From Ramlibacter sp. (GTDB lineage Bacteria; Pseudomonadota; Gammaproteobacteria; Burkholderiales; Burkholderiaceae_C), in contig JAQGMS010000328.1 of the NCBI GenBank assembly GCA_028292245.1, positions 1 to 40,692 of the forward strand: a stretch of DNA of 40,692 bases, in the 5' to 3' direction. Every line of letters begins with the position of its first letter. The first letter of the stretch is position 1. Below are positions 1-40,692 of the stretch, piece by piece. The notes beneath the pieces are model-generated. The model was not told where the DNA came from. It ran no database searches and saw nothing but the letters and a program-made list of their open reading frames with translations. The position numbers were made by a program, and so were the translations under genes.

Positions 1-68
1 TGCTTCAGGCGCCCATGGTCGCGCAGGACCGTGCGGATCACGTTTTCAGAAGGTTCTACGCTCGTCAT
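1..68 (-). CDS. Partial gene, probable stand-alone acyl/aminoacyl carrier protein (N-terminus only)
   Basis: Only the first 22 codons are inside the window, and the gene runs off the left edge. The ATG (66-68 on the complement) overlaps the TGA of the phosphopantetheinyl transferase gene in an ATGA junction, so the two are translationally coupled. The visible start (MTSVEPSENVIRTVLRDHG...) resembles the first helix of small carrier proteins. A carrier protein is also what the context predicts, next to an AcpS-type enzyme and close to an amino acid:[carrier protein] ligase. The serine attachment site is not visible, so the identity is an inference from a short N-terminus plus context. Another small protein remains possible. 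Confidence 0.55.
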   Translation of the reverse strand, partial: MTSVEPSENVIRTVLRDHGRLK

Positions 69-523
69 TCTTCCAACACCTCCATGGTTTCGAATTCGGC
101 CTGCGGTCTCTGCAGCACCGTGACAAATGCGCCGGCGTAGTCGCCGTCGTGGCTCAAGCTCAGCAATATGCGGCCAACGCCCATCTGGGCCGCCAGCTCG
201 GCAGTACGACCGTGCAAGCGGACCTCGCAGCTGCCGTCAGCCTGCTTGCAGACTTCAATTTCGCGCAATGACACACCGGCCTCGCCGAGCTTGAGCGCCT
301 TGACCATCGCCTCCTTGGCGGCAAAGCGCGCGGCCAGCCGTTCGGCGGTTTGCCCGCCATGCGCGTATTCGATTTCGCCGGTCGTGAACAGGCGCTGCTC
401 GTAGGCCGCCCCGAACCGCTGGAGCGAATCGGCCACCTGGCTGACCTGGACCAGGTCGAAACCCAACCGTATTGCCCACCGGGCATCACCCCGATCGGCT
501 TGCCCAACTTCCGGTTTGAACAT
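65..523 (-). CDS. AcpS-type 4'-phosphopantetheinyl transferase (holo-ACP synthase family)
   Basis: A 152-aa protein that should transfer 4'-phosphopantetheine from CoA to a carrier-protein serine. The family hallmarks are visible: an N-terminal GFDLVQVSQV strand carrying the metal-binding Asp, the central RFAAKEAMVKAL helix carrying the second acidic metal ligand and the Lys, and a C-terminal LSLSHDGDYAGAFV core strand. I chose the ATG at 521-523, which has an AAGG-type ribosome site; an in-frame upstream ATG at 586 would add 21 residues with no family similarity. The protein is longer at the N-terminus than a housekeeping AcpS. It overlaps the next gene by four bases (ATGA). Its position suggests a dedicated activating enzyme for the adjacent carrier protein rather than the genome's main AcpS. 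AcpS-type enzymes usually prefer small free-standing ACPs, so it may not serve the large NRPS. Confidence 0.85.
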   Translation of the reverse strand: MFKPEVGQADRGDARWAIRLGFDLVQVSQVADSLQRFGAAYEQRLFTTGEIEYAHGGQTAERLAARFAAKEAMVKALKLGEAGVSLREIEVCKQADGSCEVRLHGRTAELAAQMGVGRILLSLSHDGDYAGAFVTVLQRPQAEFETMEVLEE

Positions 524-702
524 GCAAAACTGCCTTTCGAATTTTGTGCGGCGCCGCGGAGACTTCCACGAGCCGTCGCTCCACAAGCGCCAAGTAAGCC
601 CTTAAGAACGTGTCCAACGTGTAAGATGATTTCCCGTTTTTCAACGGAATTTGCCGAGACCTTCGGCGCTTCAACGAATCACAACTTGCGGGAGTCAAGC
701 GC
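524..702. promoter_or_regulatory. Divergent intergenic region with a small hairpin at 633-649
   Basis: This 179-bp gap separates the leftward AcpS gene from the rightward acyl-CoA-dehydrogenase gene, so it must hold both promoters. It contains a short inverted repeat, CCGTT (634-638) and AACGG (643-647) around a TTTC loop, with flanking AA/TT pairs. It is AT-richer than its surroundings. A GGGAG ribosome site at 690-694 serves the ATG at 703. No convincing -35/-10 pair could be fixed by eye. Confidence 0.35.
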
Positions 703-1893
703 ATGGATCGTCAGCCGACGCGGAGTGGTCAGAGCTTCGGGCCGCTGCTCGAAGCGGTGCGGCGCATCGCTTCCGAGGTGGCCGCGCCCAACGCCGCGGA
801 CGTCGACAGCCAGGCACGCTTCCCCGGGGAAACCCTTGCAGCACTGCGCGACGCCGGCGTGCTGTCGGCGGCGGTGCCGCGCGAACAGGGCGGCGCGGGT
901 TGCGGTCTGCTGGAGCTGGCTCAGCTGTGTTCCACGCTGGCGCAGGCCTGCGGCTCCAGCGGCATGGTGCTGGCCATGCACTACATCCAGCTCGCGTGCA
1001 TCGCGCACCACGGGCAGGAGAGCGAGTTCTTCAAGAGCTACCTGCGGGACATCGTGCAGCACCAGCACCTGCTGGCCTCGATGACGTCCGAGGTCGGAAC
1101 CTTCGGCGAAACACGCACCAGCGTCTGCGCCGTGGAACGCGAAGGTGGAAAGTTCGTCCTGAACAAGGACGCCACCACCGGCTCGTACTGCGCGCACACC
1201 GATGCGATCCTCGTCACCTGCCGCCGCGACGCGCAAGCGCCCGGCACCGACCAGGTGCTGGTGTTGGTGCGCAAGGAAGACTGCACCATCAAGCAGACCA
1301 CCAGCTGGGACACGCTGGGCATGCGCGGCACCTGCAGTCCGGGCTTTCGCCTCGAATCCTCCGGCCCCGAGCAGCAGATCCTGCCCGGCGCATTCGCCGA
1401 CAGTTCCGCGCAGACCATGGTTCCCTATTCGCACGTGCTGTGGTCTTCCGTGTGGTGGGGCATCGCGGCCGACGCCGTGGGCAAGGCCGCCAACTTCGTG
1501 CGCGGCCAGGCGCGCCAGGCACCGGGCACCGTGCCGCCCACCGCGACGCGGCTGGCCGAGGCGTCGCTGCAATTGCAGAACATGAAGCAGCTCTGGCAGT
1601 CCGCGGCCACCGCGTTCGACGCCATCGGGCCCGACTCCAGGTCGCGCGAGGAATTGCTCTCCATGGGCTGGGCCCTGCGCCTGAACAACCTCAAGATTTC
1701 CTGCTCCGAGGCGGCGCCGCAGATCGTCCACCGCGCGTTGCAGATCGTCGGCATCCTGGGCTACAAGAACGACAGCCCGTTCAGCCTGGGCCGGCAGTAC
1801 CGCGACAGCCTCTCGGCCTCGCTGATGATCTCGAACGACCGGATCGCGGCCAAGAGCGCATCGATGCTGCTTATCTTCAAGGACGGACCGTGA
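703..1893 (+). CDS. Acyl-CoA dehydrogenase-like flavoprotein (possible aminoacyl- or acyl-carrier-protein oxidase)
   Basis: A 396-aa protein with the acyl-CoA dehydrogenase layout: a helical N-terminal domain, a middle beta domain including a WDTLGMRGTCS stretch, and a C-terminal helical bundle (about residues 235-396) for FAD and substrate. The start is set by GGGAG eight bases upstream of the ATG. In the C-terminal helix, where many family members have a YEGT motif with the catalytic Glu, this protein reads LMISNDR. The base is therefore absent or lies elsewhere, as it does in isovaleryl-CoA dehydrogenase-type members. The gene overlaps the amino acid:[carrier protein] ligase by a GTGA junction. 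That arrangement suggests it acts on an aminoacyl- or acyl-S-carrier protein rather than on CoA esters, by analogy with the flavoproteins that oxidise prolyl-S-PCP. The substrate is inferred only. Confidence 0.8.
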   Translation: MDRQPTRSGQSFGPLLEAVRRIASEVAAPNAADVDSQARFPGETLAALRDAGVLSAAVPREQGGAGCGLLELAQLCSTLAQACGSSGMVLAMHYIQLACIAHHGQESEFFKSYLRDIVQHQHLLASMTSEVGTFGETRTSVCAVEREGGKFVLNKDATTGSYCAHTDAILVTCRRDAQAPGTDQVLVLVRKEDCTIKQTTSWDTLGMRGTCSPGFRLESSGPEQQILPGAFADSSAQTMVPYSHVLWSSVWWGIAADAVGKAANFVRGQARQAPGTVPPTATRLAEASLQLQNMKQLWQSAATAFDAIGPDSRSREELLSMGWALRLNNLKISCSEAAPQIVHRALQIVGILGYKNDSPFSLGRQYRDSLSASLMISNDRIAAKSASMLLIFKDGP

Positions 1894-2801
1894 CCGTTTC
1901 CTACGACATCACGAATTTCTACAACGAGCTGGTCGCGCACGGCCTGATCCTGCCCAATGGCGTCAAGGGCGCCTATGGCCGCGGCGCCGTGTTCGAGGAG
2001 ATCGCCCGCGCCTTCAACGACCTGGTCAGCCGCATCGCGAAGAACGACGGCGCGCAGGAGGTGATGTTCCCGCCGGTGCTGCCGCGCGCGCTGGTCGAGA
2101 AGATGGGCTACATGGACAGCTTCCCGCAGTTGGCAGGCTCGGTCCACAGCTTTGTCGGCAACGACGCGGCCGCGCGCGAAATTTCGGAGCGCGTCCACGC
2201 CGGCCTGCGCTGGGAAGACATGCTGGAACCCACCGAGCTGATGCTGGTGCCCGCCGCGTGCTACCCGGTCTACCCGAACTTCAGCGGCCTGCTGCCGGGC
2301 GGCGGCCGGTTGATCACGGTGTTGAACTGGGTGTTCCGCCACGAGCCTTCGGACGAGCCGACGCGCCTGCAGTCGTTTCGCATGCGCGAGTTCATCCGCA
2401 TGGGCCAGCCTGACGACGTGCTGGCCTGGCGCGACGAGTGGCTGCGGCGCGGCCTCGACCTGTTGCAGGGACTGGGCCTGCCGGCGCAAAGCGACGTGGC
2501 GAACGATCCCTTCTTCGGCCGCACCGGCAAGATCCTGGCGGCCAACCAGCGCGAGCAGCGCCTGAAGTTCGAGATCATGGTGCCGGTGATTTCGCTGGAG
2601 AAGCCCACCGCCGTCGCCTCTTTCAACTGGCACCAGGACCACTTCAGCTCGTTGTTCGGCATCAGCAATGCCGACTCATCCGTGGCGCACACCGCGTGCC
2701 TGGGTTTCGGGCTGGAGCGCGTCACCTTGGCGCTGATCAAGGCACATGGGTTCGACCCAAAGACTTGGCCGGAAGAGGTGCGTGGGCAGTTGTGGCCTTA
2801 G
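1890..2801 (+). CDS. Amino acid:[carrier protein] ligase (class II aminoacyl-tRNA synthetase-like, SerRS-type core without tRNA domain)
   Basis: A 303-aa protein matching the class II synthetase-like ligases described from Bradyrhizobium and Agrobacterium. Those activate glycine or alanine with ATP and load it onto a small carrier protein instead of tRNA. It is only a catalytic core with no N-terminal tRNA-binding coiled coil. Motif 2 is visible as VFRHEPSDEPTRLQSFRMREF (residues 148-168, written here by its key residues R150, H151, E152 and R166) and motif 3 as CLGFGLERV. The Cys124-Glu167-Cys270 spacing fits the zinc triad of this family and of archaeal-type SerRS. The GTG start overlaps the previous stop (GTGA), so translation is coupled to the flavoprotein. 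A true seryl-tRNA synthetase is excluded by the missing tRNA domain. The amino acid used cannot be read directly; glycine or alanine is expected from the family. Confidence 0.88.
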   Translation: MTVSYDITNFYNELVAHGLILPNGVKGAYGRGAVFEEIARAFNDLVSRIAKNDGAQEVMFPPVLPRALVEKMGYMDSFPQLAGSVHSFVGNDAAAREISERVHAGLRWEDMLEPTELMLVPAACYPVYPNFSGLLPGGGRLITVLNWVFRHEPSDEPTRLQSFRMREFIRMGQPDDVLAWRDEWLRRGLDLLQGLGLPAQSDVANDPFFGRTGKILAANQREQRLKFEIMVPVISLEKPTAVASFNWHQDHFSSLFGISNADSSVAHTACLGFGLERVTLALIKAHGFDPKTWPEEVRGQLWP

Positions 2802-2843
2802 GGTTGTTGTCGCTCGCTGAGGTTTGACGCCTGCACCTGGGCA

Positions 2844-3217
2844 CGGCCGGTGGCCGGGGTGGACTGTTCTCCGGTCACGCTCGCGGGCGCGCACCTGGGC
2901 CCGCCACCATCATGGCGTCAAGAACAGGGCCACACGCAATGTGATGGGCAACCGCGACTGGACCTGCGCCCAGCCCACCCCAACCACCGGCCTTGAAGCG
3001 AGTTGGTGAGCGCGCGGCAGAAAACACGGTCGGACCCGAATTTCTGAACGAACCAACCACGCACCGACCGGCTGGTGGTCGGGGTGGGTCGGGCGCAGGT
3101 CCAGTCGCGGTGGTGTGAGCGCGGCCTGCAGACACGGTCTTGACGAGAAGATGTTGGTGTGCCCTTCCGTCCGACCGCGAGTGTGACCGGAGAACGACCC
3201 ACCCCGGCCGCCAGCCG
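2844..3217. repeat. Large imperfect inverted repeat: two ~149-bp arms around a 77-bp centre
   Basis: The 567-bp gap 2802-3368 between the ligase and the NRPS holds no credible gene but does hold this structure. The outer arm 2844-2884 matches the reverse complement of 3177-3217 at 35 of 41 positions by eye, and all six differences are transitions. The inner arm 2951-2992 matches the reverse complement of 3070-3111 at 38 of 42 positions, the first 21 being identical. The stretch between these blocks still aligns without gaps but is more diverged. The arms (2844-2992 and 3070-3217) therefore look like one ~149-bp unit duplicated head to head. I saw no terminal target duplication and no transposase. 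It may be a decayed palindromic or MITE-like element, or DNA that forms a long RNA hairpin. Confidence 0.8.
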
Positions 3218-3307
3218 TGCCAACCAACGTGGAGCGCCACGGCAACGCGATCGGCAAAGGAAACGCCCCTTTTAACGCCCAAGCGTGCGGTAGCGCTCAC
3301 AAGTAGG

Positions 3308-3323
3308 TAGCTCTTCGGAGCTA
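3308..3323 (+). other. UUCG tetraloop hairpin in the NRPS leader
   Basis: TAGCTC, TTCG, GAGCTA forms a perfect 6-bp stem closed by a C(UUCG)G tetraloop, an exceptionally stable RNA cap. A further G-U pair can form at 3307/3324. It ends 45 bases before the NRPS ATG. No T-run follows, so it is unlikely to be an intrinsic terminator; a 5' leader structure or the end of an upstream transcript is more plausible. Confidence 0.5.
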
Positions 3324-3368
3324 TCGCGGCCCCACAGCGGTGCGGGCGTGACTACCATGCCCTGAACT

Positions 3369-6300
3369 ATGGTCAAAGCAAGTGCTGTATTTACGGGCGA
3401 TGGCAGCCTACTGATTCAATGCGCGCAAGCGTGGCGCAAGCGCGGCCACGAAATTCGCGCCGTCGTTTCGCACAATCCGGCCATCCTGGAATGGGCGGCG
3501 TCCGAAGACGTGACTGCGATCCGCACCGACGGCGACTCGCGGTTCGAGCTGCCCGAGATGGAGTTCGACTACCTGTTCAGCGTCGCCAACCTCCAGATGC
3601 TGCCTCCAGCACTCACTTCACGCGCGTGCAAGCTGGCGATCAATTTCCATGACGGCCCCCTGCCCCGCTACGCCGGATTGAACGCGACCTCCTGGGCGCT
3701 GATGGCGCAGGAGGGCACGCACGGGGTCACGTGGCACGAGATGACTGGCAGCGCGGACGCCGGACGCATCGCACAGCAGGCGCTGTTTCCGATCCTGCCC
3801 GGCGACACGGCCCTGAGCCTGAACGCACGATGCTATGAAGCAGGACTGGCAACGTTCGAGTCGATGGCCGACGACATCGGCCGGGACGAGCTCGCGCTGA
3901 CGCCGCAAGGCGAGGGCCGCAGCTATTTCGGGCGCGCCCGCCGGCCCGCTGCATTGGCCACGCTCGACTTCTCACGGCCGGCGGCGGAACTGGCCGCGCT
4001 GGTGCGTGCGCTCGATTTCGGTTCGTATCCCAACCCGCTGGCGCGGGCGAAGGTCTACCTTGGCGACAAGGTGCTTTACGCGCAGTCGGCGCGTAGCGCG
4101 GAAAGCGTGCGCGCCGCCGCACCGGGAACGGTGCTCGGCCTCGACGGTGATGCGCTGCGCGTTGCCACGGGCGAAGGTGACATCGTGCTGGGCGGCATCT
4201 GCGATGCGGACGGCCGCCCTGCCGTTCACGGCGTCGCGCCCGGAATGGTCCTGCCGCTGCTTGGCGACGCGTTGCGCGGCAAGCTCGACGCCTGCATCCC
4301 GCGGGTCGCCAAGGGCGAAGCGTTCTGGGTCAAGGCATTCGCTGCGCTGTCGCCTGTCGAGCTTCCCTATCCGAGAACCGGTTCACCGCGCGCGGCCGGC
4401 GAGCCACGGTTCACGCGCGTGCGCGTCGATGCGGTCGCCGGCGGCGCCAGGACCGTGGCAGCCTTCTTCGCCTGGCTGTCGGCCCTGACCGGACAAGAGC
4501 GCGTAACGGCCCGGTATTGCGACAGCGCGCTGGCCGGACAGGCGAACGGGCTGGAGAGCTGGCTGTCGGCCTGGGTGCCGCTGACGCTCATCACCTCTTC
4601 CACGCTGCCGGTGCAGCAAGCAGTGGCCCGTGCCCAAGCCCGCATCGCCGAGGCGAATGACGCGGGACCCTACCCGCACGACCTGCCGTCGCGTCTTGGG
4701 GAAAAGCACGGCGCGGCCGCGCAGCCGCACAAGATCTGCATCAGCCGGGGCACGGCCTCACCGGCGAGCGATGCCGAGCTGCTGCTGGCCATCGACGCGT
4801 CGGGTGACGGCGCCATCGAACTGGTCGCGGATGAAGCCGCATTCTCCGGCGAGACCGTCCGTGCCATGGCCGCGCACCTGGCCTGGTATTTAAAGGCCTT
4901 CGACAGCGCCATTGCCTGCGTCGCCGATGTGCCGCTGATTCCGGCGCGCGAGGCGCAAGCCGTCGCCGCCCTCAACGCCACCACGACGTTCTTCGACACC
5001 GCCTCCTGCATTCATGACGCCATCGCTGCGCAGGTGGTGCGCACGCCGCACCAGGAAGCGATCCGCTGGCAAGGCCAGGCGCTGAGCTACCGCGAGCTGG
5101 ACGATAAATCCGATGCGCTGGCACGCGCGCTGGTGCGGCGCGGCGTGAAAGCCGGCGACGTGGTCGGCCTGTGCCTGGAACGAACGCCCGACCTCGTTGT
5201 CTCGCTGCTGGCGATCATGAAGGCCGGCGCCGCCTACCTGCCGCTCGATCCGGCGTATCCGCGCGAGCGCATCGCCTTCATGATCGAGGATTCCGGCACG
5301 CCGCTGGTGGTGACCACCTCCGCGCTCGCCGCATCGCTTTCGATCGGCACGGGAAAGGCCTTGCTGCTCGACGGCCCGGCGACCACCGGCACGGCGGTAG
5401 TGGCGCTGCCCATCGCGCGGCCCGAAAGCCCGGCCTATGTGATCTACACCTCCGGCTCGACCGGCCAGCCCAAGGGCGTGGTCGTCACGCACCGCAACGC
5501 GATGAACTTCTTCGCCGGCATGGCCGGCCGAATCGCGCACGATCCGCCCGGCCGCTGGCTGGCCGTCACCAGCCTGTCGTTCGACATCTCGGTGCTGGAA
5601 TTGTGCTGGACGCTGGCGCACGGCTTCACGGTCGTGCTGCATTCGGACAGCGTGGTTACCGAGTCGCAGCAGCCCCAGTTCAGCCTGTTCTATTTCGCCA
5701 CCGACAACGCGCGCGACCCGAAGGACCGCTACAAGCTGCTGCTGGAAGGCGCGAAGTTCGCCGACCGCGAGGGCTTCGAGGCAATCTGGACGCCCGAGCG
5801 GCATTTCCATGCGTTCGGCGGGCTCTATCCCAACCCGGCGCTCACAAGCGCGGCGGTTGCCGCCATCACGACCCGCTTGCAGATCCGCGCCGGCAGCTGC
5901 GTGCTGCCATTGCACCACCCGATCCGAGTGGCGGAGGAATGGGCTTTCGTCGACAACATCTCGCAAGGCCGCGTCGGTGTCTCGTTCGCGTCCGGCTGGC
6001 AGCCCAACGACTTCGTCATCGCGCCGCAGGCCTTCGCCAACCGCAAGACCGAGATGCTGGAAAACATCGACGTGGTGCGGCGCCTCTGGCGCGGCGAAAG
6101 CGTCGCGTTCCCGGGGCCGCAGGGCAAGCCGGTCGATATCACCACGCTGCCGCGGCCGATCCAGAAGGAACTGCCGATCTGGCTCACCGCCGCCGGCAAC
6201 CCCGAGACTTTCCAGCAAGCCGGCGAGATGGGCTGCCATCTCCTGACGCACCTGCTGGGCCAGAAGATCGAGGACGTGGCCGCGAAGCTGAAGCTGTACC

Positions 6301-7940
6301 GGCAGGCCTGGCGTGACGCCGGCCATCCGGGCGACGGCCATGTCACGCTGATGCTGCACACCTTCGTCGGCGACGACGACGACCAGGTGCGCGAAACCGT
6401 GCGCGGCCCGATGAAGGACTACTTGCGCAGCTCGGTCGACCTGATCAAGCAGGCCGCCTGGTCGTTTCCCACCTTCGTGCAGCGCGGCGCCGAGAACGGC
6501 AAGAGCCCGGTCGAGATCATGGACGCCAAGCCCCTGTCCGATGAAGAGATGGATGCGCTGCTGGAACACGCCTTCTCGCGCTACTACGGCACCAGCGCGC
6601 TGTTCGGCACGCCGCAGCGTTGCCTGGCGCTGGTGGACAAGCTCAAGGACGCGGGCGTGGACGAGATCGCCTGCCTGATCGACTTCGGCGTGGACGCCGA
6701 CACCGTGCTGGCGCACCTGGAAAATCTGAAGCAATTGATGCAGCTGGCGCACCGGCCGCGGCAGACCGCGCAACGCGTGTCGGTCGCGCAGGAAATCACG
6801 CAGCACGCCATCACCCATTTCCAATGCACGCCATCCATGGCGTCCATGCTGGTGGCCGACGCGCCGGGACGCACCGCGCTGTCACAACTCTCGGTGCTGA
6901 TGGTCGGCGGCGAGGCACTGCCGCTGCCGTTGGCGCGCGAGCTGCGCGCTTTGGTGCCGGAATCGGTCCTCAATATGTACGGCCCGACGGAAACCACCGT
7001 GTGGTCGACCACCTGCGAGCTGGGCAATCTCCAGGACTTCGTGCCGCTGGGCCGGCCGATCGCCAACACCCGCCTGTCGGTGCGCACGCCCTGGGGCGGT
7101 GAATGCCCGGCGCTGGTCCCCGGCGAGCTGCTGATCGGCGGCGAAGGCGTGGCGCGCGGCTATTGGCAGCGCCCGGAACTCACCGCCGAGCGCTTCGTTG
7201 CCGATCGCACCGAGCCGGGGGCGCGGATGTATCGCACCGGCGACCTGGTGCGCCGCCATCCCGACGGCGCACTCGAGTTCCTCGGCCGCATCGACCAGCA
7301 GGTGAAGATTCGCGGCCATCGCATCGAACTGGGCGAGGTCGAGACCGTGCTGCTTCAACAGCCCGGCGTCAAGCAGGCGGTGGTGGTCGCGCGCGATGAC
7401 GGTGCGGGCGGCCAGCAACTCGTCGGCTACGTCACGGCAGCGCCTGGCCTGGTGCTGGAACCGGGGCCGCTGCGCGACGCACTTGGCCGGCAACTGCCCG
7501 AGGTGATGGTTCCGCAACAGGTGCTGGTGCTGCCGGCACTGCCCCTCACGCCGAACGGCAAGGTCGACCGGCGCGCGCTGCCGGACCCGCGGGCCGCCAT
7601 CGCGGTGCGCGTCGCGGCCGCGCCCGGCAACGCGTTGGAGAAAACCATCGCCTCGATCTGGGCCGAGGTGCTGGGCTTGCCCGGCGTCGGAACCTCGGAC
7701 AACTTCTTCGACCTGGGCGGCCATTCGCTGCTGGTGGTGCAGGTGCAGCGCCGGTTGCGAGAAGCCAGCGGCCATGAGGTGTCGATCACCGACATGTTCC
7801 GGCTGCCCACGGTGCGCGCGCTGGCCGCGCACCTGGCCGGTAACGGAACCGCCGACGCGGTGGCCGATGGGCTGAGCCGCGCCCAGGCGCGCCGCAACAT
7901 GCGAACCCGTGTCATTCCCGAGCCCACCGCTGCGGCGTGA
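3369..7940 (+). CDS. NRPS: formyltransferase / degenerate C / adenylation domain with inserted luciferase-like monooxygenase / PCP
   Basis: A 1523-aa single-module synthetase. Residues 1-300 are a methionyl-tRNA-formyltransferase-like domain with Asn92, His94 and Asp130 in the catalytic positions, expected to N-formylate the bound amino acid. Residues 330-530 resemble the tail of a condensation domain with no HHxxxDG. The adenylation domain follows: A3 YTSGSTGQPKG at 693, A4 with Asp739, A5 at Tyr1204, A7 YRTGD near 1290, and A10 Lys1398. Between A4 and A5, residues ~770-1128 form a luciferase-like FMN monooxygenase of the MupA/Atu3671 type. My manual specificity code is DILQMGMVWK, close to the glycine code DILQLGLIWK. 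The PCP has FFDLGGHSL with Ser1453. The PKS gene follows 13 bp downstream. Formylation and hydroxylation of glycine are inferences. Confidence 0.92.
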   Translation: MVKASAVFTGDGSLLIQCAQAWRKRGHEIRAVVSHNPAILEWAASEDVTAIRTDGDSRFELPEMEFDYLFSVANLQMLPPALTSRACKLAINFHDGPLPRYAGLNATSWALMAQEGTHGVTWHEMTGSADAGRIAQQALFPILPGDTALSLNARCYEAGLATFESMADDIGRDELALTPQGEGRSYFGRARRPAALATLDFSRPAAELAALVRALDFGSYPNPLARAKVYLGDKVLYAQSARSAESVRAAAPGTVLGLDGDALRVATGEGDIVLGGICDADGRPAVHGVAPGMVLPLLGDALRGKLDACIPRVAKGEAFWVKAFAALSPVELPYPRTGSPRAAGEPRFTRVRVDAVAGGARTVAAFFAWLSALTGQERVTARYCDSALAGQANGLESWLSAWVPLTLITSSTLPVQQAVARAQARIAEANDAGPYPHDLPSRLGEKHGAAAQPHKICISRGTASPASDAELLLAIDASGDGAIELVADEAAFSGETVRAMAAHLAWYLKAFDSAIACVADVPLIPAREAQAVAALNATTTFFDTASCIHDAIAAQVVRTPHQEAIRWQGQALSYRELDDKSDALARALVRRGVKAGDVVGLCLERTPDLVVSLLAIMKAGAAYLPLDPAYPRERIAFMIEDSGTPLVVTTSALAASLSIGTGKALLLDGPATTGTAVVALPIARPESPAYVIYTSGSTGQPKGVVVTHRNAMNFFAGMAGRIAHDPPGRWLAVTSLSFDISVLELCWTLAHGFTVVLHSDSVVTESQQPQFSLFYFATDNARDPKDRYKLLLEGAKFADREGFEAIWTPERHFHAFGGLYPNPALTSAAVAAITTRLQIRAGSCVLPLHHPIRVAEEWAFVDNISQGRVGVSFASGWQPNDFVIAPQAFANRKTEMLENIDVVRRLWRGESVAFPGPQGKPVDITTLPRPIQKELPIWLTAAGNPETFQQAGEMGCHLLTHLLGQKIEDVAAKLKLYRQAWRDAGHPGDGHVTLMLHTFVGDDDDQVRETVRGPMKDYLRSSVDLIKQAAWSFPTFVQRGAENGKSPVEIMDAKPLSDEEMDALLEHAFSRYYGTSALFGTPQRCLALVDKLKDAGVDEIACLIDFGVDADTVLAHLENLKQLMQLAHRPRQTAQRVSVAQEITQHAITHFQCTPSMASMLVADAPGRTALSQLSVLMVGGEALPLPLARELRALVPESVLNMYGPTETTVWSTTCELGNLQDFVPLGRPIANTRLSVRTPWGGECPALVPGELLIGGEGVARGYWQRPELTAERFVADRTEPGARMYRTGDLVRRHPDGALEFLGRIDQQVKIRGHRIELGEVETVLLQQPGVKQAVVVARDDGAGGQQLVGYVTAAPGLVLEPGPLRDALGRQLPEVMVPQQVLVLPALPLTPNGKVDRRALPDPRAAIAVRVAAAPGNALEKTIASIWAEVLGLPGVGTSDNFFDLGGHSLLVVQVQRRLREASGHEVSITDMFRLPTVRALAAHLAGNGTADAVADGLSRAQARRNMRTRVIPEPTAAA

Positions 7941-7953
7941 GCGGACCAAAGCG

Positions 7954-10900
7954 ATGGAAGCAGTACCCCCAGACATCGAGCCCGGCAGCATCGCGATCGT
8001 CGGCCTGGCGGGCCGGTTCCCCGGCGCCCGTTCGCCCGCGCAGCTGTGGTCGCTGCTGGAAGGCGGCCGCGAAGCGACGCAGTGGCTGACGCCGGACGAA
8101 TTGCGCGCGGCCGGTGTGCCCGACGCCGACATCGACGATCCCGACTACGTGCGCGCCAGCCTGGTGCTGCCGGACATGGAAATGTTCGACGCCGAGTTCT
8201 TCGGTTTTTCCAAGCGCGACGCGGCGGTGCTCGATCCGCAGCACCGCCATTTCCTGGAGTGCGCCTGGGAAGCATTGGAAGACGCGGGCCACATGCCCGA
8301 GAACTTCAAGGGCGCGATCGGCGTGTTCGGCGGCTGCGGCATGCAGGCCTACTTGCCGTACAACCTGCTGACCAATCCCGAGCTCGTCAAGTCGATGGGC
8401 CTGTTCCTGCTGCGGCATACCGGCAACGACAAGGATTTCCTGTGCTCGCGCGTGTCGTACCTGCTCAACCTGAAGGGGCCGAGCATCAGCGTGCAGACCG
8501 CCTGCTCGACCTCGCTGGTCGCGGTGCACATGGCCGGCCAGAGCCTGCTGTCCGGCGAGTGCGACATGGCGCTTGCCGGCGGCGTGAGCATCGAGCTGCC
8601 GCACCGCCAGGGCTATCACTACGCCGAAGGCGAGATCCTGTCGCCCGACGGCCATTGCCGCGCTTTCGATGACCAGGCTGCGGGCACGCTGTTCGGCAGC
8701 GGCGCCGGCATCGTCGTGCTGCGCCGCCTGGAAGACGCGATCCGCGACCGCGACAACATCTATGCCGTGATCCGCGGTTCGGCCGTGAATAACGACGGTT
8801 CGCAAAAGGCCGGCTATCTCGCGCCGAGCGTGGACGGCCAGGCGCGCGCCGCGGCCGAGGCGCTCGCCGTCGCCGGTGTGGCGCCGGCCACGGTCTCGTA
8901 CATCGAAGCCCATGGCACCGGCACCCCTGTAGGCGACCCGATCGAACTCGCGGCGCTGGCGCAGGCCTATGGCGGCGCGGCGCGCGGCTCCTGCGGCATC
9001 GGCTCGCTCAAGACCAACATTGGGCATCTCGACACGGCCGCGGGCGTCGCGTCGCTGATCAAGGTGGCGCTCGCCATGCGCCACGGGCTGATCCCCGCGA
9101 GCCTCAATTTCAGCCGGCCGAACAGCCGCTTCGAATTGGCGGCAACGCCGTTCCGCGTGGTCGACCAAGCCAGGCCCTGGCCGCGCGGCGGCGCGCCTCG
9201 CCGCGCCGCCGTCAACTCGCTGGGCGTCGGCGGCACGAACGTGCACGTGATCGTCGAAGAGCCGCCCTTGCAGCCAGCGGTGGCCGATACGGGCTGGCAC
9301 GTCGTCACGCTGTCGGCACGAACGCCGGCGGCGCTCGAGCGCCTCAAGGCCAAGTGGCGCGATTTTCTCGATACACCGCCGCTTGGCCTGACGCTGGCCG
9401 ATGCCGCGTACACCACGCAGGTTGGCCGCCGCACGTTCGAACACCGCTGCGCCATCGTCGCGCGCGACCTCGCGGATTTGCGCGCCGTGCTGGGCGCGAA
9501 GAACCATCCGCGCTGCTTCAACGGCAAGGCAACAGCCGCAGCACCGGGCGTCGCGCTGATGTTCCCCGGTGGCGGCGCGCACTACCCGGGCGCCGGCCGC
9601 GAATTGCTGGGCCAGCCGGCCTTCAGGCGCGCGGTCGACGAATGCTTTGCGCTGATGCCCGCCGACGCGCCGCCGGACCTGCGCACGCGCATGTTCGAAG
9701 GCGATCCGCAGGACGCCGCCGCCGCGAGCACGCTCGAGCGGCCCAGCTATGCGCTGCCGGCCCTGTTCACGCTCGAATATGCGCTGGCCAAATTGTGGGA
9801 GAGCTGGGGCATCGTCCCCGCCGCCGTCATCGGCCACAGCGCCGGCGAATACGCCGCCGCCTGCCTGGCGGGCGTGATGTCGCTGGCCGATGCCTTGTCG
9901 GTGGTCGTCGTGCGCGGCCGCCTGTTCGAGGAAGTGCCCCTGGGCGGGATGCTCTCGGTCGACCTGGCGGAGCCCGAGCTGCGCGAAGCGATGGAGGGGC
10001 TGGACCTGGACATCGCGGCTATCAACGCCCGCGACTTGTGCATCGCCTCCGGTGCGTTGCAATCGATCTCGCGGCTGGAAAAGCGCCTTGCCGACAAGGG
10101 CATCGAAGGGCGCCGGCTGCACATCAACGTGGCCGCGCACTCGCACCTGCTCGACGGCGTGCTGGGCGCTTTCCGCCAGCACGTGTCGCACATTCGCCTG
10201 AGCGCGCCCTCCATTCCCTTCGTGTCCAACCTCACCGGCACCTGGGCCGATGCGCAGGCGCTGGCCGACCCCGAGTACTGGGTCAAGCACCTGCGCAACC
10301 CGGTCCGTTTTTCGGATGGCGTGCGCACGCTGCTGGAGCTGCCGGACACGGTACTGGTCGAAGCCGGCCCGGGCCAGGGCCTGTGCGCGCTGGCGCGCCA
10401 GAACTGCCAGGGCCAGCCCCGCACGATCCTGCCCTCGACTTCGAAGGCGCAGGAGCCGAACGCCGACCTGGCGCAGATGATGTCCGCCGCGGCGGGGCTG
10501 TGGACTCGCGGCGCGGCCCCGAAATGGGAGGTGCTGCGCGGCACTGCGCAGCCGCGGCGTGTCTCCGTCCCGACCTACGCCTTCGAACTCCAGCGGCACT
10601 GGATCGAGCCCGGCGTCGTGCAACACCCGCAGGCGCGAACGCAGGAAGCCAAGCCGGCCCGGTCGGCATTGATCGACCGGCTGGAGTCCCGCGACGATTG
10701 GTTCACGACGCCACGCTGGGCTGCCATCCCCCCCGCAGCGGCCGCCGCCGCGCCCGTGCACTGGCTGGTCTTCGGCAGCCGCTCCAAGCTCACGGCCGAT
10801 GTCGTTGCGCAGGCGGCGCGCGAAGGCGGCAGCGTCACCGTCGTGCGCCGCGGCGATGCGTTCGCCAAATTGGCCGACGGCAGCTTCACGATCGATGCGC

Positions 10901-13900
10901 GCAACGCCGCGCATTACGGCGAATTGCTCGCCGCGCTGGAGCAGGCGCAGGCGCTGCCGGAGCAGATCCTGCACCTGTGGCCGCTCGACACGATCCAGAG
11001 CGCGGGCAGCCGGCGCATCGCGGGCCAGACGCTCGCCTTCGACAGCCTGCTTCACCTGGCCAAGGCGGTGCAGGAGCGCGACATGGATTCGCCGATCCGC
11101 CTCACAGTCGTCACGGCCGGTTGCCAGGCGGTGATGGGCGAAGCCGTGCCGCACCCCGAGCGGGCGCTGGCGCTGGGGCCCTGCCGCGTCATCCCGCATG
11201 AGCTGCCCAACGTGCGCGCGCGCATGATCGACCTGGCTCCGTTCGACGTGTCTTCCGAAGGCGCCGCGCGCCAGATCGTTGCCGAGAGCCGGTCGGATGA
11301 CGACATCGACCTGGTTGCCTTGCGCGACGGCCAGCGCTGGGCGCAGCAACTGGTCGAGGACGCCGCGACGCCGGCATCCGGCGCGGCGCAGCGCGTGCGC
11401 AATGGCGGCGTGTACCTGATCACCGGCGGGCTGGGCGACATCGCGTTGGACCTGGTGGCCTGGCTGGCGGTGACGCACCAGGCGCGGGTGGCCCTGGTGA
11501 GCCGCCGCGCGCTGCCGGCCAAGGCCAATTGGCGCGGCCTCGCGGCCAGCGGCGACCACTCCAGCGAAGTGCGCGTGATACGGCGGCTGCTGGCATTCGA
11601 GGACGAGGGCGCGCAGGTCGCGGTGTACCGCGCCGACGTGGCCGACCGCGACGCGATGGCCAAGGTGGTGGGCGATTGCCGCGCGCAGTTCGGCACCATC
11701 AACGGAGTCTTCCACGCGGCCGGCACGCTGGAGGACGGGCTCATCGCCGCCAAGAGCGCCGACAGCGTCGAGCGCGTGCTCAACCCCAAGGCCTGCGGCG
11801 CGCAGGTGCTGCATGAATTGCTGCCGCCCGGCGACCTCGACGTGTTCGCCGTGTTCTCGTCGACCAGCGTATTCCTGGGCTCCGCGGGACAGGTCGACTA
11901 CGTCGCCGCCAACGCATTCCTGGACGCGCTTGCCGCATCGCGGTCCGACGGGCTGGTGATTCACTGGGGCATCTGGGGCGACAAGGGCATGGCCGCGCGC
12001 GCCTATGGACGCCACGGCCTGGGCCACGCGCCGGAAGGGACCCATCCGCTGCTCGGCCTGCAAGCCGGCAGCGGGGAAGGCATTGCCTTCGAGGCCAACT
12101 ACTCGCCGCGCGACCTCTGGGTGCTGCAGGAGCATTCGGTGGCCGGGCGCCCGGTGTTGCCCGGCACGGCTTACATCGAGATCGCGCGCGCGGCGATGGG
12201 CGTGCTGCATCCGGGCGCCGGCATCGAGATCTGCGCGCTGTCGTTCGAAGAGGCGATGGTGTTCGACGGTGCGTCGGCGCGGCTGGTGCGCACCGAGATG
12301 CAACCGGCCGGCGAGGGCTACGAATTCCTGGTGCGCAGCCGCGGTCCGCTGGACGAGCACTGGCTGGAGCACGCGCGGGCCCGCGTCAGCGTGTACGCGG
12401 GGACCCTGCCCGCGGCATCGCCCGTGCGCAGCGGCGGTGAGTGGCGCAAAGGCGCGATCCCGCAGGCGCAAGCCGTCGCGTTCGGCGCGCGCTGGAACAA
12501 CATCGCACGCATGCAATTGAATGAGCGCAGCGCCATCGCCGAAATCTCGCTGCCGGAACAATTCGAGGACGACCTGGCGGAATACACCAGCCACCCGGCA
12601 CTCACCGACATGGCGGCGACGTTCGGCCTTCATTTGGTGGACAGCGCGCAGCGCCGCGCCAACCTGTTCGTCCCCCTTTCGATCGAGCGCATCCGGCTGG
12701 TGGCGCCGGTGCCGCGCACCACCATCAGCCGCGTGCAGTTGAAGGGTGGTCCGCAAGATCGATTCGCGGCCTTCGACGTCAGCCTGCACACGCCCGATGG
12801 CCTGCCGGTCGCGACCTTCGAAGGATTCTCGCTGCGCGGTGTGCAGCCCGCGGCCATGTCGCACCAGGATCGCAACCGCGCGCGGCGCGAGCCCAGCCTG
12901 CCCGAGGCGATGCTGGCCCGCGGCATCAAGGCCGAGGATGCGCCCGCGCTGTTCGACCGCATCTTCCGTGGCGCGAGCCGCGACGTCGTGGTTTCATCCA
13001 TGGCGATTGCCGACATCCGGCGGGCGATGGCCGCGGCTGCGCCCAAAGGCGCAATGCGCAAGGCCGCTGGTTCCGGCGAACCGGCGCAGGCCGCGGGCGA
13101 AGGCCTGAACGCGGTCGAGCGCACGATCGCCGATGCCTGGCGCGAACTGCTGGGGGTGGAAGAGATCGGCAGGGACGACGACTTCTTCGCACTGGGCGGC
13201 CATTCGCTGGCGGCGGTGCGCCTGTTCGCCAAGATCCGCAAGAACTTCGCGGTCGACCTGCCGCTGGCCACGCTGTTCCAGGCTTCCACCCTCGGCGGGC
13301 TGGCCGCCGTCGTCGCGCACAGCGCCGGCCTGGAGACGCCACCGGTCGCCGACGCGCCGAAGAAGGCCGCGTCGAACGTGATCCCGCTGGGCACGCGCGC
13401 CTGGTCGCCGCTGGTGGCGATCTGCCGAGGCCGCGCCGACCGCAAGCCCCTGTTCTGCGTGCACGGCGCCGGCGGCAACGTGCTGAACTTCAAGGTGCTG
13501 TCGGACCGGCTCGGCGCCGACCAGCCTTTCTACGGGCTGCAGGCGCAAGGCGCGGACGGCCGTTTGCCGGCCCTCACGTCGGTGGAGGCAATGGCCGCGC
13601 AATATGTCGAGGCGATCCGCACGGTCGATCCGCAGGGGCCTTACCGGCTCGCCGGCTATTCGGGCGGCGGGATGATCGCCCTGGAGATGGCGCAGCAGCT
13701 GGTCAAGACCGGCGCGAAGATCGACCTGCTGCTGATGATCGATACGCTGTCGCCGGCGGCGGCGCGGCGCAAGGTGTCGTATTTCAAGAAGCTGTGGCTG
13801 ATGCGCCACTGGTCGCTGAAGTTCGCGCTGGACTGGCCGGAGCGCCGCCGCAAGAGCAAGTTGATGGACCTGAACTATGGGCTGGCCCTGGAAAAACTGG

Positions 13901-14226
13901 CGCGCGGCGAGCCGTTGCCGCCTGAGCTGGTGGAGCATCACCTGTTCGTCAACTTCGTCGCCGCGCAGGCGCACTACAACCCGCAGCCTTATGAAGGACC
14001 GGTCGCGCTCTTCAAGGCGACCGAAAGCGAGATGCTGTACCTGCAAGCCGGGCGCAGCCTGGGCTGGGAAGAGCACATCCGTGGCGAGATCCGCGTGACG
14101 GACATCGCCGGGTCGCATTTCTCGATGATGGCCGAGCCGGGTGTTTCGGAATTGATCGAAGGGATGAGGAAGGAACTGTCGGCCGCCGACGACAAGCCGG
14201 TGCATCCGCAAACGCGGGTGGCGTGA
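7954..14226 (+). CDS. Type I polyketide synthase module KS-AT-KR-DH-ACP-TE
   Basis: A 2090-aa module. The KS has Cys184, His320 and His358. The AT has GHSAGE with Ser629; its downstream signature reads VAAHS rather than HAFH or YASH, so malonyl use is likely but not proven. The KR has a nucleotide loop TGGLGDIA, a LED in place of the LDD motif, Ser1303 and Tyr1316. The DH has HSVAGRPVLP with His1394, and Asp1552 in HPALTDMA. The ACP has GGHSL with Ser1751. The TE has GYSGG with Ser1903 and a late His2055. No ER domain is present. KR precedes DH, the reverse of the usual order. I chose the ATG at 7954, 13 bp after the NRPS stop; a GTG at 7909 would overlap the NRPS and add 15 unlikely residues. 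Neither has a clear ribosome site, so coupling is probable. The TE makes this the releasing module. Confidence 0.93.
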   Translation: MEAVPPDIEPGSIAIVGLAGRFPGARSPAQLWSLLEGGREATQWLTPDELRAAGVPDADIDDPDYVRASLVLPDMEMFDAEFFGFSKRDAAVLDPQHRHFLECAWEALEDAGHMPENFKGAIGVFGGCGMQAYLPYNLLTNPELVKSMGLFLLRHTGNDKDFLCSRVSYLLNLKGPSISVQTACSTSLVAVHMAGQSLLSGECDMALAGGVSIELPHRQGYHYAEGEILSPDGHCRAFDDQAAGTLFGSGAGIVVLRRLEDAIRDRDNIYAVIRGSAVNNDGSQKAGYLAPSVDGQARAAAEALAVAGVAPATVSYIEAHGTGTPVGDPIELAALAQAYGGAARGSCGIGSLKTNIGHLDTAAGVASLIKVALAMRHGLIPASLNFSRPNSRFELAATPFRVVDQARPWPRGGAPRRAAVNSLGVGGTNVHVIVEEPPLQPAVADTGWHVVTLSARTPAALERLKAKWRDFLDTPPLGLTLADAAYTTQVGRRTFEHRCAIVARDLADLRAVLGAKNHPRCFNGKATAAAPGVALMFPGGGAHYPGAGRELLGQPAFRRAVDECFALMPADAPPDLRTRMFEGDPQDAAAASTLERPSYALPALFTLEYALAKLWESWGIVPAAVIGHSAGEYAAACLAGVMSLADALSVVVVRGRLFEEVPLGGMLSVDLAEPELREAMEGLDLDIAAINARDLCIASGALQSISRLEKRLADKGIEGRRLHINVAAHSHLLDGVLGAFRQHVSHIRLSAPSIPFVSNLTGTWADAQALADPEYWVKHLRNPVRFSDGVRTLLELPDTVLVEAGPGQGLCALARQNCQGQPRTILPSTSKAQEPNADLAQMMSAAAGLWTRGAAPKWEVLRGTAQPRRVSVPTYAFELQRHWIEPGVVQHPQARTQEAKPARSALIDRLESRDDWFTTPRWAAIPPAAAAAAPVHWLVFGSRSKLTADVVAQAAREGGSVTVVRRGDAFAKLADGSFTIDARNAAHYGELLAALEQAQALPEQILHLWPLDTIQSAGSRRIAGQTLAFDSLLHLAKAVQERDMDSPIRLTVVTAGCQAVMGEAVPHPERALALGPCRVIPHELPNVRARMIDLAPFDVSSEGAARQIVAESRSDDDIDLVALRDGQRWAQQLVEDAATPASGAAQRVRNGGVYLITGGLGDIALDLVAWLAVTHQARVALVSRRALPAKANWRGLAASGDHSSEVRVIRRLLAFEDEGAQVAVYRADVADRDAMAKVVGDCRAQFGTINGVFHAAGTLEDGLIAAKSADSVERVLNPKACGAQVLHELLPPGDLDVFAVFSSTSVFLGSAGQVDYVAANAFLDALAASRSDGLVIHWGIWGDKGMAARAYGRHGLGHAPEGTHPLLGLQAGSGEGIAFEANYSPRDLWVLQEHSVAGRPVLPGTAYIEIARAAMGVLHPGAGIEICALSFEEAMVFDGASARLVRTEMQPAGEGYEFLVRSRGPLDEHWLEHARARVSVYAGTLPAASPVRSGGEWRKGAIPQAQAVAFGARWNNIARMQLNERSAIAEISLPEQFEDDLAEYTSHPALTDMAATFGLHLVDSAQRRANLFVPLSIERIRLVAPVPRTTISRVQLKGGPQDRFAAFDVSLHTPDGLPVATFEGFSLRGVQPAAMSHQDRNRARREPSLPEAMLARGIKAEDAPALFDRIFRGASRDVVVSSMAIADIRRAMAAAAPKGAMRKAAGSGEPAQAAGEGLNAVERTIADAWRELLGVEEIGRDDDFFALGGHSLAAVRLFAKIRKNFAVDLPLATLFQASTLGGLAAVVAHSAGLETPPVADAPKKAASNVIPLGTRAWSPLVAICRGRADRKPLFCVHGAGGNVLNFKVLSDRLGADQPFYGLQAQGADGRLPALTSVEAMAAQYVEAIRTVDPQGPYRLAGYSGGGMIALEMAQQLVKTGAKIDLLLMIDTLSPAAARRKVSYFKKLWLMRHWSLKFALDWPERRRKSKLMDLNYGLALEKLARGEPLPPELVEHHLFVNFVAAQAHYNPQPYEGPVALFKATESEMLYLQAGRSLGWEEHIRGEIRVTDIAGSHFSMMAEPGVSELIEGMRKELSAADDKPVHPQTRVA

Positions 14227-14241
14227 AATCCGGGCGGCGCG

Positions 14242-14275
14242 GCACCGTCCTACAGGGGTCCGCCGAAAACGGTGC
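14242..14275 (+). terminator. Weak stem-loop after the PKS gene
   Basis: GCACCGT (14242-14248) pairs perfectly with ACGGTGC (14269-14275) around a 20-nt loop, 15 bases past the PKS stop. There is no T-run after it, so it is not a standard intrinsic terminator. It may protect the 3' end of the mRNA or be chance. Confidence 0.25.
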
Positions 14276-14325
14276 TAAACCCGAGTGCGTGTCGTCCTTC
14301 GAGACAACGGCTGGTGGAGATTTTC

Positions 14326-14715
14326 GTGACGGAAATTCGGGTGTTCGTGGTCGATGATGCAATGAAGATGCGCGGCACCTTGGGCGAACTGTTGTCGGCG
14401 ATCGGCAACTTCCGCGTGGTCGCCAGCGCCACCACCGAGGCCGAAGCCAACCTGTGGCTGGACGAACACCCCGGCGGATGGGACCTGGCGGTGATCGACC
14501 TGCTGCTGGAGGAGGGATCGGGCCTGGGCGTGATCGCCCGCTGCCGGGCCCACGCCCAACGCGGCACGGTGGTCGTCTTCAGCGGCTACGCCACGCCCGG
14601 CGTGCGCGGGCGCTGCATGGAACTGGGCGCCGCAGCGGTGTTCGACAAGAGCGACCTGCAGGGGCTGCTGGATTTCTGCACCGACATGGCCAATCCACCG
14701 CTGTCGGCCGCGTAG
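14326..14715 (+). CDS. Single-domain CheY-like response regulator
   Basis: A 129-aa receiver domain with nothing attached. The acidic pair Asp10-Asp11 (FVVDDA), phospho-acceptor Asp58 (AVIDLLL), Ser86 (VFSG) and Lys108 (FDKSD) are all in place, so it should accept phosphate from a histidine kinase. No kinase is in the window. I chose the GTG at 14326 because GGTGGAG lies about seven bases upstream; an upstream in-frame ATG at 14272 gives an extension (MLNPSACR...) that is not receiver-like. It has no output domain, so it would act by protein contact, as in stress or motility relays. The gene runs in the PKS direction 99 bp downstream but is probably a separate unit. Confidence 0.88.
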   Translation: MTEIRVFVVDDAMKMRGTLGELLSAIGNFRVVASATTEAEANLWLDEHPGGWDLAVIDLLLEEGSGLGVIARCRAHAQRGTVVVFSGYATPGVRGRCMELGAAAVFDKSDLQGLLDFCTDMANPPLSAA

Positions 14716-14779
14716 CCATCATTCGCATCAGGGCCTGCGGCAATGGTGCATGATGGCGGCGTCGATAAAGGAACCTGTC

Positions 14780-15376
14780 ATGGAAGACCCCGAAAACGAA
14801 TCCCCGCCGGCAGCAACCGCTGAGCCGCGCAATTCATTCCTGGAAGAAAAAGCATTCAAGTCGCGCACCGTGCTGTTGTTCGGTGCGATCTCCGACGCGA
14901 CGGCCAGCGACGTGGCGCGGCGCCTGATTGCCCTGGACGCCGATTCGGCCGCGCCGATCGACATGCTGGTGAGTTCGCCCGGCGGCCACCTGGAGTCGGG
15001 TGACGCCATCCACGACATCCTGCGCTTCATCACCGCGCCGGTGAACATGATCGGCACCGGCTGGGTCGGCAGCGCCGCCACGCACTTGTACCTGGGCGTG
15101 CCGCGCGAGCGGCGCTTCTGCACGCCCAACACGCGCTTCCTGATCCACCAGCCCAGCGGCGCCTCGGGCGGCCAGGCCACGGACATCGCCATCCACGCCC
15201 AGGAAATCCTGAAGGCGCGCGAACGCATCGCGCGCGTGATCTCGCGTGAAACCGGCAAGCCGCTGGACTCGGTGCTGCTGGACATCGAGCGCGACCGCTG
15301 GCTGTCCGCCGAGGAGGCCGTGGCCTACGGGCTGGTGGGCCGCGTCATCCAGAACAAGGCCGAACTGAAGCGTTGA
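14780..15376 (+). CDS. ClpP-like serine protease (Clp proteolytic subunit paralogue)
   Basis: A 198-aa ClpP-fold protein. The catalytic triad is visible at Ser98 (GWVGSAAT), His123 (FLIHQPSG) and Asp172 (ERDRWLSAEEA), nearly the canonical spacing. The SSPGG oxyanion-loop motif is also present. It therefore looks like an active peptidase. The Ser context GWVGSAATHLYL differs from the housekeeping GQAASMGAFLL, which marks it as a paralogue rather than the main clpP; no clpX is adjacent. The start at 14780 is preferred because AAAGGA precedes it at good spacing, over ATGs at 14750 and 14753. Its stop abuts the stop of the convergent TPR gene with no gap (TGATCA). Confidence 0.85.
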   Translation: MEDPENESPPAATAEPRNSFLEEKAFKSRTVLLFGAISDATASDVARRLIALDADSAAPIDMLVSSPGGHLESGDAIHDILRFITAPVNMIGTGWVGSAATHLYLGVPRERRFCTPNTRFLIHQPSGASGGQATDIAIHAQEILKARERIARVISRETGKPLDSVLLDIERDRWLSAEEAVAYGLVGRVIQNKAELKR

Positions 15377-17977
15377 TCAGCCGGACGGAAAGCGGCGGTC
15401 GAACATCTCTTCGTACGCCGTCTCCAGCGCGTCGGCCAGGCCCGCCCCGTCGCACAGTTCGCTGTTGCGCATGCGCTCGCGCTGGGTTGCCCGCAACTCG
15501 CGGCGCAGCGGGAGGTCCCGGGCCAGCGCGACAACCTTCGCCACGTAGTCGTCGGCGTCTTGGGCAATCCACTCCGGATGACCCAGGCCATGGAGCAGCG
15601 AGGCCGTGACCCGCTGCGCCAGCCGGTCGCCGGGCAGGGTCACGACGGGCACGGCCATCCACAATGCGTCGCAAGTCGTGGTGACGCCGCCGAGTCCGCC
15701 GATCGGGTCGAGCGCGATGTCCAACTCGTCGTAGGTTGCCAGGTGCGAGGCGAAGTCCGTCCTGCCGCGCAGGACGAGCCGGCCCTCGGGAACACCCAAC
15801 TGCGCGAAAGCAGCTTGGACCCAACGCCGGTTGGACTCGTCGTCGAGTTCACCGGCCTTGAGCAGCAGCTTGCCCTCCGGCAGCGCGTGCAGGACCTTCG
15901 CCCACAACGCCACCGTGGCGGGTGTGACCTTGTTCAGCTTGTTGAAACTGCCCAGCATCACGGTTGCGTCCCCATGTGGGCGCCACATCGCCCCGGGGGC
16001 GGCCTCCGAGCCCTGGTAGCTGAGCCACACGCGTGGCAGCCGCCAAGGTGTTTCGCTGAAATGGCCCTCGTCCGACTCGGGCATGAGAACCCTGTCGCCG
16101 ATCCAGTAGTCCATCTGGGACAGGCCGGTGCTCGCAAAGTAGCCGATGTAGTGTGCCTGCACCGGCGCCGCGCGCCGCGCGAATACATCGAGGCGCGAAT
16201 GCCGGGTGTGGCCCGACAAGTCGATCAGGACATCGATCTCGGCTTCGCGGACCAGGCGGCAAGCCTGATCGCTGCCCAGGCCGAGCAAGCTGTGCCAGCC
16301 ATCGGCCAAAGCGCGCATGCGGACGGTCGTGCCGTCTTCAATGGCACTGGTGGAATAGGCGATCACCTCCACGCGCTTGCGGTTGTGCAGCAGGAACAGA
16401 GGCTCCAGGAATTTGCTCACCGGATGCTCCCGCAAGTCACCGGACACATAGCCGATGCGCAGCCGCCGGCCCGCTCTGGGCGTCCGCTGGAAGAGGTTCG
16501 GATCGGGCAGGGCTTCCGCGGCGCCGCCAAACGCTACCATCTCCCAGGTGCGCGCTTCTTCCACGTACTGCGCCGGCGTTACGTTGCAACAAAGCGCCAT
16601 GGAATACAGCAGGTTGGTCTGCGCGTCGTAAAAACCTGGCCGAAGCGCAACGGCGCGCCGGTAACCCTCCTGCGCTTCTTCCGGCCTGCCCAAGTCCTGC
16701 AGCGCATTTCCAAGATTGGCGTACGCCTCGGCGAGATCGGGGTTGAGCGCGATGGCGTGCCGGCAGCTCGCCTCGGCTTCCTCGAATTTCCTGCGGGCAT
16801 GCTGCACATTGGCCAGGTTGACGTAGGCCTCCGGGAGATCGGCCTTGATGGCGATGGCGCGCCGGCAGCTGTCTTCGGCTGCGTCCAGCCGCCCCAGGTG
16901 CCGCTGCGCGGCCGACAAGTTGCTGTAGGCCTTGGCAAAATTCGGGTTCAGCGCAATTGCCCGCAGGTAGCTTGCCACCGCGTCTTCCAGCAGTTCCAGC
17001 TCTTGCAGCGCCCCGCCCAGGTTGCAATGCGCCTCGGCGAAGTCGGGCTTGAGCTCGATCGCGCGCCGGTAACTGGCCACCGCTTCGTCCAATCGCTTCA
17101 GTTCCTTCAGTGCGTTGCCCAGGTTGTGGTGCGCGCCGGGCGAATCGGGCGCCAATTCGGCGGCCCGGCCAAAGTACCGCAGCCCGTTGGCCCAGTTCTT
17201 TTCGATCATGGCCAGGATGCCCAGGCTGTTGGCCACGGCGGCTGAATTCGGGTCGAGCGCCCAAGCGCGTTCGTACGCGGCACGCGCCTCGTCGAAGCGC
17301 CGGACCTCATGGAGCGCGGTTGCATAGTTGGTCCACGCGGCCACATTCCCCGGCTCTTGGGCCGGCACCTTCTGCAGCGCCTGGAGGGCGCCGGGCAGGT
17401 CGCCGCTTTGGCGCCTGAGCCCGGCCAGCAACGTCCACAACTGACTCATGTGCGGCTTCAGCGAAGCGGCACGCTCCGCGTCGGCCAAAGCACCGGCGAT
17501 GTCGTTCGAGCGCACGCGAAGCATGGCCCGGTTGGCGTGCGCCTCCGCGTAGTCGGGCCGCAGGCCGAGCGCTCGCTCCACCCATTGGGTGGCCTCGCCC
17601 TCCTGCCGGTTGGCGCCCAACGTCGCGGCCAGGACCAGGCACGCTTCCGGGTCGTCCGGTGCGCCATCGCACGCAGCTCGCGCGGCCAGCAGCGCTTCCG
17701 CGGCCCGGCCCTTCTTGAGGTGCAGGCGAGCCTGGCTGCACTGCACGAACGGGTCGCCGGGCGCAAGCGCCTGGGCCTGGGCCAGCACGGCCTGGGCTTC
17801 ATCGTCTTTCTTTTCCAGCAGCAGCAGCTGGACCAGCAGCGCCAGGGCGCGGACATCGCCGGCGTGCGTGCCGAGCCAGCCGCCGACCATCCCCGCGGCT
17901 TGCGCGTACCTGCCCGCCTCGCGCAACGCGATCGCCGCCGACAGCAGCGCCGCGCCTTGATTTGCAATTGTTTCCAT
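15377..17977 (-). CDS. TPR-containing O-GlcNAc transferase-like protein (SPINDLY / GT41 family)
   Basis: An 866-aa protein. About the first 490 residues are tandem tetratricopeptide repeats, roughly a dozen units with repeated A.A...LG......EA..SYRRAIAL patterns. The rest is a GT41 glycosyltransferase domain. Family landmarks are GYVSGDLREHPVSKF near residue 510, whose His matches the catalytic-site His of human OGT, FNKLNK near 678 with the nucleotide-sugar Lys, and DPIGGLGGVTTTCDALW near 755-771. It should transfer a sugar from UDP- or similar donors to protein Ser/Thr/Asn; bacterial members modify diverse targets and the substrate here is unknown. The protein is cytoplasmic, with no signal peptide. 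It starts 46 bp after the MFS gene on the same strand and may be read through from it. The ribosome site is poor. Confidence 0.9.
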   Translation of the reverse strand: METIANQGAALLSAAIALREAGRYAQAAGMVGGWLGTHAGDVRALALLVQLLLLEKKDDEAQAVLAQAQALAPGDPFVQCSQARLHLKKGRAAEALLAARAACDGAPDDPEACLVLAATLGANRQEGEATQWVERALGLRPDYAEAHANRAMLRVRSNDIAGALADAERAASLKPHMSQLWTLLAGLRRQSGDLPGALQALQKVPAQEPGNVAAWTNYATALHEVRRFDEARAAYERAWALDPNSAAVANSLGILAMIEKNWANGLRYFGRAAELAPDSPGAHHNLGNALKELKRLDEAVASYRRAIELKPDFAEAHCNLGGALQELELLEDAVASYLRAIALNPNFAKAYSNLSAAQRHLGRLDAAEDSCRRAIAIKADLPEAYVNLANVQHARRKFEEAEASCRHAIALNPDLAEAYANLGNALQDLGRPEEAQEGYRRAVALRPGFYDAQTNLLYSMALCCNVTPAQYVEEARTWEMVAFGGAAEALPDPNLFQRTPRAGRRLRIGYVSGDLREHPVSKFLEPLFLLHNRKRVEVIAYSTSAIEDGTTVRMRALADGWHSLLGLGSDQACRLVREAEIDVLIDLSGHTRHSRLDVFARRAAPVQAHYIGYFASTGLSQMDYWIGDRVLMPESDEGHFSETPWRLPRVWLSYQGSEAAPGAMWRPHGDATVMLGSFNKLNKVTPATVALWAKVLHALPEGKLLLKAGELDDESNRRWVQAAFAQLGVPEGRLVLRGRTDFASHLATYDELDIALDPIGGLGGVTTTCDALWMAVPVVTLPGDRLAQRVTASLLHGLGHPEWIAQDADDYVAKVVALARDLPLRRELRATQRERMRNSELCDGAGLADALETAYEEMFDRRFPSG

Positions 17978-18023
17978 ATGGAGACGGATGTTCGCACGTT
18001 CCGTTCCAGGCGTGCCCGGCGCC

Positions 18024-19379
18024 TCAGTCCGCCCGCTCGATCGCCTCCAGGGAGCGCCGCGCCGTCTCGGGCCCCAGGACCGTGACGACGAAGGCGCACA
18101 GCAGGAACACCCCGGTGCAAAGCGCGATGACGGCGGCGGCGGAGCCGGCCTGGTACAGCGTCAGCACCAGGTAGGGCACGAAGATTCCGGTGACCCGCGC
18201 AGCCGTGTTGGCAAAACCGTTTCCACGCATCCTGTACTCGGTCGGGAACAGCTCGGGCACATAGCAGCCCATGCCCAGCGCCGCCACCAGGTACAGCCCC
18301 ACGACCAGCGCCATGCCCGCTGCGATCAGCACCGGGTCGGACGAGGCGCTGAGGTAGACGATGCCGGCGAGCGCATCGAACAGCAGCACCGCGACCAGCG
18401 TTTTCTTGCGCGGCGCGCGATCGGCCAGCCAGATGCCGATCAGGCAGCCCAGCGGCGCCCCGGCGGACATGAGCGTGGTGAACGCCAGCGACTTGGCGAC
18501 CGAGAGTCCCTGCCTGACGAAGAACGTGGGCAGCCAGGCCACGAAGCTGTAGATGACGATCACCAGGGAGACCGCGATCACCGTCGAGACGATCGTGCGG
18601 GGCAGCACCTGCCGGCTGAAGAGAACGGTCCAGGACACGTGCTCCTGCCGCGGCGCCGGGGTGGCGACCACTTCCGGCAGCGAGTGCGTCTTGCCGACTT
18701 CCGCCTCGATCGACGCCATGACCGCAGCGGCTTGCTGGTGGTGGCCTTTCGATTCGAGCCAGCGCGGCGACTCCGGCATCGAGCGGCGCAACAGCCACAC
18801 GACCAGGGCCCCGACGCCGGCGATCACGAACATCCACCGCCATCCGAAATTCGGAACGACGACATAGGAGACTGCCGGCGCGACGAACACACCCATGTTG
18901 ACGATCAGCGCCAGCATCGCTCCCCACTTGCCGCGCACCTGCGGCGGCACGAACTCCGCGAGCAGCGCGTACCCGATCACGCTCTCCGCGCCCAGGCCGA
19001 CACCGATCACGAAGCGCAGCCCGATCAGCACCTGCATCGACGGCGCGAACGCGGCGGCGATCGACGCGAAGCCGAACAGCAGCAAGTTGAACTGGTAGGC
19101 GAATTTCCGTCCATACCTGTCACCGACGACGCCGCCGAAGAACGCGCCCACGGCCATGCCGATGAAGGTGGCGGACATGAAGAGCGCGTTGAGGTTCAGG
19201 TCCGACCAGCCCTCGCGCATCACGGCGGCCAGGATGCTGCTGCCGATGTACAGGTCGAAAGCGTCGATGAACAGGCCGGCGCCGATCAGCGCCAGGATCC
19301 GCCAATGAAACGACGAGACAGGCAGGCGGTCGAGACGATCGCCCGCATGCGCCGTCAATTCACCCACGGGCTGTCCCAC
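18024..19379 (-). CDS. MFS transporter, probable aromatic acid/H+ symporter-like
   Basis: A 451-aa inner-membrane protein with about twelve hydrophobic segments. The first is LALIGAGLFIDAFDLYIG, with Asp39 and Asp42 typical of sugar-porter and aromatic-acid symporters. The MFS loop motif GVVGDRYGRK lies at 83-92 and the related PESPRWL motif follows transmembrane segment 6. The GTG start at 19379 lies inside the end of the VOC gene (25-bp overlap in another frame), so the two are co-translated. A second in-frame GTG at 19367 is possible; there is no good ribosome site for either. As the last gene of an aromatic degradation operon it most likely imports the aromatic acid that the other enzymes degrade. 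The substrate is not readable from sequence. Confidence 0.85.
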   Translation of the reverse strand: MGQPVGELTAHAGDRLDRLPVSSFHWRILALIGAGLFIDAFDLYIGSSILAAVMREGWSDLNLNALFMSATFIGMAVGAFFGGVVGDRYGRKFAYQFNLLLFGFASIAAAFAPSMQVLIGLRFVIGVGLGAESVIGYALLAEFVPPQVRGKWGAMLALIVNMGVFVAPAVSYVVVPNFGWRWMFVIAGVGALVVWLLRRSMPESPRWLESKGHHQQAAAVMASIEAEVGKTHSLPEVVATPAPRQEHVSWTVLFSRQVLPRTIVSTVIAVSLVIVIYSFVAWLPTFFVRQGLSVAKSLAFTTLMSAGAPLGCLIGIWLADRAPRKKTLVAVLLFDALAGIVYLSASSDPVLIAAGMALVVGLYLVAALGMGCYVPELFPTEYRMRGNGFANTAARVTGIFVPYLVLTLYQAGSAAAVIALCTGVFLLCAFVVTVLGPETARRSLEAIERAD

Positions 19380-19906
19380 GACGGCGTGACTTCAGGGCCA
19401 TGCGTTTGCTTGGTGTACAGGCGCACGCGCCGGCCATCCGGATCTTCCACCACCAGCAGCCATCCGACCAGCCCGGCCAGGACCGGCGAATGGTTCAGGC
19501 CCTTGGCCTGGAAATGCGCCTTCCACTTTTCCAGGTCGGCCACGCCATCGACCGTGAGCGTGATGGGATCGAGCCCCTTCTGCGTTTTGGCGGCAGCCGG
19601 GTCCAGCCGCAGTTCGAGCTCCGTGCCCAGGCCCGGAAACCCGAGGATGACGCCGAACAGCACGCCGTTCCTGCGATGGTCCATCGCCACGACGCGCTTG
19701 ACGCCGAAGGCCGCCTCGTAGAAGGCCAGGCTCTTGTCGACGTCGGAGACCACGAACTTCAGGTGATGGATGCCAAGGGCCGCCGGGCCGCCCGAGGTCG
19801 GGACCAGTTCGGCGCCCTTGTGGGCGGCCGGCGGCGTGCCGGCGCAGCCGGAAATCGCCATCGACACGGCCAGCGCGACCATTCCACCTATGCGGTTGTA
19901 TTTCAT
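19355..19906 (-). CDS. VOC-fold (glyoxalase/bleomycin resistance superfamily) lipoprotein
   Basis: A 183-aa protein. It begins with a lipoprotein signal peptide: MKYNR, a hydrophobic run, then the lipobox AISGC with the acylated Cys near residue 19. The rest is a VOC domain, starting LGIHHLKFVVSDVDKSLAFYEAAFG and ending VEDPDGRRVRLY. VOC proteins bind a metal or small ligand with paired beta-alpha-beta-beta-beta units. Most are cytoplasmic, so a membrane-anchored periplasmic version is unusual. The start is well fixed by AGGAGA six bases before the ATG. It sits between the porin and MFS genes, both transport functions, so ligand binding in the periplasm is a reasonable guess. A true catalytic role, such as ring-cleavage dioxygenase or lyase, cannot be shown. 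Confidence 0.82.
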   Translation of the reverse strand: MKYNRIGGMVALAVSMAISGCAGTPPAAHKGAELVPTSGGPAALGIHHLKFVVSDVDKSLAFYEAAFGVKRVVAMDHRRNGVLFGVILGFPGLGTELELRLDPAAAKTQKGLDPITLTVDGVADLEKWKAHFQAKGLNHSPVLAGLVGWLLVVEDPDGRRVRLYTKQTHGPEVTPSWDSPWVN

Positions 19907-19937
19907 GCCTGTCTCCTTCTGCTGCCTGGAACTGCGT

Positions 19938-21056
19938 TCAGAACGAATGCCGGATGCCGGCGCCGAAACTGGTGGCGCTGGCATCGACCTGCCGCGGCGG
20001 CGCGGGAAGCGTGGCGGTCGATGTCCGGTCGTTCATCACCATAAGGTACACGTCGGTGCGCTTGGAAAGAAAATAGTCATAGCCGACGGTCGCCACGCGG
20101 CGGCTGATGTTGCCGCCCGGTGCAGTGGCCGGAACCGGCGCGGCGGCGTCGCCGGTGCGCCGCGACCCGTAGCCGGCCAGCACCTGCCCGGCGCCCACTG
20201 GAATCGAGCCGCTCACGCTCCACAATTTGTGGTTCCGGTCCGCCGGCGCCGCGAAGGTACCGCCGTCATGGATGGCGCCGATGTTGGCGAACAGCTTGGC
20301 CACCTTGAAATCATAGGAGCCGGACATCAGCCACGACTTGGTTTGCGAAAAGGAAGTGCCATCCGCAAAAGTCAGCGGCGTCTTCTTCACGTCCTGCCAG
20401 GCCAGGCCCAGGCTCAAGTCGCCTTGCCGGTAAAACGCCGCCGCGCCCACGTTGTTCTTGCCGTTGCCCTCCGCCAGGGCGGTGGACAGGCCGAACGAGA
20501 AGCCGCCGAAGACCGGGCTGTCGTACAGGATCTGGTTGTTCCACGCGGTGCCGCCCGACAACGGCCCGCCGACGAACATGATGAGGTTCATCGGCGAGAA
20601 GGTGGTCGATGCGCCGAAGGCATTGTTCGACAAGGAATTGAGGAACATCAGCGTGGTCGCGTTGCCCAGCCGCAGCGACCCATAGCGCGCGTGGCCCAGG
20701 CCGACCCAGGAAGTGCGGCTGAAGAACTGGTCGCCGCCCAGGTTGGTCGGCGGGCCCAGCGCGTCGCTGCGGCCCAGCGCGCCGGTGTCCGCGCGAATGA
20801 ACATGGAAAGCTCGAACGCGGCGTAGGCGCCGTCGCCCAGGTCTTCGCGGCCGCGAAAGCCGAGATGGCTGGTGGACAGGCCGCCGCCGTTCACCACCGT
20901 GATCGGGCCGACCGAGGAGTTCACCCCCGGCAAGGCGGCCATGCGGCCGGCGAACACATCGACCTGGCCGTACACAGCCACGCCGGTCTGCGCATGGACA
21001 GCACCCCCGATTGCCATCAGCGCCGCGGCGCCGACAAGACTCAATTTCGTTTTCAT
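19938..21056 (-). CDS. Outer-membrane porin (Burkholderiales general porin family)
   Basis: A 372-aa porin precursor. It has a signal peptide (MKTKLSLVGAAALMAIGGAVHA, cleavage after HA), a first strand VAVYGQVDVF, a plug-region LGFRGREDLGDG.AAFELS typical of this family, and the terminal strand ending in ...RHSF with a C-terminal Phe needed for BAM recognition. I chose the second ATG (21056), which has GGAGA at proper spacing, over the ATG four codons upstream. It follows the FAH gene by 43 bp and precedes the VOC lipoprotein by 31 bp, which fits uptake of the pathway substrate across the outer membrane. Confidence 0.92.
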   Translation of the reverse strand: MKTKLSLVGAAALMAIGGAVHAQTGVAVYGQVDVFAGRMAALPGVNSSVGPITVVNGGGLSTSHLGFRGREDLGDGAYAAFELSMFIRADTGALGRSDALGPPTNLGGDQFFSRTSWVGLGHARYGSLRLGNATTLMFLNSLSNNAFGASTTFSPMNLIMFVGGPLSGGTAWNNQILYDSPVFGGFSFGLSTALAEGNGKNNVGAAAFYRQGDLSLGLAWQDVKKTPLTFADGTSFSQTKSWLMSGSYDFKVAKLFANIGAIHDGGTFAAPADRNHKLWSVSGSIPVGAGQVLAGYGSRRTGDAAAPVPATAPGGNISRRVATVGYDYFLSKRTDVYLMVMNDRTSTATLPAPPRQVDASATSFGAGIRHSF

Positions 21057-21099
21057 CCTCGTCTCCATTCGTTGGTTGATTTGATTCAGGTGGCGCCCC

Positions 21100-22029
21100 T
21101 CAGCGCTCCAAGGTTTCCACGCGCTCCGTCACGGCAACTTCCAATAAGCCCACGCCCTCGATCTCGGCGGCGATTTCGTCTCCGGCCTTCAAGTACGGAA
21201 CCCCGTGCGACTTGGCGGAACCGGCCGGTGAACCCGTGAAGACCACATCGCCCGGCTCCAGCGTCACGAAGCGGCTGATGATGCTGAGCTGCTCGTACAC
21301 GCTGTAGAGCATTTCGCTGGTCGATGCGTCCTGCCGGACCACGCCGTTCACCGACAGGCGAAGGCGCAGGCGTTGCGGATCGGGAACGAACGCAGCCGGC
21401 CGGATGTGCGGTCCCATCGGGCTCATCGTGTCCTGCGACTTGCCGCGCGCCAGGTCGACGTGCATTGCGGAACCTGGAGGAAGGATCAGCTCGCGCGCGC
21501 TCAGGTCCAGCCCGACGGAGTAGCCGGCGATCCCGCGCCGCGCTTCGTCCTCGGTTGCGTGCGACAGGCGCTTGCCGATGACGACCGCCAGCTCGATCTC
21601 CCAATCGAACTCGTTCGTGTCGGTGGGGATGACGACCGTCCGCCCGGGACCGACCATCGACGTCGTCGGGGGCTTGAAGAAGAACGGCATCGGGTTCCAG
21701 CGCACCACGGGCAGCCCCATCTCCGCCAGGTGGCCGCTGTAGTTCGCGCCCACGGCGATCAATTTGTTGGGGTATTGGATCGGCAGCTGCAGCCGCGCGC
21801 CACCGTCCCGCAAGCTGGGCAGGTCGGAGCGCGGATCGGCGCAGGCATCCGCCAGCGCGGCCAGCCGGTCGAAGGCCGCCGGCCAGTCGGCGAGCAATTC
21901 CTTGACGCCCGCGCCCGGCGGCACGTCCAGCCCCTTGCCGCGCAGCATCTCCAGCGACCAGTACTTCCCGTCCACCTCCAGCGCGGCGACCGGCCGTTGA
22001 TCGAGTACCGTTGCAAGCCCGAACTTCAT
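21100..22029 (-). CDS. Fumarylacetoacetate hydrolase (FAH) family protein
   Basis: A 309-aa protein. The C-terminal two-thirds is the FAH catalytic domain: IAVGANYSGHLAEMG at 91-105, the metal ligands Glu144 and Glu146 in FDWEIELAVVIG, Asp175 in GYSVGLDLS, and FTGSPAG near the end. Members hydrolyse C-C bonds of, or decarboxylate or hydrate, dicarbonyl products of aromatic ring cleavage. In this operon it most likely acts after the LigB-type dioxygenase. The start at 22029 has AAAGGA six bases upstream; the open frame extends 45 codons further but without family similarity. The exact reaction (hydrolase, hydratase or decarboxylase) cannot be read from sequence. Confidence 0.88.
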   Translation of the reverse strand: MKFGLATVLDQRPVAALEVDGKYWSLEMLRGKGLDVPPGAGVKELLADWPAAFDRLAALADACADPRSDLPSLRDGGARLQLPIQYPNKLIAVGANYSGHLAEMGLPVVRWNPMPFFFKPPTTSMVGPGRTVVIPTDTNEFDWEIELAVVIGKRLSHATEDEARRGIAGYSVGLDLSARELILPPGSAMHVDLARGKSQDTMSPMGPHIRPAAFVPDPQRLRLRLSVNGVVRQDASTSEMLYSVYEQLSIISRFVTLEPGDVVFTGSPAGSAKSHGVPYLKAGDEIAAEIEGVGLLEVAVTERVETLER

Positions 22030-22093
22030 CCGATTTCCTTTGCGCCGCAGCCGGCGCCATCTGTTTGACCCATAACCGTCTGGTTCCATACGG

Positions 22094-22106
22094 TATGCGC
22101 ATATGC
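22094..22106. promoter_or_regulatory. Overlapping palindromes upstream of the FAH gene
   Basis: TATGCGCATA (22094-22103) is a perfect 10-bp palindrome, and GCATATGC (22099-22106) a perfect 8-bp one that overlaps it. They lie 65-77 bases upstream of the FAH start, in the only sizeable gap (147 bp) inside the leftward catabolic gene set. They could be an operator for an internal promoter driving FAH-porin-VOC-MFS. Confidence 0.3.
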
Positions 22107-22176
22107 TATTCGGCTTGCATTGGAGCGGGGATTGGGGTATTCCCGGAGTGCGGTGGGCGGGCATGCCGGTGGCTTC

Positions 22177-23130
22177 CTAGAGGTCGAGCACCAGCATTTC
22201 GCTGCGGGCCCGCGAAACGCAGACCATCATGGTTCGCCCCGCCTCGCGCTCGCCCTTGGACAGGACGTAGTCGCGGTGGTCGGGCACGCCTTCGAGCACG
22301 GTCGTCTCGCAGGTTCGGCACATGCCTTCCCGGCACGAGCAGGACAACTCGTAGCCGTTTTCCTCCAGCACTTCGAGGATGGACTTGCTTTCGGGCACGG
22401 CGTAGACCTGGCCGCTGCGCTGCAGCTTCACCTTGAAATCCGTGGCGGGCTGCCGGGTGACGGCCTCGGCCGGCGGCGAGAACCACTCGAAGTAAGCCGG
22501 GTTGTCCGGGCGGCCCTGCGAGAACCGGTCCACCGCGTTCATCACGGGCGTGGGGCCGCAGCAGTAGATCGGCACGCCCGGATCGACCGCGAACGAGGGT
22601 GCGCTGAAGTCGAACAAGGCGCGCGCCTCGTCGTCGAAGTGAAAGCGCACGCGTTCTTGCCCGAGCGCCAGCAGCTCATCCTGGAAGGCCGCGTGCGCGC
22701 GAGTCCGCGCCAGGTACAACAGGTTCCATTTCCAGCCCTGGCTTTGGCAATGGCGGATCATCGACAGGATCGGCGTGATCCCGATGCCGCCCGCGATGAA
22801 CTGGAAGGTGTCGTGCCCCGGCTGCAGCGCGAAATTGTTGCGCGGCGCGCTGATCTCCACCAGGCCGCCCTGGCGCAACTGCTCATGCACGCAGGACGAC
22901 CCGCCGCGGCTTGCGATCGCCTTGGAAACAGCGATCTCGTAGCGGCTCGGGTCGCGGCAGTCGTTGACCAGCGAGTACTGCCGCGTCAACCCGTTCGGCA
23001 GGAACAGGTCGATGTGCGACCCCGGCGTGAAACCGGGCAGGTGGTCGCCGTCCGGCCGGCGCAACGTCAGCTTCACCACGTCACGGGCCTCGTCGCTGCG
23101 CCCGTCGATCGACACGAGGATCTTGTTCAT
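22177..23130 (-). CDS. VanB-type reductase of a Rieske oxygenase (phthalate dioxygenase reductase family)
   Basis: A 317-aa electron-transfer protein with the class IA reductase order. A flavin-binding barrel includes RQYSLVND, an NAD(H)-binding domain includes GGIGITPILSM and YCCGPTPVM, and a plant-type [2Fe-2S] ferredoxin domain at the C-terminus has Cys pattern CREGMCRTC plus a late Cys in MMVCVSRA. It should pass electrons from NAD(P)H to the Rieske oxygenase encoded just upstream (14 bp between stop and start). The open frame continues upstream into the oxygenase region, but the ATG at 23130 (MNKILVSIDG) is the family start. The pair resembles vanillate O-demethylase VanAB; the substrate is unproven. 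Confidence 0.92.
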   Translation of the reverse strand: MNKILVSIDGRSDEARDVVKLTLRRPDGDHLPGFTPGSHIDLFLPNGLTRQYSLVNDCRDPSRYEIAVSKAIASRGGSSCVHEQLRQGGLVEISAPRNNFALQPGHDTFQFIAGGIGITPILSMIRHCQSQGWKWNLLYLARTRAHAAFQDELLALGQERVRFHFDDEARALFDFSAPSFAVDPGVPIYCCGPTPVMNAVDRFSQGRPDNPAYFEWFSPPAEAVTRQPATDFKVKLQRSGQVYAVPESKSILEVLEENGYELSCSCREGMCRTCETTVLEGVPDHRDYVLSKGEREAGRTMMVCVSRARSEMLVLDL

Positions 23131-23144
23131 GGCGTCAAGGACCT

Positions 23145-24179
23145 TCAGGCCGCTGCGCTCTCCTCCTTGATCCGCTTTTCGATCACCCAGCGCAGGTGCG
23201 ACAGCGGCCCGTCGGACGCGATCGCCTTGAGCTTGAACGACGGGTCCGCGTCGAGCACCTTCTGCTGCGTCTCGATCATGACCTTGTCCTCGTGGAAACC
23301 TTCCAGGATGCTGTCGTGCAGCGAATGCGCGATGCGTTCGATGTCCTTGGTCTGGTTGTGCATGTACACCCAGAAGAAATGCGTCGTGCCGTCCGTCTCC
23401 GGCGTCATCGCCTGGAAGTTCCGGAACTCGATCACGCCCTCGCGATTGCCCTCCCGGATTCCGCTGCCGGCCGGCGAGAAGCCGGATTCGAGGAAGAAGT
23501 AGCCCGGGACTTTCATCTGCGAGGTATTCCAGCGATCCACCTTGGTCACCTTCTTCTCGATCTTCTTGACGAAGGGCGGCAAGTCGGTGTTCATGTGCCA
23601 CTTGGTCAGCCTGAAGCCGTCGTCCAGCCGCTCCATCGGGGCCGCTTCGCTTTCGATCGCGTACTTTTCGGAACCGCCGAGCGTGTTGGTGTGGACGTAC
23701 GCGATGTGGTTCAGGTCGGCCAGGTTGTCGGCGATCAGCAGGTAGCTGGCGTCGTAGTGCAGGTAGTCCGGGATGCCGTGCCACTGCGGGTTCTTCAGGT
23801 ACGGGAAATCGGGGATCTTCGATTCGTCCGCCAGCGCCGGGTCGCCCATCCAGATCCAGACCAGGCGCCCGCCGTCCACCACGCGGTAGCTCTTCACCTT
23901 CAGGTTCGGTGGAATCATTTCCTGCCCCGGGATCTGGATGCACGCACCGGTGCCGTCGAACAGCAGCCCGTGGTACATGCAGCGCACGCAGTTGCCCTCG
24001 AGCCGGCCCAACGACAGCGGCGCACCCCGGTGGCAGCAGCGGTCCTCGATCGCGACCACGTTGTCGTCTTGGCCGCGGTACAGCAAGACCTTTTCATTGA
24101 GTAGCGTGCGTCCCACCAGGGCGTTGTCTTTCAGCTCGTGGCTCCAGGCGGCCACGTACCAGCAATTCTTCATGAACAT
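23145..24179 (-). CDS. Rieske [2Fe-2S] aromatic oxygenase, vanillate O-demethylase oxygenase-like
   Basis: A 344-aa oxygenase. The N-terminal Rieske domain has Cys48, His50, Cys67 and His70 (C-x-H then C-x2-H). The catalytic domain has the non-haem iron site in DNLADLNHIAYVH, with His158 and His163 and the bridging Asp155. Length and single-subunit form match the VanA/DdmC group, which oxidatively demethylates or hydroxylates methoxy- and hydroxyaromatic acids. GGAGA lies eight bases before the first ATG (24179), which decides the start over Met3. The LigB-type gene ends 15 bp upstream and the reductase begins 14 bp downstream, so all three are one unit. The actual aromatic substrate is unknown; vanillate- or syringate-type compounds are the natural guess. 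Confidence 0.92.
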   Translation of the reverse strand: MFMKNCWYVAAWSHELKDNALVGRTLLNEKVLLYRGQDDNVVAIEDRCCHRGAPLSLGRLEGNCVRCMYHGLLFDGTGACIQIPGQEMIPPNLKVKSYRVVDGGRLVWIWMGDPALADESKIPDFPYLKNPQWHGIPDYLHYDASYLLIADNLADLNHIAYVHTNTLGGSEKYAIESEAAPMERLDDGFRLTKWHMNTDLPPFVKKIEKKVTKVDRWNTSQMKVPGYFFLESGFSPAGSGIREGNREGVIEFRNFQAMTPETDGTTHFFWVYMHNQTKDIERIAHSLHDSILEGFHEDKVMIETQQKVLDADPSFKLKAIASDGPLSHLRWVIEKRIKEESAAA

Positions 24180-24194
24180 GTCTTCGTCTCCGGT

Positions 24195-25022
24195 TTAGGT
24201 AGGGTCGACGGCCATCACGCCGATCGTGCAGCCGCAGGAAAATGCGGGAATGGGTTCGTAGCACCAGATCTCGCCGGGCTTGCCCGACGCCGCGCCTGCC
24301 GCGGCAATGAAGGTGCGGATTTCGTAGCCGCCCTGCCCGCCTTGGGCGTAGGTGTCTTCGTCGGTGTAGCCAATCAGCGCGGCGCGGTCGTTGCGGGTCC
24401 AGCGGTCCAGGAAGTCCCGGTCCCAGGCTTCGTTGATCTTCCCGGTGTCGGGCGTGCAGGGCCAATGAGAGATGCCGCCAGTGCCGATCACGGCGATGCG
24501 TTCGGACATGCTGTCCGCGGCATCGGCAATGGCCTGGCCGAACGCATACACCCGGTGCAGCGGCGCCATCGGCGGGGCCTGGCAATTGATGTTCACGGGA
24601 ATCACCGGCAGGTCGTAGTCCGGCGTCAGGTGGTGCAGCGGCACCATGATCCCGTGGTCGAACTTCCATTCCTCGCAACAGGCGACGTCCGCCCTCTGCA
24701 TCACGCCGTCGATCAGCTTGCGCGAGATCGCCGGGCTGCCCGGCACGTTGCGGCGCGGAATGCGCAGCCAGTCCGGGTCCTCGATCGGGCCTTCATAGTG
24801 CTGCGCCATGCCGATCGCGAACGAGGGCATGTTGTTCATGAAGAAGTTGGCGAAGTGCTCCGCGGCGATGACGACCAGCGCGTCGGGCCGCGCCTCCCGC
24901 AAGGCCGACCGCATGCGGGCATAGCCGGCCTCCAGGCGCGAATACTGCGCGGGGTCGGCCTGTTCGGTGCGGGCCGTGATGCCCGGGCCGTGGCTGCAGA
25001 CGCCGGCGAAGACCAGGCTCAT
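24195..25022 (-). CDS. LigB-type class III extradiol ring-cleavage dioxygenase
   Basis: A 275-aa enzyme of the superfamily that includes the catalytic subunit of protocatechuate 4,5-dioxygenase. By alignment from memory with LigB, the iron ligands correspond to His11 (CSHGPG), His56 (AEHFANFF) and Glu234 (GGYEIRTF), and the general acid/base to His186 (GTGGISH). It should open the ring of a catechol-type compound next to the hydroxyls, using Fe(II) and O2. No LigA-like small subunit is nearby, so it probably works alone, like some gallate or methylgallate dioxygenases. Its ATG overlaps the GST stop (ATGA), so translation is coupled. Confidence 0.88.
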   Translation of the reverse strand: MSLVFAGVCSHGPGITARTEQADPAQYSRLEAGYARMRSALREARPDALVVIAAEHFANFFMNNMPSFAIGMAQHYEGPIEDPDWLRIPRRNVPGSPAISRKLIDGVMQRADVACCEEWKFDHGIMVPLHHLTPDYDLPVIPVNINCQAPPMAPLHRVYAFGQAIADAADSMSERIAVIGTGGISHWPCTPDTGKINEAWDRDFLDRWTRNDRAALIGYTDEDTYAQGGQGGYEIRTFIAAAGAASGKPGEIWCYEPIPAFSCGCTIGVMAVDPT

Positions 25023-25711
25023 CGTGCGCCTGCCAGTCGGTCAGCGAAGCCGGGGGGCAGTTCATAGGCGCGCACGGCCCTCTCGCGCGCGAGCACCTTG
25101 CGCACCGCCGGCCGCGCGAGAACGCGCTCCGCCAGAGCCGCATAGCGCGGGCGCTCGGGCAACTCGGCCTGGATGCGATCGTCGAAGCTCCAGGTGTAGA
25201 AGACGAAGAGGTATGCGTCGACGACCGAGAACTGCGCGCCCAACGCGTAGGGGGCGTTCCCCAGCCGCGTCTCGACTTCCAGCAAGACTTTCGCCAGCTT
25301 CTTCTTTGCGTGCTCGCGGACCGCGGCCGCCGCAACCGGGTCATCGCCCGCATAGACCTGCGGCCGGAAGATCGAGCGGTACGTCACGTGCACGGTGCCG
25401 GAGATCCAGTTCATCCACTCGTGCGCCCGCGCGCGCGCCAGCGTGCCGGGCCGCGGGATCAAGCCGCTCTCCGGCGCGAGGTCGGCAATGTAGGCCAGGA
25501 TGGCGTGCGACTCGGTGACCACAGCGCCGTCCACGGCGAGAGCGGGCACGGCGCCGGCGGGGTTGATCTTCAAGTAGGCCGGGCTGGTGTTCTCCTGCGC
25601 CCGGATGTCGACTGAGACGGCCTCATAGGGCAGACCGGAATCCTCCAGCGCGATGTGCGACGCGAGCGAACACGCCTTCGGGCTGTAGTAGAGAGTGAGC
25701 TTCGGCTGCAT
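25019..25711 (-). CDS. Beta-class glutathione S-transferase
   Basis: A 230-aa protein with the thioredoxin-like N-terminal domain LTLYYSPKACSLASHIALEDSG, where Cys14 matches the beta-class catalytic Cys. NPAGAVPAL and ESHAILAYIA mark the glutathione site, and a helical C-terminal domain follows. In aromatic pathways such enzymes act as thioltransferases, isomerases or ether-cleaving enzymes. I start it at the ATG at 25711 (MQPKLTLYYS); an upstream ATG at 25753 adds 14 residues and would lie within the palindrome described next. It is the first gene of the unit that continues into LigB-type, Rieske and reductase genes. The ribosome site is weak. Confidence 0.88.
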   Translation of the reverse strand: MQPKLTLYYSPKACSLASHIALEDSGLPYEAVSVDIRAQENTSPAYLKINPAGAVPALAVDGAVVTESHAILAYIADLAPESGLIPRPGTLARARAHEWMNWISGTVHVTYRSIFRPQVYAGDDPVAAAAVREHAKKKLAKVLLEVETRLGNAPYALGAQFSVVDAYLFVFYTWSFDDRIQAELPERPRYAALAERVLARPAVRKVLARERAVRAYELPPGFADRLAGAR

Positions 25712-25744
25712 GCGTTCGAGAATAGAAGCGCACGCCGCAAGCGC

Positions 25745-25765
25745 TGTCATCAAGGCGTGATGACA
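25745..25765. promoter_or_regulatory. Perfect 8-bp inverted repeat, candidate operator of the catabolic operon
   Basis: TGTCATCA (25745-25752) and TGATGACA (25758-25765) are exact reverse complements separated by a 5-bp spacer. The site is centred 44 bp upstream of the GST start and lies in the 162-bp gap after the LuxR-type regulator gene, which is transcribed in the same direction. Size and symmetry fit a dimeric HTH regulator. The neighbouring LuxR-type protein is the obvious candidate, but this is only inferred from position. Confidence 0.55.
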
Positions 25766-25873
25766 CGGCCGTCACCCCGGGCTTGCGTTGGGGTGGTGAT
25801 CGTTTGCGACACAGCCCGCCCCGCACGCGGCTTCGCGGGTATCAGGTTGGCGCGCCTGCGGTGGCGCTCCAAG

Positions 25874-26671
25874 TCAGGCCGAAATCAGCAAGTCGTGAAG
25901 CTCGCGGACCGACCCCACGCCGAACTTCGCGTACGCGCGCCGGCTGTAGGTGATGACCGTGTTGATGCTCAGGCCGAGCGCCGCGGCGGTGTCGCCCAGC
26001 GTGCTGCCGCTCAGCAGGTTGGAGCAGACGTCGAGTTCGCGCGACGAGAGCGGAGCGCTCGCGTTGTGGTCGAGCGACTCCCGCCAGCGCGCCACCGGCA
26101 CGTCGCGCGGGATCGTGAGCTTGGCGTGGGCTTCCACGAACGACAGAAGCAGCGGCGCGGCGGCGGTGAGCGCGTCCAGTTCGGCTTCGCTGAAATGCCC
26201 GGTGCTCTTGTCGCGGTAGCAGTAGAGCAATGCCTCCGTTCCGTCCGCGCGCGGGCGCGACATGGTGAGGCGGTCTTCGATGCCGACATGCTCGTAGCAG
26301 GCGCTGCGGTATTTTTCGTTCACCACTTCTTCGCGTGTCCGGTATTTCAAGCGGACGGGAGCGGGGTCCTTCACCTTGGACGCCGGCGCCGCGTCCTGGC
26401 CCATGTCGAGCAGGTGCATGCCGTCCATGTAGCGCAGCGCGGCGCGCGCGCCATTCGCGTGCGCGACCCGGCTCGCCGTCCCGAAAAGCCGCAGCTCGGG
26501 ACCGCGCAGCCGCATGAGCAGCGCGCAGTGGTCGACGCTGGCGAACTGGTTCAGCACATCGAGCATGGCTCGCGCGCAAGAGGGCTCCCCGAGCGAACGT
26601 GTCAACGGCTCGAGCGCGTCGATCGATATGCGGACATCAGCGTCACGGGTCTCGGCGATCCAGCTGCGCAT
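25874..26671 (-). CDS. LuxR-type (GerE HTH) transcriptional regulator
   Basis: A 265-aa regulator. The C-terminal ~65 residues are a LuxR HTH: LSSRELDVCSNLLSGSTLGDTAAALGLSINTVITYSRRAYAKFGV. The N-terminal ~190 residues show no recognised autoinducer-binding or receiver signature and have no phospho-acceptor pattern; they may sense a pathway metabolite. The gene begins 15 bp after the FAD monooxygenase stop on the same strand, so it is cotranscribed with the hydroxylase and hydrolase. The inverted repeat before the GST gene lies just downstream. Control of the aromatic operon is likely from context. Confidence 0.87.
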   Translation of the reverse strand: MRSWIAETRDADVRISIDALEPLTRSLGEPSCARAMLDVLNQFASVDHCALLMRLRGPELRLFGTASRVAHANGARAALRYMDGMHLLDMGQDAAPASKVKDPAPVRLKYRTREEVVNEKYRSACYEHVGIEDRLTMSRPRADGTEALLYCYRDKSTGHFSEAELDALTAAAPLLLSFVEAHAKLTIPRDVPVARWRESLDHNASAPLSSRELDVCSNLLSGSTLGDTAAALGLSINTVITYSRRAYAKFGVGSVRELHDLLISA

Positions 26672-26686
26672 GGCGTCATCCGTGCT

Positions 26687-28384
26687 TCAAGCTTCGCGGC
26701 AGAGCGTGCGGTCCAGCGCTTCGCGCAGCGCTCGGCCCGGGTCGGCCGCCGCCCCCGGCACGCGCCAGGCGACATGGCCGTCGGGCCGCACCAACACCGC
26801 ACCATCGGCGCCGATGCCGTACAGCGCGCAGAAGTCCACCGACTCTGGCGCGAGGTCGCCGTCGGCCGCGACGCGCCAGGCCTTGATCGCCGGCAGCGGG
26901 CTGGTGCCGGCCAATGCGCGAGCCGCATCCACCCACGCCTGACCTTGCGGCCCGGCCAGCAGCGTGAAGCCGCCGTCGAACAGCATCACGCTGGAAACGC
27001 GGATGCGTTGTTGCGCCGTGCGGCCCCAGAAATGCGGCGCGCGCCAGCCGGGTTTGGCATGCGGCACGTAGTCGATCACCGGGTTGGCCACGGCGGGTGC
27101 CGGGATGTCGTCGGACACGAAAGCGCCGCGGCCGGCGCTGCCCTCGTAGTGGATGCCCAGGTCCAGGCCGGTCCAGTTGCCGTACTGGCGCGAGGCTTCG
27201 ACGATGCGGCGGCGCTCTTCAACGCTGCTCGATTCGCGCAGTGCGCGCATCATCTTCTCGGTGTGGCCGGCGTTCACTTCGGCGAACGCGGAGTTGCGCA
27301 GCGCCGTCTCGCGCCGCTCGGCGTCGTAGGTATCCAGCAATGCTTCGGGCGCTTCGCCGCTCACCACCGCCGCCAATTTCCACGCCAGGTTGTGCGCGGA
27401 GTGGATGCCGGTGTTCAGGCCCCAGCCGCCGTGCGGCAGTGTACGGTGGGCGGCGTCGCCGGCCAGCAGCAGCCGGCCTTGCCGGAACCGCTCGGACACT
27501 GCCGCCGTCAGTGTGTAGGTGTAGTGCTTGTGCAGGTCGATTGCCGGCTGCTCGCCTTCGGGTGCGCCGATCAGGGCCTGCAGGCGGCGCACTACCTCCG
27601 CGCTGCTCCAGGTGTCGGGCTGGTCGCGGCTGGGGTCGTACATCATGTGGCCGGCCCAGGTGGTCTTGCCGTCCAGCGGATGGAACACACCGATGAAGCC
27701 GGGGGCGAGCGTCCAGATCAGCGCGCCTTCGCGGCCGGCGGTGAAGCGCGACAGGTCCGCATGGAAGTGCGTTCCCACGAACGACTTGTAGGTGGCGTAG
27801 TGCGAATTGCCGATGCCGGCCGCCTCGCGCAACGCGCTCTGGCCGCCGTCGGCCGCCAACAGCCATTGCGCCCGCAGCTCGCGCGTGCCGCCGCCTGCGA
27901 CGGCCACGGTGGCTTCGATGCCGCCGGCCACGTCGCGGAAACCCGTGACCTCGTGGCCAAAGCGGATGTCGCAGCCCAGCGCGAGCGCCTTGCGATAGAG
28001 CATCGGGTCCAACTTGTCCTGCGCAGCGATGCGGTATTCGCACGGCGAAAAGGCCGCGGTGGAACCGGGCGCCATGTTGCCCGGCATGATGCCCACCAGC
28101 TCGCCGGCCATCCGCTCGGTGTAGGTGAAAGAGCGCGACCACAGTGGCGGCAGCGCGTCGGCGCGCAGGTCCTCGCCCAGGTCGAGCTGGGTCAGGATTT
28201 CCACGCTGCGCACGTTGATGCCGCGTGCGCGCGGCAGCTCGTTGATCCGGGCGCGCTTTTCCAGCACCAGCGCGCGGATGCCCTGGCGCGCCAGCACGAT
28301 GGCCAGCACCATGCCCACCGGGCCGGCGCCGGCGATGATCACCGGCACTTCCGCCGGCAGGGCTTTCGCCTGGTTGTCGTTCAT
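26687..28384 (-). CDS. FAD-dependent aromatic hydroxylase (PheA/TfdB family, MhpA-like)
   Basis: A 565-aa flavoprotein monooxygenase. The FAD dinucleotide fold GAGPVG is at 19-24, and the second FAD motif RLLLAGDAAHRTLPHGGWG is near residue 300. A C-terminal ~150-residue domain of the thioredoxin-like type found in phenol hydroxylases completes it. It should add a hydroxyl ortho to an existing phenolic hydroxyl using NAD(P)H and O2, giving a catechol-type substrate for the LigB-type dioxygenase. The start at 28384 has GGAGA upstream. The open frame extends 45 codons further, into the hydrolase gene, without similarity. Length matches MhpA-like 3-(3-hydroxyphenyl)propionate hydroxylases, but related enzymes hydroxylate many other phenols. 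Confidence 0.9.
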   Translation of the reverse strand: MNDNQAKALPAEVPVIIAGAGPVGMVLAIVLARQGIRALVLEKRARINELPRARGINVRSVEILTQLDLGEDLRADALPPLWSRSFTYTERMAGELVGIMPGNMAPGSTAAFSPCEYRIAAQDKLDPMLYRKALALGCDIRFGHEVTGFRDVAGGIEATVAVAGGGTRELRAQWLLAADGGQSALREAAGIGNSHYATYKSFVGTHFHADLSRFTAGREGALIWTLAPGFIGVFHPLDGKTTWAGHMMYDPSRDQPDTWSSAEVVRRLQALIGAPEGEQPAIDLHKHYTYTLTAAVSERFRQGRLLLAGDAAHRTLPHGGWGLNTGIHSAHNLAWKLAAVVSGEAPEALLDTYDAERRETALRNSAFAEVNAGHTEKMMRALRESSSVEERRRIVEASRQYGNWTGLDLGIHYEGSAGRGAFVSDDIPAPAVANPVIDYVPHAKPGWRAPHFWGRTAQQRIRVSSVMLFDGGFTLLAGPQGQAWVDAARALAGTSPLPAIKAWRVAADGDLAPESVDFCALYGIGADGAVLVRPDGHVAWRVPGAAADPGRALREALDRTLCREA

Positions 28385-28406
28385 CTTTGTCTCCTCGTCA
28401 TTGTGA

Positions 28407-29468
28407 TCACCGGGCGGCGTGCGTGGCAAGAAAATCCGCCAGGATGCTGGACCATTTCGCCGCATCGCTGCCCGAAGCGCAATGCCCGTGGTCGCTGTCG
28501 ATCTCGGCGTAGCGGGCATCGACGCCGGCCGACTTGAGCTGCGCCAGGATGGCTGGCCCCTTGGACGCGGGCACTAATTTGTCGCTGCGCGACAGCACCA
28601 GCAACAGCGGCGCGCGGATCTCGCTCAGCCGCTCGCGCACGTCGAAGGCGGCCATCGCCTTGTACAGGATCAACAGGGAATTGGCATCGAACCCGCGCGC
28701 CCATGCGGCGGCCAGGCGCTGCAGTTCCCGCTTGCGCTGCTCCGTATCGGGCCACTGTTCGGCCAGCACCGCGTCAGCGCCGAAGGCCATCAGCCCGCCG
28801 ACGCGCTTGCGCGTGAGGTAGCCGCTGAAGTCGGTGCCGCTGCCGTAGTAGTCGCCGCCGTTCCAGCCGGGCACGGCGGCCAGTTCGGCCCGCAGCGCGG
28901 CCACGTCCGCGCCCGGCATCGCGGGCGCGGCGATCACCGGCACCAGCGCATCCATGAAATTCGGATGGTCCACGCCCCACTGGAATACTTGCGCGCCGCC
29001 GAAGGAATGGCCTGCCACGGCCACCAAGTGCTTGGCGCCGAGGTGGTCGAGCAGCGCCTTTTGCACCGCCACGATGTCCGGCACGCGGACCTCCGGGAAG
29101 CCCGAGCCCCAAGGCCGGCCCGTTTGCGGGTTGATGCTCGCTGCATTGGTCGAACCGTACGAGGAGCCCAGCGCGTTGGCGCAAACCACGAACCAGCGAT
29201 CGGTGTCGATCGCACGTCCCGGTCCGATCAAGTCCGACCACGATCCATCGACCGCGTGGCTGCCCTCCAGGATCATGTCGTGCCCCCCGGTGTAGCCGTG
29301 GGCGATCAGGACGGCGTTGCGGCCATCGGCGGCCAGCGTGCCGCGCGTGAGGTAGGCGGTGCGCACTTCGGGCAGGAAGCCGCCCTGCTGCAGCGTGACG
29401 CTGTTCAGCGTGAAGGTTCCCGCCGTGGCGGCATCGGATGCAAGAGTGGAAGATGCAATGGCAGACAT
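28407..29468 (-). CDS. Alpha/beta hydrolase, homoserine O-acetyltransferase (MetX)-like
   Basis: A 353-aa alpha/beta-hydrolase with the MetX-like layout. The nucleophile is Ser155 in AGHSFGGAQ, the Asp lies in LLVLSRSDKLVP, and the His in DSDHGHCASGSD. The stretch RWFVVCANALGSSYGST resembles the acyl-transferase group's cofactor loop. True MetX makes O-acetylhomoserine, but the family contains many hydrolases. Its place as first gene of an aromatic unit (22 bp before the hydroxylase gene) favours an ester or ring-cleavage-product hydrolase. It diverges from the LysR gene at 29594. Which activity it has cannot be settled from sequence. Confidence 0.82.
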   Translation of the reverse strand: MSAIASSTLASDAATAGTFTLNSVTLQQGGFLPEVRTAYLTRGTLAADGRNAVLIAHGYTGGHDMILEGSHAVDGSWSDLIGPGRAIDTDRWFVVCANALGSSYGSTNAASINPQTGRPWGSGFPEVRVPDIVAVQKALLDHLGAKHLVAVAGHSFGGAQVFQWGVDHPNFMDALVPVIAAPAMPGADVAALRAELAAVPGWNGGDYYGSGTDFSGYLTRKRVGGLMAFGADAVLAEQWPDTEQRKRELQRLAAAWARGFDANSLLILYKAMAAFDVRERLSEIRAPLLLVLSRSDKLVPASKGPAILAQLKSAGVDARYAEIDSDHGHCASGSDAAKWSSILADFLATHAAR

Positions 29469-29593
29469 GCGACCCAGCTTAGGGCGCGAGTACCATCAGC
29501 CGCATCGATGGATGGCTTGTTACTTATCGACATCGCCTATCCGCGTCGATCGCCGCTGCGAGGGATAATCCGCGCCTGCAAAGGACTCAACCG
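29469..29593. promoter_or_regulatory. Divergent promoter region, hydrolase operon / LysR gene
   Basis: This 125-bp gap lies between the leftward hydrolase operon and the rightward LysR gene, the classic layout for a LysR-controlled divergent promoter. It contains the palindrome CATCGATG and a wider TCGAT...ATCGA inverted pair separated by 16 bp. AAGGA precedes the LysR GTG. No -35/-10 pair stands out. Confidence 0.4.
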
Positions 29594-30502
29594 GTGCGAT
29601 ACAACAAAATCGACCTGAACTTGCTCGCCGCGCTCGAAGTGCTGCTGGCCGAGCGCAACGTGACGCGCGCGGCTGCCGCCTTGCACATCACGCAGTCCAC
29701 GATGAGCGGCACCCTGGCCAGCCTGCGCGAACTGTTCGATGACGAGTTACTGGTGCGGGTAGGCAGGGAGCTCCAGCTGACACCCCTGGCCAGCTCGCTG
29801 CGCCTGCCGACTCAGGATGCCTTGCGCCGCATCGATGCCCTGCTCCTGACGCAGCCGCATTTCGACCCGGCGACGGCCGCCCGTCATTTCGTCATCGCCG
29901 CGTCCGACTACGTCGTCACTGCTTTCCTGACGGACGCCGTCCAGGCCATCCACCGCCAGGCGCCGGGCGTGACCTTCGATTTGCTGGCCACGGCCGAGGC
30001 GAGCGAACTGGATACGGGAAAAATCGACTTTGTCATCTTGCCGGGCCACATGGTGTCGCAGGAACATCCGCGGCAGGTGCTGTTCGACGACGGGTACACC
30101 GTGGTTGCGTGGATCGGCAATGAGAAGGTGGGCAGCGCGTTGACGCTCGAGGCGTACCAGTCGCTCGGCCACGTGCTCTTTTACGGCGGCAAGGGCGTGC
30201 TGCCCTGGTTCGAGCAGTGGTACAGCAACCAGTACGCAGCCGCGCGGCGGGTCGAAGTGCGAGCCCACAGTTTCAGCCTTCTTCCCCAACTGGTCGTCGG
30301 TACCGATCGGCTGGCGACCGTCCAGACGCGGCTGGCGCAGCGCTTCGTGAAGACGCTGCCGGTGCGTCTGATTGCGCTGCCGATGGCCGCGCCCCGAGTG
30401 ACGATTTCGCTGCAGTGGAACCGGCTGCACGACGCCGACCCGGCCAATCGCTGGATGCGCGAGACATTGCTGTCGATGGCGGGTGAGGCCGGCGGCTCCT
30501 AG
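29594..30502 (+). CDS. LysR-family transcriptional regulator
   Basis: A 302-aa regulator. The N-terminal winged HTH reads DLNLLAALEVLLAERNVTRAAAALHITQSTMSGTLASLRELFDDELLVR, the standard LysR pattern, followed by an effector-binding domain from about residue 90 (ARHFVIAASDYV). It resembles the NodD/LinR-like group in its short linker and DLNLL start. The GTG at 29594 is preceded by AAGGA. The gene diverges from the hydrolase/hydroxylase operon and also precedes the binding-protein/GST operon, so either or both may be its target. The inducer is unknown. Confidence 0.93.
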   Translation: MRYNKIDLNLLAALEVLLAERNVTRAAAALHITQSTMSGTLASLRELFDDELLVRVGRELQLTPLASSLRLPTQDALRRIDALLLTQPHFDPATAARHFVIAASDYVVTAFLTDAVQAIHRQAPGVTFDLLATAEASELDTGKIDFVILPGHMVSQEHPRQVLFDDGYTVVAWIGNEKVGSALTLEAYQSLGHVLFYGGKGVLPWFEQWYSNQYAAARRVEVRAHSFSLLPQLVVGTDRLATVQTRLAQRFVKTLPVRLIALPMAAPRVTISLQWNRLHDADPANRWMRETLLSMAGEAGGS

Positions 30503-30510
30503 CGCCGCGC

Positions 30511-30588
30511 ATCGGAGATTCCGATAGGTCTCATCGAAAGAGATCATTTCCCCTCGTTGTGCGGCATGGCTAGAGTAGTGCTCACTAC
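30511..30588 (+). promoter_or_regulatory. Operator-like inverted repeats before the binding-protein operon
   Basis: Three short dyads crowd the 97-bp gap before the gene at 30600: ATCGGA-GAT-TCCGAT (30511-30525), TCTC...GAGA (30529-30543) and GTAGTG-CT-CACTAC (30575-30588). The last ends right at the AGGAGA ribosome site, so a protein bound there, or the hairpin itself, would affect translation or initiation. Spacing suits a LysR-type activation and recognition site pair, with the regulator encoded immediately upstream. Confidence 0.4.
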
Positions 30589-30599
30589 AGGAGACAACC

Positions 30600-31538
30600 A
30601 TGACCCTCACTCGCCGCCGCGCCGCCGCGCTCGCCGCCGGCTTGCTGCTGGACGCCGGCGTCTGGGCGCAAGGGAAGAAGACGGCGCTCGTCGTCGGGTA
30701 CACCGCCACGCCGGAGTTCGGGGCGATCTTTGTCGCCAAGGAACAGGGCATTTTCGACAGGCACGGGCTCGACGTGACGCTGCAGCTGATCACGGCAAGC
30801 CCCAACGTTCCCGCCGCCGTAGTGTCCAACTCGATCCAGATCGGGGGCCTCACCCCTCCGGTGCTGCTCCAGGCCATCGACAGCGGGCTCGACCTCGTGG
30901 GCGTCGCCGGTGGCAGCATCTACGACAACGCGTCTCGCGTCGTCGGGCTGGTCGCGAGGAACGGCGTCCAGGTCAATTCGGCGCAGGACCTGGAGGGTCG
31001 CAAGGTCGGCGTGCCGGCCGTCGGCGCGACCATCCATGTGCTGGTCCGGCGGTGGCTGATCGCCAACGGGGTCAATCCCCAGCGGGTGGTCTTCGTCGAG
31101 GTGCCGCTCCCGCAGATGCCCGACGTTCTCAAGGGCGGCAGCGTCGACATGGTGGCCACGGCGGAGCCCTTCATCGGCCGCATCGTGCAGGCACAGATCG
31201 GCACACCGGTTCCGGCTTTCAGCATTGACATTCCCAGCGGCTTTTCCACGGTGCTGTACGCATCGACGCGGCAGTGGGCGACGAGCAATGGTGCCGCGGT
31301 CAAGGCATTCCGTGAAGCGACTTCGCGGGCCATCGCCTGGGCCAATGCCAACCGGGAGCAGGCGCTCGGCGACATCGGAAAGTATTTCAAGGTGCCGGCG
31401 CCGGTGCTGCGCGCCACGCCATGGCCGCACTGGGAGCCGCAGCTGTCCGACCAGCACCTTCGCTTCTGGGTCGAAGCGATGCGCACACAGGACATGCTGA
31501 AGAAGCAGCCGATGCTGTCCGCCGCGATCCTCAAGTGA
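30600..31538 (+). CDS. NMT1/SsuA-like ABC substrate-binding protein, solitary
   Basis: A 312-aa periplasmic protein with a twin-Arg-like start (MTLTRRRAAALAAGLLL) and a signal peptide cleaved around VWAQ. The fold signature is that of the nitrate/sulfonate/taurine binding group: FVAKEQGIFDRHGLDVTL at the start, NSIQIGG, and KVGVPAVGATIHVLVRRWL in the middle. It should bind a small anionic substrate. No permease or ATPase gene is adjacent, so it must use a transporter encoded elsewhere. AGGAGA precedes the ATG. The GST gene follows after 26 bp and the cyclase-like gene after that, making a three-gene operon. Confidence 0.87.
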   Translation: MTLTRRRAAALAAGLLLDAGVWAQGKKTALVVGYTATPEFGAIFVAKEQGIFDRHGLDVTLQLITASPNVPAAVVSNSIQIGGLTPPVLLQAIDSGLDLVGVAGGSIYDNASRVVGLVARNGVQVNSAQDLEGRKVGVPAVGATIHVLVRRWLIANGVNPQRVVFVEVPLPQMPDVLKGGSVDMVATAEPFIGRIVQAQIGTPVPAFSIDIPSGFSTVLYASTRQWATSNGAAVKAFREATSRAIAWANANREQALGDIGKYFKVPAPVLRATPWPHWEPQLSDQHLRFWVEAMRTQDMLKKQPMLSAAILK

Positions 31539-31564
31539 ACCCGTTTGAAACCACAGGAAAAGCC

Positions 31565-32293
31565 GTGCTCGAACTCTATCACTCGCCTATCTCGACCTGC
31601 AGCCAGAAGGTCAGGCTCATACTTGCCGAGAAGAAGATCGAATGGAAAAGCCACGCGGTGAAGCTCGCAACCGGCGAACATCTCACCGAGGCCTATCGCA
31701 AGCTCAACCCGAACGGCGTCGTGCCGACCCTGGTCCACGATGGCGACCCGATCGTCGACAGCTCGGTGATCAATGAATACCTCGATGACGTGTTCCCCGA
31801 TCACCCGGTCAGGCCGGGGGAGCCCAAGGCACTCGCCCGCATGCGCGCCTGGCGCCAGTACATCGACGAGGTGGCGACTCCGGCCATCCGCGTCCCGTCC
31901 TTCAACGCGTTCTTCGTCCCGATCTGGCAATCGATGTCCGATGACGAGTTTTTCGCCTACACCGAGAAGCTGCCCCTTCGAAAGCACTTCTATCGGAAGA
32001 TGGGCCGCGATGGGTTCGGCGAAGCGGACATGGACGAGGCTCTCGACAAATTGGGCCAGACGTTGGACCGGATGGAGGACGCGCTTGCCGAAGGCCCCTG
32101 GCTGATGGGCCAGCGCTATACGATCGCGGACGCGAGCATCACCCCGACCATCGTGCGCATGGAAGATGCCGGCCTCGCCGGCATGTGGACAAACCATCCG
32201 GGTGTGGCAGCCTGGTATCTGCGCATCCAGGATCGTCCGAATTTTTCCGTTGCCTATATGCCGGGGTCGCGCGATATCAGCCCGAGCTGCTGA
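31565..32293 (+). CDS. Glutathione S-transferase, LigF/beta-etherase-like
   Basis: A 242-aa GST. The N-terminal domain has LYHSPISTCSQKVRLILAEK, with Ser/Cys candidates at residues 7-13, then NPNGVVPTLVHDG and DSSVINEYLDDVFPDHPVRP. The EYL.DVFP and RMRAWRQYIDEV segments recall LigF-type beta-etherases, which cleave lignin-model aryl ethers. That resemblance is from memory and not a substrate assignment. I chose the GTG at 31565 with AGGAAA upstream; an in-frame GTG at 31535 would overlap the previous stop and add ten residues. It is clustered between the binding protein and the cyclase-like gene. Confidence 0.85.
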   Translation: MLELYHSPISTCSQKVRLILAEKKIEWKSHAVKLATGEHLTEAYRKLNPNGVVPTLVHDGDPIVDSSVINEYLDDVFPDHPVRPGEPKALARMRAWRQYIDEVATPAIRVPSFNAFFVPIWQSMSDDEFFAYTEKLPLRKHFYRKMGRDGFGEADMDEALDKLGQTLDRMEDALAEGPWLMGQRYTIADASITPTIVRMEDAGLAGMWTNHPGVAAWYLRIQDRPNFSVAYMPGSRDISPSC

Positions 32294-32302
32294 AGGCCTG
32301 CC

Positions 32303-32977
32303 ATGCCCCGCAGCTTTGTCGACCTTTCCATCTATCTCGAAAATGGGTCGATGTCGGACCTGCCGGGGTCAGGGCCGAAGATCGACTATTTCACGCACGA
32401 CACGACGCAGGAACAACTCGCGTCCTTCTTCCCCGGGCTGCACAAGGACGACTTGCCGGACGGCGAAGGCTGGGCCTATGAACTGGTCCGGCTTTCCACT
32501 CGCAGCGGCACGCACATGGCGGCGCGTGGCATCGCGATTCCGGACGTTCCGCTGGCCTGGTGCTACCAGCCTGCGGTGAAGCTCGACTTTGCGGGCCTGG
32601 CCGACGGCCATGTGGTGACCGCCGCGGACGTCGAGCGCGAACTGAAACGCATCGGCCACGTAATCCGGCCGCTGGACATCGTCGTTGTCAACACGAGCGC
32701 CGGCGCTCGCTACGGCAGCACCGGCTACGTCGATGCAGGTTGCCGCGTGGGCGGGGAAGCCACAAGGCTATTGTTCGAGGCAGGCGTGCGCGTGATGGGT
32801 ACCGACGCCTGGCGGTGGAGCGCGCCCGGGACTGGCCAAGTGACCGGCTGCTGCCAGCTGGAGAAACTGCACAACCTCGAAACGCTGCCACCCGATGGGT
32901 TTCACGTCGCCTGCTTTCCGCACAAGATCCGCGGGGCATCGGCAGGATGGACACGCGCGGTGGCGATCATCCCCTGA
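32303..32977 (+). CDS. Cyclase-family protein (PF04199-like) with a degenerate metal site
   Basis: A 224-aa protein of the family that includes kynurenine formamidase and isatin hydrolase. Overall pattern and length fit: FVDLSIYLENG at the start, then LDIVVVNTSAG and the glycine-rich GVRVMGTDAW near residue 170. In the family the metal site is HxGTHxDAPxH. Here the corresponding stretch (from residue 65) reads STRSGTHMAARG: the first His is Arg67, the Asp is Ala73 and the Pro is Arg75, while His71 remains. It may be inactive, use another metal site, or bind a ligand only. It starts 9 bp after the GST stop. The next gene converges, ending 13 bp away. Confidence 0.78.
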   Translation: MPRSFVDLSIYLENGSMSDLPGSGPKIDYFTHDTTQEQLASFFPGLHKDDLPDGEGWAYELVRLSTRSGTHMAARGIAIPDVPLAWCYQPAVKLDFAGLADGHVVTAADVERELKRIGHVIRPLDIVVVNTSAGARYGSTGYVDAGCRVGGEATRLLFEAGVRVMGTDAWRWSAPGTGQVTGCCQLEKLHNLETLPPDGFHVACFPHKIRGASAGWTRAVAIIP

Positions 32978-32990
32978 GAGGAGTCTGCTC

Positions 32991-33896
32991 CTAGTCCCCG
33001 CCCAGCGCTGCAACGATCTGCTCCACCAGCCACTTGTGGGCCTTGCTCGATTCATTGCGCACGTGCCAGTGCACGCGCACCTCGAATTCCGGCACGGCGA
33101 TCGGCAGCGGCAACGCCTTGATGCCGCCTTGGCGCACATACATCTGCGCCACCCGGCCCGGCACCAGCACCAGCAGGTCGGTGCGGTCCAGCAGCGCGGG
33201 CAGGTTCATGAAGTGCGGCACCCGAGCCACGACCTTGCGTGCCAGTTTGCGTTCGGCCAGCGCCTCGTCGATCAACTGGTTGCCCCGCGTGGGGGTGACC
33301 ACCATGATGTGGCGCGAGGCGACGAACTTGGCGAGCGTCAATTTCTGCCCGATCGTCGGGTGGTGCTCCGACATCACGCAGACATAGCGCTCCCGGAACA
33401 GCGGCAGGCTCGACGTGCTGGCGAGCAGCGCGGGCTGGTTGCCGACGACGGCGTCGATGCGTCCCGAGGCCAGGTCATCGGCGACCTGCTCGCCGATCTT
33501 CTCGATGTCGATCTCCACCTTGGGCGCGCGCGACTGGATTTGCCGCAGCAGCGCCGCGGTGAACGACAGCGCGCCGACGTCGGACATGGCGATGCGAAAG
33601 CGCCGGGTCGATTGCGCGGGCGTGAAGCGCTGGCGCGACTCCAGCGTGCTGTCGATGCCGGCCAGCGCCTGGCCGAAGCGCTGGTACAACTGCTCGCCCA
33701 CGCTGGTGGGCACCAGGCCGGTGGCAGTGCGGCGGAACAGCCGGTCGCCGCCGTACGCTGCGCGCAGCCGCGCCAGGCCATGGCTCAGCGTCGGCTGGGT
33801 GAGGCCCAGGCGCTCCGCCGCGCGCGTGACGCTGCGCGCCTCGTAGATGGTGACGAAGACGCGGACGAGATTGAGGTCCAGGGGCGGCGCTGTCAT
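32991..33896 (-). CDS. LysR-family transcriptional regulator
   Basis: A 301-aa LysR protein. The HTH is at the N-terminus (DLNLVRVFVTIYEARSVTRAAERLGLTQPTLSHGLARLRAAYGGDRLFRR), with an effector domain from about residue 95 (RRFRIAMSDVGAL). It is transcribed away from the FAD-oxidase gene at 33967, sharing a 70-bp intergenic region, which is the usual geometry for a LysR regulator and its target. The ATG is preceded only by a weak ribosome site. Confidence 0.93.
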   Translation of the reverse strand: MTAPPLDLNLVRVFVTIYEARSVTRAAERLGLTQPTLSHGLARLRAAYGGDRLFRRTATGLVPTSVGEQLYQRFGQALAGIDSTLESRQRFTPAQSTRRFRIAMSDVGALSFTAALLRQIQSRAPKVEIDIEKIGEQVADDLASGRIDAVVGNQPALLASTSSLPLFRERYVCVMSEHHPTIGQKLTLAKFVASRHIMVVTPTRGNQLIDEALAERKLARKVVARVPHFMNLPALLDRTDLLVLVPGRVAQMYVRQGGIKALPLPIAVPEFEVRVHWHVRNESSKAHKWLVEQIVAALGGD

Positions 33897-33925
33897 CGAT
33901 GCGGCTGATGTGTAACAGGCATTCT

Positions 33926-33940
33926 ATCGATTGGATTGAT
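33926..33940. promoter_or_regulatory. Imperfect palindrome between LysR and FAD-oxidase genes
   Basis: The dyad reads ATC-G-AT-TGG-AT-T-GAT, symmetric at ATC-N-AT-NNN-AT-N-GAT, and lies in the 70-bp divergent region. This is a plausible LysR recognition site of the T-N11-A class, positioned for control of the oxidase gene and autoregulation. Confidence 0.4.
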
Positions 33941-33966
33941 GGTGTGGGAGGACTACGCTCGTTCCG

Positions 33967-35379
33967 ATGATGGACCGCACCGCCTCCGACACCGCTTCGC
34001 TGCTGGCGCAACTCGCCGCCGCGCCGGGCGTGGGCGACCTGGTGCCGGGCGACGCGGTAGAGCCGGCGTACCTGGGCGACTGGATGACGAAGGCGCCGGC
34101 CGGCACAGCGCTGGCGCTGGTCCGGCCGCGCGATACCGCCGCCTTGAGCGCCACGCTGGCGGCCTGCCACAGCTTGCACTTGCCGGTCGTTCCGCAAGGC
34201 GGCCGCACCGGCCTGGCCGGAGGCGCCGCGCCGGTTCCCGGCTGCGTATTGCTGTCGCTGGAGCGAATGAATCGCATCGAAGGCGTCGATGCGGCCGGCG
34301 CAACGCTCACAGTGCAGGCCGGTGCCACCTTGCAGTCGGTGCAGGAGGCGGCGCGCGAGGCGGGCCTGTTCTTCCCGCTGGACCTGGGCGGGCGCGGCTC
34401 CTGCCAGATCGGCGGCAACCTGTCGACCAATGCCGGCGGCAACCGCGTGCTGCGCTACGGCATGGCGCGCGACCTGGTGCTGGGCATCGAGGTGGTGCTG
34501 GCCGACGGCACGGTGCTCTCGCACATGAACACCATGCTCAAGGACAACACGGGTTTCGACATGAAGCAGTTGTTCATCGGGACCGAAGGCACGATGGGCG
34601 TGATCGCCCGCGCCGTGCTGCGCCTGCACCCGCAGCCGCGCAGCACGCAGACCGCGCTGTGCGCCCTGCCCGACTACGCCAGCGTGCTGAAACTGCTGCG
34701 CCATGTGCGCGAAGGCGTCGGCCCCACGCTGTCGGCGTTCGAATTGATGTGGCCCGACTTCTATGGCCTGGTCACCACCCGGGTGCCGGGGCTGGAGCCG
34801 CCGCTGCCGCACGGCGCGGGCGCCTATGTGCTGGTCGAGGCGCTGGGTGTGGAACCGGATGAGGACGCGGCGCGCTTCGAGCGTGTGCTGGGCGCGGCCC
34901 TGGAGAGCGGCATCGTCGGCAACGCGGTGATCGCGCAGTCTGGAGCCGAGACGGCCAAGTTGTGGAAAGTGCGCGATGCCTCGGGCGAACTGCGCTCGAT
35001 CTTCTGGCCGCACGTGGGCTTCGACGTCAGCATCCCGACGCGCGCCCTGGGCGACTTCGTCGGTGAACTGACGGAACGCCTGCGCCGGCGCTGGCCGCAA
35101 GTGCAGACAGTGTTCTTCGGCCATGTGGGCGATTCCAACGTGCACATCGGCGTGAAGGTGGGCGACGGCGAGCAACCCGAGGCGCAGATCGAGGAGTCGG
35201 TCTACGCCGTGGTCGGGCAGTGGCAGGGCTCGATCTCGGCCGAGCACGGCATCGGCCTGCTCAAGCGCGCCCACCTGCATCATTCACGCAGCCCGCAGGA
35301 ACTGGCGCTGCTGCGCACCCTGAAGAACGCCCTGGACCCGCACGGCATCCTCAATCCCGGCAAGGTGTTGCCGGCCTGA
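33967..35379 (+). CDS. FAD-linked oxidase, GlcD/D-lactate dehydrogenase-like (D-2-hydroxyacid dehydrogenase)
   Basis: A 470-aa flavoprotein with a PCMH FAD-binding domain. VVPQGGRTGLAGGAAP and GRGSCQIGGNLSTNAGGNRVLRYG bind the cofactor. A C-terminal FAD-oxidase domain ends SAEHGIGLLKR...LDPHGILNPGKVLP, the standard tail of this family. It should oxidise a D-2-hydroxy acid (lactate, glycolate, 2-hydroxyglutarate or similar) to the 2-oxo acid. No iron-sulfur partner (GlcE/F) is nearby, so it is of the stand-alone D2HGDH/D-LDH type. The first of two adjacent ATGs is used; GGGAGGA lies 14 bases upstream, which is too far to be ideal. The Bug-type binding protein follows 39 bp later. Confidence 0.9.
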   Translation: MMDRTASDTASLLAQLAAAPGVGDLVPGDAVEPAYLGDWMTKAPAGTALALVRPRDTAALSATLAACHSLHLPVVPQGGRTGLAGGAAPVPGCVLLSLERMNRIEGVDAAGATLTVQAGATLQSVQEAAREAGLFFPLDLGGRGSCQIGGNLSTNAGGNRVLRYGMARDLVLGIEVVLADGTVLSHMNTMLKDNTGFDMKQLFIGTEGTMGVIARAVLRLHPQPRSTQTALCALPDYASVLKLLRHVREGVGPTLSAFELMWPDFYGLVTTRVPGLEPPLPHGAGAYVLVEALGVEPDEDAARFERVLGAALESGIVGNAVIAQSGAETAKLWKVRDASGELRSIFWPHVGFDVSIPTRALGDFVGELTERLRRRWPQVQTVFFGHVGDSNVHIGVKVGDGEQPEAQIEESVYAVVGQWQGSISAEHGIGLLKRAHLHHSRSPQELALLRTLKNALDPHGILNPGKVLPA

Positions 35380-35418
35380 CGGGCTGCAACCTAGAACATC
35401 ACGACGACAGGAGACATC

Positions 35419-36402
35419 ATGACAACCACCTTCAACCGCGCGCTGACCATCGCGGCCGCTTGCGCGACGCTGTGGGCCATGCCGGCTGCGCAAGCCCAGC
35501 AGCCGACGTTCCCGAACCGGCCGGTGCACATCACCACGCCCTTCCCCGCCGGCGCCGGGCCCGACGTGGTGCTGCGCGCCGTCGCCGACAAGTTGCAGCG
35601 CAAATGGGGCCAGCCGGTCATCATCGACAACCGGCCCGGTGGCCACGGCTTCATCGCCATCACCACCTTCAAGCGCGGCGCATCGGACGGCCACGACCTG
35701 GTGCAGCTCGACAGCTTGCACATGACCGCCTATCCCTTGTTGTTCAAGAAATTGCCGTACGACCCGGCAAAGGATTTCGAGCCGGTCGTGCCCTTGCTGC
35801 GCACCAGCTTCTTCGTGCTCACATCGACCAACGGCAAGTACAAGTCGCTGGGCGAGATCCTGGCGGCGGCCAGGGCGAACCCCGGCCGGCTGAACTACGG
35901 CTCCTGGGGCGTCGGCAACCCGGTGCACCTGGGCACGGCCGTGCTCACCACGCAGACCAACACCGACATGCAGCACGTGGTCTACAAGGACGCCAACGTC
36001 CTGTATTCGGACGTCAGCAGCGGCCAGGTGGATTTCGCGCTCGGCACGCTGGCGGCCGTACGGGCTTTCTCAGGCCGGCTGGTGCCGCTGGCGGTCGCCG
36101 CGCCGCAACGCCATCCGGGCGCGGCCGGCGTGCCCACCGTCAGCGAGGCCGGCGGTCCGGCCCGGTTCGAAGCCTCCGGCTTTTCCCTGTTGGCGGCGCC
36201 CAAGGGCGTGCCGACCTCGGTGGCGGCGCAGATCCGGCGCGACGTGGAGGAGGCGCTGGACCATCCGGACGTGGTGGCGATCTTCGCTGCGGCGGGGTTC
36301 GATCGCGCCACGCTGACGCCGGCGGCGCTGCGCGCCTATCTCGCCGCTGAACGAACGCGCTATGTGGACCTGATCAGCAAGACCAGGATCGAGATGGATT
36401 GA
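35419..36402 (+). CDS. Bug-family (tripartite tricarboxylate transporter) substrate-binding protein
   Basis: A 327-aa periplasmic protein. The signal peptide ends QAQ near residue 29, followed by the Bug signature FPNRPVHITTPFPAGAGPDVVLRAVADKLQRKWGQPVIIDNRPGG. This family binds carboxylates, often with an aspartate- or ligand-coordinating loop. No TctA/TctB membrane genes are in the window, so it is an orphan of the type common in Burkholderiales. It follows the D-2-hydroxyacid oxidase gene by 39 bp and has AGGAGA before its ATG, so its ligand may be a 2-hydroxy acid; that is inference. Its stop abuts the DoxX stop (TGATCA). Confidence 0.92.
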   Translation: MTTTFNRALTIAAACATLWAMPAAQAQQPTFPNRPVHITTPFPAGAGPDVVLRAVADKLQRKWGQPVIIDNRPGGHGFIAITTFKRGASDGHDLVQLDSLHMTAYPLLFKKLPYDPAKDFEPVVPLLRTSFFVLTSTNGKYKSLGEILAAARANPGRLNYGSWGVGNPVHLGTAVLTTQTNTDMQHVVYKDANVLYSDVSSGQVDFALGTLAAVRAFSGRLVPLAVAAPQRHPGAAGVPTVSEAGGPARFEASGFSLLAAPKGVPTSVAAQIRRDVEEALDHPDVVAIFAAAGFDRATLTPAALRAYLAAERTRYVDLISKTRIEMD

Positions 36403-36849
36403 TCAGCGGCGCGAGCCGATGCTGAACCTGCCGGGCCCGAACGCGGCCAGCAGCAGCAAGCCGCCGATGATCGCCACGTTCTTGTTGAAGGACTGCCTCT
36501 GCAACGCGGCCTGTGCCGCGGGCAAGTCCCAGTAGTTGTGGAAGACCGGCGTGATCACGGCCACGAAGAGCACCAGGCCGAGCGCCGCCCAGCGAGCCTG
36601 CCAACCCGCCAGCACCAGCAGGCCGCAGCCCAATTCGGCGGCCACGGCGATCGCGGCACACACTTCGGGGAAGGGCACGCCCTTCGACGCGATGAAGGCG
36701 GAGATTCCGGCAAACCCCATGAGCTTGGCCAGGCCGGAAGGAATGAACAGCCACGCGATCAGCGCGCGGCCGACCAGGGCCGCGGTGTCCTGCAAGGTGG
36801 GTTGCGAGATGGCGCCCTGCGACGCTGCATCGAGACGAATGCTTGTCAT
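36403..36849 (-). CDS. DoxX-family membrane protein
   Basis: A 148-aa protein with about four hydrophobic helices: LIAWLFIPSGLAKLMGF, VCAAIAVAAELGCGLLVLAG, WAALGLVLFVAVITPVFHNYW and NVAIIGGLLLLAAF. The FIPSGLAKL and FHNYW elements are characteristic of the DoxX/YphA group, poorly defined inner-membrane proteins linked to redox or thiosulfate oxidation. The start at 36849 has AAAGGA upstream and sits 11 bp after the porin stop. It is the last gene of a leftward set of porin, SnoaL-like, cupin and Bug genes. Its function in that pathway is unknown. Confidence 0.83.
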   Translation of the reverse strand: MTSIRLDAASQGAISQPTLQDTAALVGRALIAWLFIPSGLAKLMGFAGISAFIASKGVPFPEVCAAIAVAAELGCGLLVLAGWQARWAALGLVLFVAVITPVFHNYWDLPAAQAALQRQSFNKNVAIIGGLLLLAAFGPGRFSIGSRR

Positions 36850-36860
36850 GTTCAGTCCTT

Positions 36861-37958
36861 TCAGAAACTGTGGCGGACGCCGAAATCGACGCCTGAAGAG
36901 GTGGCGTTGGGCAAACCCGGCACGGGTGCGCTTCCGCCGACGGTGAACGCCGCTCCATTGCTGTTCTGCATCCGCGCATAGGTCGCATAGAGGGCCGTGC
37001 GCTTCGACAGGTTGTGGACGTAACCAACGGCAAACTGCCGCCCGCTCGCGCCGGCGACGTTGTTGCGTTCTGTCTTCATCAGGGAAACCGGGATGTAGCC
37101 AAGGCCGACCGGAATCGTCGCACCCAGCAGGTAGGTCTGGTATTTGGTTCCCGCGATGCCGCTGTTGGACACGGTGTATTGCGCCATCAAGGTCGCGAAG
37201 CGCGATTCCCACGATACCCCGGCGTTGCTGGTGCGGAAGTCGCCGTTCGCCAGCATGCGGGTCTTGGAACTCGCGACGGCCACGTTCCATCCGGCGCGCG
37301 AGTAGCCGCCGCGAAATCCGAGGTAGCGGCCGTCGTCCGGATTGGCGGCGTTGGAACTGTTCTCTCCCAACGCGTATTGGACTTGCCCATACCAGCCGTT
37401 GCCACCGATCGGCGAAGCCGAGTTGTACAGGTAGCCGATGCTGTTGGAGTTGCGCACGGTGCTGATGCTCGGGCCCGAGGTCCCGGCGAAGAACAGGTTG
37501 CTGGCCGACGCGACGCCGAACATCATGAACGGGTCGAAAGCGGCGAAGTTCCAGAAGGTGGGAACGTAATCGCGGCCCAGCCGCACCTCGCCCCAATTGC
37601 CGGCCAGGCTCACCGTGGAGCGCCTGCCGAACGTCAGGCCTTGCCCGCCGGGCACAGCCGTCGCGGTGCCGGTGGCCTGGTTGTTGGCGTTGGTGGTGCC
37701 GCCCGTTCCGTTGTCGGCATTGATGTCGCCTTCCAGCCAGAAGCCGGCCCTCAATCCATCGCCCAGGTCTTCGGTGCCTCGCAGGCCGATGCGGCTGGCC
37801 TGCAGGCCGCCGCTGATCACCTTGGTGACGGACGCACCGCCTTGGGTCGAATAGCGGCTGAGGCCGATGTCGACGACGCCGAACAGGTTGACGCTGCTCT
37901 GCGCCGCAGCCAGGGCGGGCACGCAGGCTCCCACCAGGCACAAAGTCCTGAATTTCAT
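36861..37958 (-). CDS. Outer-membrane porin (Burkholderiales general porin family)
   Basis: A 365-aa porin precursor with signal peptide MKFRTLCLVGACVPALAAAQ, first strand VNLFGVVDIGLSRY, loop SRIGLRGTEDLGDGLRAGFWLEGD and a C-terminal ...FGVRHSF. Same family as the other porin in the window, but only moderately similar by eye. The ATG is preceded by GAGGAGA. It lies between DoxX and the SnoaL-like gene on the same strand, and should serve uptake for this second catabolic set. Confidence 0.93.
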   Translation of the reverse strand: MKFRTLCLVGACVPALAAAQSSVNLFGVVDIGLSRYSTQGGASVTKVISGGLQASRIGLRGTEDLGDGLRAGFWLEGDINADNGTGGTTNANNQATGTATAVPGGQGLTFGRRSTVSLAGNWGEVRLGRDYVPTFWNFAAFDPFMMFGVASASNLFFAGTSGPSISTVRNSNSIGYLYNSASPIGGNGWYGQVQYALGENSSNAANPDDGRYLGFRGGYSRAGWNVAVASSKTRMLANGDFRTSNAGVSWESRFATLMAQYTVSNSGIAGTKYQTYLLGATIPVGLGYIPVSLMKTERNNVAGASGRQFAVGYVHNLSKRTALYATYARMQNSNGAAFTVGGSAPVPGLPNATSSGVDFGVRHSF

Positions 37959-37982
37959 GATGTCTCCTCGTTGGGGTTGGTC

Positions 37983-38390
37983 TTAGATATCCACTGCCAT
38001 CGCGCGGCTGATGACCCGGCGCGCGAATCGCCAGGTTCCCTCCGGACCCTTGGCGAACTGGTCCAGCAAGTCGTTGACTCGCAGTTGGGTCTTCGCGTGG
38101 GCCTCTGTCTGTTCGAAAGTCAGTTGGATCGCGGCGGTGTTGATCCGGCCATCGGTTTCGTCCTGCACCCGCAGGTTCGACCAGACGTGCCTGACCTTGC
38201 GCCCCGGTTCGCTTGCGCGCCGATAGCAGTCGGCGGCGATGGATTCCCGGCCGTGATGCTGCTGGCCGCCGACATGCAGCACCGCGTCCTCGAGGAACAG
38301 TTCGGCGAGGCTGCGGCCGTCGCCGCGATCGGCGAACCAGGCGAAGTCGCTGAGCAGCCGCTCGAGTTCGCGCAGTTCAGACGCTGTCAT
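37983..38390 (-). CDS. NTF2-like / SnoaL-type small protein (ring-hydroxylating small-subunit-like)
   Basis: A 135-aa protein with the cone-shaped NTF2 fold pattern: a helix ELRELERLLSDFAWFADRGDGRSLAELFLEDAVLHVGG, then strands HVWSNLRV, NTAAIQLTF, and a terminal WRFARRVISR. The last segment matches SnoaL-like enzymes and the beta subunit of aromatic dioxygenases, but no alpha subunit is close. I chose the ATG at 38390 with GGAG at six bases; the ATG at 38402 is four codons upstream. It overlaps the cupin gene end by 14 bp. It may be an isomerase, dehydratase or binding protein for the set's substrate. Confidence 0.78.
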   Translation of the reverse strand: MTASELRELERLLSDFAWFADRGDGRSLAELFLEDAVLHVGGQQHHGRESIAADCYRRASEPGRKVRHVWSNLRVQDETDGRINTAAIQLTFEQTEAHAKTQLRVNDLLDQFAKGPEGTWRFARRVISRAMAVDI

Positions 38391-39267
38391 CTGCCGCTCC
38401 ATCGACCAGTTCGAATTCCGCGGCGCTGTCGCTGGGCACGATCACCGGGGGCAATCCCATGACGAACAGTTCGAGCTCGCTTTGCGCGCTGATCTCGAGC
38501 AGCTCGCCCGCTTGGACCTGGACCGTGTCGTAGGCGCCGAGCGCCTGCGTGCCGCAAGCGCCTTCACCGGACACGACAAAGACGAGCCGCATCGCTTCAC
38601 GGGTCGAGTGCCATTTGGCGCCCGGCGTCACCCGCACCATCTCGACCCAGGCCTCGCGTTCGGTGAACGAGCCCAGGAACTTGCGCAGCACGCCCGGTGC
38701 TTGCGGGAGCCAGTTAAATCGCTGGGGATCGGCCAGCACCACCTTCGGGTAGCGCGGCATCGGATATTTGAGCCGCTCTCCGAACACGTGCTTCCAGATC
38801 GTGTTCAGGCCCCATTCGAGCTTGCCGTCGGGGTAGCGGTAGTTGGGGCCGACGAACTCTCCCACTTGCGCGAGCTCGTCGCGCGCGCGCAGCCGCTGCT
38901 CCATGCTCATGAAGCCGATGCCGGAGGCGCCGCCGAACTGCAGCACCAGGTGCAGCCGCTCGCCGGGCGCGGTCTTGCCCAGCGGGTCGTCCTGCGGACC
39001 GTAGGGCAGGCCCTCGGGGAAGTAGCCGACCTGGCCTTCCTTCAGCTTCATGCCGTCGCCGATGTTCATGTCGCCCTTGAGCGGCAGGCGGATCTGGTCG
39101 AAGTTGTGGCGGTGCCGCGGCATGTAGAAGTCACCGTCCTGCCGGCCCAGCACCAGCATGAAGTTGTCCGGCGATTGCGGCTCACCGATCGCGCAGTACT
39201 GGAACACCACGATGCCGGTGGGATGGTCCTTGTGCCAGTCGGCGTTGTCGAATTTCTTGAGTTTCAT
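38377..39267 (-). CDS. Cupin-fold protein, putative aromatic/acid catabolism enzyme
   Basis: A 296-aa protein with cupin-like features. Residues 45-110 give one barrel: FYMPRHRHNFDQIRLPLKGDMNIGDG with candidate metal ligands His52 and His54, and later YFPEG. A second cupin-like region at 205-280 contains GAKWHSTREAMRLVFVVSGEG and VQVQAGELLEI. I cannot name a reaction: bicupins include dioxygenases, isomerases and ligand-binding proteins. The start is set by AGGAC before the ATG at 39267. It follows the Bug protein by 13 bp and overlaps the SnoaL-like gene, so the four to five genes are one operon. Confidence 0.72.
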   Translation of the reverse strand: MKLKKFDNADWHKDHPTGIVVFQYCAIGEPQSPDNFMLVLGRQDGDFYMPRHRHNFDQIRLPLKGDMNIGDGMKLKEGQVGYFPEGLPYGPQDDPLGKTAPGERLHLVLQFGGASGIGFMSMEQRLRARDELAQVGEFVGPNYRYPDGKLEWGLNTIWKHVFGERLKYPMPRYPKVVLADPQRFNWLPQAPGVLRKFLGSFTEREAWVEMVRVTPGAKWHSTREAMRLVFVVSGEGACGTQALGAYDTVQVQAGELLEISAQSELELFVMGLPPVIVPSDSAAEFELVDGAADDSV

Positions 39268-39280
39268 CCGTTGTCCTGTT

Positions 39281-40246
39281 TCATTCGCCCTGGATGCCGG
39301 CGGCGCGGATGACCTCGCCCCAGCGCGTGCTTTCCGTGCGCACCAGGTTGCGGAAATCCTGCGGCGTGCCGGGCGTGGTCTCCAGCCCCGCGTCGGCGAA
39401 CAATTGCATGACTTTGGGCTGGTGCATGGCCTTGTTGATTTCGCCGTTGAGCCGTGCGACCACTGCCGCCGGCAATCCGGCCGGCCCGACCACACCGTGC
39501 AGCGTGAAGGCGTTCACCTGCTTGAAGCCCAGTTCCGAGAACGTCGGCACGTCCGGGATGCTGGCGATGCGGTGGGGCGCGGCCACCGCCAGCGGCCGCA
39601 CCTGGTTGGCGCGGATGTTCTGCAAGCCGATGGTGAGGTCCATCATCATGGCCTCCACCTGCCCGCCGATCAGGTCCTGGATCGCCGGCGATCCGCCCTT
39701 GTAGGGCACGTGCGTGAGCTGCAGGCCGGCGGCGCGCTGGAACATCTCCATCGAGATGCGGTGCAGCGAGGTGTTGCCGGCCGACCCGAAATTGATGCGG
39801 CCCGGGTTGGCCCTGGCGTAGGCGATGAAGTCCGCGAGCGTCCTGGCCGGGAACGCGGTGTTCACCACCAGCGTGACCGGCACATGCCCGATGGCGCCTA
39901 TGTAGCTGAAGTCCTTGTCGCGGTCGTAGGTGAGCTTCGCGTACAGGTGCTCGTTGAACATCAGCGTCGAGTTCTCGGCGTTCATGATGGTGTAGCCATC
40001 GGCCGGCGCCTGCCGCAGTGCAGCCACCGCGATCTGCCCCGACGCCCCCGGCCGGTTGTCGACGACCAGCGGCTGGCCGAGGCTCGCCTGCATGGGCTCG
40101 GCGAGGTAGCGCACCACGGCGTCGCTGGCGCCGCCGGCTGGAAATCCGACGATCCACCGGATCGGCTTGAGGGGCCAGCCGCCCTGGGCCCGGCTGCCCC
40201 CGCCGGCCAGCGCCAGCAATGCCACGGTGAAGGTACGCCGTCTCAT
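39281..40246 (-). CDS. Bug-family (tripartite tricarboxylate transporter) substrate-binding protein
   Basis: A 321-aa periplasmic protein with signal peptide MRRRTFTVALLALAGGGSRAQ, then WPLKPIRWIVGFPAGGASDAVVRYLAEPMQASLGQPLVVDNRPGASG, the full Bug signature. As with the one at 35419, no TctA/TctB partner is in view. It is the first gene of the leftward unit and faces the GntR gene across an operator candidate, so it is probably induced by the ligand that GntR senses. AGGAGA-type ribosome site before the ATG. Confidence 0.93.
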   Translation of the reverse strand: MRRRTFTVALLALAGGGSRAQGGWPLKPIRWIVGFPAGGASDAVVRYLAEPMQASLGQPLVVDNRPGASGQIAVAALRQAPADGYTIMNAENSTLMFNEHLYAKLTYDRDKDFSYIGAIGHVPVTLVVNTAFPARTLADFIAYARANPGRINFGSAGNTSLHRISMEMFQRAAGLQLTHVPYKGGSPAIQDLIGGQVEAMMMDLTIGLQNIRANQVRPLAVAAPHRIASIPDVPTFSELGFKQVNAFTLHGVVGPAGLPAAVVARLNGEINKAMHQPKVMQLFADAGLETTPGTPQDFRNLVRTESTRWGEVIRAAGIQGE

Positions 40247-40293
40247 GTGTCTCCTTTCGATGTCTGGGTGTCACTCTGGCCTATAGTGTCCAG

Positions 40294-40312
40294 ATATCAG
40301 GTGACTTGATAT
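40294..40312. promoter_or_regulatory. Palindromic operator candidate for the GntR regulator
   Basis: ATATCA (40294-40299) and TGATAT (40307-40312) are exact reverse complements around a 7-bp spacer whose middle, GTGAC, is partly symmetric. The site is in the 101-bp divergent region between the Bug gene and the GntR gene. Size and AT-rich ends suit a FadR-type GntR dimer. It lies 35 bp before the GntR ATG and 47 bp before the Bug start. Confidence 0.5.
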
Positions 40313-40347
40313 GCAGTATATTGGAACATGCAAGGAGCGCAAGACCC

Positions 40348-40692
40348 ATGGAAACCCTGATGGATGGCGGCTGGAAACCCTCGGGACCGCTCGAGCGCGG
40401 CAACGCGGTGGGCCAGATCCTGGAGGACCTGCGCAACCAGATCCTCACCGGGCGGATCGGCCGCGGCACCAAGCTGCCCAGCGAGAAGCAGCTGGCGGAT
40501 GCGTACGGCGTGAGCAGCGCCACGGTGCGGGAGGCGCTGCGCGGCCTGACCACGTCAGAGCTGGTCGAGGTGAGGCACGGCAGCGGTGCCTTCGTCACCG
40601 CCCAGGCCGATCGTCTGCTGGTAGCTTCGCTGCAGGCGGTCATCCTGATCGAGAAGGTAAGCGTGGGAGACGGGCTTGACGTCCTGGGTGCG
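40348..40692 (+). CDS. GntR-family transcriptional regulator, C-terminally truncated by the window edge
   Basis: The first 115 codons of a gene that runs off the right edge. Residues 20-85 form the GntR winged HTH: ILEDLRNQILTGRIGRGTKLPSEKQLADAYGVSSATVREALRGL with the wing VEVRHGSGAFV. The effector domain has only begun, so FCD (FadR-like) versus other classes cannot be judged firmly. AAGGAG at 40332-40337 lies ten bases before the ATG. It diverges from the Bug/cupin operon and is the likely local regulator. Confidence 0.9.
   Translation, partial: METLMDGGWKPSGPLERGNAVGQILEDLRNQILTGRIGRGTKLPSEKQLADAYGVSSATVREALRGLTTSELVEVRHGSGAFVTAQADRLLVASLQAVILIEKVSVGDGLDVLGA

Follow-up and report, generated by a model that had tools for sequence, protein, structure and literature searches.

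A compact NRPS–PKS gene pair of a recurrent family, predicted to start from formylated and oxidized glycine

A two-gene assembly line in Ramlibacter

The 40,692-bp stretch of Ramlibacter sp. DNA that we analysed (the window; JAQGMS010000328.1) carries on its + strand an NRPS gene and a PKS gene separated by 13 bp, the NRPS stop codon ending at 7940 and the PKS ATG beginning at 7954, a gap already given in the preliminary description. The NRPS gene (3369..7940, +) encodes 1523 residues arranged as formyltransferase (FT), condensation-domain C-terminal lobe, adenylation (A) domain with an inserted luciferase-like monooxygenase (LLM), and peptidyl carrier protein (PCP). Pfam finds here Formyl_trans_N, Formyl_trans_C, AMP-binding in two pieces with Bac_luciferase between them, AMP-binding_C and PP-binding, bearing out the FT-A-PCP protein read earlier. 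The PKS gene (7954..14226, +; 2090 residues counted from the ATG) encodes one module, KS-AT-KR-DH-ACP-TE by Pfam, in agreement with the single thioesterase-terminated module proposed before. The same two-gene layout recurs in distant genomes, which places the architecture far beyond chance.

A formyltransferase in the place of half a condensation domain

The FT domain, with N and C parts, occupies residues 1–281 (3369..4211, +; Pfam, phmmer and Foldseek), and its triad Asn92, His94 and Asp130 falls exactly where it had been claimed. Over 66 FT modules including that of the window, Asn is present in 65, His in 64 and Asp in all 66; His is missing in two Sneathiella modules (L070, L073) and Asn in L138. 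With phmmer the domain matches ArnA at 5.6e-16 and LgrA at only 0.27–0.39, the closest solved chains being ArnA and FMT; the Foldseek top matches are likewise ArnA/FMT, headed by ArnA 2bln. By both sequence and structure comparison this FT is not of the LgrA type, and by sequence it belongs to another line, although it may still work like the FT of a formylating initiation module of the LgrA, CongA and OzmO kind.

Residues ~282–545 (4212..5003, +) match the C-terminal lobes of condensation domains by profile, by AF2 model (pLDDT 88) and by Foldseek matches to C domains, and contain no HHxxxDG. That motif is absent from all 66 FT modules. Of the 25 non-FT modules listed, a set that takes in loci cut by the stretch as well as L066, 15 have it 314–341 residues ahead of the A domain. 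As to the other 10 non-FT modules, which have no such motif, six are truncated by the stretch, the FT of L066 is encoded by a different ORF, and L034 is of another type; L096 and L105 show neither HHxxxDG nor a detectable FT, though upstream sequence is present. From these comparisons and the model, the ArnA/FMT-like FT appears to stand in for the N-lobe of a condensation domain, its acyl-donor half (hence FT-C' for this type of NRPS). Elongation and starter modules may thus be interchangeable by a simple swap, in one direction or the other.

The adenylation domain and its embedded monooxygenase

The first part of the A domain (5004..5675, +; Pfam) runs to beyond motif A4 (FDISVLE, residue 738), and the second (6777..7583, +; Pfam and motif anchors) holds A5 (NMYGPTE, residue 1202) and the A_C subdomain. 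Between A4 and A5 is inserted an FMN-type LLM (TIGR04020, 526 bits; residues 771–1123; 5679..6737, +). The PCP follows (7644..7835, +; Pfam), its serine lying within GGHSL. Re-reading the adenylation code through motif anchors gave DILQMGMVW for the first nine residues and the Lys of PNGK for the tenth, so that the residues DILQMGMVWK reported earlier hold; DILQ(L/M)G... is what we take to be a glycine code. The pattern DILQxGM(I/V)W, with single-residue variants, is common to FT and non-FT modules, the code reading having left gaps ('?') at part of the loci. Spacing is also alike: the median A4–LLM linker is 35 residues in 63 FT modules and 37 in 24 non-FT modules, and the median LLM–A5 linker is 76 residues (60 FT modules) and 77 (21 non-FT modules), the non-FT group here too taking in truncated loci and L066.

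The closest solved LLM is PuwE (PDB 6KET, E 2.1e-114, a chain consisting of the LLM alone), and the window LLM keeps motifs in common with PuwE. Four myxobacterial C-A[LLM]-PCP-TE proteins, which we call MtaG-type by their architecture rather than from named records, have the same code and insertion site, and their LLMs are 56–57% identical to that of the window. In a tree of LLM sequences, rooted at the midpoint only, the FT-type and the C-type/MtaG-type largely fall on opposite sides; given this split, the LLMs joined to an FT may have shifted to another chemistry. TIGR04020-type LLMs occur with other partners too (L034, L035 and PuwE).

The PKS module

The PKS comprises a ketosynthase with C-terminal extension (7987..9456), an acyltransferase (9559..10464), a ketoreductase with structural and catalytic halves (10765..11979), a dehydratase (12043..12855; HSVAGRPVLPG and HPALTD), an acyl carrier protein (13123..13311) and a thioesterase (13447..14166; GYSGGG), all on the + strand and called by Pfam. 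Every catalytic residue is present in the window: Cys/His/His of KS, Ser of AT, Ser/Tyr of KR, His/Asp of DH, Ser of ACP and Ser/Asp/His of TE. Across the 43 PKSs compared, the KS residues and the AT Ser are complete in 43/43, KR Ser and Tyr in 40/42 (two gaps) and DH His and Asp in 40/40, a DH having been detected in 40 of the 43, the window included. It is placed after KR, which departs from the canonical cis-AT module order of DH before KR.

Malonyl-type ATs usually read HAFH; the window AT reads VAAH, and over the 43 PKSs the first position of this motif is V in 35 and I in 6, the third A in 38 and G in 3, and the fourth invariably H (43/43). Two relatives combine a VAGH AT with a dehydrogenase gene adjoining the PKS, and the one tested scores as a crotonyl-CoA carboxylase/reductase, so that some family members may use a branched extender. 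Of the single malonyl extension with KR, DH and TE proposed earlier, the one extension, both processing steps and the TE release are retained, while the malonyl identity is put in question by the VAAH motif.

Occurrence of the family

FT and LLM lie in one ORF at 66 of the 92 loci examined, under labels of 12 phyla, and a matching PKS is nearby in 43 of these 66; L162, L166 and L170 appear to be the contigs of L064, L062 and L063 over again, equal in length and with the same gene runs. When at least 590 matches were ordered by similarity to the window LLM, 56 of the best 80 had FT and LLM in one ORF, a fraction that gives no prevalence. Most FT modules were collected through their LLM, which makes the presence of the LLM in them partly circular. 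We also searched 299 genomes of the family with FT-C', not using the LLM: apart from the window itself, this returned eight full-length homologues of the NRPS, all eight with an LLM, and five other matches in ORFs of 400–728 codons, too short for such NRPSs. Within the window's genus, 24 of 59 genomes, its own included, have an FT-C' NRPS. The pair is a recurrent family, not unique to the window genome. As the preliminary description had supposed, no described product of such pairs was found in the open-licence literature searched, nor did any paper title there name the FT + A[LLM] + PKS architecture. With only two proteins to a line and recurrence in records of 12 phyla, one product structure would help to annotate many genomes.

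Comparison with known assembly lines

One initiation module appears here to unite two known designs: the loading module that formylates its amino acid, and the glycine module that carries a flavin oxygenase within it. LgrA of linear gramicidin, an F-A-PCP protein described as formylating the PCP-bound amino acid at initiation (PMC4504003), is the best whole-protein PDB match; the window protein differs in its FT nearer to ArnA/FMT, in the C-lobe between FT and A, and in the LLM within A. OzmO and CongA of oxazolomycin and conglobatin likewise feed an FT-A(Gly)-PCP module into a PKS, but give a longer, oxazole-containing polyketide, and the passages describing them mention no LLM (PMC4504003), whereas the window has a single module followed by TE. 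The MtaG/MelG glycine modules of myxothiazol and melithiazol share with the window a monooxygenase inserted at A4–A5 of a glycine A domain, but are described as ending their assembly lines, where the FT and C-lobe of the window would initiate one that a PKS then extends. Our MtaG-type proteins combine a C domain bearing HHxxxDG with a TE in one polypeptide; the window has the C-lobe only, and its TE is in the PKS. Module 4 of SolF (solanimycin) is, like that of the window, a glycine module with a flavin monooxygenase, and alpha-hydroxyglycine appears in its product, but in the published description the insertion is at a8–a9 and the module is internal (PMC10204066), as against A4–A5 and initiation here.

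Proposed chemistry and alternatives

In the account of myxothiazol and melithiazol given in PMC10204066 (likewise PMC11342130), the A domain for glycine carries, between its a4 and a5, a monooxygenase that hydroxylates C-alpha, after which cleavage yields an amide and a glyoxyl thioester (PMC10204066); solanimycin B, in the same account, retains alpha-hydroxyglycine. Because the window LLM sits at A4–A5 as in C-alpha-hydroxylating glycine modules, it probably oxidizes, by analogy, the nitrogen-bearing carbon of glycine, possibly even with later loss of the nitrogen. Building on domain content and order, intact catalytic residues, conservation and insertion site, all read from the sequences, we infer with roughly even confidence a two-protein line in which formylated glycine is hydroxylated at C-alpha, kept or split, extended once, reduced, dehydrated and released; glycine, formylation and C-alpha hydroxylation are argued from family precedent, and the product and its role are conjectural.

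The A domain would load glycine onto the PCP, and the N-terminal FT, in the place of a condensation domain's acyl-donor half, would formylate it there. The LLM would hydroxylate the glycine alpha-carbon of N-formylglycyl-S-PCP, and the carbinolamide would either be kept as N-formyl-alpha-hydroxyglycyl or lose formamide to give a glyoxylyl thioester, two fates that we hold about equally probable. The PKS would perform one condensation with a malonyl-type extender, KR reduction and DH dehydration, and the TE would free a short alpha,beta-unsaturated acid oxidized at the gamma carbon, or hand the product to another acceptor. Candidate products are 4-formamido-4-hydroxycrotonate-like or 4-oxocrotonate-like.

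It is possible, though we think it unlikely, that the LLM acts first and on nitrogen, hydroxylating glycine there ahead of formylation; the intermediate would be N-formyl-N-hydroxyglycyl-S-PCP and, after one extension, the product 4-(N-hydroxyformamido)crotonate. This product would be related, as a carboxylate, to retro-hydroxamates of the fosmidomycin type. As a partner for such an LLM, an FT that formylates an N-hydroxylated amine would make sense, and L106, in which FT-C'-A[LLM]-ACP-TE form one protein with no PKS domains, would on the N-hydroxylation reading release hadacidin itself. For necroxime, an oxygenase together with a DH and an MT has been proposed to form the oxime on the glycine primer, but the description does not give the protein family of that oxygenase (PMC7318616); the A4–A5 insertion and the glycine code match C-alpha-hydroxylating modules, and the substrate nitrogen in related C-type modules would be an amide.

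The preliminary description had proposed an N-formyl-4-aminocrotonate scaffold, a GABA analogue, with the monooxygenase optional. Formylation-type initiation, glycine and the KR/DH/TE steps of that proposal stand, and FT, glycine code, KR and DH are intact in the window; the plain GABA analogue, which would need an LLM that is inactive or acts later or optionally, is improbable, since the window LLM keeps the motifs shared with PuwE and none of the eight full-length homologues from the LLM-independent search lacks one. Cyclization of formyl-glycine to an oxazole, assisted by the LLM or DH, has the precedent of the FT-A(Gly)-PCP loading modules that feed PKSs in oxazolomycin and conglobatin (PMC4504003), but we consider it very unlikely here: the known clusters have CongE/OzmP, none of the window genes run through Pfam was named as CongE/OzmP-like, and ring closure is expected to need a beta-ketone that KR and DH would take away.

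Neighbouring genes

Family-2 glycosyltransferases are enriched among genes near FT loci relative to a control. The census took the two nearest genes of 150–650 residues per side and covered 145 of 172 eligible genes at 58 of the 66 FT loci, against 49 of 57 control genes (L066, L121 and L128 left out); the loci are related rather than independent, which makes the p values optimistic. The 27 genes left out were all those of the window, L028, L076, L102, L107, L110, L111, L131, L132, L133 and L140, and one each of L061 and L069. At some loci large genes were called on the wrong strand, and eight FT loci contributed no neighbours to the census. The enrichment implies that some products of the family may decorate glycans, which, if true, would link enzymes of the assembly-line kind with the cell surface. 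A more speculative idea, which we rate as rather unlikely, is that these loci form a widespread, hitherto undescribed glyoxylyl-starter line: formylation would serve only to turn glycine into an N-acyl substrate of the embedded flavoenzyme, formamide would leave, the two-carbon aldehyde thioester would prime the PKS, and the glycosyltransferase-linked branch, with a Cys-nucleophile thioesterase, would acylate a polysaccharide. If so, that branch would be a built-in NRPS–PKS decoration of bacterial exopolysaccharides.

A ClpP gene (14750–15376) follows the PKS in the same orientation, beginning 523 bp after it, and another, higher-scoring clpP lies elsewhere in the window genome; a clpP self-resistance gene adjoining an NRPS cluster has been described for the azabicyclene/azetidomonamide kind (PMC8739492 / PMC13386464). 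That the product here is a ClpP inhibitor and this gene a self-resistance copy is largely refuted and hardly credible, as the gene is not tied to the NRPS across the genus: it occurs in 44 of 59 genomes (own included, the others at 74–87% identity), against 24 of 59 for the FT-C' NRPS, and is separated from the NRPS by ~1 Mb in both G272 and G198. We rejected it as a self-resistance gene.

A phosphopantetheinyl transferase gene adjoins the NRPS in 10 of the 15 distinct loci around the window's closest relatives (12 counting L065 and L068, the latter with one gene only called), and not in the window, where an AcpS-type phosphopantetheinyl transferase at the left end (128..466, −; PF01648, 54 bits) is a possible activator. 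Next to it are genes for an acyl-CoA dehydrogenase-like protein (ACAD; 703..1893, +), conserved in relatives away from the NRPS, and an amino acid–[ACP] ligase (1890..2801, +; NF005479, 403 bits against a cut-off of 357). Membership of this ligase/ACAD/AcpS/carrier-protein unit in the cluster is doubtful: ligase, ACAD and AcpS occur together in G097, where no FT-C' NRPS was found at E<=1e-80, and again in G198, ~78 kb away from the NRPS, and the ligase lies 26–27 kb from the NRPS start in G212 and G118.

Gene and domain content of the pair

The NRPS-PKS pair is real and intact, and it recurs in other genomes. The NRPS gene (3369-7940) carries, by Pfam, Formyl_trans_N and Formyl_trans_C, an AMP-binding domain split by Bac_luciferase, AMP-binding_C and PP-binding; the PKS gene follows after 13 bp on the same strand (ATG at 7954, end at 14226) with the Pfam domains KS, AT, KR, DH, ACP and TE. 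The preliminary description had its parts list right: the domains, the gap, the formyltransferase (FT) residues N92, H94 and D130, and the adenylation (A) code DILQMGMVWK, confirmed through motif anchors and presumably a glycine code, are all as it gave them. The product it proposed, an N-formyl-4-aminocrotonate-like acid serving as a GABA-analogue scaffold, is probably wrong, because the embedded luciferase-like monooxygenase (LLM) would alter the expected chemistry. The new point is that a formylating loading module and a glycine module with a monooxygenase inserted in its A domain (A[MOX]) are joined in one system; our literature searches of open-licence papers found no described product for this architecture. 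The window is one entire contig (G000:C192) of a 5.8 Mb assembly in 558 contigs, 85.6% complete.

Relation of the formyltransferase to the condensation domain

The ~260 residues between FT and A make up a condensation-domain C-terminal lobe (C'). A profile of this stretch from 23 modules matches PDB C domains over their C-terminal part (e.g. Txo1 194-461 and 7c1h 190-434). The AF2 model of the lobe alone had a mean pLDDT of 88.1, and its 50 listed Foldseek matches were NRPS chains, nearly all with condensation-type domains judging by title; the model of FT plus lobe (pLDDT 93.9) gave 50 listed matches to ArnA and other formyltransferase-fold enzymes. The condensation-domain catalytic motif HHxxxDG was absent from the FT-A stretch in 66 of 66 FT modules, whereas it lies 314-341 residues ahead of the A domain in 15 of the 25 listed LLM modules that lack FT in the same ORF (non-FT modules). 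This difference, with the C-lobe that follows FT, means that FT mostly occupies the place where the catalytic N-lobe of a C domain would be. Among the ten non-FT modules without HHxxxDG, six are truncated by the fetched stretch (L077, L085, L089, L090, L093 and L094), L034 is of a different type, and L096 and L105 lack both the motif and any detectable FT. The tenth, L066 (6166-12430, from a Chloroflexota-labelled bin), has its FT as a separate ORF upstream of C'-A[LLM]-PCP, and its LLM is 69% identical to that of the window. By sequence, the window FT is nearer to ArnA and FMT (5.6e-16) than to LgrA (0.27-0.39).

Recurrence and conservation

Searching 299 genomes of the same family for FT-C' gave matches in 14, nine of them full-length NRPS homologues (window included) and the other five shorter ORFs. 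At E <= 1e-80 the FT-C' profile hit 15 of 398 phylum-sample genomes and 24 of 59 genus-sample genomes, counting the window's own genome. FT and LLM share a single ORF in 66 of 92 loci examined, a set that includes the 80 loci forming the best of at least 590 matches in the LLM scan of named genomes; among those 80, the closest named matches are from Ramlibacter. The record labels of the FT loci span 12 phyla, although some may be wrong since many records are metagenome bins.

A PKS, counted when a KS above 700 bits lay inside the fetched stretch, is found near the FT+LLM ORF in 43 of the 66 loci: downstream on the same strand in 39, upstream in three and on the other strand in one. The exact order KS-AT-KR-DH-ACP-TE was read in 29 of these 43. 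With the window counted, catalytic residues are conserved in KS (C/H/H, 43/43), AT (Ser/Arg/His, 43/43), KR (Ser and Tyr, 40/42, with two gaps), DH (His 40/40, Asp 40/40), ACP (Ser, 38/38), PCP (Ser, 54/54) and TE (Asp and His, 30/30), as is the FT triad (N 65/66, H 64/66, D 66/66), the exceptions being L138, which lacks the Asn, and L070 and L073, which lack the His.

The simplest member is L106 (967-6633), from an Actinomycetota bin, a single 1889-aa FT-C'-A[LLM]-ACP-TE protein without a PKS domain. In the Rhizobium and Phenylobacterium members (L087 and L116) the PKS is fused to an extra A-ACP-TE stretch, so that the chain seems to gain an amino acid. Judged from LLM branch length, L107 is nearly identical to the L104 locus of Myxococcus sp. 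CA023; the name on the L107 record, Comamonas sp. KCTC 72670, may be wrong.

Embedded monooxygenase and predicted chemistry

The LLM lies between A-domain motifs A4 (FDISVLE, residue 738) and A5 (NMYGPTE, residue 1202). It belongs to TIGR04020, "MupA/Atu3671 family FMN-dependent luciferase-like monooxygenase", with a score of 526 bits (cut-off 244), and its nearest solved relative is PuwE (PDB 6KET, E 2.1e-114). Passages of PMC10204066 and, similarly, of PMC11342130 describe glycine modules of myxothiazol and melithiazol whose flavin monooxygenase, inserted from a4 to a5, hydroxylates the glycine alpha-carbon; cleavage of the resulting carbinolamide then yields a glyoxyl thioester and the amide of the chain. 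For solanimycin B, a passage of PMC10204066 describes a retained alpha-hydroxyglycine, with the monooxygenase domain between a8 and a9.

In the myxobacteria searched we found four C-A[LLM]-PCP-TE proteins (1750-1756 aa) behind two PKS genes, by architecture of the MtaG type. They share with the window the LLM insertion site and the A code pattern, at an LLM identity of 56-57%; identities to the window are 58-64% for other C-type modules and 56-86% for FT-type modules. Linker lengths around the LLM also agree between FT and non-FT modules. Because insertion site, code pattern and linkers match modules of the kind reported to hydroxylate the glycine alpha-carbon, we infer that the LLM would hydroxylate C-alpha of N-formylglycyl-S-PCP. 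Formamide may then leave, or the carbinolamide may be kept. After a single PKS extension, reduction by KR and dehydration by DH, the predicted product is a gamma-oxidised crotonyl-type acid.

The LLM tree complicates this prediction. With a midpoint root and a split support of 88/96, it places the MtaG-type and most C-type modules on one side (18 rows: C 11, MtaG 4, FT 2, cut 1) and most FT-type modules on the opposite side (73 rows: FT 63, C 3, cut 7). Since most FT-type LLMs are thus parted from the MtaG and C types, they could have changed their reaction, for example to one on nitrogen.

Extender unit and release

The AT motif of the window is VAAH, not HAFH. VAGH is found in L023, L025 and L098. 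In L023 and L025 a zinc-type dehydrogenase gene directly follows the PKS; the L023 copy scores as crotonyl-CoA carboxylase/reductase (TIGR01751, 580 bits), and the L025 copy is in the same gene cluster. A gene with a methylmalonyl-CoA-mutase C-terminal domain adjoins the PKS of L112, and L117 and L129 hold genes of the same cluster as it. The VAGH motifs and these PKS neighbours make a branched extender possible in some family members.

Of 30 TE nucleophiles, 22 are Ser and 8 are Cys. By our own HMMs, a family-2 glycosyltransferase lies one or two genes downstream in the same orientation in all eight Cys-TE loci vs 2 of the 22 Ser-TE loci (one of the 22 having no gene to examine); the link may represent one or two events, since the eight come from two groups only: six are from sphingomonads and two from a single Caldimonas-like branch.

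Neighbouring genes

Glycosyltransferases recur around FT loci more widely. Glycos_transf_2 was the commonest family (23) among 145 scanned neighbour genes, with Hydrolase_4 (12), PPTase (ACPS, 10), Hexapep (6), Glycos_transf_1 (5), DegT (3) and Bac_transf (3). For the non-FT LLM loci (49 neighbour genes), the 25 families shown out of 84 do not include Glycos_transf_2; families shown there have at most two members and single-member families are shown in part, which leaves it a count of 0 or 1. The enrichment has a Fisher p of 0.0014 for a count of 0 and 0.010 for a count of 1, kinship being ignored. With our own HMMs, GT2 or GT4 fell inside the fetched stretch in 23 of 66 FT loci vs 3 of 26 others. 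Alpha/beta hydrolase pairs adjoin the FT NRPS in L033, L080, L082, L103 and L123; those of L033 and L080 have below-cut-off matches to exosortase-A-associated hydrolases 1 and 2.

Among the 18 closest-relative loci (15 different), the NRPS is accompanied by a polysaccharide-deacetylase-like gene in eight (seven different; L021 copy, PDB match 1.6e-11) and by a GH5 gene in four (L022 copy, PF00150). The window has neither, but instead a unit of amino acid:[ACP] ligase (1890-2801) and ACAD (703-1893). AcpS (128-466, minus strand) and a carrier-protein-like start that runs off the contig end (1-65, minus strand, read by eye) lie at the edge. Ligase, ACAD and AcpS are grouped in two other genomes (G097 and G198), apart from the NRPS.

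Except for a minus-strand TPR protein with a Glyco_transf_41 (OGT-like) domain (15377-17977), the remaining neighbours in the window do not resemble a glycan cluster. A second, divergent ClpP gene (14750-15376, PRK12553 type, just below cut-off) is present in 44 of the 59 genus genomes. The minus-strand run at 18024-25022 (MFS transporter, glyoxalase, porin, FAA hydrolase, Fer2 reductase, VanA-type Rieske oxygenase and LigB) reads like an aromatic-degradation set.
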